A DNA stretch of 64,000 nucleotides from Hysterangium stoloniferum (lineage: Eukaryota > Basidiomycota > Agaricomycetes > Hysterangiales > Hysterangiaceae), in assembly GCA_015178975.1 (NCBI GenBank), contig WHVD01000045.1:434001-498000 (forward strand), given 5' to 3'. Position 1 is the first letter of the stretch. Every line of letters starts with the position of its first letter. The position numbers and the translations under genes were made by a program. The notes under the pieces were generated by a model. It searched no databases. It was not told the origin of the DNA and saw only the letters and a program-made list of their open reading frames with translations. Shown here piece after piece: positions 1 through 64,000 of the stretch.

Positions 1-302
1 TAATTGGGTTCTCCTGGAGTCTAGCGAGAATAATCGAGTTGACTATGATGCTGATAGCTGGATCTTGCGAACCCGAACCTGTGTGTACCAGAGTGCGCAG
101 CCTCGATACCATCTCCATCCTCGTTTCTCTCCTTCCACATTGTGACGTAATGCGTAGCTCGACCAATGACCAATCCATCAGTAACAGACTTGAGCGTTTA
201 GATTTCGCCGCGCGTTCCTTCCTTTGCGTGGTCGCCACACCTACCATCCATGTGTCGGTGGGTCTAATTACACCCACCTATATGAGCGTTGGAGGAACAT
301 AG
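1..302 (+). pseudogene. Family A gene copy A1, last exon only
   Basis: Only exon 5 of the five-exon family A gene lies in the window; the rest would be upstream of base 1. The frame contains the family signature LIAGS.EPEP.CT.VRSLDT followed by RSFLCVVATP. Intact copies end with a Ser-Asn-stop in the bases TCTAATTAGA; here the same bases are entered one base out of frame, so the reading runs on to a later stop at 300-302. That points to a one-base deletion and a decayed 3' end. No function is known for the family. Confidence 0.6.
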
Positions 303-1400
303 TTGCCCTGACAAAGGTCTTGCACAAATGATTGAATACACTTCCTAATCGTTTCTCTTCAATTATGCCGACAAATCTCAACCAAACCTGGAGGAGCACA
401 ATCCCGTCGCGCTTTAATTAATTCACTTTTCAACCAGATATGAAAACATGTATTAAGATATAAAGTTTGAGCCAATGTAAGAGCGCATATAGTCACTTTT
501 TGCCATCGCTACGAACACTGCAGCTTGTACTCATACGTGCGTTGAATACATTTTGGGGCACTAGCCTTGGCCAGACTAACATCCCAATCATTAACAACAC
601 TCGTTTTAAATAAATTATCAATGGAGGTCTGAAAAATGACTCCCCCGTCGCCATTTCGATGTCTTGTTCAGACTTATCATACCTTCAGGGTAGTGTTCAA
701 TCAACAAGATCCACGGTCTTAAAACCGAGAGCCTTCACACCAAGCGAATCAATCTGTTGCGCGAATTTCTTAAACTAATGCTCTTCCATTGAAAACTTGA
801 CAATATAGCTGCCATAGGTTAATCAAATATAAGAGCGCATAGAGTCACCTTTCATCATTGCCGCGAACTCTGCATGTTGCACGCATTGATCCCATACATG
901 CATTGAATACAGTTGGGGGCACCACCTGTGGGTAGACTGACATCCCATTTATAAATGACAATCATTTCAAACAGAACGCGAACTGGAGAGTTATCTGAAA
1001 CTACATAATTTAACAAAATGTAAAAGCGAAGATAGTAGAGAGTATTTGCAACTAATATTTCATTAGTTCCAAATACTCTCTAGTCACTGATCACTGCGAG
1101 GTTCTCTAGACTGGTGTTGAGTATATTCCCAGGGCCACCCATCGCTGAAATCACATCCCATATTTAGTGAGAACAATTTCAATAGAATACCACTAGGATG
1201 ACCCAAAGAAGGTTGTGGTCCCACCGTTATCCTGTTGTCATTTGTTTGGGAGAGCAGGAAGCCGGACCAAACCAATGGACAACACCATGATGAAGACACC
1301 GACACTTCTTCACCTGTCGCGAGCTTTCACCTTGGATAAGAGAAAAGTAGCTCGTGGTCATTTCAGGTGGAATCAGCTATCAACTAAGAGCTGAAGAATA
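303..1400 (-). pseudogene. Module D relic (convergent with copy A1)
   Basis: This stretch recurs after the 3' end of every family A copy, in the opposite orientation to A. Read on the minus strand it holds short coding-like pieces related to FAQQIDSLGVKALGFKIVDL and to VQLM.QDLCQG, joined by possible small introns (donors GTAAAA and GTGACTGTATG). Stops and frame changes break it here. It is either the 3' part of a gene facing A or a non-coding repeat. I do not recognise the product. Confidence 0.4.
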
Positions 1401-1815
1401 CCCACGACGACTGTAAGGTCGTCAAGTGACCTCACTCGGTCGGTACAGACATGACTACGTGATTTTTCCTTTAGGGCAGTAATGAGGAATACAGTTAATC
1501 GAAACAGTCTCGATAGAAAGAGCAGCTACCTTTCTTGAGAAGTGTCCTTGGTAATATATCTTTCGTAGAACAATGGAGTGGCCAGTTGTAATCGAAAGCT
1601 TGTAATTTCCGTCTATAGATGGAGGTAGCAATGATGAAGAACTTGGATCGGATGAACTAGAAGGCTCGTTTCTGGTGAGGTCAATGACATGGGTGCAGGG
1701 GGGGGGGGGACTATATATGATAATTTCACTTTATTTCCTAGTTTGACCAACCCAGCTTGGATACTGCACCGTCACAAATGCCTTAACCTTCCAATCGCCC
1801 TTGCACCACCGAAAT
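1400..1815 (-). pseudogene. Module E relic with VIDLT motif
   Basis: Matches module E at 15,490-16,300 (minus) and 44,780-45,240 (plus). Read on the minus strand it encodes a VIDLT core followed by a serine-rich run and LLPPSIDG, the conserved end of the module. A run of ten G residues near 1,700 replaces the shorter run in the other copies and likely breaks the frame. The left end continues into module D. The Ile-Asp-Leu-Thr core resembles a SUMO-interaction motif, but this copy is degraded. Confidence 0.4.
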
Positions 1816-1949
1816 TGGGGAAAATTTGGCAATCCGGAGAATTCCAGCTGTGCTCAGAACGGCCGATTGTCGTACGGTTGGTTCTCTCCCGCCGGTTGTA
1901 CCCAGATCTCTCCAAAGCAGGTTTTCACTGGTATACAGACCCGTCACCT
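1816..1949. other. Junction between module E and copy A2
   Basis: About 130 bases join module E to the middle of an A gene. Part of it (CGGTTGGTTCTC...CCGCCGGTTG) recurs at 20,055-20,105, again directly upstream of an A exon 3 fragment, so the same rearranged junction was copied. No open frame of note. Confidence 0.3.
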
Positions 1950-2809
1950 CCAATTACGTTATTAATTTACAACGTTTTAGTCAAGTCACCGCTGCACACC
2001 AACTTTGATGAGGTTGCATCAATATTTATGATAAACCTCGCCCGTTATCTATCAGAATCTGATGATCCCTTACTTGTTTTCGGCCTCTTTGGCATCGTGG
2101 AAGCAATCTGCCATGTGCGTCAACCATCTGTAGAGGAGCTCACGGCGATCAGAGGTTACGTTGAATTCTGGTTACAAGCGTGCGTCGCCACATCACACCA
2201 TTTCATCCTTCCCACAAAACCATAACAGACAAAATCACCCCCAACGACTTTACTCGTATGGATATCCTACACAACTTCTCGTGTGTTGCATCCAAGATGC
2301 ATGGTTTCGAGATATTGCTGCAGCAGTATCGAGGGTTACATTGAAGGACATAAACATCCATATAGCGTCATTGACACTTCATATTGATTGCGGGACATCA
2401 CATTCACTGTATCGGAGCATTCACTCCTTGCAAACCTTCTTCAACGACAGCACGCTTTTCACCGCTCACATCGACCAGCTGAATGTGGTTTCTTCGTTCA
2501 TTGCCCCCATCGAACGGTATGTTCATAATATTCTTTCTTATAGTACCGTCTTACATGCGCCTATTAAACTGTCCAACCAGTCTGATTCTGATGGAAGCGA
2601 TTCCACATTACCCGCTCTTGCATTCTGCCGAGATAGTCATGGCGGTTACTCTAAAGCTGATAGCTAGACCTTCCGAGCCCGAATCTACGTGTACCACAGT
2701 GCGCAGTCTCAATACCATGGCCACGCTCGCTTCTTTTCTTCCACAGTGTGACAGAATGCATGGCTCGGGAAATGTCCAATCCATCAGTTACTGGCTTGAG
2801 CTTTAGGTG
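1950..2809 (+). pseudogene. Family A gene copy A2, exons 3-5 (5' truncated)
   Basis: Starts inside exon 3 (VKSPLHTNFDEVASIF), crosses the 50-nt intron 3 (GTGCGT donor, ATAACAG acceptor near 2,226), exon 4 (ALRVTLKDINIHIASLTL) and the intron 4 region, into an exon 5 of a divergent subtype (LILMEAIPHYPLLHSAEI). That subtype is shared with the A-prime fragments at 17.2, 31.9, 49.1 and 53.6 kb. Exons 1 and 2 are missing and there is no promoter, so it cannot be expressed as a normal A protein. Exon 5 ends early at 2,806 relative to intact copies. Confidence 0.65.
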
Positions 2810-2867
2810 TCACCGCGCGTTCCTTCCCTTGCGTGGTCACTTCCACTCGTGTGTCGGTAGGGTATAG

Positions 2868-3660
2868 TTAGACCACCCATATCAGTGTTGGAAGAACATG
2901 GTTACCTTGACAAAGGTCTTGCATCATCAATTGGACAAACTTCCCAATAATTTCTCTTCGATAATGCCGAGACATGTCGACCAAATTACGAGGAACCCAA
3001 TAGCGTCCCCGGTTATTTAACTCACTTTGCAGCCAGGGTTGCAGTACATGGTTATTTTGTATTATCGCCGCCAGCTCTGCAGTTGTCCCCACAATTGTAT
3101 TGAACACATTTGGCTGTGCCTAGAGTAACATCCGAATCATGAACGATACTTGTTTTAAGCTAAGATATCACTGAATGTCTGAAAACGGCCTCCCCCGTCG
3201 CCATTCGATGCATTGAATACACTTGCGGGCACCACCCGTGGCTAGACTGACATCCTGGTTATCATTTCAAATAGAACGCGGACTTAAGAGTCGTTTGAAG
3301 CTACATAAGTTGACTCAATTTGAAAGCAACCATGGTCACTTGTAATGAGCAGTGCGAGGTTTTCTAGACTGGTGTTGAATATATTCCGAGGACTACTCGC
3401 TGAAATCACATCGCATATACTAGCGGGAACAAGGTCAATCGAATACCACTAGGACGTATCAAAGAAGGCGGTCCGCCCGTTATTCTCTTACCATGAGAAC
3501 AGGAAGCCGTGCCAAACCAATGAACAACACCATGTTCAAGACACCGACACTTCTACACATGTCGTGAGTTTTCACCGTGGATAAGAGAAAGGTAGCTCGT
3601 GGTCATGTCAGGTGGAATCATAGATCATCTAAGAGCTGAAGAATACCCACGACCCGCCGC
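2868..3660 (-). pseudogene. Module D, best-preserved coding stretch (79-residue frame)
   Basis: The minus strand at 2,868-3,107 holds an open frame with NVFNT, a Leu/Gln-rich helix, NLVDMSRHYRREIIGKFVQL and MMQDLCQGNHV. In this copy the small intron seen in other D copies (GTAAAAAGTG...TATAG) seems to be absent and the frame runs straight through. The Arg codon in RHYRREI is a TGA stop in most other D copies, so this one preserves the older state. The rest of the module (3,108-3,660) holds only broken pieces. It lies tail-to-tail with copy A2. Product unknown. Confidence 0.45.
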
Positions 3661-3689
3661 ATGGAGCAGGCAATCCACGATAAATCTCC

Positions 3690-4260
3690 TTTATTGTGTT
3701 TCAATGTTTCAGTTGCTAGCGTCACACTACAACCACGAATTTATTGTACTCACTATCCCGACATTTCCTTTACTCCTTGCCTTTATGCTGACTGGGGTGT
3801 CATGTTCGATTGATTTTATTTGGAGGAGTAGGGAAACTTGATCCAATTTAATATTAACGAGTGCATCGACTAGATCCGTGGGCCTCTTCCACGATAGTTG
3901 CCGTCACCTGTTCCTTCCTATGTGTAGTCGCCACACCTTTCACTGTGTTGGTGCGTCGACGATTCGAATTACATCTCCGCTTTCCGGAATATAACGCCTC
4001 GAAGATAACCATGAGGCTTCCACACCGTTTCATGAAGCACAATGTTGGTGAGTTGGTCCCCAGAATGGTGCTAGCCAAGGAGACACCGCCAGATGTGAAT
4101 TTCAACATTGGCACGGACTCACAGTGCTTCACAATCCTTAATCTACCTTGCCATCGTCGAATCAAATGGCCACAGCAATTGAAAAAGTGTGAGCTTGGTA
4201 CGAACAGTTCACTCAGCAGGATAGACAATAATATGACTAGTTGTACTTAATTATGACTGA
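3690..4260 (-). pseudogene. Module B relic
   Basis: Homologous to 16,570-17,160, 21,540-22,045 and 31,480-31,860 on the minus strand and to 49,250-49,830 and 53,820-54,420 on the plus strand. The likely coding sense is minus: a piece reading RPTDLVDALVNIKLDQVS follows an intron-like segment with a CTAAC branch site just before AG. The opposite strand also has a long open frame (129 codons), but the motif kept between copies fits the minus strand better. Function unknown. Confidence 0.4.
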
Positions 4261-4343
4261 TTATAAATTATAGGCACAATTTGTTTATACGAACTCCGAT
4301 GGACTTACTGCCGGATTGGTCATTGCTCGAGCCGCGTATTATG

Positions 4344-4690
4344 TCTCTCAGTCTCCGACTCTCTCAGTCTCTGACTCTCTCGGCCTCCGACTCTCAGTCC
4401 CTGACTCTCAGTCTCCAACTCTCAGTCTCCAACTCTCAGTCTCCAACTCTCAGTCTCCGAGTCCTAGTCCCTGACTCTCAGTCTCCGACTCTCCAACCCA
4501 ACCCTTGACTTATCCTTCAGTTTCCGATCGGTAGTTTACCGAGAGGTTTACTCGACAGGACTAGTTTCCACCTGCCCGAAATTTAAGGACACCTGACGGT
4601 AACTTGCGAGGGTGCAGCACATGAGCTGAAGCCAAGTCCTTCGGCTCAGTCCCAGTCGGCCAGCCGACATCTGTCAGTTTCTGCTCTTAA
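4344..4690 (+). mobile_element. LTR fragment (3' part), same family as the solo LTR at 8,220
   Basis: The right part matches the end of the solo LTR at 8,220-8,998: TTCCGATCGGTA, then CACCTGCCCGAAATTTAAGG, GCTGAAGCCAAGTCCTTC and a terminal CTTAACA. Its left part is a degenerate CTCTCAGTCTCCGA tandem repeat that takes the place of the 21-bp repeats in the other copy. It cuts an exon 5 relic on its left and abuts exon 2 of copy A3 on its right. Confidence 0.65.
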
Positions 4691-5821
4691 CACTTGAGCA
4701 AGATTCTACACAAGCGTCTCACCCTGCCAAAATTGGGAAGACTGATTCAAGAGTGTGTTGATTTAGCGAGGTAAGGGATACCTCAGCGTCGATCATTGAA
4801 CACACTTGAAATACTCATGTCTGAGTCGTAGACCTACATACCCACCTCAAATTCAGGGAAGAGCGACGAGAGTTTTACGGAGTGTCCCGGTATTTTCACC
4901 TCACATGCAGCGGAGTACCAAAGGGCTCATGCTATATTTGGCTTCGGCCTTCTATTTCTGCCCAGGTGTCTGTTTCCCAGATAGCGACACGTCAACTGGG
5001 ATTATGTCATCACTTTACAATGTTTTAGTCAAGTCACCGCTGCACACCACCTTGGACGAGGTTGCATCAACATTTGTTATACAAATCGCTGATTATCGTT
5101 ATCGTGGAAGCGATTTCCCACATGCATCAACTATTTGTAGAGGAGCTCACAGCGATCAGAGGTTACTTTGAATTCTGGTTACAAAGGTGCGTCGCAACTT
5201 CACAAGATGTCATCTTTCCCACCAAAAGCACTACAGAGAAAGTCACCGGCGAACAATTCCCCTATCTGCAGATCCTATACAGCTTCTCGTGTGTTGCATC
5301 CACCAAGATGCATGCTTTCGAGATTTTGCTGCAGCGGCATTGAGGGTTATATTGGACGACATAACCGTGCACATAGCGTCATTGACACTTCATCTTGATT
5401 TGCAGACATCAATTTTACTGTTGTGGAGTATTTACTCCTTGGAAACTTTCTTCAACGACAGCATGCTTCTCACCAATCACATCAATGAGCTGAATGTGGT
5501 TTCTTTGCTCATTGGGTCCATCGTAAGGTATGTTCACTATATTTTACCTTCCAGCACCCTCTTGCTTACATCCGCCTATGAACCTTTCCTACCAGTCTGA
5601 TTCTGATGCACCCAATTCCAGATTTGGCTCTCCTGTTGTCTGGCGAAGGAATAATCAAGTTGACGATGAAGCTGATAGCTGGATCTTCCGAACCCGAACC
5701 TGTGTGTACCACAGTGCGCAGCCTCAATACCATCCCCATCCTCGTTTCTCTTCTTCCACACTGTGACGTAATGCGCGGCTCGACCAATGACACATCCATC
5801 AGTTACAGGCTTGAGCATTTA
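4691..5821 (+). pseudogene. Family A gene copy A3, exons 2(end)-5
   Basis: Begins in the last third of exon 2 (SKILHKRLTLP), with intron 2 present (donor GTAAGG near 4,772, acceptor TCGTAG), exon 3 (PTYPPQIQGRATRVLRS, LASAFYFCPGV, VKSPLHTTLDEVASTF), exon 4 and most of exon 5. Exon 3 carries an internal deletion after IADYR that shifts the frame. The 5' end is cut by an LTR fragment and the 3' end by the first minisatellite unit at 5,822, within the codons for RLEHLD. It is a double-truncated pseudogene. Confidence 0.65.
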
Positions 5822-5954
5822 GACAAGCCTGGGAACCCTTGCTACACTGCGGGGCGGTCACTTCGTGACCTGCCCCACAACTTCGCTGTGGGCTCTGGCT
5901 TGTTGGGGGGCGAAGCCCCCCAAACCCCCCCATGTCAACAACTCCTAAGTGTTG
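5822..5954 (+). repeat. Minisatellite element R1: hairpin leader
   Basis: First of three copies (also 10,008-10,142 and 12,491-12,607). Starts CAAGCCTGGGAACCC and contains three nested-type hairpins in a row: GGTCACTTCGTGACC, CCACAACTTCGCTGTGG, and a 21-bp perfect stem-loop at 5,903-5,923 (TTGGGGGGC, loop GAA, GCCCCCCAA). It ends with a C-rich run and a short AACTC.TAAGT stretch just before the tandem array. No coding frame. Confidence 0.75.
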
Positions 5955-6221
5955 CCAAATGGAACACGTCACCAAACGGAAAGTGTCACCAAACGGAAAG
6001 TGTCACCAAATGGAAAGTGTCACCAAACGGAAAGTGTCACCAAATGGAAAGTGTCATGGAACAGAAAGTGTCACAGATGGTGACAACAACTCTTATGTAT
6101 TGCTCAGACACATTGTCAGAGAACATAGAACTTGTGTTAGAAGGAAAACCATTTAAGGAACAGAAAGCCTTTAAAGGAAGGAAAGTCTTTACAGGGGAGA
6201 CTGTTCAGAGAATGGAAAGAA
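5955..6221 (+). repeat. 17-bp GGAAAGTGTCACCAAAC array and transition
   Basis: About six copies of a 17-bp monomer (AAACGGAAAGTGTCACC) between 5,955 and 6,060, with C/T alternation at one position, then degenerate GGAAAG-rich sequence up to 6,221. Related by its GGAAAGT core to the arrays at 10,437 and 12,608. Confidence 0.75.
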
Positions 6222-6495
6222 AGGTTACAGAAGGAAACAACAGTTACAGAAGGAAACAACAGTTACAGAAGGAAACAACAGTTACAGAAGGAAACAACAG
6301 TTACAGAAGGAAACAACAGTTACAGAAGGAAACAACAGTTACAGAAGGAAACAACAGTTACAGAAGGAAACAACAGTTACAGAAGGAAACAACAGTTACA
6401 AAAGGAAACAACAGTTACAGAAGGAAACAACAGTTACAGAAGGAAACAACAGTTACAGAAGGAAACAACAGTTACAGAAGGAAACTACAGTTACA
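6222..6495 (+). repeat. 19-bp tandem array (GTTACAGAAGGAAACAACA)
   Basis: About 14 nearly identical 19-bp monomers in a row; one differs by a single base (ACAAAAGG). The array lies inside a long open frame only because the monomer has no stop in that frame. Confidence 0.85.
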
Positions 6496-7372
6496 AAGAA
6501 AACACCAATGGCTACAAAGGAATCAATGGTTACAAAGGAAACACCAATGGCTACAAAGGAATCAATGGCTACAAAAGAATCAATGGTACAAAGGAATCAA
6601 TGCTTACAAAAGAATCAATGGTACAAAGGAATCAACAGTTACAAAGGAATCAACAGTTACAAAAGAATCAATGATTACAGTTACAAAAGCAACAACAGCC
6701 ACAAAGGAAAGATAGCTCAGAAAAGGAATGATAGTAAAGAAAGACAAAAGCAACAACAGTTACAAAGTACACAATGGTTACAAAGTAAACAACACTTACA
6801 AAAGAAACAATGGTTAAAAAGTAAACAACAGAAACCCTTGGAGAATGGAACCCAAGGTTACAAAAGAAACAAAAGAACAACAGTTGCAAAAGGAATAAAG
6901 GGGTACAAAAGGAATACAGGTCACAAAGGTAATCACAGGTCAGAAAAGTAATGATAGGCCAGAAAAGCAATGATAGCTCACAAAAGTAATCACAGGCCTG
7001 AAAAGTAATCCCAGGGCAGAAAAGCAATGACAAAGACATTGATTGAGAGAAAATTGATAAGCATTCATTAAGCATGGATGGATCATTGCCATGACTTCAT
7101 TTGCATGATTGGATTTCAAAAGGAAACAAAGGTTACAAAAGGAAACAAAGGTTACAAAAGGAAACAATGGTTACAAATGGAAAAAGTGGTTAAAGTGACT
7201 CTCAACTGCAAGTAATTACTGTGGACATTCAATTTATTTATTTTGATTTAATGTATTTTATTTTGATTTATTGAAGTTTATTTTATTTTATTGTTTTTCA
7301 TTTCAATTTATTTTATTTTAAAACATTTTAAATTCATTTATTATATTTTATTTGAATTATTCTGATTTTATT
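6496..7372 (+). repeat. Degenerate GTTACAAAGGAA repeats and AT-rich spacer
   Basis: From 6,496 to about 7,190 the sequence consists of diverged TTACAAAAGGAAACAATGG-type repeats. It then passes through a unit-conserved TGACTCTCAACTGCAAGTAATTACTGTGG segment into a 150-bp spacer of ATTTTATTTTGATTT repeats (7,215-7,372). The same order occurs at 13,850-14,190, and the T-rich spacer also occurs at 11,718-11,835. No gene. Confidence 0.7.
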
Positions 7373-8219
7373 GAGGCCGATCAGAGGGGGACAGAGGAAG
7401 AAGGAAACAGTACACACAGCAGCTGGACAAAGAGAGAAGGAAATAGTACACACACTCACTGAAGAAAGGGTACACACACCACCTGGAGGAAAGAGAGGGC
7501 TGGTCAGAGGAGGATGGTGGAAGAAGGAAATGGTAGACATACTGTAGGAAAGAGAGAGTAGGCCAATCAGAGGAACACGCACTGGCTGGAGGAAAGAGAA
7601 TGGAGGCCAATCAGGGCAGGACAAAGAGAGAAGCACAAACCACCTGGAGGGAAGAGAGAGGGCCGATCAGAGCAGGATGGAGAGAGAAGGAAATAGTACA
7701 TGCACTTGCTGGAGGAAAGAGAGGGGGGGCCAATCAGAGCAGGACGGAGGGAGGAGGGAAGGGGACACACCTCCTGGAGAAAAGAGAGAGGAGGACGAAG
7801 GGAGAAGGAAACGGTACACACAGTGGCTAGAGGAAATAGAGAGGAGGCCAATCAGAGGACGAAGAGAGAAGGAAATGGTACACACCTCCTGGAGGAAAGA
7901 GAGAGGACAAAGGGAGAAGGAAACAGTACATGCACCGGCTGGAGGAAAGAGAGAGGAGGACAGAGGGAGAAGGAGCAGTACACGCACCGGCTAGAGGAAA
8001 GAGAGGGGGCCGATCAGAAGAGGACAGAGAGAGAGGGAAATGGAACGCGCACTGGCTGGAGGAAAGAGAGAGGAGACAAATCAGCGCAGGACAGAGGAAG
8101 AAGGAAACAGTAGATGCACCGGCTGGAGGAAAGAGAGGGGGACAATCAGAGGAGGACAAAGAGAGGGGAAAGGGAGTGCGCACTGGCTGGAGGAAAGAGA
8201 AGGGGACAATCAGAGGAGG
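7373..8219 (+). repeat. Purine-rich 64-67-bp tandem array, left part
   Basis: Units of roughly 64-67 bp, each with CTGGAGGAAAGAGAG, a CCAATCAGAGGAGGAC-type segment, GAGAGAAGGAAA and GTACACGCACCGG. One strand is almost pure purine. The array is split by the solo LTR at 8,220-8,998 and resumes at 8,999. Several units contain GGCCAATCAG, the classical CCAAT-box consensus. The open frames across it are a by-product of composition. Confidence 0.8.
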
Positions 8220-8998
8220 TGTTACGACTGTGTCGCAACCCTATCGGTCCCGAGGTTATTGCCACTTGTCAACATTTCAAGTCATCCTATTGGAAACCAT
8301 TGGCCCCAAAGCTGACGAATGTTTTCACGAAGATCAAACTCCGTTTACGCCCACGTCAAAATAACTTGTATTGTCTGGTCAAACTTTGATACGTCCCCTT
8401 TATTATGTTGATCCATCCAATCTTATGTTTCGCATATGCCTATCTATATTTGTAGTCCTTGAACTATTTCCTTTTATCGTAATCCCGCTCTCGGTTATCA
8501 TCGGCCTCCGAACTAATCATAAACTTCCCGTTCCTAGTCAAGCTTATTGTTAATACCGTGTTCCGCCCTTCTCCCCATTAGTATTTTCCAGACGCCTGTT
8601 ACTTGTATATGAACCCGCTGTAGTTGTAGTCACTAGGCAATCAGAATATCGACTCAGAATACCCTCATACGCCTGTATCAGTCTCATACGCCTGTATCAG
8701 TCTCATACACCTGTATCAGTCTCATACGCCTGTATCAGTCTCATACTAAGAATCCCCCCATCCGCCTTCGCGTGCACTCGCCCACTCCTGGCCCCAACCC
8801 CTTGGCCCGACGCTCAACTTGTCCTTCGATTCCGATCGGTATCACGCCGAAAGGTACTCATTAGGATTAGTCTTCACCTGCCCGAAATTTAAGGACATCC
8901 TACGGATATTTGTGAGGGCGCAGCACATAAGCTGAAGCCAAGTCCTTCCGATCGGTCCCTGTTGGCCACCGACATTAGTCAGTTTTCAGTTCTTAACA
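8220..8998 (+). mobile_element. Solo LTR with 5-bp target duplication GGAGG
   Basis: A 779-bp segment begins TGTTACGAC and ends TCTTAACA, the TG...CA form of an LTR. The five bases GGAGG lie on both sides (8,215-8,219 and 8,999-9,003), a target-site duplication. The purine-rich array continues unchanged on both sides, so the insertion is clear. Inside is a four-copy 21-bp repeat (CTCATACGCCTGTATCAGTCT type) at about 8,665-8,748. It shares its 3' region with 4,344-4,690 and 36,715-37,534. No internal retroelement genes: the product of LTR-LTR recombination. Confidence 0.9.
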
Positions 8999-9500
8999 GG
9001 AGGACAGAGAGAGGGAAAGGGAACACACACCGGCTGGAGGAAAGAGAGGGGGACAATCAGAGGAGGACAAAGAGAGGGGAAAGGGAATGCGCACTGGCTG
9101 GAGGAAAGAGAGAGGGCTAATCAGAAGAGGACAGAGAGAGGGAAATAGAATGTGCACCGGCTGGAGGAAAGAGAGAAGAGGCAAATCAGTGCAGGACAGA
9201 GGAAGAAGGAAATGGTAGACGCACCGGCTGGAGGAAAGAGAGAGGGTCCCAATGAGAGGAGGACAGAGAGAGAAGGAAACAGTACACGCACCTGGAGGAA
9301 AGAGAGGAGGATGATCAGAGGACAAAGAAAGAGGAAATGGTACACGCACCGGGTGGACAAAAGAGAGAAGAGGTCAATCAGAGGAGACAGAGAAGGAAAT
9401 GGTACACACACTCGCTGGAGGAAAGAGAGAGGAGGCGGATTAGCACAGGACAGAGGGAGAAAGAAAGAGTACACGCATCACCTGGAGGAAGGAGAGAGGG
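8999..9500 (+). repeat. Purine-rich 64-67-bp tandem array, right part
   Basis: Continuation of the array at 7,373-8,219 beyond the solo LTR, same unit structure (GGCTGGAGGAAAGAGAG ... GGACAGAG). Merges into a 16-bp G-rich array at 9,501. Confidence 0.8.
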
Positions 9501-9845
9501 TGCGCTGTGAATGGGAGTGGGTGCGCAGTGGTGGATGGGTGCGGGTGGATGGGTGCACAGTGGATGGGTGCAGGTGCGCGGTGGATGGGTGCGGGTGGAT
9601 GGGTGCGTGGTGGATGGGAGCAGGTGTGCGATGGGAGCAGGTGCACGGTGGATGGGTGCGCAGTGGATGGGTGCGCCATGGATGGGTGCGCGTTGGATGG
9701 GTGTGCGTTGGATGGGTGCACGTTGGATGGGTGCGTGCTGGATGGGTGCGCACTGGATGGGTGCATGGTGGATGGGTGCGTGGTGGATGGGTGCGCGGTG
9801 GATGGGTGAACGGTGGATGGGAGCAGGTGCGCAGTGGATGGGGTG
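9501..9845 (+). repeat. 16-bp GGATGGGTGCGCGGTG tandem array
   Basis: About 20 copies of a 16-bp monomer (GGATGGGTGCGCGGTG, with changes at two or three positions such as GCGTGG and GCACGT). One strand is strongly G-rich. The protein readings (MGVRWMGA type on plus, HPSTAHPS type on minus) are artefacts of the repeat. Confidence 0.85.
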
Positions 9846-10007
9846 TGGTGCCGAAGGAAATGTGCGTCCCGTGCTGACTAATTTTTGCACTGTTGATCGT
9901 ACCTTTTACCTTCCTTATATGGCCATTATGGTGCTAAATCAGGAAAAAGTTCGGGTGCTCCACACCCTCACAGTGCCCACAACCCACCAAGCAACTTTAC
10001 TATATAT
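9846..10007 (+). repeat. Minisatellite element end module, diverged copy
   Basis: Holds GCTGACTAAT, then TTCGGGTGCTCC, CCACACCCTCA, CCCACAACCCACCAAGCAACTTTACTATATATGG. This is a diverged form of the end module seen at 12,336-12,490 and 60,750-60,950, and it leads directly into the next hairpin leader at 10,008, so the units stand head-to-tail. Confidence 0.6.
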
Positions 10008-10142
10008 GGACAAGCCTGGGAACCCTTGCTACGCTGCGGGCTCTGGCTTGTTGGGGGGCGAAGCCCCCCAAACCCCCCCACATAGACAACTCTTAAGTAT
10101 TTCTGAGACTCATTGTCAGAGGCCAAGGAAATTGCTTTCAAA
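10008..10142 (+). repeat. Minisatellite element R2: hairpin leader
   Basis: Second copy of the leader: CAAGCCTGGGAACCC, then the 21-bp stem-loop at 10,051-10,071 (loop GAA), a C-rich run and AACTCTTAAGTATTTCTGAGACTCATTGT. The two upstream TTCG-loop hairpins of R1 are missing here. Confidence 0.75.
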
Positions 10143-10436
10143 TGTAAAGTCTCGTAGAACGTAAAGTCTCGTAGAACGTAAAGTCTCGTAGAACGTAAAG
10201 TCTCGTAGAACGTAAAGTCTCGTAGAACGTAAAGTCTCGTAGAACGTAAAGTCTCGTAGAACGTAAAGTCTCGTAGAACGTAAAGTCTCGTAGAACGTAA
10301 AGTCTCGTAGAACGTAAAGTCTCGTAGAACGTAAAGTCTCGTAGAACGTAAAGTCTCGTAGAACGTAAAGTCTCGTAGAACGTAAAGTCTCGTAGAACGT
10401 AAAGTCTCGTAGAACGTAAAGTCTCGTAGAACGTAA
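10143..10436 (+). repeat. Perfect 17-bp array (GTAAAGTCTCGTAGAAC, about 17 copies)
   Basis: About 17 consecutive copies of the 17-mer with no base change visible. Neighbouring arrays in the same element are full of variants. The perfect match implies recent expansion or strong homogenisation. Confidence 0.95.
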
Positions 10437-11000
10437 GAACAGAAAGTGTTCAGAAAGTCTTTAAAGGATGGAAAGTCTTTAAAGGATGGAAAGTCTTTAA
10501 AGGAAGGGAAGTCACTTTAGAACGGAAAGTCACCTTAGAACGGAAAGTCACCTTAGAATGGAAAGTCACCTTAGAATGGAAAGTTACCTTAGAACAGAAA
10601 GTCATGTCAGAACAGAAAGTCACCTTAGAACGGAAAGTCACCTTAGAATGGAAAGTCACCTTAGAATGGAAAGTTACCTTAGAACAGAAAGTCATGTTAG
10701 AACAGAAAGTCACCTTAGAACGGAAAGTCACCTTAGAATGGAAAGTCACCTTAGAATGGAAAGTCACCTTAGAATGGAAAGTTACCTTAGAACAGAAAGT
10801 CACGTTAGAACAGAAAGTCACGTTAGAACGGAAAGTCACGTTAGAACGGAAAGTCACGTTAGAACAGAAAGTCACGTTAGAACGGAAAGTCACATTAGAA
10901 TGGAAAGTCACATTAGAACGGAAAGTCACCTTAGAACGGAAAGTCACCTTAGAATGGAAAGTCACCTCAGAACGGAAAGTATTCAGGGGATGGAAAGTGT
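10437..11000 (+). repeat. 18-bp array (GGAAAGTCACCTTAGAAC)
   Basis: About 26 copies of an 18-bp monomer with two recurring variants (CACCTTAGAATGG and CACGTTAGAACGG) in runs, after a short GGATGGAAAGTCTTTAAA prelude. The monomer is a multiple of three with no stop, which creates long open frames on both strands. Confidence 0.85.
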
Positions 11001-11835
11001 TCAGGGGATGGAAAGTGTTACAAAGGAGACAATGGTTACAACAGGAAACAATTGTGAGAAAGAGAAACAAAAGGAAACAAACATTATGAAGAAAACACCC
11101 TTTACAAAGGAAACACTTGTTACAAAGGAAGGAAACAATTGTTACAATGGAAACACCCATTACAATGGAAACACCCGTTACAACGGAAACACCCATTACA
11201 ACGGAAACACGTTACAACGTTACAAAGGAAGAAACAAAGGTTACAAAAGAAAACAACAGTTACAAAGGAATACAACCATGACAAAAGAAAACAATGATCA
11301 CAAAAGAAGACAAAGGTCACAAAAGAAAACAAAGGTCACAAAAGAAAACAACAGTTACAAAAGAAAACAACAGTCACAAAAGTGTAAGAATGGAAACTGT
11401 TTAAAGAACAGAAACCATTACAAAAGGTATTATAAAAGACAGAAAGAAATATTACAAATGGAACAAAAGGAGCAACAGTTTCAAAAGGAGGAATGGTTGC
11501 AAAAGGAGTAATGGTTTCAAAAAAGCAATGGTTTCAGATGGAATAACTGAATAGAAATTGAGTTGATTCAACTGGAATTGATGTACAATTGACACAGCAT
11601 TGATATGATATACCATTGATTGAGAAGAGGAGAACGTTCATTAAGCATTCATGGAGCATTGATTGAGAATTGATAAGCATTGAAGAAACATTGATAGAGC
11701 ATGGATAGAGCATTGATATATTGTATTGTATTTTGATATATTTTATTGTATTTCAATTTATTCCATTTTATTTCAATTTATTTTATTCTATTTTTAAACA
11801 TTTTATTTTCATTTATTGTATTTTATTGAATGCTT
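11001..11835 (+). repeat. Degenerate GTTACAANGGAAAC repeats and AT-rich spacer
   Basis: Diverged TTACAACGGAAACACCCATT and TTACAAAAGAAAACAACAG repeats to about 11,535, then GCATTGATTGAGAATTGATAA-type repeats, then an ATTTTATTTCAATTTA spacer at 11,718-11,835. Parallel to 6,496-7,372. No gene. Confidence 0.7.
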
Positions 11836-12335
11836 CTGTGAGGGTGCGGGAAATACTCCCAAAAGGGGGCGGACAATTCTCCGGGAAAGGTCGTGGGAAT
11901 GTGTTCTTGAGGGGCGCGGGAAATGGTCCGGTGAAGGGCGTGGGAAATGGCTATGTGAACTGCGTGGGAAATGCTTACGTGAATGGCGCGGGAAATGCTG
12001 ACATGAAGGGCGTGGGAAATTCTACTGGAGGTGTGTGGGAAATGTGTCCATTAGGGCATATGAAATGGTTCCGCGCATGTGACAAATACTCCCGCGCATT
12101 TCAAAAATGCTCCCCGCGGCATTTGAAAATACCTCCACGCACATGACATAATACTTCCGCACATGTAAAAATACCTCTGCGCACGTGATGAAATACTCCC
12201 GCGCGTGGGACAAATACTTCCGCGCGTCACAAAATACCTCCGCGCGTTAGAAAATACTCCCGTGCCCATCACAAAATACTCCCGCAGTGCCACAAATGCT
12301 CCCGCGAGTGCAGAAATGCACCCGCGCTGACTAAT
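11836..12335 (+). repeat. GC-rich ~20-bp array that changes orientation
   Basis: The first half (11,840-12,050) repeats GCGTGGGAAATG about every 20-24 bases. The second half (12,065-12,330) repeats AAATACTCCCGCGCATG, which resembles the reverse complement of the same monomer (CGCGGGAGTATTT). So the array flips orientation near 12,055. The second-half type also occurs at 60,630-60,760. Confidence 0.65.
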
Positions 12336-12490
12336 TAAAGAGTTCGGGCGCTAACGCGCCCTCACTGGGACAGCTCGCCCTCATTGGGATTTCTGGGCCC
12401 GATCGGGAAAAACTCCTCGGCCTGCGGCGCCTAAAAACACCCACCACCCACCGTACAACTTTACTTTATATGATGATTAATTATTGTCAA
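12336..12490 (+). repeat. Minisatellite element end module
   Basis: TTCGGGCGCTAACGCGCCCTCA, CCTGCGGCGCCTAAAAAC, CCCACCACCCACCGTACAACTTTACTTTATATGATGA. The same order and wording appear at 60,770-60,950, 48 kb away and not next to a hairpin leader, so this is a mobile or dispersed end sequence. Confidence 0.7.
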
Positions 12491-12607
12491 GCGATGAGCA
12501 TCTCCTACACAGCCCCACAACTTTGCTGCGGGTTCCAGCTTGTTGGGGGGCTTCGCCCCCCAAACCCCCCCGCGTCGACAACTTTTAAGTATTTCTGAGA
12601 CTCATTG
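12491..12607 (+). repeat. Minisatellite element R3: hairpin leader, hairpin inverted
   Basis: Third leader copy. The stem-loop at 12,543-12,563 has loop TTC instead of GAA, which makes the 21-bp hairpin the exact reverse complement of those in R1 and R2, while the flanking C-rich run and AACTTTTAAGTATTTCTGAGACTCATTGT keep the same direction. Confidence 0.75.
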
Positions 12608-13830
12608 TTTGAACAGAAAGTGTGTAGAGAACGGAAAGTGTGTAGAGAACGGAAAGTGTGTAGAGAACGGAAAGTGTGTAGAGAACGGAAAGTGTGTAGA
12701 GAATGGAAAGTGTGCAGAGAATGGAAAGTGTGCAGAGAATGGAAAGTGTGCAGAGAATGGAAAGTGTGCAGAGAATGGAAAGTGTGCAGAGAATGGAAAG
12801 TGTGCAGAGAATGGAAAGTGTGCAGAGAATGGAAAGTGTGCAGAGAACGGAAAGTGTTCAGAGAATGGAAAGTGCTCAGAGAACGGAAAGTGTTCTAAGA
12901 GTGGAAAGTGTTCTCAGAGTGGAAAGTGTTCTCAGAGTGGAAAGTGTTCTAAGAATGGAAAGTGTTCTAAGACCGGAAAGTGTTCTAAGACTGGAAAGTG
13001 TTCTAAGACTGGAAAGTGTTCTAAGAGCGGAAAGTATTCTAAGAATGGAAAGTGTTCTAAGAACGGAAAGTGTTCCAAGAATGGAAAGTGTTTAGAGAAC
13101 GGAAAGTGTTTAGGGAATGGAAAGTGTTTAGAGAACGGAAAGTGTTTAGAGAACGGAAAGTGTTTAGAGAACGGAAAGTGTTTAGAGAACGGAGAGTATT
13201 TAGAGAACGGAAAGTGTTTAGAGAACGGAAAGTATTTAGAGAACGGAAAGTGTTTAGAGAACGGAAAGTGTTCAGAGAGCAGAAAGTGTTCTCAGCATGG
13301 AAAGTGTTTCGAGAATGGAAAGTGTTTAGAGAATGGAAAGTGTTCAGAGAGCGGAAAATGTTCTCAGAATGGAAAGTGTTTAGAGAATGGAAAGTGTTCA
13401 GAGAGCAGAAAGTGTTCTCAGAATGGAAAGTGTTTAGAGAACGGAAAGTGTTTAGAAAATGGAAAGTGTTTAGAGAACGGAAAGTGTTCAGAGAAGGGAA
13501 AGTGTTCTCAAAATGGAAAGTGTTCTGAGAAGGAAAGTGTTCTAAGAATGGAAAGTGTTCTAAGAATGGAAAGTGTTCTAAGAGCGGAAAGTATTCTAAG
13601 AATGGAAAGTGTTCTAAGAATGGAAAGTGTTCTAAGAGCGGAAAGTATTCTAAGAATGGAAAGTGTTCTAAGAACGGAAAGTGTTCCAAGAACGGAAAGT
13701 GTTCTAAGAATGGAAAGTGTTCTCAGAATGGAAAGTGTTCTATGTAAGAACAGAAAGTGTTCTAAGAGTGGAAAGTGTTCTAAGAGCGGAAAGTGTTCTA
13801 AGAACAGAAAGTGTTCTAAGAACAGAAACA
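12608..13830 (+). repeat. 18-bp array (GGAAAGTGTKYARAGAAC), about 67 copies
   Basis: The longest array in the window: 1.2 kb of an 18-bp monomer with blocks of variants (GTGTAGAGAAC, GTGCAGAGAAT, GTTCTAAGAAT, GTTTAGAGAAC). No monomer contains a stop in any frame, so long open frames appear on both strands (up to 488 codons on plus). Block-wise variants show local duplication of higher-order units. Confidence 0.9.
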
Positions 13831-14189
13831 TCAGTCACAAATGGAAGCCACAGCCCCAAAAGGAAACAATGGTTACAAAAGGAGACAAAGGTTACCAAAA
13901 GAAACAACAGTTACACAGGAAACAATGGTTACAAAAGGAGACAATGGTTACAAAGGAAACAATGGTTACAAAGGAAACAATGGTTACAAATGGAAAGAGT
14001 GGTTAAATTGACTCTCAACTGCAAGTAATTACTGTGGTCACTCAATTTATTTATTTTGATTTAATGTATTTTATTTTGATTTATTGAATTTTATTTTATT
14101 TTATTGTTTTTCATTTCGATTTATTTTATTTCAAAACATTTTATATTCATTTTTATATTTTATTTGAATTATTCTGATTTTATTGAGGC
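13831..14189 (+). repeat. GTTACAAAGGAAACAATG repeats and AT-rich spacer
   Basis: Short AAGGAAACAATGGTTACAAA array to 13,990, the conserved TTGACTCTCAACTGCAAGTAATTACTGTGG segment, then the ATTTTATTTTGATTT spacer. Nearly identical in order and sequence to 7,100-7,372. Confidence 0.75.
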
Positions 14190-15487
14190 TGATCAGAGGG
14201 GGACAGAGGAAGAAGGAAACAGTACACACAGCAGCTGGACAAAGAGAGAAGGAAATAGTAGACATACTGTAGGAAAGAGAGAGTAGGCCAATCAGATGAA
14301 CACGCACTGGCTGGAGGAAAGAGAATGGAGGCCAATCAGGGCAGGATGAAGAGAGAAGGAAAGGGTACACAAACCACCTGGAGGGAAGAGAGAGGGCCAA
14401 TCAGAGCAGGATGGAGAGAAGGAAATAGTACACACACTCACTGGAGGAAAGAGAGAGGCCAATCGGAGCGGGACGGAGGGAGGAGGAAAGGGGACACACA
14501 CCTCCTGGAGAAAAGAGAGAGGAGGACAAAGGGAGAAGGAAACGATACACGCAGTGGCTGGAGGAAAGAGAGAGGAGGCCGATCAGAGGATGAAGAGAGA
14601 AGGAAACGGTACACACCTCCTGGAGGAAAGAGAGAGGATGAAGGGAGAAGGAAACAGTACATGCACCGGCTGGAGGAAAGAGAGAGCAAGCCAATTAGAG
14701 GAGGATGAAGAGAGAAGGAAACGGTACAGACACCTCTTGGAGGAAAGAGAGAGGAGGCCGATCAGAGGAGGACCAAGGGAGGAGGAAATGGTACATGCAC
14801 CGGCTGGAGGAAAGAGAGAGGAGGACAGAGGGAGAAGAAGCAGTACACGCACCGGCTGGAGGAAAGAGAGGGGGCCAATCAGAAGAGGACAGAGAGAGAG
14901 GGAAATGGAACGCACACCGGCTGGAGGAAAGAGAGAGGAGACAAATCAGCGCAGGACAGAGGAAGAAGGAAATGGTAGACGCACCGGCTGGAGGAAAGAG
15001 AGGGGGACAATCAGAGGAGGACAAAGAGAGGGGAAAGGGAGTGCACACTGGCCGGAGGAAAGAGAAGGGGACAATCAGAGGAGGACAGAGAGAGGGAAAG
15101 GGAACACACACCGGCTGGAGGAAAGAGAGGGGGACAATCAGAGGAGGACAAAGAGAGGGGAAAGGGAATGCGCACCGGCTGGAGGAAAGAGAGAGGGCCA
15201 ATCAGAAGAGGACAGAGAGAGGGAAATGGAATGTGCACCGGCTGGAGGAAAGAGAGAGGAGGCAAATAAGTGCAGGACAGAGGAAGAAGGAAATGGTAGA
15301 CACACCGGCTGGAGGAAAGAGAGAGGGTCCCAATGAGAGGAGGACAGAGAGAGAAGGAAACAGTACACGCACCTGGAGGAAAGAGAGGAGGATGATCAGA
15401 GGACAAAGAAAGAGGAAATGGTACATGCACTGGGTGGACAAAAGAGAGAAGAGGTCAATCAGAGGAGGACAGAGAAGGAAATGGTAC
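14190..15487 (+). repeat. Purine-rich 64-67-bp tandem array (second copy)
   Basis: About 20 units of the same type as 7,373-9,500, uninterrupted. Many units match units of the first array one-to-one in order, so the whole block was duplicated with its unit order. Ends abruptly at GGTACC, where module E of the backbone begins. Confidence 0.85.
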
Positions 15488-16300
15488 CTCATATGTTGCG
15501 AGCTTTCACCTTGGATAAGAGAAAAGTAGCTCGTGGTCATTTCAGGCGGAATCACCTCTCAACTAAGAGCTGAATAATACCCACGACGACTGTAAGGTCG
15601 TCGAGTGACCTCATTCGGTTGGTACAGACAGGACTAGGTAATTTCTATTTTACAGGAGTAATGAGGAATGCATTAAATTCCGAAACGTCTCGATAGAGAA
15701 GGCAGCTACCATTCTTGACAAGTGTCCTTGGTAATATATCTTTCGTGGGACAATGGAGTTGTTAGTTGCAATCGAAAGCTTGCAATTTCCGTCTATAGAT
15801 GGAGGTAACAATGATGAAGAACTAGGATTGGATGAACTAGAAGGCTTGTCACTGGTGAGGTCAATGATAACGGCGCAGGGAGGGGGGACTACATATGATA
15901 ATTTTACTTGATTTCCGACCAACCCAGTCTGGATACTCCACCATCGCAAATGCCTGAACCTTCCAATCGCCCTCGCACCACCGAAATTTGGTGCACATAT
16001 TTTGGCTGAAATACTCACTCGCAAATGCATTCCGACCCCCCCAACTGTCTCGGTCTTCTTTGTCAGCATGCAGCGAGTTCCACAATTGCTTCCCATGGTC
16101 AGTCATGCACTCATCAGACTGCGGTTGAGTGCCTGACCATCCTCATTTGTCAGAAAACCAAACTTTTGGAGTCCCGTGCTCGATGCAATTCTTCGTGGAA
16201 TTCTGCCAATCGCTTAGCGTCCAGAACTTGACATCAGAAATCCTCCTTGACTTGATTTTGCAGGTGATAGAGGATCGGTGAGCTTCCCAGATGTTTTAAC
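15488..16300 (-). pseudogene. Module E, best copy (spliced WCEGDWK and VIIDLTSD pieces)
   Basis: Read on the minus strand, exons can be joined: LDAKRLAEFHEELHRARDSK, a possible 45-nt intron (GTTTGG...CCGCAG), then MTDHGKQLWNSLHADKEDRD, FRWCEGDWKVQAF and EYPDWVGR, then a frame with VIIDLTSDKPSSSS and LLPPSIDGN, then IYYQGHLS. The IDLTSD core beside serines and acids looks like a SUMO-interaction motif. The WCEGDWK piece resembles hypothetical proteins I associate with basidiomycete genomes (from memory, unverified). The right-hand continuation (module D) is cut off by the minisatellite block. Whether it is expressed is unknown. Confidence 0.5.
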
Positions 16301-16570
16301 TTTTGTGGACCCAACACTTGGCTGAGTTTGTGAAATAGGTTTTAATGTGACAACCAGGTCTCTCCATAAAAAATGAAATGAGTGTATATATTCGTCTCAG
16401 ACAATCTCAAAGTTTCCCCTTTGTGCGTCCAGTTGGCATTCCAGGACATAAACATTGGTACACATAGTGCTAAATGCCAGATTTCGGGCGTGCAAGAGAT
16501 CGTTTTTGGTACCTCCCATGAGGATGTCGAAATATGCATGGTGATCAAGGTTCTGAGTGGAATTGCATTA
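16301..16570 (-). pseudogene. Module F
   Basis: Minus-strand frame with PLRTL.MHISTSS, EIWHLALCVPMFMSWNANW and THKGETLRLSE. The same motifs recur in the same order at 44,100-44,350 and 49,860-50,040 (plus strand) and at 19,400-19,680 (minus). Conservation of the protein reading between diverged copies suggests it was once coding. It lies between modules B and E and may be one exon of the same gene. Confidence 0.4.
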
Positions 16571-17160
16571 CAGTTGATTAAATTTATTATCTTTCAATGT
16601 TTCAGTTGTTAGCGTCATGTTACACACCACGAATTTATTTTACTCACTATCCCGACATTTTCTTTACTCCTTGCATTTATGCTAACTGGGGTACATTCCG
16701 CCAATTGTCACGTTTGACTGATTTCATTTCGAGTATTCACGAAACAGCCACTTGGTTCAATCTAATATTAAAGAGTGCATCGACTAGATCCGTGGGCCTC
16801 TTGCACGTTAGTTGTCGCCACCTGTTCCTTCCTATGCGTAGTCGCCACACCTTTCACTGGTGTGTTGGTGCGTCGACGATTGTAATTACGTCTCCGCTTC
16901 CTGGAATATAACGACTAGAAGATAACTATGAGGCTTCCAGACCGTTTCATCAAACACAATTTTGGTGAGTTGGTCGCCGGAATGGTGCTAGCCAAGGAGA
17001 CACCGCCAGATGTCAATTTCAACATTGGCAAGGACTCACAGTGCTTCACAATCCTTAATCTACCTTGCCATCGTCGAATCGAATGGCCACAACAATTGAT
17101 GAAAAGTGTGAGCTTGGTGGAACAAGATAGACAATAATATGACTAGTTGTACTTAATTAT
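16571..17160 (-). pseudogene. Module B
   Basis: Minus strand holds RPTDLVDALFNI...L.EMKSVE-type coding after an intron-like segment with CTAAC shortly before AG. The plus strand also has a 104-codon frame. Same module as 3,690-4,260. Flanked by F (left) and an A-prime fragment (right). Confidence 0.4.
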
Positions 17161-17164
17161 GACT

Positions 17165-17460
17165 GATTCTGAATTATAGGCACAGTTTGTTTATATGAAC
17201 TTCGATGGACTTCCTGATGGATTGGTCATTGCTCGAGCCTCGCATATATCACAATATGGAAGAAGAGACACGAGCATGGCGATGGTATCGAGGCTGCGCA
17301 CTACGCAGCTTCTGGCTCGGAAGATCCAGCTATCAGCCCCGGAGTAACCACCATTATTATCTCGGCAGAATGCAAGAGAGGGTAATTTGGACTCGCTTCC
17401 ATCAGAATCAGACCTGTACGACAGTTTCATAGGTGGATGTAAGATGGTGCTATAAGGTAA
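17165..17460 (-). pseudogene. A-prime fragment (family A exon 4 end to exon 5)
   Basis: On the minus strand, a diverged piece of family A including the intron 4 region and exon 5 start (KLSYRSDSDGSES, CRDNNGGYS). The same truncated piece sits between modules C and B at 31,865-32,090, 48,960-49,250 and 53,490-53,820, so it belongs to the amplified unit rather than being a separate insertion. Confidence 0.55.
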
Positions 17461-17466
17461 AATAAT

Positions 17467-18060
17467 GTGAACTTACCTTACGATGGACCTAATGAGCGAA
17501 GGCAGGACATTCAGCTGGTAGATGTGTTGCAATTAAGGGCCAATGTGTGTTCAATACTTGGGGGGCTATCTATGATTCCCTCAGCAAAGAATCAATTCCA
17601 TTCGGCCATCCAGGTAATAATACAGCTTTCTGTATGTAAGTATGACGTGCTACGCAATTATGTACAATTTGTCAATCCAAATTCTGATGGACACGCAAAA
17701 ATCAAAATATTTCTAAGCCAGACCTTTATGTACCTCAATAAAATCTACAACGAGAACTTTGATCTTACGTCACTCTTTGTCTTGCTCAGACGTTGCACAA
17801 AATTCAAGCCGATTGATATGGCAAGGGTGAAGGAAGAAATCACGTTGCTTACCATTAACCCGACTAGACTATCACTTGCGCTGGGTTTCTCCTCATTGAA
17901 AGGTTGATAAAATTAAACAGGCAGCACGCAGTCCTTCCAGAAAAAGTTCGAGGTTGACGCTATGCCAACTTGAAAGCCGCAGCAGGTGAGCATAGCTCTG
18001 GACCGCATTTGTATTATTTCTGGCAATGTCACTTCCCGAATATCAGAAACGCTGTTTTGC
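17467..18060 (-). pseudogene. Module C (divergent partner of copy A4)
   Basis: On the minus strand this copy reads through sequence equivalent to FSDIREVTLPE, LLRLSSWHSVNLELF and LRAACLIL at the right end, with one base missing in the run that encodes IIQNAVQ. Modules C lie head-to-head with A genes across a shared upstream region. The plus strand also shows a 146-codon frame (17,467-17,907), but the splice signals (GTAAGC donor in the copy at 48.6 kb) fit the minus sense. Confidence 0.45.
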
Positions 18061-18089
18061 TTTCAACTCTGACGCTCAATAACGCCATA

Positions 18090-18356
18090 AATACTATATT
18101 ATGAGGTGAGAATTGTCAAAACTATTATTAGATGCTGTGTGAACCTTCAGCGGAAGGCGTAAGAAAGTAGCAAGGTAACCAAGTCCACTGGTTCCTAGAT
18201 AGTTCAAAGAAGGTGAGGGGATTTCGCTTCCGAAGGCAGGGATGACATGCTGTGAATGCTGTGTAAGCAAAGCCACAAGTCAATAGAACACTCCGACTGA
18301 CTGCGCCATAAAAGCCGGGCACCCCCTTCTAGTGCAAGTACGACTGCTACGCACAA
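18090..18356 (+). promoter_or_regulatory. Family A promoter region (copy A4)
   Basis: About 265 bases kept with little change upstream of the ATG in copies A4, A10, A11 and A12. A TATA-like CCATAAAAGCC lies about 45 bases before the start; the same box stands at the same place even in the diverged copy A13. The region separates A from module C on the other strand and may serve both directions. Confidence 0.55.
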
Positions 18357-18722
18357 ATGTCTGCTTTCGACGATATTTCCCTACCTGCACCGTCTTACAT
18401 CCGCCTATCAAACTTTCCCACCAGTCTGATTCTGATGCACACGAGTCCTAATTGGAATCTCCTGGAGTCTAGCGAAAGAATAATCGAGTTGACTATGAAG
18501 CTGATAGCTGGATCTTCCGAACCCGAACCTGCATGTACCACAGTGCGCAGCCTCGATACCATCCCCATCCTCGTTTTTCTTCTTCCACATTGTGACGTAA
18601 TGCGCGGCTCGACCAATGACGCATCCGTCAGTTACAGGCTTGAGCGTTTAGATTTCGCCACGCGTTCCTTCCTTTGCATGGTCGCCACACCTTCCCCTCG
18701 CGTGTCGGTAGAGTCTAATTAG
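18357..18722 (+). CDS. Copy A4: internally deleted family A gene, 121-codon chimeric frame
   Basis: The promoter and the first five codons of the A gene (MSAFD) are fused directly to the start of intron 4, and the frame continues without a stop through the old intron (ISLPAPSYIRLSNFP) into exon 5 in its normal frame, ending at the usual Ser-Asn-stop (18,720-18,722). Exons 1 (most), 2, 3 and 4 are deleted. The result is a short open gene with an apparently complete promoter. The start is chosen because MSAF is the start in copies A10-A12. It could make a 121-residue protein whose last two thirds equal the C-terminus of family A. Expression is unknown. Confidence 0.5.
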   Translation: MSAFDDISLPAPSYIRLSNFPTSLILMHTSPNWNLLESSERIIELTMKLIAGSSEPEPACTTVRSLDTIPILVFLLPHCDVMRGSTNDASVSYRLERLDFATRSFLCMVATPSPRVSVESN

Positions 18723-18729
18723 ACCCCCA

Positions 18730-19310
18730 TATATCAGTGTTGGAGGAACATACTTTCCCTGACAAAGGTCACTAACCATATTTGCACAAATGTATTAAGA
18801 TATATATTAGTTTGAGCCAATTTAAGAGCGCATATAGTCACTTTTGCCATCGCCGCGAACTCTGCACCTTGTACTCATGCATTCGTTGAGGACATTTTGG
18901 GGCACTAGCCTTGGCCAGACTAACATCCCAATCATTAACGACACTCGTTTTAACTAAAATATCAATGGTGGTCTGAAAAATGGCTCCCCCGTCGCCATTT
19001 CGATCCATGTCTGGTTCAGGCTGATCATACCTTCAGGCCAGCGTTCAATCAACAAGATCCACGATCTCAAAACCGAGAGCCTTCACACCAAGCGAGTTAT
19101 CTGTTGCGCGAATTCCTTGAACTAATGCTCTTCCATTAAAAACTTGGCAGTACAACTACCATAGGTCGATCAAATAACAGAGCGCATACAGTCACTTCTC
19201 ATCATTGCCGCGAGCTCTGCAATGTTGCATGCATTGATCCCATACAGGCATTGAATACAGTTGCGGGCACCACCCATGGTTAGACTGACATCCCATTTAT
19301 AAATGACAAT
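18730..19310 (-). pseudogene. Module D relic
   Basis: Convergent with copy A4; same landmarks as 303-1,080 (complement of GCGCATATAGTCACTTTTGCC and of GATCCACGATCTCAAAACCGAGAGCC). Cut at its far end and joined to module F. No complete frame. Confidence 0.4.
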
Positions 19311-19975
19311 TATGAAGTTCTGCCAATCGCTTCGCGTCCAGAACTTGAAATAAGAAACTCTGCTTGACTTTATTTTGCAGGTTATAGCGGATCGGCGAGC
19401 TTCCTAGATATATGAGCTTGTGTGGAAGCAACACTTGGCTGACTTTGTAGCATAGGTTTTAATGTGACAACCAGATCTCTGCATAAAAAATGAAATGAGT
19501 TTATATATGCATTTCAGACAGTCTCAAAATTTCTCCTTTGTGTGTCCAGTTGGCATTCCAGGTCTTAAACCTTGGTACACATAGTGCTAAATGCCAGATT
19601 TCGGGCTTGCAAGAGATCGTTTTTGGTAGCTTTCATGAGGATGTTGAAATATGCATGGTGATCAAGGTTCTGAGTGGAATTAAATAACAGTTCATTAAAA
19701 TCTGCAAGAAGATCCTAAAAGGGATCTAAGACAAATGTATTTGCAAAATAAAGCTCTACTTACTTTCCCAGACCCATTTAGTCGGCTAGAGTTCCCAATT
19801 TGTATTTGTGACCACTGGGCCTGGTTTGGTTGCAGCAAAGTTTGAGGGAAGTGATATGGCGATGAATATGAATTATGGGTTGACATGGTGGTAAGAAGAA
19901 ATGGGAGTGCATTAGAGCATGTCTGGCAAGACACACGGACCAATCACATGACCACCTCAATGGGGGCTGCAAGCA
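19311..19975 (-). pseudogene. Module F and adjoining exon-like piece
   Basis: Minus-strand pieces with HFPQTLLQPNQAQWSQIQIG (equivalent to 43,970-44,080 on plus) and the LDAKRLAE start of module E at the left end. A GTAAGT donor follows NSSRLNGSG. Product unknown. Confidence 0.4.
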
Positions 19976-20960
19976 GTCCCACGCGATGTTCTTTTTTAAT
20001 CTGTCTGGTGTTTAAAATCATTCATTGGTAATGCAGCTGTACTTAGAACAGCCCATCGCCGTTCGGTTGGTTCTCGACAGGCAACGGCTCCCGCCGGTTG
20101 AACCCATAGTCAAGTCGCCGCTGCACACCAACTTGGATGAGGTTGCATCAACAGTTATCATACACATCGCCCGTTGTCTATCATAATTTTATGATAGTGA
20201 GCCCATTATCAGCCTTACGATAGTGGAGGTGATTTGCCACGTACGTCAGCTGTCTGTCGTGGAGCTCACTGCGATTAAATGTTGCATTGAGGTGTGGGTT
20301 CTACAACCGTGTGTTGCCAGATCACAAATTTATATTCTGCTTACAAAAACCAGAATAGAGAAAATTGTCAAAAAGTAGATGTTTGGTATAAATATCATGT
20401 ACGGCTTCTTGTGTGTTGTATCCACCAAGATGCATGTTTCTGTTTGAAATGATTTTCAAAGTAGAATTAGTTTAAGGAATTCGCCGAACAGCTCCGCACG
20501 GTGTGAAGGTAGCATGAGACTGAATGACACATGCATAGAAATGGAGACGGGGGGGCCTTTCTCAGACCTTCGATAATATCTTAATTAAACAAGTGTTGTT
20601 CATTCGGAGGTTAGTCCAGGAATGACTGGTGCCCTCAAATGTATTTACTGCAGAACTCGCTGGGACAATACAAAGTGACTATATGCGTTCTTACATCGGC
20701 GCAAATCATATAGCTTGATAACTTCTGCAACCGGCTGCAAAGTGGGTTGAAGAAAGGCCGGCGCAATTGGGCTCCTCCTGGTTTGGTTGAGATGTGTCGG
20801 CATTATCTAAGAGAAATGATTACGAACTGTGTCCAATTGATGGTGCAAGACCTTTGTCAGGGTAACCATGTTTTTCCAACACTGATATGGGGATTTAATT
20901 ATACCCTACCAACACACGAGTGGAAGGTGTGGCGACCACGCAAAGGAAGGAACGGGCGAT
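19976..20960 (+). pseudogene. Copy A5 exon 3 fragment and module D (plus)
   Basis: At 20,105-20,340 a degraded exon 3 (VKSPLHTNLDEVAST) with stops, then from about 20,440 a plus-strand module D with the readable piece GLVEMCRHYLREMI and CVQLMVQDLCQGNHVF (20,747-20,960). This D copy keeps a Leu codon where most copies have a TGA stop. It faces the A9 fragment on the minus strand. Confidence 0.45.
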
Positions 20961-20989
20961 GAAATCTAAACGCTCAAGGCGGTAAATGA

Positions 20990-21420
20990 TGTATTGGTTA
21001 TTGGTCGAGCCGCGCAGGGTGTCACAATCTGGAGGATAGAAAGGAGAATTGGGATGGTGTGGAGGCAGCGCACTGTGATAGACGCGGATTCGGGGTGGGA
21101 ATACCCAGCTATCAGTTTCAAAGTCAAAGCGATTATGCGCTCACCAGAATCCAGGAGATCCCAACTTGGATTCGTGTGGGTCAGAATCGCACTGGTAGGA
21201 ATGTTTCATGGGCGGATGCAAAGACAGTGATGAAAGGCAAAATATTGTGAACGTACCGTACGATGGGATAAATGAACGCAGAACCACAATCAACTCATTG
21301 ATGTGATCGGCGAGAAGCATGCTGTCGTCGAAGAAGATTTCCAGTCGATACTCTGACAATGAATATGATGCTCCCAAATCAATATGACGCGGATTTGAGA
21401 GTTGTATGGAGTTACACAAT
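20990..21420 (-). pseudogene. Copy A9: family A exon 5 and part of exon 4
   Basis: Minus-strand match to exon 5 and the last part of exon 4 (NELIVVL.SFIP, intron 4 donor GTACGT near 21,258). Many substitutions; no upstream exons. Convergent with the D module on its left. Confidence 0.5.
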
Positions 21421-22045
21421 TTGACACAATTTAATGGCGAAGATAGTCACCTGTGATGATAGCTGCGAGGTTCTCACCACAGGTGTTGAATATATTGTGA
21501 GCACTGACCATGGCGGGAGTCACATAGGATTTAATAGCCAATTGTCATGTTCGAGTTACTTCATTTCGAGTAGTCGCGAAACAGCCACTTGACTCAATCT
21601 AATATTAAAGAGGGCATCGACTAGATCCGTGGGCCGCTTGCACGTTAGTTGTCGCCACCTGTTCCTGCCTATGCGTAGTGTCCACACCTTTCACCGTGTT
21701 GGTGCGTCGACGATTCGAGTTACATCTCCGCTTTCCGGAATATAACGCCTGGAAGATAACTATGAGGCTTCCAGCCGTTGCATCAAACCGTTGCATCAAA
21801 CGCAACGTTGGTGAGTTGGTCGCCGGAGGGTTGCTAGCCAAGGAGACGCCGCCTCAATTTCAACATTGGGAATGACTCACAGTGCTTCACAATCCTTAAT
21901 CTACCTTCCCATTGTCGAATCGCATGGCAACAGAAATTGATGAAAAGTGTGAGCTTGGTGCAAACAGTTCACTCAACAGAATAGACAATAATAAGACTAG
22001 TTGTACTTAAGTATAACTGATTATGAATTATAGGCACAATTTGTT
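21421..22045 (-). pseudogene. Module B relic
   Basis: Same module as 3,690-4,260, with a tandem duplication of the GTTGCATCAAACCG segment near 21,775-21,800. Broken frames. Confidence 0.35.
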
Positions 22046-22230
22046 CGTACCTCACGGCGATCAGAGGTTACTTTGAATTCTGGTTACAAGCGTGCGTCGC
22101 GACCTCACATTATTTCATCTTTCCCACCAAAAGCATAACAGACAAAGTCACTTGCGACTAATTTCCTTATTTGATCATCCTATACGCTTCTCGTGTGTTG
22201 CATCCACCAAGATACATGGTTTGAAGAGGT
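22046..22230 (+). pseudogene. Copy A6: exon 3 end and intron 3 of family A
   Basis: About 180 bases matching the exon 3 end (LTAIRGYFEFWLQACVATS) and the beginning of exon 4. Cut on both sides; right side is the Ty3/gypsy element. Confidence 0.5.
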
Positions 22231-22239
22231 ATCGACAAT

Positions 22240-22910
22240 AACCTCTGATTCCTCGATGGCCATGTCTGGTGGAAATGACCATGCTTCCAGTAATGAAGCC
22301 TTGAATGAATTGTCTGAAAGCGGGAGAGAGAGAGCTCCTTTTCCCCTCATGAATGAATACCTCCGTGCTCAGGTTACTCTTCATAACTGGACATACCAGT
22401 ATAACCTATTGTATCCTGAAGAGCTAGCAGCCCCTCGAAAGACCTTCCAGAGGATGCTGCGAAAGGAGAAACCTCTCATCCACCCAAAGTCGCTCTTTTT
22501 CCAGAGTGGTTTGAAATGGAGAGCAGTGGCGATGACAATGAAAGACAGGAGGGAGCGTCCAAGGATATGGCACTTGGGCACAGCCAGGCTGCTCAGTTTA
22601 GTGGTCCGATTGTTTGGAGTCTGACGAAGATCAGTTGGGGCCACTACCAGAAATGTGGACCTTACTAAAGCCAGGAGAACGATTAGAGGGTTGGAGAGTC
22701 CAGTTAATTTTCCCCATGTCTCTCTAAATATAAGTGCCATTGTCATTGAGGTAGACGAAAATGAACCCATGACAACCAAACCATCCTCCTCTAGGTTAGA
22801 GCCTGCAAAAGCAGCTGGATCTAAAAACAAGTTGTCAACCCAGTCCCCTAAGGGAAAGGAGAGAATGGAGGGCGAACATCCCTTAAAGAACCTAGTAAAG
22901 CTTCCCTGAG
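22240..22910 (+). pseudogene. Ty3/gypsy element: gag-like region
   Basis: Starts near ATG 22,261 with a Ser/Asn-rich piece (MSGGNDHASSNEALNELS), then LHNWTYQYNLLYPEELAAP; a second frame carries ALFPEWFEMESSGDDNE and runs toward 22,650, so a frameshift lies near 22,490. A further open piece at 22,655-22,909 is rich in Lys and Ser. The position upstream of a reverse-transcriptase remnant in the same orientation suggests gag. No CCHC zinc knuckle is visible; the protease and most of the reverse transcriptase are deleted. Confidence 0.45.
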
Positions 22911-22937
22911 TTTAAACACTGGTGGGAGAGCAAGAAG

Positions 22938-23065
22938 CGAAACCGTCTACCTACCAGACATTGATGAACCACATATTTGCACCGTACACTGGCATCTTCA
23001 TGGATGTATACTTGGATGATATAGTCGTATACTCTGACTCCATCAGTGATCATGTGAAGCATCTA
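22938..23065 (+). pseudogene. Ty3/gypsy reverse transcriptase fragment (YLDDIVVYS)
   Basis: About 42 codons reading STYQTLMNHIFAPYTGIF and then MDVYLDDIVVYSDSISDHVK. The Tyr-Leu-Asp-Asp catalytic box followed by IVVYS is diagnostic of Ty3/gypsy reverse transcriptases. It is cut at 23,065 by a Tc1/mariner element (flanking TA). Confidence 0.9.
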
Positions 23066-24124
23066 CAGTGACTCAAAAAACCCTTCACATGTTTCACCCT
23101 TCAGACTTATATATCAAAGAATAAAAATGCAAAAATATCAAAACTATTTGTGAATATGCTCTATCATATCTAGAATATGGAAGTATGATGCCATTACATA
23201 AACTCCAAATATGGAAATATTACAAATATCTATATACAAGAGACTCATGTGAAGGGTTTTTTTGCTAACCACTCTGACCCACAAAACTACTTATATTTAG
23301 TACTTAGTATAGCCACCCTTTGCCTTCAACACAGCTATAACCCTCCTAGGCATACTCTCAATCAAATTCTGACACACCTCTGCATCAATCTTGTTCCACT
23401 CCTCCTCCACCCTCTCCCACAACACCAGTATCCCTTAGCCTCCTCTTGTCATAGTCCCACAAGTGTTCAATGGGGTTGAGGTCTGGAGACTGTGCTGGCC
23501 ATGGGATAACATTGAAATCATTATCTTGAAACCAAGTCTGGGCCTTCTTGCAGGTATGTTCAAGGTCATGATCTTGCTGAAAGATGACATCACCCACATA
23601 TTTTCTATAATAGCTGAAGCTGGCTTAAAGGTCCTTCTCTATAATCTTAAGATAAAGGTCCCCATCCATTCTCATCCATCTTGAAAGAATACCAAGGTCC
23701 TTCCCACAGCATGTAGCCCATAACATCACAAATCCTTCTCCAAACCTCACAAAAAATCCCTTCCAATAAGTCTCCTATATATAAATATTTGTAGTATTTC
23801 CATATTTGGAGCTTATGTAATGGCACTGTATTTACATAAGATAGATATAATAGAGCATATTCACAAATATCTATGATATTTTTGCATTTTTATTCTCTGA
23901 GTTATCAGGGATGTAAATCTGAAGTACCAAACATTAGAAGGGTTATTGAGGCATTCCCAACCATATTAAGACTATTGTACACAGTTTGGGTGCAGATGAA
24001 CTGGTTGGTGACACTCCTAAGAGCTTTGGCCACATCAACAGCAGTGTCAGCCTTCCCAGAGCTGATGAGGTGCTGTGCATAGTGAATGTTGGTAGGGGAA
24101 AGCTTTGAGGGATGACCACCAATG
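23066..24124 (-). mobile_element. Tc1/mariner element relic with transposase pieces
   Basis: Begins CAGTGACTC after a TA dinucleotide, the usual Tc1/mariner end. On the minus strand, 24,118-23,931 encodes the N-terminal helix-turn-helix piece (KLSP, SSGKADTAVDVAKALRSVT), and 23,760-23,385 encodes the catalytic C-terminal part: FQQDHD, then WPAQSPDLNPIEHLWD, the second and third acids of a DD34E triad. The first acid is missing. The gene is split by an AT-rich ~135-bp segment (23,765-23,900) that also occurs inverted at 23,110-23,245. The right end is cut by an LTR piece at 24,125. Confidence 0.8.
23110..23265. repeat. AT-rich inverted repeat arm (partner at 23,765-23,900)
   Basis: AGAATAAAAATGCAAAAATATC ... 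CCATTACATAAACTCCAAATATGGAAATA is repeated in inverse orientation at 23,765-23,900. It is bounded by ACCCTTCACATG on the left and its complement CATGTGAAGGGT at 23,247-23,258, suggesting a small MITE inserted twice, in opposite orientation, in the Tc1/mariner element. Confidence 0.6.
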
Positions 24125-24640
24125 TCAGGAACCGGAAAACCCGCGGGCCTCCGGGCCCCCGGACCCCGTCCTACATGCTCCCAACCCTCTATATTGTATA
24201 GTTACAACCGGAGTTCCCGCCGGAGCCCGCACGTCAACTTATTTATGCCTGACTCTCTATATGCACCCCACCTGTCTGCACCTAACCCTCTGTGTCTCAT
24301 ACACCAGTCCTTGGACTCCACCGGACTCCGGACTCCACCCAACATACACCCGACACTCTGTGCCTTATGTACCAGTCACCGGACTCCGACCGGACTCCTG
24401 GAACCCCTCTAACAGAGCATAGAACCCTGCTCCTGTTATCTGTCTCTGCATCTCACACACAGTCATCGGAAAACCCACTGGACTCCACCGGACCTCCTGC
24501 ACATCAAGCCTGTCTATACCCGACACTATCTTGTGCACCAAGTCACCGGACTCCGACCGGACTTCCGGAACCCCTCTAACTGAGCCCCACTCCAGTTATG
24601 GTTAATGACCTGTCACAAGCATATTGTTCAGGCCCATTGT
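24125..24640 (+). mobile_element. LTR fragment
   Basis: Starts TGTCAGGAACCGG and contains repeated CCGGACTCC, ACCGGACTCCGACCGGACT and a CTCCAGTTATGGTTAATGACCTGTCAC block equivalent to 36,955-36,995 in the solo LTR at 36,715. Right end lost. It separates the Tc1/mariner relic from the RNase H part of the gypsy element. Confidence 0.6.
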
Positions 24641-25180
24641 GACAGTTATAGAATTGCATTGGACTACTCATGAGGTCATCAAACCATTAATTTGGTGACA
24701 GATGCTTGTTTAACAGGTGCAAGTGGCATTCTCAGTCAAGGTGAAGATCTCTGCACTGCCACAGTAGTGTCATTCTGGTCGGGGAAGTTTAACTCAGCAC
24801 AACAGAACTACCCTGTCCATGAACAGGAGTTGTTGGCTATCGTGGAATCATTGAAACAATTCTGGTCACAACTGTTGGGGGTAAAATTTCGAATCTGTAC
24901 TGACCATAAAGGGATAGAGTATATACTTATGCAGAAGAACCTGTCTCCGAGGCAGACATGGTGGCTGGATCTTCTAAACGAATTCCACTTTGAGATTCAC
25001 TATATCCCTGGAAAGTCAAATACGTTTGCAGATGCTCTATCGAGAATCTATAGCGATGAGCCCTTGGGCACCATTAGGGCTGAATCTGAGTATGTAACTG
25101 ACATTCCAGGGATGGAAGAGGATACACAGGGGATGCACTACATTTCAGGGGTACCTGGCTTCAACAGTGTGTCGACATGA
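24641..25180 (+). pseudogene. Ty3/gypsy pol: RNase H domain
   Basis: Open frame 24,692-25,180. The RNase H1 motifs are in order: VTDACLTGASGIL (first Asp), SGKFNSAQQNYPVHEQELLA (Glu), ICTDHKGIEYI (Asp), then LSPRQTWWLDLL and IHYIPGKSNTFADALSR, the standard tether end. It is separated from its reverse transcriptase by the nested insertions and a deletion, so no full pol frame remains. Confidence 0.85.
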
Positions 25181-25700
25181 CTGTATACAGGGTCTGCAGC
25201 GGTAGCATTGGAGGAAGCACCAAGATGGTCAGGAAGGTTGGCTATTCAAATGTGTCCATCATATGCAACACTCACAGTGTTGGGAGCAAGGAGGAAAGGA
25301 CGTATTGAAGGATCAGGACAGATGACCGAAAAGACACACAAGGGTCATAGTAAGTCATCTGGATCGCCCCTGGAGCATCCATCACAAGGGGCGAGGGGCA
25401 AAACACCAAATACATCTGGTCATCAAGATTACGTTGAACGGCCTTCTTCACGAGTGACAATGGAGGGTGCATTACCTGAGTTGCCTTCAGATTTTCTACT
25501 AGCAGAAATCCCATTGGAGGGCCACTCAGGATTGGACATCCCAGAAGTCCTATGACGTCAGTATGGATCAGACATTTTCTTCTCTAGGATATGGGCAACG
25601 CCACAGGAGTATAAGGGCTTTACGTCATAGGACGGTTTTCTGTTCTTAAATCTGGAGGGTGTCAAACTACTTTGCATCCCTGATATTACCATTGGGAATC
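25181..25700 (+). other. Gypsy pol linker between RNase H and integrase
   Basis: The region should connect RNase H to the integrase zinc-binding domain. It holds a 115-codon frame (25,208-25,555) without a recognisable domain, and further broken frames. Probably degraded pol or a small insertion. Confidence 0.35.
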
Positions 25701-26990
25701 ACCGAGTGTGGAAAATTGTTATCTCGCATGCCCATTCTATCTTGGCACATCTAGGGGCAAGGAAAACCACCACATATTTGCAAACCAATGTGTGGTGGCC
25801 ATCATTAACCAAGGATGTCAAATTATTTTGCAAGTCATGCAGTGTGTGTGCCACTTCAAAATCTGAAACACAGAAACCGCAGGGACAACTTCGCTCAATG
25901 GAAGTGCCATCACAGCCATGGGAGGCAATTGGGATTGATTTTTTAGGACCCTTGCCAGTGTCCAGGAATCACTTTGGAGAGTTCGATAGCATCTGCATTA
26001 TTATTGACCATTTAACTTGCATGGTCCATTTGGTACCGGCATGCCAACTATACTGCTATTCAAATGGCTGAGGTGATCTTCAACCATGTTTACAAGTTGT
26101 ATGGGCTTCCCAACAAAATCATTAGCGATTGAGATTCGTTATTTACAAGTATCTTTTGGAGAGAGCTTCATCGGTTGATAGGAGTTGAATTGTGGATGTC
26201 TTCATCATACCACCCCCAAACAGATGGTGCTACTGAATGTGCAAATCAGACAATGACTCAAATGCTTAGGCAATGTGTAGCACCAAACCAGAAAGATTGG
26301 GTGTCAAAGCTGCCAGCTATTGTGTTTGCGATGAATAACACTACATCAGAAACAACTGGATTCTCACCATTTTTTTTGAATTATGGTCAGCTGCCACGGC
26401 CACTGCTCTGGGACAACAATATGAAGTATCCAGGTGTCCTTGAGTTTGCCACATGGATGAAGCTAGCAATCATGAATGTGCATGATGAGATACTGACAGC
26501 CAGGGTTAAGCAGACGTGGCAGGCAAATCAATACTGGAGGTCTGCTGCATTTAACGTCAATGATTGGGTTTATCTATCCATGAAGAACTTACACTTAACA
26601 AAAAATTGGGCACGTAAACTGCTGCCAAAATATATAGGGCCTTTTAGGATCAGCCGGGTATTGGAGCCAGGAGCGACATACCAGTTGGAACTGTCAAGGG
26701 AGCTCAAGCAACAGGGGATTAACCCAAGTTTTCATGCCTTGTTGCTTCATATACACATTCCAAATGACAATTGTCTGTTCCCAGGGAGGCAGTTGAGGCA
26801 GGTTCCTGGCTTTGGTAGTCGGCCTCGTGAGTGGGCAGTCGAGAAGATTCTTGCTCATTCGGGCAAGGGCATCAATGCTTTCTTTGAGGTTTTGTAGAAC
26901 ACCAGCGACACTACCTGGTTGCCATATCAAGATGTTCAGCACGTTCAGCCATTAAAGGCTTACCTGGAGGCATTAGGTGTTACAAGTGCT
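25701..26990 (+). pseudogene. Ty3/gypsy integrase with C-terminal chromodomain-like region
   Basis: First piece (25,706-26,071): the zinc-binding motif HAHSILAHLGARKT ... CKSCSVCATSK, then the catalytic core opening IGIDFLGPLP. A one-base frameshift near 26,045 is followed by AIQMAEVIFNHVYKLYG and the canonical ISDRD box, here with TGA in place of the Arg codon (about 26,128). The second piece (26,175-26,897) continues with SSSYHPQTDGATE (third acid), KLLPKYIGPFRI and then EWAVEKILAHSGKG...FFEVL, a chromodomain-like end interrupted by TAG where Trp is expected. At least three lesions make it inactive. Confidence 0.88.
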
Positions 26991-27043
26991 CAATCATTGC
27001 CCAGGGCCACGGGCAGTTCTCTAATCAAATTGAAGTTGCCAAG

Positions 27044-27535
27044 ATGTCTTTGAGCTCAGAGTGTCATCAGGAAGTGTCTTTCATATCAAGTGCTGAAGAC
27101 TTGCCTCCTATTTATGTTGGTTCAGCTGTCCCAATCACTGCGCAAGAATCACCCACTATGGATGCTCAGGATTATCCAATGCAAGTATCCACAGAGTTTT
27201 TGACGACTACAATGGCTGCCATTCGCGATAGTGCTCTTCGAGGCGTCCAAGTGGTATGGGACTTGCATATGGAGCAGTTCGAGACTATGCAGCGTCAACT
27301 CCTTGAAGCACAGCAAAGGAATAACATACTGCAACCCAAATCTACGGTCAACCCTCATGTAAGGGAACGGACCCATGCCTGGAGGGAGAGACAACAACCT
27401 GTGTCGCTAATAGACAGGTTGTCTCCACGGCGAGACCCTACCGTCACCACAGGCGTCAAGTGCTATCCGTCGCCAGAGAAGGAGGCAGCAGGGTACTTCC
27501 GGACCAGTGGCATCATCTTCGATGCACTGCCTTGA
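27044..27535 (+). CDS. Extra open frame downstream of gypsy pol (163 codons)
   Basis: Intact frame after the chromodomain-like region and before the 3' LTR. Middle part is a long amphipathic stretch (STEFLTTTMAAIRDSALRG, QFETMQRQLLEAQQRN) typical of a coiled coil, followed by a basic Arg-rich segment (VRERTHAWRERQQ). No known domain recognised. It could be an additional element-encoded protein or the end of the polyprotein after a frameshift. First ATG used as start; the true start is uncertain. Confidence 0.45.
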   Translation: MSLSSECHQEVSFISSAEDLPPIYVGSAVPITAQESPTMDAQDYPMQVSTEFLTTTMAAIRDSALRGVQVVWDLHMEQFETMQRQLLEAQQRNNILQPKSTVNPHVRERTHAWRERQQPVSLIDRLSPRRDPTVTTGVKCYPSPEKEAAGYFRTSGIIFDALP

Positions 27536-27735
27536 AACTCAGGCTGGGAAGGGAATGCCAGTCTTAAGTCTGCTGCAGGCCACTGAGGGGTGTGTAAGGG
27601 TATCAGCACAATATCAGGTGATGAAGACGGACGGGTCAGATGCATTGATGCAATAGATTGGTCATGGCCAACAGCAGGAGATGGACCTCGATGGCGGTTA
27701 CGTGAGTGACAACTTAGATGAGCTGGAGCAGGGGG

Positions 27736-28089
27736 TGTTGGAATTGCATCGTTAAACCAGCCCACTGTTAATGGCACACTGCGTTGCAGCGTGGGAGGGT
27801 GGGTGTAATGGGAGCGGACCTGGTGGTGGGCTTGGCATGGGGCAGTCTACCGCCTTGTCTCAGGAGGTAAATAGAGGGTAGATTATTTTCCGATCAGTAC
27901 ATCATTTCATTTCTATTATCTGTCGTTAAGTGAGGATAGTCTACGAATGAGGGCATAAATAGGGAAGCCACCCATTAGTTACAGTAGTTATTTCGAATTG
28001 GAGCCTATTCCTACTCTGTTCATTCCTCTTCGTAAGAAGCTCAAACCGAAGGATTACGCTATCTTTAAAGCCGAACCTTACACAAATAC
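27736..28089 (+). mobile_element. Gypsy 3' LTR, truncated
   Basis: Directly after a purine run (GAGCTGGAGCAGGGGG, polypurine tract) the sequence TGTTGGAATTGC starts, the expected LTR position. A TATA-like GCATAAATAGGG lies at about 27,953. The LTR 3' end is missing: it runs into exon 2 of copy A7 near 28,090. No 5' LTR was found upstream of the gag-like region. Confidence 0.6.
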
Positions 28090-29560
28090 TAAGTCAATTC
28101 TCTCAAGGCAACGGTGCCTTGAGCAAGATTCTACACAAGTATCTCACCCTGCCAAGATTAGGAAGAGTAGTTCAAGAGAGTGTTGATTTAATGAGGTAGG
28201 GACACCTCAGTGTCAATCATTGGATACACTCGAAATACTTACGTCTGAATCGTAGACCTACATACCCGCCTCAAATTCGGAGAAGAGCGACGGAAGTTTT
28301 AAGGTGGTAACTGGTATTTTCACTCACACGCAGCGGGGTACCAAAGGGCTCATGCTACGTTTGGCTTCGGCCTTCTATCACTGCCCTGGTGTCTCGTGGT
28401 CAGCTAGAGAGGCGTCAACTGTGATTACGTGAATACACTCGAAATACTCATGTCTGAGTCGTAGACCTACATACCCGCATCAAATTCGGGGAAGAGCCAC
28501 AGACGTTTTATGGAGGTTCCGGATATTTTCAACTCACCTGCAGCGGAGCACCAAAGGGCTCATGCTATGTTTGGCTTGGGCCTTTTATTTCTGCCCCGGT
28601 GTCTATTGGCCAGCTGGATCAACTGCGATCACGTCATCACTTTACAACGTTTTAGTCAAGTCACCGCTGCACACCAACTTGGATGAGGTTACATCAACAT
28701 TTATCACACACATGACCCGTTATCTATCAGAATTTGATGATTCCTGGACCATTGCTGGCTTTGTGTATATCGTGGAAGCAATCTGCCACGTGCGTCAACT
28801 ATCTGTAGAGGAGCTCACGGCGATCAGAGGTTACTTCGAATTCTGGTTACAAGCGTGAGTCGCGACCTCACATTGTTTCATCTTTCCCACCAAAAACATA
28901 ACAGACAAAGTCACCGGCGACTAATTTCCCCATCTGAACATCCTATACGGCTTCTCGTGCGTTGCATCCACCATGATGCATGGTTTCGAAATTTTGCTGC
29001 AGCGGCATTGAGGGTTATATTGGACGACATAAATGTGCATACAGCCTCATTGACACTTTATCTTGATTTGGAGACATCAGATTCATTGTGGGGGAGTATT
29101 TGCTCCTTGGAAATCTTCTTCAACGACAGCACGCTTCTCACCGATCACATCAACGAGCTGAATGCCGTTTCTTTGTTCATTCGGCGCATCGTACGGTACG
29201 TTCACAATATTTTACCTACCTGCACCGTCTTACATCCACCTATGAAACTTTCCTACCAGTCTGGTTCTGATGCACACGAAGCCTAATTGGTACTTCCTGG
29301 CGTCTGGAGAAAGAATAATCGAGTTGACTCTGAAACTGATAGCTGGATCTTCCGAACCCGAATGCGCATGTACCACAGTACGCAGCCTCGATACTATCTC
29401 CATTCTCGTTTCTCTCCTTCCACATTGTGATGTAACCCGCGGCTCGACCAATGGCGAATCCATCGGTTACAGGCTCGAGTGTTTAGATCTGACCGCACGT
29501 TCCTTCCTTTGCGTGGTCGCCACACCGTCCACTCGTGTGTCGGTAGGATCTAATTAGACC
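28090..29560 (+). pseudogene. Family A gene copy A7, exons 2(end)-5 with internal duplication
   Basis: Exon 2 end (STQVSHPAK-type reading with SKILHK.LTLPRLG in the right frame), intron 2, then part of exon 3 duplicated: the intron 2/exon 3 start occurs at 28,225-28,430 and again at 28,431-28,560. The second copy runs on through a full exon 3 (LAWAFYFCPGV, VKSPLHTNLDEVTSTF), intron 3 with an ideal GTGAGT donor (near 28,857), exon 4 and intron 4 (GTACGT...CTACCAG, 64 nt) into an intact exon 5 ending at 29,557. This copy shows the exon 3-4 and 4-5 junctions most clearly. It lacks exon 1 and a promoter. Confidence 0.7.
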
Positions 29561-29564
29561 CCCA

Positions 29565-30540
29565 CATATCAGTGTTGGAGAAACATAGTTGCCCTGACAA
29601 AGGTCTTGCATCATCAACTGGACGCACTTCCCAATCATTTCTCTTCAATATATCTCAACCAAACCAGGAGAAGCACAATCCCATCCTCCTTTAATTAATC
29701 TACTTTCTAACCAGATTTCAAAAAATGTATTAAGATATCGTTTGAGCCAATGTACGAGCGCATATAGTCACTTATTGCCATCGCCACGAACTCTGCAGCT
29801 TGTACTCATACATGTGTTGAATACCGTTTTGGGCACTAGCCTTGTCCAGACTAACATCCCACTCATCAATGACACTTGTTTTAAATAAATATCAATGGAG
29901 GTCTGACAAATGCCTCCCCGTCGCCATTTCAATGCATGTCTCGTTCAGGCTTATCATACCTTCAGGCAAGTGGTCAATCAACAAGATCCATGATCTTAAA
30001 ACCGAGGGCCTTCCCACTGTGCGAGGTAATGCATTGGGAGACTTCTTTAAACTAATTATCTTCCATTGAAACCTTGACAAGAAAGCTGTCGTACGTCGAC
30101 AAAATATATAAGAGCGCATACAGTCACTTTTCACCATTGCCACGAGCTCTACAACATCTACACGTTAATTGATGGCATACCTGAGTTGAATACACTCAAT
30201 TCAAAAGCGAGGAGAGTCACTTGTAATGATCGCTGTGAGGACTCTAGACTGGTGTTGAATATATTCTGAGCACTACTCGCGGAAATCACATCACATATAC
30301 TAGCGACAATAATTTCAATCGAATACAACTAGGGCGTCTCAAAGAAGGCTGTCCCATCGTTATTCTCGTATCATTTGTTTGAGAGAACACGAAGCTGGGC
30401 CAAACCAATGGACAACACCATGATCAAGATACCCACACTTCGCTTTCACCTTGGATCAGAGAAAGGTAGCTCACGGTTATGTCAGGTGGAATCACTTATC
30501 AACTCAGAGCTGAAGAATGCCCAATATGACCTGCTGCATG
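29565..30540 (-). pseudogene. Module D relic
   Basis: Convergent with copy A7, same landmarks as the other D modules. Broken frames. Confidence 0.4.
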
Positions 30541-31860
30541 CAGAAGGCAAGCCACAAGAAATCTCATTTGTGTCGTGTTTCAATGTTTCAGTTGCTAGCG
30601 TCACACTACACACCACGACAGTTTATTTCACTCGCTATCCCGACATTTCCCCTACTGCTTCCATTTCAGTTGACTCGAGTTTAATCCACCCATTGTCATG
30701 TTTGAATTCATTCATTTCGAGTAGTAGCGAAACAATCATTTGATCCAATTTAATAGTAAAGAACTCTTCAACTAGATACGTCAGTCTCTTGAACGTTACT
30801 TGTCATCACCTGTTCCTTCCTATGCGTAACCGTGTGAGGCACTGTGTTGGGGGAATTCTTCAAACTAATTCTCTCCCATTGAAAACTTCAAAATACAGCT
30901 GCCATAGATCCAGCAAAGATGAGAGCGCATGCAGTCACCTTTCACCACCGCCGCGAACTCTTGCATGTTGCACGCGTTGTTGCAATACATGCATTGATTA
31001 CACTTGCGGGCACCCGTGGCTAAACCGACATCCAACTTATAAAATAAATGACAATCATTTCAACTAGAATGAGGATTTAAGAGTCGTATGAAGCTACATT
31101 ATTTGACACAATTTCAAAGCAGCCATGGTCACTTGTAACGATTTCTGCGAGGTTCTCTAGACTGGTGTTCACTATATTCCGAGGACTATACGCTGAAATA
31201 ACATCTCATATACTAGCGGGAACAACGTCAATCGAATACCACTAGGACTTATCAAAGAAGGTGGTCCCCCCGTTATTCTCGTGTCATTTGGGAGAACAGG
31301 AAGCCGGGCCAAACCAATGAACAACACCATGTTCAAGACACCGACATTTCTTCACATGTCGTGAGCTTTCACCTTGGATAAGAGAAAGGTAGCTCGTGGT
31401 CATCTCAGGTGGAATCGCAAATGAACTAAGAGCTGAAGATCACCCACGACCTGCCGCATGGGGGAGGCAATCCACGAAAAATCACATTTACTGTGTTTCA
31501 ATGTTTCACTTGCTAGCGTCATACTACGCACCACGAATTAATTGTACTTACTATCCCGACATTTCCTTTACCCTTGCATTTATGCTGGCTGGGGTTCATT
31601 CCATCAATTGTCATGTTCGACTCATTGCATTTCGAGTAGTAGCGAAACCGCCACTTGATTCAATATAATATTGAAAGGGGCATAGACTACATCCGTGGGC
31701 CTCTTGTGCGGTAGTTGTCATCACCTGTTCCTTCCTATGGTCTTTCACTGGTACGTTGGTTGCGTCGACGATTCGAATTACGTCTCCGTTTTCCGGAATA
31801 TGACGCCTGGAAGATAACTATCAGGCTTCCAGACCGTGTAATGAAACACAATGTAGGTAC
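30541..31860 (-). pseudogene. Modules B and D, duplicated and rearranged
   Basis: A short B piece (30,541-30,830), then D-like pieces (30,830-31,480), then a second B (31,480-31,860). The doubled order shows a local duplication of the backbone unit. No intact frame. Confidence 0.35.
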
Positions 31861-31864
31861 AATT

Positions 31865-32495
31865 TGTTCGTACGAACTCCGATGGACTGGGCATGGCGAT
31901 GGCATCGAGGCTGCGCACTATAGTACACCCTGATTGTGGCTCGGAAGATTCAACTATCAGCGCCGGAGTAACCACCGTTATTATCTCGGCAGAATGCAAG
32001 AGAGGGTAATCTGGACTCGCTTCCATCAGAATCAGACCTGTACGATAGTTTCATAGGTGTATGTAAGATGGTGCTGTAAGGTAAAATAATGTGAACATAC
32101 CTTACGATGGACCTAATGAGCGAAGACACCACATTCAGCTGGTAGATGTGTTGCAATTAAGGGCCTATGTGTGTTCAATACTTGGGGGGCTATCTATGAT
32201 TTCCTCAGTAGAGAATCAATTCCATTCGGCGATCCAGGTAATAATACAGCTTGCTGTATGTAGGTATGACGTGATACGCGGTTATATATACAATTTGTCA
32301 ATCCAAATTCTGACGGACACGCAAAAATCAAAGTATTTCCAAGTCAGACCCTTATGTACCTCAATAAAATCTACAATGAGATCTTTGGTCTCACATCACT
32401 CTTTGTCTTCCTCAGACGTTGCACAAAATTCAAGCCGATTGATATGGCAAGGGTGAAGGAAGAAATCACGTTGCTTACCATTAACCCGACTTTAC
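31865..32495 (-). pseudogene. A-prime fragment and module C
   Basis: 31,865-32,090 is the A-prime exon 5 piece; 32,090-32,495 is module C, nearly identical to 17,467-17,890. Module C is cut near 32,495 and fused to a plus-strand D module, so no A promoter follows. Confidence 0.4.
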
Positions 32496-32700
32496 ATTTT
32501 GTGAAATTATGTAGTTTCATACAACTCTCGAGTCCGCGTTCTGATTGAAATGATTGTCAAATGGGATGTCGGTCTAACCACGGGTGGTGGCCCCCAACTG
32601 TCTTCACTGCATGTATGGGATCAATGTGTGCTACATGCAGAGCTCGTGGGAATGACGAAAAGTGACTGTATGCGCTCTTATATTGGATCGACCTGTGGCA
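32496..32700 (+). pseudogene. Module D (plus), left half, split by the Plavaka element
   Basis: Ends in GATCGACCTGTGGCA at 32,700. The same module in unbroken copies reads GATCGACCTATGGCAGCTGTATTG (45,745-45,770); here the continuation CAGCTGTATTG is found at 41,071, on the other side of the 8,370-bp insertion. Confidence 0.65.
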
Positions 32701-32720
32701 CATCAGTAACATGGTATTGG

Positions 32721-33203
32721 CACCTGGATGGTCTTGGACGCTCCATGAGCGCTGGAGGCGTGGGAGGAGGTCGCCCATTCTGGCAGCGTCGTGGAGTGTC
32801 TGGGATTACGTCGGAATGCCTTGGATGTCTTGGATTACGCCGGATAACGCTGGATGATACTGCCTCCTGTATCATCCACATCCTCCCATGTCATCCACAG
32901 ACTTCCAACATCATCCACATGTCTTGTATATTGCTAATATATTAATAATTTTTTCTTTTAATTGCCCCGCCATCTTAGTCAAATGGTTTTGAAAACTAAT
33001 ATTATTTAACTTTTTAAAAAAGGTTGATTTTAAGTAATTCTAGATGCTGCCAGCAGTAATGAACTATCACTACTAGTAGTACAATTTCACCGGTTTGAAA
33101 TCTAGATATAGACATACTAAGCATCCAAGTCATTGGCTGGAATTACGCTGCCGTTGTCGCTGTCGTCGCCAGAGTCCATGTCGCTGGTGGGTGACTCCCA
33201 ATG
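32721..33203. other. Left subterminal region of the Plavaka element
   Basis: Short repeats GGCGTGGGAGG and TGGATGTCTTGGATTACGCCGG and CATCCACAT motifs, then AT-rich sequence. Nothing coding. Such subterminal repeats are common binding sites for CACTA-like transposases (general knowledge). Confidence 0.4.
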
Positions 33204-35481
33204 CTACAAATTGGATTGGTCACCGTTATCCTGTGTGGCTGCCTGGTACAATAAACGCTTACTACGAGTGATGGGAACTTGAAGGGGTGACATGGAAGGG
33301 GAAATGGCATTGTCAGGAGTGATATCGTCTCCGATGGTGAAATGATCATTGTCAGATCCAGTACACTGTATTGTGATACCCAACGTAGCCCTGATAAATT
33401 TGTTAGAAAATAATGACTGAATCATTTGATGATTTATGGCATACATTCCCTGTTGATACAAACTTGTTTGAAGGCACCAAAATATGTTGGTCTGCCTGTC
33501 CGAACGACATCAAGGTGTTCAAGGATCTTGTGGTATCTGGCGCAATAGCCATTTTTGTCTTCCAATGATATGTTTTTCAGTTTACCTGTCTCCCTCCACT
33601 GTGCGACAGCATTATGGATCTAAAACAAATGTTAGTTCCCCCAAAAATAACTGAGTACAATAAATGAAATAGAACATACCACAATAGTTGTGAGGGCAAT
33701 GACCTGAGCCGGAACAGGTTTGAGTGCTGTTTCCTTAAGACGTGCGATGCTTTGATGATGTGTGAAGGCACACATCTTCACAACATTTGCAATGCAAATG
33801 TGTTCAAATGGGCGCTCTCGACGATATTCCTAGAAACAAAAAGAAAGAAAAGAAATTAATTAGAAAAAATTGAAAATAAACCATGGTAGATAATGGGGTA
33901 CAGGCTTACCAACTTTGGGCTGTCTGACCTGATGTATACATAACGGAAATCCTGTAAAATAAATGTTGCACGTGCTTTTATCTGTTCATGGGTACCATTT
34001 AGTCCATACTCATCACGGACTACCTTCATAGCGGCTGCCTTCCATCTGTTTCGAACTTTCGACATCTCATTCTTCAGCTAGTAATCAATCTGTAAATTAA
34101 AATAACAATGAAAATAATATAATCTTACCATTTTTCAAATATCAGTTAATATCTTCACATCCACACCCATGTCTGTATTCGCAAACCGGACCGCATTGAC
34201 AATAAAATTTTCCGACACCTCAATAGTCAGAAAAGCATCTTTAGTTGCAAGGAATAAGTGGATGTATCATTTTGTGTGGTTGAAAAACCTTTTGTGGTTT
34301 GGGGTGTACGCATGCAGTTGGTCTGCCCTGACACCTTCGGCAGGATTGGCAATAAGGCTGGTCCCAGCACTGAGGCTGAGACTCGACTCATGAGATATGG
34401 TAGTGGATGTGGAGGCTGAGTCTGAAGTGGAGGCCAAGGCAGAAGTGGAGGTCGAGGCAGAGATGGAGGCAGAAACTTGGGCAGAGGCAGAGATGGGGGC
34501 AGAAAATGGAGCAGAGGTGGTGGTGGAGATGGTGATAGACCTGTGAATGGCATTAAATATAAAGAAAGGCAAAGAAAATTGAGCTTACTTAGTGGCAGCA
34601 GCCTGCTGTGTGGCATGCTGTTGAAGAAAATTTACCGTGGGAAGTTTCTTTGAAGTCATTTTTTTTTTTTTGTGGGCCACAAGAACGTTATATGGCTCAG
34701 ATAATACTGCTGAGTGCTGGTGAAAAGAAATAGTAGGTTAATAATAGCAATAAAACAAATTTATTTAGCAATAAGCAAATGATATCTACGAAGAGGAAAG
34801 TAGTGAGAAACTTCTCACCTTTTTTCCAGCCATGGGGCCTGTTTTCGGGACTCCAGGAGGTAAAGGGGCCTCGTTGATGGAGATGGAGGACATGGAATGT
34901 GACTGGAATTCGTTTTGTGCATTTTCCATAGCAAGCTCATGTTTGAGGTGAACAATCTCAGCCTCAGCGGCATGCGAGACCACATCAACAACCACAGAGG
35001 GTTGTTCATAGTCAACCTCACCTTCAGTTTCACCTCCACCCTCATTATCATCCACCATATACCGAAACTCAGAGTCTTACCATGCCAGTGTTTCAGGCAT
35101 GCCATCATCAAAGGTAAAATCGAAATTTGGGTCTGTTGTCATGGGGATATTATCATTATCCTATTGTAAATTAGTTATACAATATTTGTAAAACAGAATA
35201 TAGGATATACCTTATGAGTTCGTATCTCCAGCTTATTTTGAGAAAAACCTAGCCGGTTTTGACTTTGGGTACTACAATGGTGTGGAGCAGTGGTAGTTGG
35301 TTCAGGCTCTATGGGACTAGTCTTCTGAGCTTGTTTTGACCTTGCTGAGGATCTTGTAGGTCTTGTCATTGTTGTAGCCTTGTATTCTAGATCAGTAGAC
35401 GTGCACTATAAAAATATTAAAGCTTACCTTAGCTTTTCTTTTGGGGATTTTGTGGTTGGGGCTAACACTAGCTTGATTCAT
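33204..35481 (-). pseudogene. DUF6532-type gene carried by the Plavaka element
   Basis: Exons join at clear sites: GTATAT...CAATAG at 35,210-35,161, GTGAGA...CACCAG at 34,818-34,717, GTAAGC...TTCACAG near 34,590-34,541. The N-terminal half is Thr/Pro/Ser-rich (MTRPTRSSARSKQAQK; then an Ala/Ser-Thr low-complexity run). The C-terminal half has VRNRWKAAAMKVVRDEYG, FILQDFRYVYI, YRRERPFEHICIANVVK, QVIALTTIVIHNAVAQWRE and GRPTYFGAFKQ, the layout I associate with fungal DUF6532 proteins. Stops occur after ETLAW (TAA) and after NHTK and LTDI (TGA), plus a frameshift before LYQQGMYA. The start at 35,481 is uncertain because intron 1 would be only 22 nt. Function of the family is unknown. Confidence 0.65.
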
Positions 35482-35900
35482 TTGGTGATCAGAAGAAAGT
35501 AACAAAAACAACGACAAAATAAAATGTAAAGGATGGGTGAATTGAGAAAAGTGAGCAACAGTGCAAAAACAATTTTCAATCAGAGTTTGAATGTGTTTGC
35601 AGTTAAGCTTTGTGCAAGCTTAGCCTGCCCCTTTCTACCTTCAGTATACCTTGTTTTTTTGTTTTGTTTGTCTTGTTTACTCATAAGAATTTTCTTTTTA
35701 TATTTTTATACTCTTTTTGTTTTGAAGGGTTTTTTTATAGAATATAAGGGTAAAAACATTAAATTAAACTCATGATACTATAAGGAGCTCTGAAAAGGGC
35801 TGTTAATCACATGACTGCAGAAATCACTCATCACTCAACTGATCTCCACTGATCTCCCTTGTGGTTGTTCTCTTTACTGACCCATCTCACAACACTTAAA
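35482..35900. promoter_or_regulatory. Intergenic region between the two divergent Plavaka-element genes
   Basis: About 420 bases between the DUF6532-type gene (minus) and the transposase (plus). T-rich run TTTTCTTTTTATATTTTTATAC at 35,690-35,712. It probably holds both promoters. No gene. Confidence 0.4.
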
Positions 35901-36714
35901 ATGCCCATTTGTCCCTCACCTTTATGCAATGTTACTTGTGGATCTAACAGCAGTTTATCAGTTCATATGGCAAAGTCACCCTCTTGTCAAGCATGGTTAG
36001 AATCTTAGGACTATAAAGAGATTAATCTTGACAATTCTTCATCTTTTCCACTTCCAAATAATCTTCCTGGGTTTTATGAAGAGCCTGAGGAAGATAGTTC
36101 AGACAGTGATGATAATTATGGTGGTTGGGAGATTGATGTTTCCATGAATAACATGGATACTGGTAATTCCATGGATAGTATGGATGTTGACTGCTCAGTG
36201 GGGAATGCTACTCCTCAATGCATTCCTAATCCTGCTTGATCAACCACTCAGGACCATACAAATACTTCTGACTTTCCAAAGTGCTATTACAAATTTCCAT
36301 TTTCAAATGTTGCAAAGAAGCTTCAGAAAGCTGACACTCCCTATGAGAAAACTAAACAAAATGAGGATCCAAATGCCCCATTTTTTCCATTTGCAACAGA
36401 AGAGGAGTGGCAATTAGCTAATTGGCTAGGGAGTAGTGGACTTCCCAATACTCAGATTGATAAGTTTCTCAATTTACCTTGGGTGACACAATCCTTTTGA
36501 GGCATATAGTTGTGCTTACTCATTTCATACTCATACAGGTCAATGCTCCTGGGCATGTACCATCATTCAAGACCAGTAGTGATCTTATAAATCACATTGA
36601 GGCCTTGCCTGGCTTGCCACCTTGGAATGCAAGGTGGATTACTTTGCCAGAGGCACCTAAAGATTCACAGCTGCTATTGTATAGAGATCCTGTGGAATGC
36701 TTAAAGTGGCTTGA

Positions 36715-37534
36715 TGTTACGACCGGACAATCCCGCCGGACTCTGGGCACTAACCCGTACGCCCCCACGCACTACAAGCACCAATCGTCTGTTTATAGGA
36801 TTTCCCGCCCAGACTCCGTTACGTCAAGACTCGTTACGTTCGACCTCATTACGACACATATCAGTTACCAGACTTCCCCTGGACTCCATCTCTGTCTATG
36901 TCCATCTTTGTCCCACGCATCAGTCACTGGTCCCCGCTTAGAATCCCATCACCGCTCTAATCGAGCCCCGTTCCCGTTTTAGTCAAATGACCTGTCACGA
37001 TTTAGGACTCCGCTCCCACTCCATTTCCCGTTATGGGTTATGCTTTGTCACGATTCGGACTCTGCTCCGTTCCGTCCCGTTCCTAACACCAAACTTGGTG
37101 TTTACATTTCCCGTTTTATGTTTTGCTCATTTCGTCTCATTATTACTGGATTCGGTATGTCATGCATTCCACGGTCTATATAAACTGGCAGATGTTGTAC
37201 ATACAATCCAGTCAGAAAATTAGCTTAGATTCCCCCCAGTAATCTAATATATTTTCCGCTCTAAAAACCCTACTCTCATCAGACTGCTCACACTAGTCAG
37301 AGCCCACAGGCTCTGGTGCATCTCTCTCTCTCGACCATCTCGACTCACGACTCATGACCTACGACCTACGACCTACGACCCATGAACCCTGCCCGGACTC
37401 CCCGGGATTCCCGTCCATCCATTTGAAATTGGACAACACAATCTAGCGAGGGCGCAGCCTATAAGCTGAAGCCAAGTCCTACCGGATATCCCGCGGGTTT
37501 CTCTGGAGACCCGGCCTGTGTGTGTATCCTAACA
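36715..37534 (+). mobile_element. Solo LTR inside the Plavaka transposase, target duplication CTTGA
   Basis: Starts TGTTACGACCGG, ends ATCCTAACA. CTTGA lies at 36,710-36,714 and 37,535-37,539. TATA-like CTATATAAAC at about 37,180. Its 3' part (GAGGGCGCAGCCTATAAGCTGAAGCC) matches the other LTRs at 4,344-4,690 and 8,220-8,998. Removing it plus one duplication restores the transposase reading frame without loss of a base. Confidence 0.92.
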
Positions 37535-38551
37535 CTTGAAGCCAATCCAGAATTGGGAGAAAAAGATTATGTGCCATATGAGGAGTATGTGGATGGAGAA
37601 GGAACAATTCACTGTTATAGTGAAATTGCAAGTGGTGAAGCATGGAATGAATTACAGAGAAAATTTCCCAATCTTACAATCAATCCCTTTATCATGACAA
37701 CAGATAGTACTCATCTGACACAGTTGACTGGTGATAAGAAGGTCAAGCCTCTTCTTATTTCCTCAGCACATATTCACCAAAATGTTCATGCAAAGCCAAG
37801 TAAATGGGCTTTCTTACCTCTTGCCTTTATTCCTGAGGGGAAATTCTCCCACTTGGAATTTCAAAATCCCACACAGGCCAGTCTTTTACCAGGCATCTTG
37901 TCAAGGCGCCTGTACCACATGTGCATGAGAGAAGTCATGAAACCAGTGATTCCATTTACAGTGACACCTATAGAAATGGTGGACAGTGAAGGATATATTC
38001 GCAAGGAAATACTAGCACCATTATTCTATATTGCTGATACACCAGAGCAGGCATTGGTTGCAGGTCTTGCACCCAATAATTGTATACCCTGTTTGGCTGG
38101 GACACACTTACTTGATGCTGACCATGTGCAGATCCCACGCACTGGCCAGTCAATATTGGACACAATTAAAGGAATTCTCCAGGAATTTCCAGATGCAGAT
38201 ACTTGGAAATTTGCAATGGTAGCCAAAGAACGAAAATTGAATGTTGTAGAAGAACCATGGTGGATTGACTTTCCCTCTTTGGATATCTGCAAGGCTGTTT
38301 GTCCAGATGTTCTTCATGGATTACACAAGGCATTTAAAGACCACTGTGTGGCATGGCACATAAACCTTGTGGGAAAATTAGAGCTTGATGCTCATTTTCG
38401 ACGCTTGCCTAAGTTTCCAGGTTTTCGTCATTTACTGCAGGGATTTCAAAGATATCACAGTGGACAGGAAAGGAACATCGAGACCTACACTGAAGAGACA
38501 CTTTCCCAATTAATGGACTTCAAGGTAAGTCTTAACTTTTCAAAGTCATTA

Positions 38552-39236
38552 CAGCTGTTCCGGATATCTATGGCGGGGTTTCAAAATTCAAAAAAGTCCC
38601 GCTTTGGAATTCACAGACAAATTTTGTGATATCTCCCGAACGGAGTGGAGTTAAGACACAGGATTTTAGTATATATATTTGATAGTGTAGAGGTATCTAT
38701 ATATATATATATTTGGTCTTATGACACCTTATTTAATATTTAGCTCAATATCACTGCAATTGTTCTACATCATTCAATTCTTGTCATGTCTAGGTTCTGA
38801 GAAATAATAATATATATTTATCCTAAATATTCCTTGAGATTTGAGGCTTAATACTGCCTTCTGAACCTGGTGACTAGGCACATTTCAAGCTAGCATATAG
38901 TGAGTAGTATGCTGTGTTCACCAAGGCACATTAAACCCCACAGCTCATAAAATATTTATATACAATACTTAACATCAATTCCCCAAGGCTAGAGGCAAAT
39001 CTGATAATAATTGAATGGTGGAGAGCCATTGAAGTGATATTGAGCTGAATATTAAATAAGGTGTCATAAGACCAAATATATACATATATAGATACCTCTA
39101 CACTATCAAATATACATCCTAAAATCCTGTGTCTTAACTCCACCCCGTTCGGGAGATATCACAAAATTTGTCTGTGAATTCCAAAGTGGGACTTTTTTGA
39201 ATTTTGAAACCCCGCCATAGATATCTGGAACAGCTG
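38552..39236. mobile_element. MITE with ~205-bp inverted repeats in a transposase intron
   Basis: The left arm CAGCTGTTCCGGATATCTATGG... and right arm (reverse complement) match for about 205 bases with few differences, through TTTGGTCTTATGACACCTTATTTAATATT. Flanked by TA on both sides (38,550-38,551 and 39,237-39,238), the Tc1/mariner target duplication. Total 685 bp, no coding frame. It sits between the donor GTAAGT (38,525) and the acceptor TTACAG (39,261). Confidence 0.88.
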
Positions 39237-39797
39237 TAACCAATTAAAATTACTATTACAGGATTGAGAGTAGCACAACTACGGATGATCTTCAGGCCAG
39301 CACATATCAATTTGAAAGGGCCCCACCCTCACCCCAAGCATCTGGCCTATGTTGAGTGGTTTGACAATGATGGATATAATTCAGATATAAGCATGTATGC
39401 TGTGCAGAAATCTTATGGTCACTCAGGGCATCAAACCACAGACATCATTGAATTGGATCAAGTAGTACAGCCATGTCCATTATCACCATGTTTTGGAGAG
39501 AAAGCCAGTAATTTAGACCCAATAGGTAATGTGTTATGTGGAACAAATACTATTGAGTGTGTGGAGCGATTTTGGATCAACTCATTCCACACTAAAGCTA
39601 CATTTCAGACAGTTTTCTAGATAGTGATTACAGCATCAGAGGAGTTGTATATTAGTTTCTCTTTTTCCACAGCTGAGTCCACAATGTTGTTACTATCTGT
39701 AGGCTCTGAAAATACATGATTTAGAGTTTTAAGACTGATAGGTTGGGAAATGTACTGGGGTGTAGCTAAGTTGATATTCTGATTATTCTTTAGACTA

Positions 39798-39937
39798 CAT
39801 CAGTAAAATGGTATCAAATGCTGAGAGGAGGTACCCCTATTCTGGGATGCTCCACATGCTCCACAACATCCAGGAGCTTCCTAGAATGGGGGGATCTCCT
39901 CCAGGAGCTGTCCAGAACAAATACCATTTTACTGATG
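39798..39937. mobile_element. 140-bp MITE sharing the Plavaka ends
   Basis: Begins CATCAGTAAAATGGTAT and ends with the complement ATACCATTTTACTGATG, the same ends as the 8,370-bp element. Flanked by TA at 39,796-39,797 and 39,938-39,939. It is a tiny non-autonomous derivative inserted inside the parent family element and confirms the ends and the 2-bp duplication. Confidence 0.85.
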
Positions 39938-39939
39938 TA

Positions 39940-40507
39940 TATACATAGACCTTATAGTCATTATGCTACTAATCCAATCAGACAAAAGATGAAATGGGAA
40001 GACAGGAAGGATACAGGGTTGACTGATTTAGGAACAAGGGTTGGGCAGGAAATGGTACAAGTCCAAATAGCACAATAAGCAAGTGACTACACATACATAT
40101 GTCAAATTCAAACCAGAGATAGGGCAGAACACAGGTTACAAAGCATCTAGCATTCATGGAATAATCTGACAGGACCCAAGAGATGAATTGTCTTAGACAA
40201 GTTAGGGTCAGAAGCCATAAGGGGCATTCCAGAACCCAGTGGAATATCTGGGTCTTGAGGCTGTGACCAAAATGAACAAACAACAAGAAAAATAAATAAA
40301 TTGTGAATGAGTATTGGTTTCTAAGGATATGTGTGACAATGTGGAAAGATGTTGGAGTATGCTCCAGGTCCAATATTGATTCCTAATGCTTACTATTTAC
40401 ACAGGTTGCTCTATCATTCAAACAATATTGATTTACAGTTAAGTACTCCTAAATATTTTTATTATCTTTATTTTTATTTGTAAATACATTAATCTTTTTG
40501 ATGTTCA
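39940..40507. other. Right part of the Plavaka element, no gene seen
   Basis: AT-rich, with broken frames on both strands (longest 131 codons on minus, without domain). Nothing else recognised. Confidence 0.4.
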
Positions 40508-40813
40508 CCTTATAGTTAGATAGGATAGAATTCTATATGGCACAAAAGAAAGGGTTAGACAAAGAAGAGTTGGTGAAGTGATTTTGACAATGTCACCGAC
40601 GATGAGCTCAAACAGAATGTGACTCAGAGCGCTAAGTGCTGGAGTGTTGCCGAAAGTACAGGTGTGTTGTTGGGGCAGTTGTCGTGTCTGATAATAGCTT
40701 TGTGAGTACATAAGAATATGCGAGGGAAATTTTTATTATTATTCAAGGCAGAATTATAAAACAGTATTATTTCCGGGAGAGGGAGACAACGGCTATCCTA
40801 TCTAACTATAAGG
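40508..40813. mobile_element. 306-bp inverted-repeat element (MITE-like)
   Basis: CCTTATAGTTAGATAGGATAG at 40,508-40,528 is repeated as its exact reverse complement at 40,793-40,813. The interior is non-coding. I see no clear flanking duplication, so it could be a MITE or a large hairpin of the host element. Confidence 0.6.
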
Positions 40814-41070
40814 CGAGCTGCGCTAGTGTTCTGCGCCTAACTAGATATGGGTGCGTGGGTACTACAGGTGCACCCATGTGTCGCTTCCGCGTGTGCAGGA
40901 GGAGTTGGGACATAAGCACCACTCATGGAATATGCTGGAGCTGCCCGGACGCACATTTACCACTTCTGGAGAGTGCTGGAAGTGCCCGGACTCTCTTGGT
41001 GGAGGTCTAGACTAGTAAGCGTTCCTGACGGCTCTCAAGCCATTTAGCGCCCAATACCATTTTACTGATG

Positions 41071-41590
41071 CAGCTGTATTGTGAAGTTTTCAATGGGAAG
41101 AGCATTAGTTTAAGGAATTCGTGCAACAGATTGACTCGCTCAGTTTGAAGGCTCCCGGGTTTAAGATCATGGATCTTGTCGAGTATGATGAACCTGAACG
41201 AGAAATGCATCGAAATGGCGACGGGGGAGCCATTTTTCAGACCTCCATTAATATTTTATTTAAAACGAGTGTCGATAATGATTTGGGTTAGTCTGGTCAA
41301 CGCTAGTGCTCCAAAATGTATTCAACACATGTATGAGTACAAGCTGCAGAGTTCGCGGCCATGGGAAAAAGTGACTATATGCCCTCGTACATTGGGGCAA
41401 GCTATATATCTTGATACTTGTAAATATGGTTGCGAAGTGAATTAATTAAAGGGCGACCGGATTGTGCACCTCCCGGTTTGGTTGAGATGTGTCGGCATAA
41501 TTGAAGAGAAATGATTCTGAAGTGTATCCAATTGATGGTGCAAGATCTTTGCTCAGGGCAACTAAGTTCCGCCAACACTGATATAGGGAT
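41071..41590 (+). pseudogene. Module D (plus), right half after the Plavaka insertion
   Basis: Continues the D module broken at 32,700. Readable pieces: FKIMDLVEYDEPEREMH.. with RNGDGGAIFQTSINILFK in one continuous frame (a short segment present in other copies is missing here), then QIWLQSELIK and GLVEMCRHN-stop. Runs tail-to-tail into copy A10. Confidence 0.45.
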
Positions 41591-43448
41591 CTAATTAGAC
41601 CCCACCGACACACGAGCGGTAGGTCTGGCGACGACGCAAAGGAAGGAACGCGCGGTGAAATCTAAACACCCAAGCCAGTAACCAATGAGTTGGTCATTGG
41701 CCGAGCCGCGGATTATGTCACAATGTGTGAGGAGAGAAACAAGCATGGGGATGGTATCGAGGCTGCGCACTGTGGTACACGCAGGTTCGGGTTCGGAAGA
41801 TCCAGCTATCAGCTTCATAGTCAACTTGATTATTCTTTCGCCAGACACCAGGAGATACCAATTAGGACTCGTGTGCGTCAGAATCAGACTGGTAGGAAAG
41901 TTTCATAGGCGGATGTAAGACGGTGCAGGTAGGTAAAAGATTGTGAGCGTACGGTACGATGGGCCCAATGAGCGAAGAAACGACATTCAGCTTGTTGATA
42001 TGATCGGTGAAAAGCGTGCTGTCGTTGAAGAACGTTTGCAAGGAGGAAATACTCCAATACAGTAAATTTGATGTCTCCAAATCAAGATGAAGTGTCAATG
42101 ACGCTATGTGCAGGTTTATGTCGTCCAATATAACCCTCAATGCCGCAGCACCAAAATCTCGAAACGATGCATCTTGGTGGATGCAACACACGAGAATCCG
42201 TATAGGATCTGCAGATAGGGGAATTGGTCGCCGGTGACCTTCTCTGTAATGCTTTTGGTGGGAAAGATGACATCTTGTGAAGTCGCGACGCACACTTGTA
42301 ACCAGAATTCAAAGTAACCTCTGATCGCCGTGAGCTCCTCTACAAATAGTTGACGCACGTGCGAAATCGCTTCCACGATAAACTCAAGGCCCCAAATGGG
42401 TGAGAGATCACGATAACCGGCGATTTGTATAACAAATGTTGATGCAACCTCATCCAAGTTGGTGTGCAGCGGTGACTTGACTAAAACGTTGTAAAGTGAT
42501 GATGTAATCGCAGTTGACACGTCTCTAGCTGGCCAATAGGCACCGGGACACCACTTAAAGGCCGAAGCCAAAGATAGCATAAGTTGGGAATATGGCCTTT
42601 GTTACTCTGCTGCATGGGAAATGAAGAGATCTGGAAATCATCTAAAATCCTCCTCGCTCTTCTCCGAATTTGAGGCGGGTATGTAGGTCTACAACTCAGA
42701 CATAAGTATTTCGAGTATCCAATGATTGATGCTGAGGTATCCCTACCTCATCAAATCAACGCTCTCTTGAACTGGTCTTCCCAGTCTTGACAGGGTGAGA
42801 CGCTTGTGTACAATCTTGCTCAAGGCACCATTGTCTTGAGACAATTGACTCATTTGCCCGTATATTGTCAGCTTTGCCATCAGTGAAGCTTTCTTTGCAC
42901 TCTGGAGGACTTTCATCCCAACCCTTTCCAAACCGACTCCACAATAATGCCCGGGGCCAATTTCAATACTTGAAGATGTCACAAGACTCGGTGAGATCAT
43001 TCCCCAGTCCTCGCCATGACTATGATACGCGCTGAGGTTGGATGTCGCATTGATGAATATCTGAACAACAGTGGGTGGGTCATGGCAGGTCGTTTCTCCT
43101 TGACACTGAAATGTGCCGCATATAACACAGATCACATGGAAATAGCATTTTACTTTACTCACCCACTCGTCAACCCAGACCTCTATATGGTTTGCAGATA
43201 GTTGTATGTGCTGCTCATCATCGGGAGCCCGATAACACAAATCATGGCCGGGTTCGTTACAAACCCATCGTTTTCGGAGCTTCTCCCTAAACATGTGTCT
43301 CATCCCCGTCTTAATCATCTGCTCCCGTTGCTCTGAACTCAATACCCCTGGGAAAACTATGGGTGGTAGGTTCATAACGCCATCAAGGTAGGGCTGACCC
43401 TTTGCCCCATCGTGATTCCCCAAGAGTTGTCTCGTTGAAAGCAGACAT
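41591..43448 (-). pseudogene. Family A gene copy A10, full length with two 1-nt indels
   Basis: Exons on minus: 43,448-43,163; 43,105-42,747; 42,688-42,294; 42,243-41,953; 41,888-41,591. Introns of 57, 58, 50 and 64 nt with the same sites as copy A11. Exon 1 has one extra base in the ACTCTTGGGG run near 43,420, and exon 3 lacks one base in the CATATTCCCAAC run near 42,590; both break the frame. Exon 2 is three bases shorter and stays in frame. The promoter (43,449-43,690) is intact with CCATAAAAGCC. Apart from the two indels the coding sequence is open. Confidence 0.8.
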
Positions 43449-43790
43449 TTGTGCGTAGCAGTCGTACTTCCACTCGAAGGAGGTGCCGGGCTTTTATGGC
43501 ACAGTCAGTCGGAGTGTTCTACAAACTTGTGGCTGGGCTCACACAGGGTTCATAGCATGTCGTCCCTGCCTTCGAAAGCGAAATCCCCTCACCTTCTTTA
43601 AACTATATAGGAACCAGTGGACTTGGTTCCCTTGCTACTTTCTTAAGCCTTCCGCTGAAGGCCCATGCACCATCTAATAATAGTTTTGACAATTGTCACC
43701 ACATGATATAGTATTTAGGGCGTTATTGAGTGTCAGAATTGAAAGCAAAACGGCGTTTCTGATATTCCAGAAGTGGCAGCGTCAGAGTAA
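43449..43790. promoter_or_regulatory. Promoter of copy A10 and remnant of module C
   Basis: Conserved A promoter with the TATA-like box (complement GGCTTTTATGGC near 43,492). On the other side module C starts (AAGCAAAACGGCGTTTCTGATATT) but is cut near 43,775 and fused to an inverted A exon 5 piece. Confidence 0.5.
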
Positions 43791-44780
43791 CCGCCATGAC
43801 TATCTCAGCAGAATGCAAAAGCGGGTAATTTGGACTCGCTTCCATCAGAACTGGTTGGACAGTTTCATGGGCACATGTACGACGGTGCTATAACGTAAAA
43901 TATTGTGAATGTACCGTACAATGGGCCCATAGAACGAACAAACCACATTCATCGCCATATTGCTTCTCAATCTTTTCAACCAAACCAGGCGCAGTGGTCA
44001 AAAATACCAATTGGGAACTCTAGCCAACTAAATGGGTCTGGGCAAGTAAGTAGAGCTTTATTTTGAGATACATTCGTCTGGGATTTCTTCTACGATCTTT
44101 TTTCGGATTTTAATCAATTGCTATGCAATTCCACTCAGAACCTTGATCATGCATATTTCAACATCCTCATGAAAGCTAGCAAATATCATCTCTTGCAAGC
44201 CTGAAATATGGCATTTAACACTATGTGTACCAAGGTTTATGTCCTGGAATGTCAACTGGATACACAAAGGAGAAATTTTGATATTGCCTGAGACTCATAT
44301 ATACACTCATATTTCATTTTTTATGCAAAGGTCTGGTTGTCACATTAAACCCTATGCTACAAAGTCAAAGTGTTGCTTCCACACAGGGTAAAATATTTGG
44401 GAAGTTCGCCAATCCTCTTATTGCGAGCCCCACGCCTTGCCAGCATCGAGGTGCAGTTTTGCGAAATATATGGATTAGATATTCAGAAAAGTTACATATG
44501 CGCCCCTGGTATTTAAAGGATAATATGTATATATGTATCAGTGATTTGCGAGTTTCGGCACAATTTCTGCAGGAACTCTTTTCGATTAAATTGTAGTTCA
44601 AGCTGAGGTGAGATGGAGGGTCTGCGAGCTTGCTAGGCCTAAGAACGATTAATAATTCTCGGATGCCTTTATCCCCCATAGAGGCAAGGACGGTGCAGAC
44701 CATTTAGTACTACTGGGGACGTGGAGAAAAGCAGTTAGTCAGGTCCACCGGATAGAAAGTAAGACATAAGTATTTCAACA
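43791..44780 (+). pseudogene. Rearranged backbone: A fragment, module F, unassigned segment
   Basis: 43,790-43,960 matches the intron 4 and exon 5 start region of A on minus. 43,970-44,410 is module F on plus (CKPEIWHLTLCVPRFMSWN, with stops). 44,430-44,780 is unlike other parts of the window (GTACTACTGGGGACGTGG) and has no useful frame. Confidence 0.35.
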
Positions 44781-45240
44781 ACAATATATGCAACAAATTA
44801 CCTGAATGTCGGTGGGGCAAGGGTGATTGGAAGCTTCAGGCATTTGCGACGGTGCAGTATCCAGGTTGGGTTGGTCAAAATCGGAAATTAAGTGAAATTA
44901 TCATATGTATGTAGTCCCCCCCTCCCTGCGCCGATGTCATTGACCTCACCAGTGACGAGCCTTCTGGTCCATCCAATCCCAGTTCTTCATCATTGTTACC
45001 TCCATCTATAGATGGACATTACCAGCTTTCCATTACAACTGGCCACTCCATTGTTCCACGAAAGATATATTCCCAAGGACATTTCTCAAGAACGGTAGCT
45101 ACTCTCTCTATCGAGACATTTTGATTAACTGTATTTCTCATTACTGCCTTAAAGGAAAAATCACCTAGTCCTGTCAGTACTTGCCTAATGAGGTCACTCG
45201 AGGACCTGACTGTCGTTGTGGGTATCTATTAGTTGATAGA
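44781..45240 (+). pseudogene. Module E with DVIDLTSDEPS motif
   Basis: Plus-strand copy: GDWKLQAFATVQYPGWVG, then after a probable small intron VIDLTSDEPSGPSNPSSSS and LPPSIDGHYQ. VIDLTSDE is a textbook SUMO-interaction sequence (hydrophobic V-I-D-L followed by T/S and acids). The following IYSQGHFSRTVATLSIET frame continues to 45,125. Joined to module D downstream in the same orientation, which supports one gene running toward copy A11. Confidence 0.5.
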
Positions 45241-46290
45241 TGATTCCACCTGAAATGACCACGACCTACGTTTCTCTGATCCAAGGTGAAAGCTTGCGAC
45301 ATGTGAAGAAGTGTCAGTGTCTTCATCACGGTGTTGTCCATTGGTTTGGCCCGGCTTCCTGTTCTCCCAAACAAATGACGAGAATAACGGCGAGACCGCC
45401 TTCTTTGAGACGTGCTACTGGTATTCTATTGAAATTGTTCTCGCTAAATATGCCATGTGATTTCAGCGACGGGTGGCCCTCGGAATATATTCAACACCAG
45501 TCTAGGGAACCTCGCAGCGATCATTACAAGTGACGATCTTCGCTTTTACATTTTGTCAAATTATGTAGTTTCATACAACTCTCAAGTACGTGTTCTGTTT
45601 GAAATGATTGTCATTTATAAATGGAATGTCAGTCTGACCACGAGTGGTGCCCCCAACTGTATTCAGTGCATGTATGGGATCAATGCGTGCAACATGCAGA
45701 GGTCGCGGCAATGATGAAAGGTGACTGTATGCGCTCTTATATTTGATCGACCTATGGCAGCTGTATTGTCAAGTTTTCAATGGAAGAGAATTAGTTTAAG
45801 GAATTCGCGCAACAGATTGACTCGCTTGGTGTGAAGGCTCTCGGTTTTAAGATCGTGGATCTTGTTGATTGAACACTGGTCTAAAGGTATGATCAGCCTG
45901 AACAAAACATGGATCGAAATGGCGATGGGGAAGATCTTTTCAGAAATTCAATGAGATCTTATTTACAACAAGTATCGATCATGATTCAGATGTTAGTCTG
46001 GCCAAGGCTAGTGCCCCAAAATGTATTCAACGCGTGTACAGTATGAGTACAAACTGCAGAGTTCGCGGCGATGGTAAGAAGTGACTATATGCGCTCTTAC
46101 ATGGGCTCAAACTATATAGCTTAATACATTTTTGCAAATCTGGTTGCAAACTGAATTAATTAAAGGGGGGCGGGATGGTGGTCCTGCTGGTTTGGTTGAG
46201 ATGTATCGACATTATGATTGGGGAATGTGTCCAATGGGTCATGCAAGACCTTTGTCAGAGTAACCATGTTCCTCCAAGAGTGATATAGTG
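45241..46290 (+). pseudogene. Module D (plus), most complete
   Basis: Contains, in order, PRNIFNTSLGNLAAIITSDDL, a second copy of a similar box (NCIQCMYGINACNMQ), FAQQIDSLGVKALGFKIVDL, a third box (APKCIQRVY...) with a GTAAGA donor and TATATAG acceptor (about 46,075-46,120), and QIWLQTELIK. The three related boxes suggest internal repeats in the protein. Stops and frame changes remain, so this copy is probably not functional. Confidence 0.45.
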
Positions 46291-46292
46291 GT

Positions 46293-48135
46293 CTAATTAG
46301 GCTCCACCGACACACGAGTGGCAGGTGTGGCGACCACACAAAGGAAGGAACGTGTGATCAAATCTAAACGCTGCAGTGCGTAACTGATGGAGTGGTCATT
46401 GCTCGAGCTGCGCATGATGTCACAATGCGGAAGAAGAGAAACGAGCGTGGCGATGGCATCCAGGCTGCGTATTGTGGTACATGCAGATTCGGGCTCGGAA
46501 GATCCAGCTATCAGCTTCCGAGCCAACTCGATTATTCCTTTGCCAGACCACAGGAGAGGCCGGTCTGGAATCGGGTGCGTCAGAATCAGACTGGTAGGAA
46601 AGGTTCATAGGCGGATGTAAGACGGTGCAGGTAGGGAAAATATGGTGAACGTACCGGACGATGGGCCCAATGAGCGAAGAAACGACATTCAGTTTGTTGA
46701 TATGATCGGTGAGAAGCGTGCTGTCGTTGAAGAAGGTGTGCAAGGAGTCAATACTCCAATACAGTAAACGCGATTCCTCTGAATGAATATGATGTGTCAA
46801 TGACGCTATATGCACGTTTATGTCGTCCAATATAACCCTCAATGCCGCTGCAGCAAAATCTCGAAACGATGCATCTTGGTGGATGCAACACACGAGAAGC
46901 CATATAGGATCTACAGATGGGAAAAGTAGTCGCTTGTGACTTTGTCTGTTATGCTTTTGGTGGGAAAGATGAAGTGATGTGAGGTTGCGACGCACTGTTG
47001 TAACCAGAATTCAATGTAACCTCTGATCGCCGTGAGCTCCTCTACAAATAGTTGACGCACGTGGGAAATCGCTTCCACGATACCCGCAAGGCCCCAAATG
47101 GGTGAGAGATCACGATAACCGGCGATTTGTATAACAAATGTTGATGCAACCTCATCCAAGGTGGTGTGCAGCGGTGACTTGACTAAAACATTGTAAAGTG
47201 ATGACGTAATCACAGTTGACGCGTCTCTAGCTGGGAAATAGACACCGGGGCAGAAATAGAAGGCCGAAGCCAAACATAGCATGAGCCCTTTGGTACTCCG
47301 CTGCATGTGAGGTGAAAATTCCGGGACACTCCATAAAACTCTCATCGCTGTTCCCCGAATTTGAGGCGGGTATGTAGGTCTACGACTCAGACATGAGTGT
47401 GTTCAATGATCGACGCTGAGGTATTCCTTACCTCGCTAAATCAATAATGTCTTGAATTAGTATTCCCAATCTTGGCAGGGTGAGACGCTTGTGTAGAATC
47501 TTGCTAAAGACACCGTTGTCTTGAGACAATTGACTCATTATTTGCCCGTATATTGTCAGCTTTGCCATTAGCGTAGCTTTCCTTGCACTGTGGAGGACTT
47601 TCATCCCAACCCTTTCCAAACCGACTCCACAGTAATACCCGGGGCTAATTCCAATACTTGAAGATGTCACAAGACTCCGTGAGATCATTCCCCAGTCATC
47701 GGCATGACAATGATACGGGCTGAGGTTGGATGTCGTATTGGTGGATATCTGAACAACAGTGGGTGGGTCATGGTAGGTCGTTTCCCCTTGACACTGAAAT
47801 ATGCTGCATATGACACAGATCACCTAGAAATAGCATTTTACTTTACTCACCAACTCGCCAACCCAGACGTCTATATGGCTTGCAGATAGTGCTATGTGCT
47901 GCTCGTCATCAGGGGTGCGATAACATAAATCATGGCCGGGTTCGTTACAAACCCATCGTTCTCGGAGCTTCTCCCTGAATATCTCTCTCATCCCCGTCTT
48001 AATGATCTGCTCCCGTTGCTCTGAACTCAATACACCTGGGGAAACCAAGGGGGGTAGCTCCTCAACGCCTTCAAGGTGGGTCTGAACCGTTGCCTCATCG
48101 TGATTCCCCAGAGCTGTCTCGTCGAAAGCAGACAT
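46293..48135 (-). CDS. Family A gene copy A11: intact five-exon gene, 539 residues, function unknown
   Basis: Exons on minus: 48,135-47,851; 47,793-47,432; 47,379-46,996; 46,945-46,655; 46,590-46,293 (285+362+384+291+298 = 1,620 nt, 540 codons with TAG). Introns: 57 nt (GTGAGT...TTTCAG), 52 nt (GTAAGG...CGTAG), 50 nt (GTGCGT...ATAACAG), 64 nt (GTACGT...CTACCAG). Every phase fits and no exon has a stop; intron 1 contains one if retained. Residues 61-73 hold RWVCNEPGHDLCY, a small Cys/His motif. The rest is rich in helices (VKSPLHTTLDEVASTF, LRVILDDINVHIASL, LTDHINKLNVVSSLIGPIV), giving an alpha-solenoid-like look. No signal peptide or membrane segment. Start chosen at MSAF, 45 bases after the TATA-like box. 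I do not recognise the family. Confidence 0.82.
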
Positions 48136-48420
48136 TTGTGCGTAGCAGTCGTACTTACACTAGAAGGGGTGCCGGGTTTTTATGGCGCAGCCAGTCGGAG
48201 TGTTCTATTGACTTGTGGCTTTGTTACACAGCATTCACAGCATGTCATCCCTGCCTTCGGAAGCGAAATCCCCTCACCTTCTTTGAACTATCTAGGAACC
48301 AGTGGAATTGGTTACCTTGCTACTTTCTTACGCCTTCCGCTGAAGGTTCACACAGCATCTAATAATAGTTTTGGCAATTCTCACCTCATAATATAGTATT
48401 TATGGCGTTATTGAGCGTCA
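48136..48420. promoter_or_regulatory. Shared upstream region of A11 (minus) and module C (plus)
   Basis: About 285 bases. For A11, a TATA-like CCATAAAAACCC stands about 45 bases before the ATG (48,172-48,184). The region is kept in copies A4, A10 and A12 with few changes. Module C starts at its other end, so it may be a two-way promoter. Confidence 0.55.
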
Positions 48421-48960
48421 GAGTTGAAAGCAAAACAGCTTTTCTGATATTCGAGAAGTGACATTGCCAGAAATAATACAAAATGCGGTCCAGAGCTATG
48501 CTCACCTGCTGCGGCTTTCAAGTTGGCATAGCGTCAACCTCGAACTTTTTCTGGAAGGACTGCGTGCTGCCTGTTTAATTTTATCAACCTTTCAATGAGG
48601 AGAAACCCAGGGCAAGTGATAGTCTAGTCGGGTTAATGGTAAGCAACGTGATTTCTTCCTTCACCCTTGCCATATCAATCGGCTTGAGTTTTGTGCAACG
48701 TCTGAGCAAGACGAAGAGAGACGTGACACCAAATTTCTCAATGTAGATTTTATTAAGGTACGTAAGGGTCTGGCCTGGAAATATTTTGATTTTGGCATGA
48801 CAAATTGTACATATAATCGCGCATCACGTCATATTTACATACAGCAAGCTGTATTTTTACCTGGATGGCCGAATGGAATTGATTCTTTGCTCAGGGCATC
48901 ATATATAGGCCCCCGAGGATTGAACACACGTAGGCCCTTAATTGCAACACATCTACCAGC
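48421..48960 (+). pseudogene. Module C, best copy
   Basis: Plus-strand frame reading SFSDIREVTLPEIIQNAV then QSYAHLLRLSSWHSVNLELF, LEGLRAACLILSTFQ, then TGA; a strong donor GTAAGC follows at 48,639 and the next exon-like piece (FCATSEQDEERRDTKFLN) begins near 48,690. The sequence is helical and leucine-rich like family A. The TGA after STFQ (48,595) and further stops suggest decay. Head-to-head with A11. Confidence 0.5.
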
Positions 48961-49250
48961 TGAATGTGGTGTCTTCGTCCATCGTAAGGTAGTTCACATT
49001 ATTTTACCTTGTAGCACCATCTTACATCCACCTATGAAACTGTCGTACAGGTCTGATTCTGATGGAAGCGAGTCCAAATTACCCTCTCTTGCATTCTGCC
49101 GAGATAATAATGGTGGTTACTCCGGCGCTGATAGCTGAATCTTCCGAGCCACAATCTGGGTGTACTATAGTGCGCAGCCTCGATACCATCGCCATGCCCA
49201 GTCCATCGGAGTTCGTACGAACAAATTGTGCCTATAACTCATAATCAGTC
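48961..49250 (+). pseudogene. A-prime fragment
   Basis: Family A exon 4 end, intron 4 and exon 5 start in the subtype with SDSDGSES and CRDNNGGYSGADS, in the same orientation as module C. Ends near GTCCATCGGAGTTCG. Constant part of the amplified unit. Confidence 0.5.
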
Positions 49251-49840
49251 ATAATTAAGTATAACTAGTCATATTATTGTCTATCCCACTGAGTGAACTG
49301 TTCGCACCATGCTCACACCTTTCATCAATCGCTGTGGCCATTCAATTCGATGATGGCAAGGTAGATTAAGAATTGTGAAGCACTGTGAGTTCTTGCCAAT
49401 GTTGAAATTGACATCTGGCGGTGTCTCCTTGGCTAGCACCATTCCGGCGACCAACTCACCAACAGTGGGTTGGATGAAACGGTCTGGAAGCCTCATAGTT
49501 ATCTTCTATACGTTATATTCCGGAAAGCGGAGACGTAATTCGAATCGTCGACGCACCAACACACCAGTGAAAGGTGTGGCGACTACGCATAGGAAGGAAC
49601 AGGTGGCGACAACTAACGTGCAAGAGGCCCACGGATCTAGTCGATGCACTCTTTAATATTAGATTGAACCAAGTGGCTGTTTCGCGACTACTCGAAATGA
49701 AATCAGTCGAGCGTGACATTTGGCGGAATGTACCCCAGTTAGCAGAAATGCAAGGAGTAAAGAAAATGTCGGGATAGTGAGTAAAATAAATTCGTGGTGT
49801 GTGGCATGACGCTAACAACTGAAACATTGAAAGACAATAA
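49251..49840 (+). pseudogene. Module B, best copy
   Basis: Plus strand: MKHCEFLPMLKLTSGG..., MKRSGSLIVIFYTLYSGKRR, then an intron-like stretch with ACAACTAACGTGCAAG and the frame RPTDLVDALFNIRLNQVAV, LLEMKSVERDIWRNVPQL, EMQGVKKMSG-stop (49,775). The last piece is charged and helical. The equivalent in the 53.8-54.4 kb copy keeps most of these residues. Confidence 0.45.
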
Positions 49841-50175
49841 ATTTAATCAACTGCAATTTAATTCCACTCAGAACCTTGAACACACCAAAAACGATCTCTG
49901 CAAGCCCGAAATCTGCCATTTAGCACTATGTGTACCAAGGTTTAAGACCTGGAATGCCAACTGGACACACAAAGCAGAAATTTTGAGACTGTCTGAAATG
50001 CATATATAAACTCATTTCATTTTTTATGCAGAGATCTGGTTGTCACATTAAAACCTATGCTACAAAGTCAGCCAAGTGTTGCTTCCACACAAGCTCATAC
50101 ATCTAGGAACCTCGCCGATCCGCTATAACCTGCAAAATAAAGTCAAGCAGAGTTTCTTATTTCAAGTTCTGGACG
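49841..50175 (+). pseudogene. Module F (plus)
   Basis: HLALCVPRFKTWNANWTHKA and the LDAKRLAE-like end at 50,150. Frame broken. Joined directly to module D at 50,190; module E is missing from this unit. Confidence 0.4.
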
Positions 50176-50785
50176 CGAAGCGATTCGCAGAACTTCATAA
50201 TTGTCATTTATAAATGGGATGTCAGTCTAACCATGGGTGGTGCCCACAACTGTATTCAATGTATGTATGGGATCAATGCATGCAACATTGCAGAGCTCGC
50301 GACAATGATGAGAAGTGACTGTATGCGCTCTGATATTTGATCGACTTATGGCAGTTGTACTGCCAAGTTTTTAATGGAAGAGCATTAGTTCAAAGAATTC
50401 GCGCAACAGATTGACTCGCTTGGTGTGAAGGCTCTAGGTTTTGAGATCGTGGATCTTGTTGATTGAACACTGGCTGGAAGGTATGATCAGCCTGAACCAG
50501 ACATGGATCAAAATGGCGACGGGTGAGCCATTTTTCAGACCACCATTGATATTTTATTTGAAACGAGTGTCGTTAATGATTGGGATGCTAGTCTGGCCAA
50601 GGCTAGTGCCCAAAAGGTCCTCAACGAATGCATGAGTACAAGCTGCAGAGTTCGCGGCGATGGCAAAAGTGACTATATGCGCTCTTAAATTGGCTCAAAC
50701 TAATATATCTTAATACATTTGTGCAAATATGGTTAGTGACCTTTGTCAGGGCAAGTATGTTCCTCCAACACTGATATATGGGGGT
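50176..50785 (+). pseudogene. Module D relic
   Basis: Shortened D module (the first and third boxes and the VQLM...QDLCQG part are largely deleted), tail-to-tail with copy A12. Confidence 0.4.
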
Positions 50786-52639
50786 CTAATTAGACTCTAC
50801 CGACACGCGAGGGGAAGGTGTGGCGACCATGCAAAGGAAGGAACGCGTGGCGAAATCTAAACGCTCAAGCCTGTAACTGATGGATGCGTTATTGGTCGAG
50901 CCGCGCATTACGTCACAATGTGGAAGAAGAGAAACGAGGATGGGGATGGTATCGAGGCTGTGCACTGTGGTACATGCAGGTTCGGGTGCGGAAGATCCAG
51001 CTATCAGCTTCATAGTCAACTCGATTATTATTTCGCTAGACTCCAGGAGATACCGATTAGGACTCGTGTGCATCAGAATCAGACTGGTGGAAAAGTTTGA
51101 TAGGCGGATGTAAGACGGTGCAGGTAGGTAAAATATTGTGACCGTACCGTACGATGGGCCCAATGAACGAAGAAACCACATTCAGCTCGTTGATGTGATC
51201 GGTGAGAAGCGTGCTGTCGCTGAAGAAAGTTTGCAAGGAGCGTATACTCTCCCACAATGAATATGGTGTCTCCAAATCAAGACGAAGTGTCAATGACGCT
51301 GTGTGCACGTTTATGTCGTCCAATATAACCCTCAATGCCGCTACAGCAAAATCTCGAAACCATGTATCTTGATGGATGCAACACAAGAGAAGCCGTATAG
51401 ATAGGAGAATTAGTAGCCGGTGACGTTGTCTGTTATGCTTTGGGTGGGAAAGATGAAATGATGCAAGGTCGTGACGCACGGTTGTAACCAGAATTCAAAG
51501 TAACCTCTGATCGCCGTGAGCTCCTCTACAGATAGTTGACGAACGCGGCAGATCGTTTCCACGATATACCAAAGGCCGAAAATTCTTGAGAGATCAAGAT
51601 GACCGGCGATTTGTATGATAAATGTTGATGCAACCTCACCACAGTTGGTGTGCAGCGGTGACTTGACTAAAACGTTGTAAAGTAATGACGTAATCGCAGT
51701 TGACGCATTTCTAGCTGGCGAATGGACACCGGGGCAGAAATAGAAGGCCGAAGGCAAACATAGAATAAGTTGGGAAGTATAGCCTTTGCTACTCTGCTGC
51801 ATGCGAAATGAAGACACATAGTAATCACTCAAAATCCTGCTCGCTCTGCTCCGAATTTGAGGCGGGTATGTAGGTCTACGATTCAGACGTAAGTATTTCG
51901 AGTGTATCCAATGATTGACACTGAGGTATCCCTACCTCATTAAATCAACACTCTCTTGAATTAGTGTTCCCAATCTTGGCAGGGTGAGACGCTTGTGTAG
52001 AATCTTGTTCAAGGCACGGTTGTCGCGAGACAATTGACTCATTATTTACCCGGATAATGTTAGCTTTGCCATCAGCAAAGCTTTCTTTGCACTGTGAAGG
52101 ATTTTCATTCCAACCCTTTCCAAACCGACTCCACAGTAATACCCGGGGCCAATTTCAATACTTGAAGATGTCACAAGACTCCGTGAGATCATTCCCCAGT
52201 CCTCGCCATGACTATGATACGCGCTGAGGTTGGATGTCGTATTGGTGGATATCTGAACAACAGTGGGTGGGTCATGGCAGGTCGCTTCTCCTTGACACTG
52301 AAATGTGCCGCATGTGACAACGATCGCATGGAAATGGCATTATACTTTACTCACCCACTCGTCAACCCAGACCTCAATATGGCTTGCAGATAGTGCTATG
52401 TGCTGCTCGTCATCAGGACCCCGATCACATAAATCATGGCCGGGTTCGTTACAAACCCATCGTTCTCGAAGTTTCTCCATGAATATCTCTGTCATCACCG
52501 TCTTAATGATCTGGTCCCGTTGCTCTGAACTCAATACACCAGGGGAAACTAAGGGTGGTAGCTCCTCAACGCCTTCAAGGCAGGTCTGAACCGTTGCTTC
52601 ATCGTGATTCCCCAGAGTTGTCTCGTTGAAAGCAGACAT
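50786..52639 (-). pseudogene. Family A gene copy A12: full length, one in-frame stop
   Basis: Exons on minus: 52,639-52,355; 52,297-51,936; 51,875-51,480; 51,429-51,148; 51,083-50,786 (285+362+396+282+298 = 1,623 nt). Introns 57, 60, 50 and 64 nt. All phases are kept. The only defect I see is TAA at 52,046-52,048 in exon 2, where copy A11 has CAA (Gln, in YGQIMSQLS). The intron 4 donor is GTACGG instead of GTACGT. Exon 3 has 12 bases more and exon 4 nine fewer than A11, both multiples of three, as expected for a gene that diverged under coding constraint before the stop arose. Confidence 0.8.
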
Positions 52640-52910
52640 TTGAGCGTAGCTGTCGTACTTACACTACAAGGGGTGCCGGGGTTTTATGACGTAGCCAGTC
52701 GGATTGCTCTATTGACTTGTGGCTTGGCTTACACAGCATTCACAGCATGTCATCTCTGCCTTCGGAAGCGAAATCCCCTCACCTTCTTTGAACTATCTAG
52801 GAACCAGTGGACTTGGTTACCTTGCTACTTTCTTACGCCTTCTGCTGAAGACTCACACAGCATCTAATAATAGTTTTGACAATTGTCATCACATGATGTA
52901 GTATTTAGGG
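52640..52910. promoter_or_regulatory. Upstream region of A12 and module C
   Basis: Same layout as 48,136-48,420; TATA-like TCATAAAACCCC (complement GGGGTTTTATGA, 52,679-52,690) about 45 bases before the A12 start. Confidence 0.5.
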
Positions 52911-53480
52911 CGTTATTGAGCGTCAGAGTTTAAAGCAAAATGGCGTTTCTGATATTCGCGAAGTGGCATTGCCATGAATAATACAAATGCAGTCCGGAGC
53001 TATGCTTACCCGCTGCGGCTTTCAAGTTGGCATAGTGTCAACCTGGAACTTTTTCTTGACAGAGTGCGCGCTGCCTGTTGAAGTTTATCAACCTTTCAAG
53101 GAGGATAAAACCAGGGCAAGTGATAGTCGAGTCGAGTTACTGGAAAGCAAGGTGATTTTTTCCTTCACCCTTGCCATATCAATTAGCTTAAATTTTGTGC
53201 AACGTCTGAGCAAGACAAAGAGTGACATACGACCAAAGTTCTCATTGTAAATTTTATTGAGGTATATGAGGGTCTGGCTTTGAAATATTGTGATTTTTGC
53301 GTGTCCATCAGAATTTGGATTGGCAAATTGTACATATAATCGCGTAGCACGTCATACTTACATACAGCAAGCTGTATTATTACCTGGATGGCCGAATGGA
53401 ATTGATTCTTTGCTCAGGGACTCATAGATAGCCTCCCAAGTATTGAGCACACGTAGACCCTTAATTGCAACACATCTACC
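52911..53480 (+). pseudogene. Module C
   Basis: Second copy in the tandem array. The frame MLTRCGFQVGIVSTWNFFL (52,987-53,250) is the +1 reading of the better copy at 48.5 kb, caused by a missing base; the GTAAGC donor is changed to GCAAGG. Degraded. Confidence 0.4.
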
Positions 53481-54420
53481 AGCTCAATGTTGTTCGCTCA
53501 TGGGTTCATTTTAAGGTACGTTCACATTGTTTTACCTGATAGCACCGTCTTACCTCCACCTATGGAACTGTCGTATAAGTCTGATTCTGATGGAAGCGAG
53601 TCCAAATTATCCGCTCTTGCATTCTGCCAAGATAATAATGGTTACTCTGGCGCTGATAGCTGGATCTTCCGAGTCAGAATCTGCGTCTACCATATTGCGC
53701 AGCCTCGATACCATCCCCATGCTCGCTTCTCTTCTTCCATATTGTGACATAATGCGCGGCTCGAGAAATGACCAATCCATCAGTAAGTCCATCAGAGTTC
53801 GTACGACCAAATTGTGCCTATAATTCATAATCAGTTATACTTGAGTACAACTAGTCTTATTATTAATATTGTCTATCCTGCTGAGTGGACTCTTTGCACC
53901 AAGCTCACACTTTTCATCAATTGCTGTCGCCATTCGATTCGACGATGGCAAGGTAGATTAAGGATCGTGAAGCACTGTTGAGTCTTTGTTAATGGTGAAA
54001 TTGACATCTGGCGGTGTCTCCTTGGCTAGCACCCCTCCGGCGACCAACCTCACCAACATTGTGTTTGATGAAACGGTCTGGACGCCTCATAGTTATCTTC
54101 CAGGCGTTATATTCCGGAAAGCAGAGATGTAATTCGAATCGTCGACGCACTAACACACCAGTGAAAGGTGTGATGACTACGCAAAGGAACAGGTGACGAC
54201 AACTAACGTGCAAGAGGCCCACGGATCTAGTCGGTGCCTTCTTTAATATTACATTGGATCAAGTTTCGCTACTACTCGAAATGAAATTAGTCGAACATGA
54301 TAATTGGTGGAATGAACCACAGTCAGCATAAATGCAAGGAGTAAAGGAAATGTCGGGATAGCGAGTAAAATAAATTCGTGGTGTGTAGTGTGACGCTAGC
54401 AACTGAAACATTGAAACGCA
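53481..54420 (+). pseudogene. A-prime fragment and module B
   Basis: 53,490-53,820 is the A-prime piece (SYKSDSDGSES). 53,820-54,420 is module B with a TAA inside the MKLVEHD...MQGVKEMSG end. No module F or E follows. Confidence 0.4.
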
Positions 54421-55497
54421 GTGAATGAGATTTCTCGTGGATTGCCTGCTCCATGCGGCGGGTCGTGGGTATTCTTCAACTCTTAGTTGATATGTGATTC
54501 TACCTGACATGACCACGAGCTACGTTTCTCTCATACAAGGTGAAAGCTCATGACAATGTAAAGAAATGTTGGTGTTTTGATCATGGTGTTTTCCGATGGC
54601 TTGGCCCGGCTTCCTGTTCTCCCACACAAATGACACGAGAATAACGGTGGGACCGCCATCTTTGAGACGTCCTAGTTATATTCCATTGAAATTGTCGTCG
54701 CTAGTATATGCGATGTGATTTCGGCGAGTGGGCCTCGGAATATATTCAACACCAGTGTAGAGAACCTCACAGCGATCATTACAAGTGACCACCCTCACTT
54801 TTGAATTGTGTCAAATTATGTAGCTTCATCCAACTCTCCAGGACACGCTCTTTTTTAAATGATTGTCATTTATAAATAGGATGCTAGTCTAGCCATGGGT
54901 GGTGCTGGCAAGTGTATTCAACTCAGGTATGGCATCAACGCGGAGAAGGTGTAGAGGTCGTGGCAATGGTAAAAGACGAGAATTAGTTTAAAAAATTCGC
55001 CCAACACATTGCCTCGCACGGTGTGAATGCCCTCGGTTGTAAGATGATGGATTTTGTCGATTGAACACTGGCCTGAAGGTATGATCAGCCTGAACGGGAC
55101 GTCTATCTAAATGGCGACGGGGGAGCCATTTTTCAGACCTCCGTTGATATTTTATTTAAAACGAATGTCGTTAATGATTTGGACGTCAGTCTGCTAAGGC
55201 TAGTGCCCCACAATGTATTCAACGCATGTACAGTATGAGTACAAACTGCCGAGTTTGCGGCGATGGTAAAAAGTGAGTATATGCGCTCTTACATTGGCCC
55301 AAACTATACATCTTAATACATTTTTTCAAATCTGGGTGCAAAGTGAATTGATTCACGGGGGACGGGATTGTACGCCTCCTGGTTGGGTTGAGATGTGTCG
55401 GCATAATTGAAGAGAACTGATTAGGAAGTGGATCCAATTGATGGTGCAAGACCTTTGTCAGGGCAACTATGCTCCTCCAACACTAATATATGGGGGT
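54421..55497 (+). pseudogene. Module D (plus)
   Basis: IVVASICDVISASGPRNIFN and SVENLTAIITSDHPHF in one frame (54,690-54,805) is the best copy of the first D box. Later parts equal 45,800-46,290. RHN-stop again replaces RHYRRE. Convergent with A13. Confidence 0.45.
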
Positions 55498-57369
55498 CTA
55501 ATTAGACCCCACCGACACACGGGTGGTAGGTGTGGCGACCACGCAAAGGAAAGAACGCGCGTGAAATCTAAACGCTCAAGCCAGTAACTGATGGATTGGT
55601 CATTGGTCGAGTCGCGGATTGTCACAATATGTAAGGAGAGAAATGAGCATGGGGATGGGATCGAGGCTGCGCACTGTGGTACACGCAGGTTCGGGTTCGG
55701 AAGATCCGGTTATCAGCTTCATAGTCAATTCGATTATTCTTTCGCCAGACGCCAGGAGATCCCAATTAGGACCCGTGTGCGTCAGAATCAGACTGGTAGG
55801 AAAGTTTGATAGGCGGGTGTAAGACGGTGCAGGTAGGTAAAATCTTGTGAACGTACCGTACGATGGGCCCAATGAGCGAAGAAACCACATTCAGCTCGTT
55901 GATGTGATCGGTGAGAAGCGTGCTGTCGCTGAAGAAAGTTTGCAAGGAGTAAATACTCCCCCACAATAAATGTGGTGTCTCCAAATCAAGATGAAGTGTC
56001 AATGAGGTTATATGCACGTTTATGTCGTCCAATACAACCCTCAATGCCGCTGCAGCAAAATCTCGAAACCATGTATCTTGGTGGATGCAACACACGAGAA
56101 GCCGTATAAGGTGTTCAGATAAGGAAATTAGTCGCCAGTGACTTTGTCTGTTATGCTTTTGGTGGGAGAGATGAAATGATGTGAGGTCGCGACGCACTCT
56201 TGTAACCAAAATTCAAAGTAACCTCTGATCACCGTGAGCTCCTCTACAGATAGTTGACGCACGCGGCAGATCGCTTTCACGATATACACAAGGCCCCTAA
56301 TGGTCCAGGAATCATGAAATTCTGATAGATAACGGGCGATATGCATGATAAATGTTGATGCAACCTCTTCAAAGTTGGTGTGCAGGGGTGACTTGACTAA
56401 AACGTTATAAAGTAACGACGTAATAGCAGTTGCCGCGTCTCTTTCTGACCAAAGGACGCCGGGACACCATCTAAAGGCTGAAGCCAAAGATAGCATAATT
56501 TGGGAAATATGGCCTTTGCTACTCTGCTGCATGTGAAATGAAGAGACCTGGAAATAATTTAACACATTGCTCGCTCTTCTCCGAATTTGAGGCGGGTATG
56601 TAGGTCTATGACTCAGATATAAGTATTTCGAGTGTATCCAATGGCTGACGCTGAGGTATCCCTACCTCATTAAATCAACAGTCTCTTGAACTAGTCTTCC
56701 CAATATTGGCAGGGTGAGATGCTTGTGTAGAATCTTGCTCAAGGCACCGTTGTCTTGAGACAATTGACTCATTATTTTCCCGTATATTGTCAGCTTTGCG
56801 ATCAGCGAAGCTTTCTTTGCACTGTGAAGGACTTTGATCCCAACCCTTTCCAAACCGACTCCACAGTAATACCCGGAGCCAATTTCAATACTTGAAGATG
56901 TCACAAGACCCTGTGAGATCATTCCCCAGTCCTCGGAATGACTATGATACGGGCTGAGGTTGGATGTCGTATTGGTGGATATCTGAACAAAAGTGGGTGG
57001 GTCATGGTAGGTCGTTTCTCCTTGACACTGAAATGTGCCGCATGTGACACAGATCACATGAATATAGCATTTTACTTTACTCACCCACTCGTCAACCCAG
57101 ACCTCTATATGGCTTGCAGAAAGTTGTATGTGCTGTTCGTCATCAGGGGGCCGATAACATAGATCATGGTCGGGTTCGTTACAAACCCATCGTTCTCGGA
57201 GCTTCTCCCTGAATATCTCTCTCATCCCCGTCTTAATGATCTGGTCCCGTTGCTCTGAGCTCAATATACCGGGGGAAACTAAGGGTGGCAGCTCCTCGAT
57301 GTCTTCAAAGCAGCTCCCAGTCGTTGCCGAATTGTGACACCCCAGAGTCGTCTCGTTGGAAGTAGACAT
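55498..57369 (-). pseudogene. Family A gene copy A13: diverged N-terminus, 2-nt deletion in exon 5
   Basis: Exons on minus: 57,369-57,085; 57,027-56,666; 56,605-56,198; 56,147-55,857; 55,792 to stop. Introns 57, 60, 50 and 64 nt. Exons 1-4 are open and in phase. Exon 5 lacks two bases near 55,619 (GGATTGTCAC for GGATTATGTCAC), so the reading stops at 55,600 instead of the family stop at 55,498. The product would keep about 510 residues with a changed end, so residual function is possible. The N-terminus (MSTSNETTLGCHNSATTG) and upstream region differ more from the others than the rest of the gene. Intron 1 has no stop and could be retained. Confidence 0.75.
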
Positions 57370-57630
57370 TGGTGGGTAGCAGACCAGAAGGGGGTACCTC
57401 GCTTTTATGCCGCCATCACTTGGAGAGTTAATTCCACCAAGGTACAGCCTCACGGCCGTGCTCACACCGGATACACAGTGTTTCATTCCTGCCTTCGCAC
57501 ACAAGGTTCCCTCACCTTCCTTGAACCTTATAGGCTCCAGTGCAACGAGGTTACCTTGCTACTTTCTCGTTTCACTGAAGGCTCACATAGTATCTAATAA
57601 AAGTTTAGTCCATTGTCACTTCATAGTATA
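57370..57630. promoter_or_regulatory. Upstream region of A13 (diverged)
   Basis: Only partly alignable with the other A promoters, but the TATA-like GGCATAAAAGCG (57,407-57,420) keeps its place about 45 bases before the ATG, and the far end keeps AAGTAGCAAGGTAAC and TAATAAAAGTTTAGT-type segments. Confidence 0.45.
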
Positions 57631-58375
57631 GTATTTCTTGAGCGTCAGAGTTGAAAGCAAAACCGCTTTTCTGATATCGAGAAGTGACATTGCCCTGTAT
57701 AATATCAATTCAGTCCAGAGCGATGCCCACCGGTTGCTACGTTCAAGTTGGCGCTGCCGGCCTCAGGCGTTGTCCGGACAGATTGCACACTTCCTGTTTA
57801 ATTTTATAGACTTTTAGAAAGGAGGAACACAGGATAAGTGATGGCCTAGTCGCGCTAATGGTAAGCAACCGGATTTCTTTATTTGCCCTCGCCACATCCT
57901 TGATTGTGACGAATCCATCCAGGTATGTATTGACAGATTCTAACTACAATCCCGTGTCAGGAAACACTTACTTACAGCTAGTCTTATATGGGGGAATTGG
58001 CGGTGATAACTAGACCTGTTGACTTTTCTGGGATTTGGGTTAGCGAGGGATCACGAGCATTAGGGCTCGGGTCGCTGCGGTTGGGAATTCACCGCATATT
58101 TTGGGTTATATAAGGTCTATTTATATTTGTTTAGTCCTTATCCGTTTACAACGAGTACTGTCACCTCACTCAGACAAATGGAAAGTTATCCGGTGTAGGA
58201 ACAGCACCAATAAGGCCTTCATCGTCAATCATGGATCCTTCGTTGATTAAGGCACGGACCGCGTCCCAATGTATAAGGAGAGACCGAGAATGGTGATGGC
58301 TTTGAAGCTGCACACTGTGGCGTGGGTCTGGGGGTGAGAGATCCAGATATGAGGGGCAGAGTAACCCTAATTATT
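57631..58375. pseudogene. Diverged module C and A exon 5 relic; end of the tandem array
   Basis: 57,631-57,930 is an old copy of module C (plus), still with a GTAAGC donor near 57,861. 58,240-58,375 resembles A exon 5 on minus (TGTATAAGGAGAGACCGAGAATGGTGATGG). Between them 58,020-58,200 has a TATATAAGG box and no frame. Divergence here is higher than inside the array. Confidence 0.4.
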
Positions 58376-58378
58376 TCA

Positions 58379-59590
58379 TCATTGCATAATGTAGTAATTG
58401 CAGAATTCTTGAGTACCAGATGTCAGGGCCTTCCATCTTTCCGATCTCTTTTCTGCCATTTGAGAGGTTACATTCTGGGATATCATAAATGGAGTGGATG
58501 CTATCCAGAGTGACGCTGAGTGGTTTGCTGTTTCAGTGCCTGTTACAGCTAGCGTACCCCACTGCAATATAGGTTGTTGTTGTTGTTGTGGAGCTGGATG
58601 TCCAGGTGGATGGAAATGCTGTGGTGGTTGCCACTGCAAAATAGGTGGTTGTTGTTGCTGTGGATGGTAATGCTGTGGTGGTTCCCACTGTAAAATAGGT
58701 GGTTGTTGCTGCTGTGGATGGTGATACTGTAGTGGTGCAGCTACATTTCCTGGTTGATGACCATGCTGTGGATGTGGTGCTGACTGTAAAATTTGTGGCT
58801 GCAGTTGAGCAGGTTGGTCTAACCGTGGTAAAGCAGCATACTGAGCATACAGAGCAGCTACTCCAGCAGAGCCAACTGCAGGCTGGACAGCTTCACCTGC
58901 AGGTGCACCCTGTTGTATATAAAGTGGTTGCTGAAGTTGAGCAGCTACATTGCCTCGTACATGACCTGGTGCCTGTGGCTGAACAGGTGCATTTGCTGGT
59001 TGATGACCTTGCTGGATATGTGGTGCTAACTGCAAAATTGGTTGCTGCAATTGAGCAGCTACATTGCCTCGTACATGACCTGGTGCATTTGCTGGTTGAT
59101 GACCCTGCTGGATATGTGGTGCTAACTGCAAAATTGGTTGCTGCAATTGAGCAGCTGGATTTCTCCGTCCACGACCCTGCCTAAGAGGTTGTAATGGTGG
59201 CAAATTTTCATACTGCCTACGCAAAAGAGCCACTGCATCAGAGCCAACTATAGCAGAGCCACCTGCAGCAGAGCCACTTGCAGCAGAGCCACCTGCAGCA
59301 GAGCCACTTGCAGCAGAGCCACTTGCAGCAGAGCCACTTGCAGCAGAGCCACTTGCAGCAGAGCCACTTGCAGCAGAGCCACCTGCAGTAGAGCCACCTG
59401 GCTGAGCAACCAAAAATGGATTATCAGGTTGACCTCTACCAACAGGGAGATCTCCAAATGGTCGAGGAGGGAGTAATATATTAGAATTCACAGCTAAACG
59501 TCGATGACGATCAGATGGAGATGTCATTTGCAATTGTGCCCTACACTGCCTTCGCTCCTCCTCCCGATTACGCTCAGGTGTTCGATCCAT
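58379..59590 (-). CDS. Repetitive Gln/Pro/Ala/Ser-rich protein, about 403 residues
   Basis: Single open frame. The start ATG is at 59,590 (MDRTPERNREEERRQCRAQL), an acidic/basic head. Residues about 80-125 are eleven or so GSAAS pentapeptides (15-bp DNA repeat at 59,252-59,405). Then three copies of a QLQQPILQLAPHIQQGHQPA unit, then QQQPPILQWEPPQHYHP repeats. The tail (LWIASTPFMISQNVTSQMAE...) is not repetitive. No enzyme domain. The head recalls N-termini of transposon-encoded proteins in basidiomycetes (weak memory, unverified), so this could be the first ORF of a mobile element or a disordered host protein. Confidence 0.5.
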   Translation of the reverse strand: MDRTPERNREEERRQCRAQLQMTSPSDRHRRLAVNSNILLPPRPFGDLPVGRGQPDNPFLVAQPGGSTAGGSAASGSAASGSAASGSAASGSAASGSAAGGSAASGSAAGGSAIVGSDAVALLRRQYENLPPLQPLRQGRGRRNPAAQLQQPILQLAPHIQQGHQPANAPGHVRGNVAAQLQQPILQLAPHIQQGHQPANAPVQPQAPGHVRGNVAAQLQQPLYIQQGAPAGEAVQPAVGSAGVAALYAQYAALPRLDQPAQLQPQILQSAPHPQHGHQPGNVAAPLQYHHPQQQQPPILQWEPPQHYHPQQQQPPILQWQPPQHFHPPGHPAPQQQQQPILQWGTLAVTGTETANHSASLWIASTPFMISQNVTSQMAEKRSERWKALTSGTQEFCNYYIMQ

Positions 59591-60600
59591 ACTAATATAG
59601 CAATCACAGCAGTAGTAGCAGAGAGAGAAACCCTGCAAGAGAGGGGGAAGAGAGGAGGGGCAGAAAGTTGTAGTGAATTAGACTAAAATAAGCCAAAGAA
59701 AATTACAGGGAAAGGACTCACTTTCAATACTCCACTTATACTTATATGGAGTGGTCACAAACACAGTAGAGAGTGGCAGAAAAGAAATGCAGACAAATGG
59801 CTCTAAAATAGCCTAAAAACATGAAAAATAATGTATAAATATTTTTTAATAGCATGAGGGAAGGTACCAATACAAACTGGGAGATATGTTATATCTTCCA
59901 GTAACAATAGAAACAGCAATCAAGGCAAAACGGCCCAGAATAGACGGTCAATTTCACTGTAAGAACAATATTTGAGCAAAAAAAGGTAGGATTAATTACA
60001 GGGACAGGAATCACCTTCAATACTCGACTTATAATCACAGAGAAGACTCAAAAAGCAGTGGAGAGTCCTATGGAAAGGAAATTCAGACAAATAGATCTAA
60101 AATAACCCAAAAATGGGTAAAATAATGCATAAATATATTACAACAGCATGAGAAAGCCCAAAACATACCTGATATTATAGGATAGTCTTCAGACTGTGTA
60201 TTTCAAAATTATGAATGAGAAGAACACCCGGGAAAGGGTAATCTGACTGCCAATAAATTATTTAATCATTAAAAAAAGCGAAAATTAAATAATAATTGGT
60301 AGAAGCTCACCACACCTTTTATATTGCCTGAGGAGTTGAAGAAGGGTTCAGAGATGATAAATGCTCAATATGGGGGGTCCAGGGCCAGTGGATGGCCAGA
60401 CTCTAACTGCAGAATAATATATTTAATTATTAAAAAAGCGAAATTTAATAGGATTAAATAGAGCCCTCAACACACCTTGATATGGGCCCAGATACCTTGA
60501 GAAATATTCCAGAGAGGATCCCCTCACAATTTAAAGAGGACAAAGCCGGGGGAGGGAGAGGGGAAGGGAGAAAGTATGGCAGCCTCAAGGCTTTACAGCG
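59591..60600. repeat. AT-rich region with direct duplications
   Basis: 59,705-59,870 and 59,990-60,160 are diverged direct repeats (ATTACAGGG, CTTATA, GCAGACAAATNG, TAAAATAGCC). 60,245-60,320 and 60,405-60,480 are another pair (TTTAATTATTAAAAAAGCGAAA). No gene. It may hold the upstream region or introns of the repetitive gene on its left. Confidence 0.5.
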
Positions 60601-60960
60601 GGCTTCCGGGCTTCCCGCGGCTATGGCCTAAAATGTTCCCACGCGTCGCAAAATAGTTCCGGGTATGTCACAAATGTCACGGAAAAGCTCCCACGCCCTG
60701 AGAAAAGCTCCCGCGGCGTCATTAAATACTCCCGCGTGTGCAAAAATGCCCCCGCGCTGACTAATGAGAGACTTCGGGCGCTAGCGCGCCCTCAGCTTAG
60801 TCACACACTCACACGCACCCTCATCGGGATTTTTCGACCCTGATGGGGAAGAAGCTCGGGCGCTCCGCGCCCTCATGGATTGGGGCGCCTGCGGCGCCTA
60901 AAAACGCCCACCACCCACCGTACAACTTTACTTTATATGATGATGATGCTGTTTCATGCA
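60601..60960 (+). repeat. Second copy of the minisatellite element end module
   Basis: ACTCCCGCGTGTGCAAAAATGCCCCCGCGCTGACTAATGAG, TTCGGGCGCTAGCGCGCCCTCA, GCGGCGCCTAAAAACGCCCACCACCCACCGTACAACTTTACTTTATATGATGATG: same as 12,290-12,480 apart from small changes. The arrays and hairpin leader are absent here. Confidence 0.75.
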
Positions 60961-61038
60961 CTCAGTTTAAAATTCCAGTGACTCACCTTCCGTTTTTCCA
61001 TCAATTCCCCCATCGCCTTTTGAAATCGAGACTGAAAT

Positions 61039-62124
61039 ATGGCAGACCAAGACGACCAATCTAAAGCCCTTTCCGAGTTCCGAGTTATTTAGTCATAATC
61101 AAAAGTGGATTAACCAGGTGGTATGCGTAAATGCGCTTGTATTGTATACGGCTGATACCATTCCTTTCCTAGGTCGCTGCAAGCCAAAAGGCAACTAGTG
61201 AAAGTAGGATACTTGTCGTTGTATCTCCGCCTTGTTTGACGCATTTTTTTCACAGCTATCTTACTGCACCTGCATGTGGCGAGTCTTCCGATAACGACTG
61301 TATGATTGTCACTGACTTGTCTTTTAGAATGCCGAGTGGTCTCAATGAGACCTGCTGCCGCACCATCTGAACATGGCCCAGGGTCAGATTAACGACCAAG
61401 AGGAGAGAGAATGTGAGGAAAGTCTATTAAGCCCAGATCGGCAGCGTATGTCCGTATCCGACTGTGCCACCCAGCCCGATTCCGAGAACGGTTGTTCCGT
61501 AACAATCTCAAGCCCACGAAATAGCGCTCCCGCCCATGACAGTTCGCCTGAGGTGGAATTCTTTGTAATTCCCAAGGATTTGTTCACAGGGCTCACAGAG
61601 AGCCTGTGGGCATTTGAGAAGTGCAGTGCCAATTTAACGTCCAGGTGCGTCGACATCATGGAAGCCTACAGTGTTGGTCCCACGGATACCACATCCTGCA
61701 AGTGTCCCCCTGCTCCCGGCACCCCCCAACGACCTTCCAAACGTCCCTGCAGAAGTTCTTCCATCACCACTCCTCCCCCATCACCATCTACGTCACACCA
61801 CAAGCGTTTGCCACGAAGGCGTGGGGCTGATCATTGCGAGTGCATACAGATTCACTTTCGCAACCTCTTGTTTCCAGAATGGTTGTTCCAGCATCAAAAA
61901 TGCCTTGTGAAGTGGCCATGCAGTACATTGATGGAGGTAATGATTGGTTTCAACCTGTATGTTTGCGATTTTGACCATGTATCTAGACCCGATGACGATG
62001 AAGCAAGTCTACATCTTGATTTATGAAGATGGCTCTAAGGCCCGCGGCTTGAAACCCCCAACAGAGAATGTCTGGAGGCGCGCGGAGATTCCTCTTGCGG
62101 ATATTGATCGTAAGGCAAAGTAGT
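61039..62124 (+). CDS. Unrecognised multi-exon gene candidate
   Basis: Start perhaps at ATG 61,039 (MADQDDQSKALSEF). A good intron at about 61,121-61,172 (GTATGC, CTGAT, CCTAG). Then VAASQKATSESRILVV and CMIVTDLS. The long open stretch 61,373-62,026 gives MAQGQINDQEERECEESLLS, a Ser/Pro-rich middle (PPPSPSTSHHKRLPRRR) and a possible change of frame through short introns to a last exon reading MTMKQVYILIYEDGSKARG, KPPTENVWRRAEIPL and DIDRKAK-stop (62,122-62,124). I cannot fix all exon borders. Base composition and codon look differ from the repeats around it, so it may be a host gene or part of another repeat. Confidence 0.4.
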
Positions 62125-63250
62125 GTGATGTATTATTCACCACTTAATAAATATAAACACATCAATTTGGCATAAACACTTACATACCTGTGTAGCTTCT
62201 ATTTGTAACCTCCCTGAACTCCGACCTACCTAGAATGCATAAGCTGTTTTGCCGCACCCTGCTGGATGGTCTTGCACTTTCCGGCGGCTAGCTATTACGC
62301 ACATACGTCAGAATTTTATTCAAGAACGTCAGGAAAGGTTGAAATGTGAGTAAAGTACACTTTATTACCTATAATAACATAATAACTTTATGATGTGCAT
62401 TAACACCCCACGCGGATACTACATCCTCCAAGTGTTCCCCTGCTCCCACTGCCCCCAATGACCTTCGTGCTGATCGTAAATGGTGAATGCTACAGCATTC
62501 CTAAACTACTTCTTCTCTCCCCTTCACCCCCCATTAATCCACCTATTGGGGTTATATTTCCTTCCTGTCGCTAGAATCAATTCGAACAGGGCCAATTCTA
62601 CTCGACCGCACCGCTCTTGCCATGGTAGAGCCACTGAAAGCATATGCAGTTTCCAACATGTATCACATGCACTCGTTGGTACCGATTTGGTCCTGGATAT
62701 CCGGAAATTAGCCGTGATATAATTACACTTGGTGATAGGGACTGTGAACAGTAGTCAAATGGCTGGAAAAGAAGCTTTAGTTGATTCACTGGTAAACGTT
62801 GTGGCTCACGGAGAAAGCGCCAGTCGCCATATTCAAAATTACACTTGGAAGCCATTCAGGAAGGCCTCGCCACGTCAGTTATCTTTGTGACTCCTCCTTG
62901 ATGTCGTGAATTAATCGGCTCATATGATTACAGAGTCATAGGCACCAATCAAGCAACTCTGAGACGTTTACAGGAGCCCGGTATCAGTGGACTACATGGA
63001 GTTCTGTTCTCAATCCCGGTGACATGTTGGGCATCGAGATACAATATTAAATGATGAATAGTGGAATCCAGGAGCTTATGCGCATCCAGCAGGTTGGAAA
63101 TCGCAACGATGCTGAGAAGTATAGTCAAGTTTGGTTTAATCATACCTGATTCTTTCCTCGCGTTGCTTATCTGTTATTGTCATTTCACCATATATTCTCC
63201 CATAATACTATCAATAAATTGTCTCGTTTGGGGGTCCTCAAAGCTAATGT
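62125..63250. other. Region without a supported gene
   Basis: Contains a 60-bp near copy (62,407-62,470) of the gene segment at 61,678-61,740 (GCGGATACTACATCCTCCAAGTGTTCCCCTGC type), and a frame LLDRTALAMVEPLKAYAVSN at about 62,590-62,680 that looks coding but is short. Otherwise nothing recognised. Confidence 0.35.
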
Positions 63251-63355
63251 AAAGAGTCACAAAAAATCACAAAAAATCGCAAACAGTTCACAAAGAGTCG
63301 CAAAAAAACGGAAAAAATCGCAAAAAGTCAGAAAGAGTTGCAGAGCGCAAACAAT
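63251..63355 (+). repeat. Degenerate GTCACAAAAAATCGCAAA repeat
   Basis: About six imperfect units of AGTCNCAAAAAATCGCAAAA, A-rich. No coding value. Confidence 0.6.
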
Positions 63356-64000
63356 CCCAAAAATGGGATGGAATGGCAAAACTGAGTTAGATCCATCACA
63401 TTTTATTCTCCCGGCCCACCCTCAAGACATTTTCTGTTGGTGGTTTCAAGCTGTGGACCTTATCCGCATGCGGTCATGATGATCACCCCCAAATCTGATG
63501 AAAGGAATTGCAAAATGTCACCTGTTCTCAGCCCATAAAGTATATGAATACACTCAAACTTTGCCGTCGCCACAATTTCCAATAGACCATATATATTAGA
63601 TCATGCATTCGGGCTCCAGGGCTCTCAGCAAAGGCCATTCTTTTTCCTGTTGTTCTTATTCATTCAGCATCCCAATATTAGTCATGAACAAATGTAAAGG
63701 CTGTCAAAGGAGGCTATCAGACGGCATGCACGTGATGATGATGGCGATCTCACAGCCCGATAAAGTCAATAATGAGAGGCCCAAATTTCAAATGAACAAG
63801 AGTAAGTATATATAAGTACCGTAAAATAATTAGAGTGGACCTCGGTTTAAAGAAATCCTTGACATTCAAATTACGTTTCCGTAAAGTAATAAATGTCACA
63901 GGACCACCCACTCAATTACAATGATTCTCTCCAATCAATATCTGCGTTTCGTGCAATGCATACCAAGAAAATAGTGAGATTTTTACACCCGATTCTATCT
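63356..64000. other. Window end, no supported gene
   Basis: A 70-codon frame (63,603-63,815) with MNKCKGCQRRLSDGMH has two Cys pairs at most and no other support. Nothing else seen. Confidence 0.3.

Follow-up and report, generated by a model that had tools for sequence, protein, structure and literature searches.

A spliced five-exon gene in Hysterangium stoloniferum is probably an intact member of a large, undescribed and unevenly constrained gene family

The DNA analysed here, called the window, is a stretch of 64,000 nucleotides from one contig (C388) of Hysterangium stoloniferum (Basidiomycota, Phallomycetidae, Hysterangiales). On its minus strand, at positions 46293-48135, the spliced model that we rebuilt from the sequence runs from ATG to TAG in five exons and encodes 539 amino acids plus the stop, that is 540 codons (Table 1). 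Its four introns, of 57, 52, 50 and 64 nt, have phases 0, 2, 2 and 2 and GT-AG borders in 4/4 cases. The five exon lengths, the matching phases and the codon number claimed in the first-pass annotation were reproduced to the base, and the common borders that it had claimed for three neighbouring copies hold as well: the same four introns recur there, with lengths otherwise shifted by multiples of three. Identical borders of the window gene were recovered by a purpose-written spliced protein-to-DNA aligner to which they had not been supplied; since this program takes only GT/GC donors and AG acceptors, the GT-AG rule is partly built into its result. It returned a clean four-intron model in 34 of 42 loci, and the identity of donor and acceptor hexamers between copies was 0.80-0.95, compared to 0.52-0.71 within introns. 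In addition, two NCBI models, P0012 and P0009, are identical, letter for letter, to the spliced five-exon models of loci L039 and L047, so that the NCBI annotation independently backs the same introns. The internal intron motif CTRAY was present in only 7 of 136 introns, and this was counted against the gene reading.

Table 1. Exons of the window gene and other pieces of its family within the window.
Feature	Positions	Strand	Remarks
Exon 1	47851..48135	-	285 nt, phase 0 at both ends; carries the ATG and the N-terminal Cys/His module
Exon 2	47432..47793	-	362 nt
Exon 3	46996..47379	-	384 nt; holds hypervariable residues 226-266 and 301-318
Exon 4	46655..46945	-	291 nt; holds hypervariable residues 345-365
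Exon 5	46293..46590	-	298 nt including the TAG stop
Tandem copy	41591..43448	-	same introns; 2 frameshifts
Tandem copy	50786..52639	-	same introns; 1 in-frame stop
Tandem copy	55498..57369	-	same introns; 2 frameshifts in exon 5
Truncated copy	4697..5824	+	runs from the end of exon 2 through exon 5; 1 frameshift
Truncated copy	28459..29557	+	exons 3-5; open up to a TAG
Internal-deletion copy	18333..18722	+	first codons of exon 1 joined to intron 4 and exon 5
Inverted relic	48948..49345	+	exons 4-5; lies ~0.8 kb upstream from the window-gene ATG
Inverted relic	53471..53796	+	exons 4-5; placed likewise relative to the 50786-52639 copy

The starts of the window gene and its three full-length tandem neighbours (41591, 46293, 50786 and 55498) are spaced by 4702, 4493 and 4712 bases. 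Mobile-element sequence also occurs in the window: positions 24674-26894 contain Ty3/Gypsy-type polyprotein pieces, with RNase H, integrase zinc-binding and Tf2-type SH3 domains, and positions 36464-38626 contain pieces of a Plavaka-type transposase.

A search with exon 5 of the window gene produced 1338 first-look candidates, 150 of which were scored; all 150 matched, the weakest with an E of 6e-30, and they were distributed over 24 contigs. With exon 5 of subfamily B, the 150 scored of 1518 candidates likewise all matched, and by hand count 98 of these 150 listed places lie on the 1.614-Mb contig C522, between 10 kb and 1.281 Mb. The two lists hold at least 299 distinct places, one place, on C527, being common to both; this number includes some relics, and a few equal-scoring places, for example on C63, C316 and C547, may stem from duplicated or allelic contigs. 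The three places C63:91312, C316:6370 and C547:343743 have the same exon-5 score and may represent duplicates of very recent origin or redundancy between contigs. Using P0001 as query, two subfamilies were found in addition to A and B, namely C on C539, C420 and C198, and D on C162, C528, C362, C174, C237 and C84. The four introns and their phases are alike in A, B and D copies, and the one modelled copy of D has five exons with 0 stops and 0 frameshifts. In subfamily C, exon 1, in phase 0 at both ends, has been duplicated, and every copy has a GTGAGT intron of its own; at locus L049, exons of 288, 306, 165, 195, 309 and 306 nt stand ahead of the usual 362-nt exon 2 and are mostly separated by 57-nt GTGAGT introns. 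On C162, C528, C362 and C174 subfamily D recurs every ~10-11 kb, which suggests a longer tandem unit; rDNA was considered as the carrier of the ~10-kb repeats on C162 and was rejected, as L053 and L054 gave no Rfam match at gathering thresholds.

Twenty-one annotated relatives were found, 16 by the first search and five more by later ones, all of them hypothetical proteins of Hysterangium stoloniferum named BU17DRAFT_* (P0001-P0021). Among these, P0010 belongs to subfamily A, where it was placed by the length of its contig, P0008, P0009, P0012 and P0013 to B, and P0001-P0006 to C. The window copy is absent among the annotated proteins found, and none of the 16 proteins of the first search is on a contig as long as C388, C367 or C24, which are rich in A copies; this could be explained by repeat masking. 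The family had been described as unrecognised at first pass, which is right in that it has no Pfam match and no description, but GenBank contains 21 of its members, entered as hypothetical proteins. Among the papers listed by searches of open-licence PMC none describes the family, and the excerpted text of PMC7550596 names H. stoloniferum once.

Among 42 distinct loci obtained by the first searches, which were ranked by similarity, 14/34 A and 6/8 B copies were intact when modelled with the A query. In L038, which was counted as intact, intron 3 is shifted, and in L068 intron 2. With the B query 5/8 B copies were intact, L043 being frameshifted, and the model of L043 from the A query uses a non-canonical intron 3. 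For a further 18 A and 16 B copies, taken from the exon-5 lists regardless of intactness, the intact ones were 5/18 and 1/16, and the broken ones 13/18 and 15/16, respectively. The window gene had been presented as hidden among pseudogenes; this is true locally, where all three tandem neighbours are lesioned, but other parts of the genome contain many intact copies.

Across all copies, dN/dS was 0.65 in subfamily A (52 copies) and 0.67 in subfamily B (24 copies), and the median of the pairwise values was 0.76 for A (60 of 91 pairs sampled), 0.77 for B (15 pairs) and 0.54 when A was compared with B (20 pairs sampled). The window gene gave 0.82-1.10 against its six closest intact copies, which means that constraint is established for the family, not for the window copy itself. 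When only the 19 intact copies of A were compared, dN (0.158) matched the intron divergence (0.161), with a dS of 0.216, so that much of the protein is weakly constrained and the constraint is concentrated in parts. Residues 44-95, which include the Cys/His module, had a dN/dS of 0.30 in A (bootstrap interval 0.20-0.42) and 0.43 in B (0.28-0.70), and residues 151-225 and 267-300 were likewise low in both subfamilies. Residue by residue, the module C63-x4-H68-x2-C71-x8-H80 is retained in 46/47, 47/47, 48/48 and 49/49 A copies, and the equivalent residues of B in 19/20, 19/21, 21/21 and 21/21. When as many random substitutions were simulated as separate each copy from its closest intact relative, 3.2-7.6 stops per copy were expected under neutrality for the 20 copies taken as intact, and the probability of finding no stop was at most 0.045 for each of them, these copies having been selected as intact. 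All copies together contained 15 stops in 52 A and 12 in 24 B, numbers that the aligner can lower by dodging some stops via gaps or introns. The proposal of a real gene under coding constraint was corroborated by stops far rarer than the neutral expectation, by borders kept at ~50% identity and by dN/dS values below 1, lowest in the module. A dN/dS near 1 in all branches, named beforehand as evidence against it, was not observed overall; values of this kind occurred in the youngest comparisons of the window gene.

Three segments of the protein, residues 226-266, 301-318 and 345-365, showed a nonsynonymous rate about twice that of the rest in A, and the same was true in B, which was tested afterwards and where these segments again evolve fastest. 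For the three segments in this order, local dN/dS was 0.73, 1.25 and 1.02 over all A copies and 1.09, 0.95 and 0.71 over all B copies; when segment dN was set against gene-wide dS, subfamily A gave 1.45, 1.30 and 1.38, and subfamily B gave 1.15, 1.10 and 1.02. In the 19 intact A copies only 301-318 exceeded 1 (2.34, interval 1.59-3.71), the segments having been chosen from the same alignment after viewing the data. With all copies included, the three segments are near a dN/dS of 1 and not clearly above it, which is compatible with relaxed as well as diversifying selection; these values do not establish clear positive selection.

The retention of introns in the copies points to copying at the DNA level. 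Upstream homology between loci ends at -733 to -772 in 11/41 loci and exactly at -541 in 6/41, and the common flanks of close relatives run far past these edges. Fixed element ends were looked for: the edges recur at ~-750 and -541, and by eye the alignment showed no terminal repeats at the recurrent upstream edge. In the tree, which included three of the four full in-window copies, none of these was sister to another, and their nearest relatives were on C24, C367 and C11; this suggests that whole stretches have been duplicated between regions, and allelic contigs may contribute. Contig labels changed 26 times on the tree, compared to a mean of 32.6 after shuffling (minimum 28 of 500), indicating only modest local clustering. 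In the gene conversion test 8 of 1176 pairs passed the 95% threshold (100 permutations), 6 of them across contigs; with so few pairs, wide gene conversion was dismissed and its extent is taken as modest.

Pfam-A gave 0 families at E<=10 for the window protein and nothing above the curated cut-off for 15 relatives (best E 0.017, in one member), and no significant match was found in the PDB (best E 0.04). Sequence profiles detected no NACHT, NB-ARC or HET domain in the window protein or the 15 relatives, and profile comparison with hhalign, made with ARM/HEAT-type helical repeat proteins in view, revealed no internal repeats, apart from residue ranges common to the compared segments. Among the candidates scored in the protein searches there was no relative outside Hysterangium stoloniferum; each search scored the 8000 candidates with the most shared words, needed shared 5-residue words and was limited in length, so that distant relatives may exist in other organisms. 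The highest 19-residue hydropathy mean was 1.54 and no membrane segment is therefore expected; the N-terminus, MSAFDETALGNHDEATVQTH, is polar by inspection. From the lack of Pfam and PDB matches and of internal repeats, together with the low hydropathy, we infer a product of ~540-570 amino acids that is probably soluble and intracellular, with variable segments and an N-terminal C-x4-H-x2-C-x8-H module that could perhaps bind metal.

How far do these data fit explanations other than a conserved gene family? Chance open frames joined at GT/AG sites, with no gene behind them, can be given practically no weight: apart from the GT/GC...AG borders forced by the aligner nothing speaks for them, and they are contradicted by the same model having been annotated independently by NCBI at two loci and by borders common to subfamilies that are ~50% identical. 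Also very improbable is a repeat that is dead, or drifts neutrally, in its entirety, with the frame of the window gene open through youth alone. Such a repeat would account for the dN/dS near 1 of recent pairs and for the overall dN matching the intron divergence, but not for the absence of stops from 20 intact copies in which about 3-7.6 per copy were expected, nor for the bootstrap intervals below 1 of the Cys/His module and other blocks in both subfamilies, nor for the A-B median of 0.54.

A further explanation is that the gene is selfish, or a passenger, in a repeat that amplifies locally, either a transposon-like unit or a meiotic driver, in which frames would be kept since active copies spread and not through host need. 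The hundreds of copies, many of them broken, fit this idea, as do the units with co-duplicated flanks and upstream homology that stops at recurrent points, the Gypsy and Plavaka pieces close by and the dN/dS near 1 in the youngest comparisons. However, by eye neither shared terminal repeats nor target-site duplications were seen at the recurrent upstream edge, the protein is without a transposase-like domain, the flanks of close relatives are shared far beyond the recurrent edges, and contigs specific to subfamilies suit segmental duplication better than free transposition. On balance we regard a selfish origin as possible, though unlikely.

The reading that we prefer, with a probability of roughly 0.85, is that the window copy is an intact member of a real intron-bearing gene family that is so far known from Hysterangium stoloniferum alone, an ectomycorrhizal false truffle. 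That this is a real gene of an undescribed family, constrained but unevenly, is supported by the sequence comparisons. Copies would be multiplied by tandem and segmental duplication at the DNA level, with introns kept and ~0.5-0.75 kb of upstream sequence travelling along with each copy; many would then decay, and the surviving lineages would stay under coding constraint, as in birth-and-death evolution. The predicted protein has a conserved body broken by the three hypervariable segments, behind an invariant N-terminal Cys/His module. The data show the structure of the gene, its copy number, the common introns, the pattern of conservation and the hypervariable segments; solubility, metal binding, expression and function are inferred. 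As to function, our first guess, and a tentative one, is an intracellular recognition family, in which the constant parts may provide a common activity and the variable segments may touch changing partners, with allorecognition, parasites or genome invaders as candidates; a selfish or passenger role is the second guess. A more speculative and rather doubtful extension would be that this symbiotic fungus has an intracellular diversity system not described before, which serves allorecognition or genome-invader defence and is made up of hundreds of intron-bearing copies in contig-scale clusters, largely unannotated, each with a constant module and three variable segments.

Giant lineage-specific gene families are a known kind, and what appears unusual in the Hysterangium family is its size, its contig-scale clustering and its near-absence from annotation. 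NLR/HET-type allorecognition genes form large, fast-evolving fungal recognition families; the Hysterangium family resembles them in its many copies, birth-and-death evolution and combination of constant and variable parts, but differs from them in that no NACHT, NB-ARC, HET or repeat domain was detected. The wtf families of Schizosaccharomyces are meiotic drivers which, like the present family, are lineage-restricted, fast-evolving and multi-copy, with many pseudogenes; unlike wtf, the Hysterangium family has no transmembrane stretch predicted by hydropathy and is several times larger. If the family is expressed, H. stoloniferum gives hundreds of loci, few of them visible in standard annotation, to a protein without known relative, and would offer a test case both for the origin of giant orphan families by local duplication, exon-1 duplication and decay and for what basidiomycetes diversify intracellularly. 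If it is selfish, the family would be a large case of a repeat that codes for protein and has kept its introns without belonging to any recognised transposon.

Other open frames of the window were also considered. The upstream frame at 17461-17904, taken as a candidate hidden second gene, was rejected as coding because of frameshifts or stops at most matching loci; in addition, its first 23 residues have a match in family exon 4, on the antisense strand. This frame and a similar one at 32085-32453 are built from sequence found upstream of family genes; the initial part runs antisense to exon 4, and most matches elsewhere are broken. A downstream piece at 30333-30740 was set aside as mostly broken. 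Dense tandem and satellite repeats, with units of 17-19 nt and ~65 nt and a strong GC and AT skew, occupy positions 4345-15490, and the long open frames in this region are translations of the repeats.
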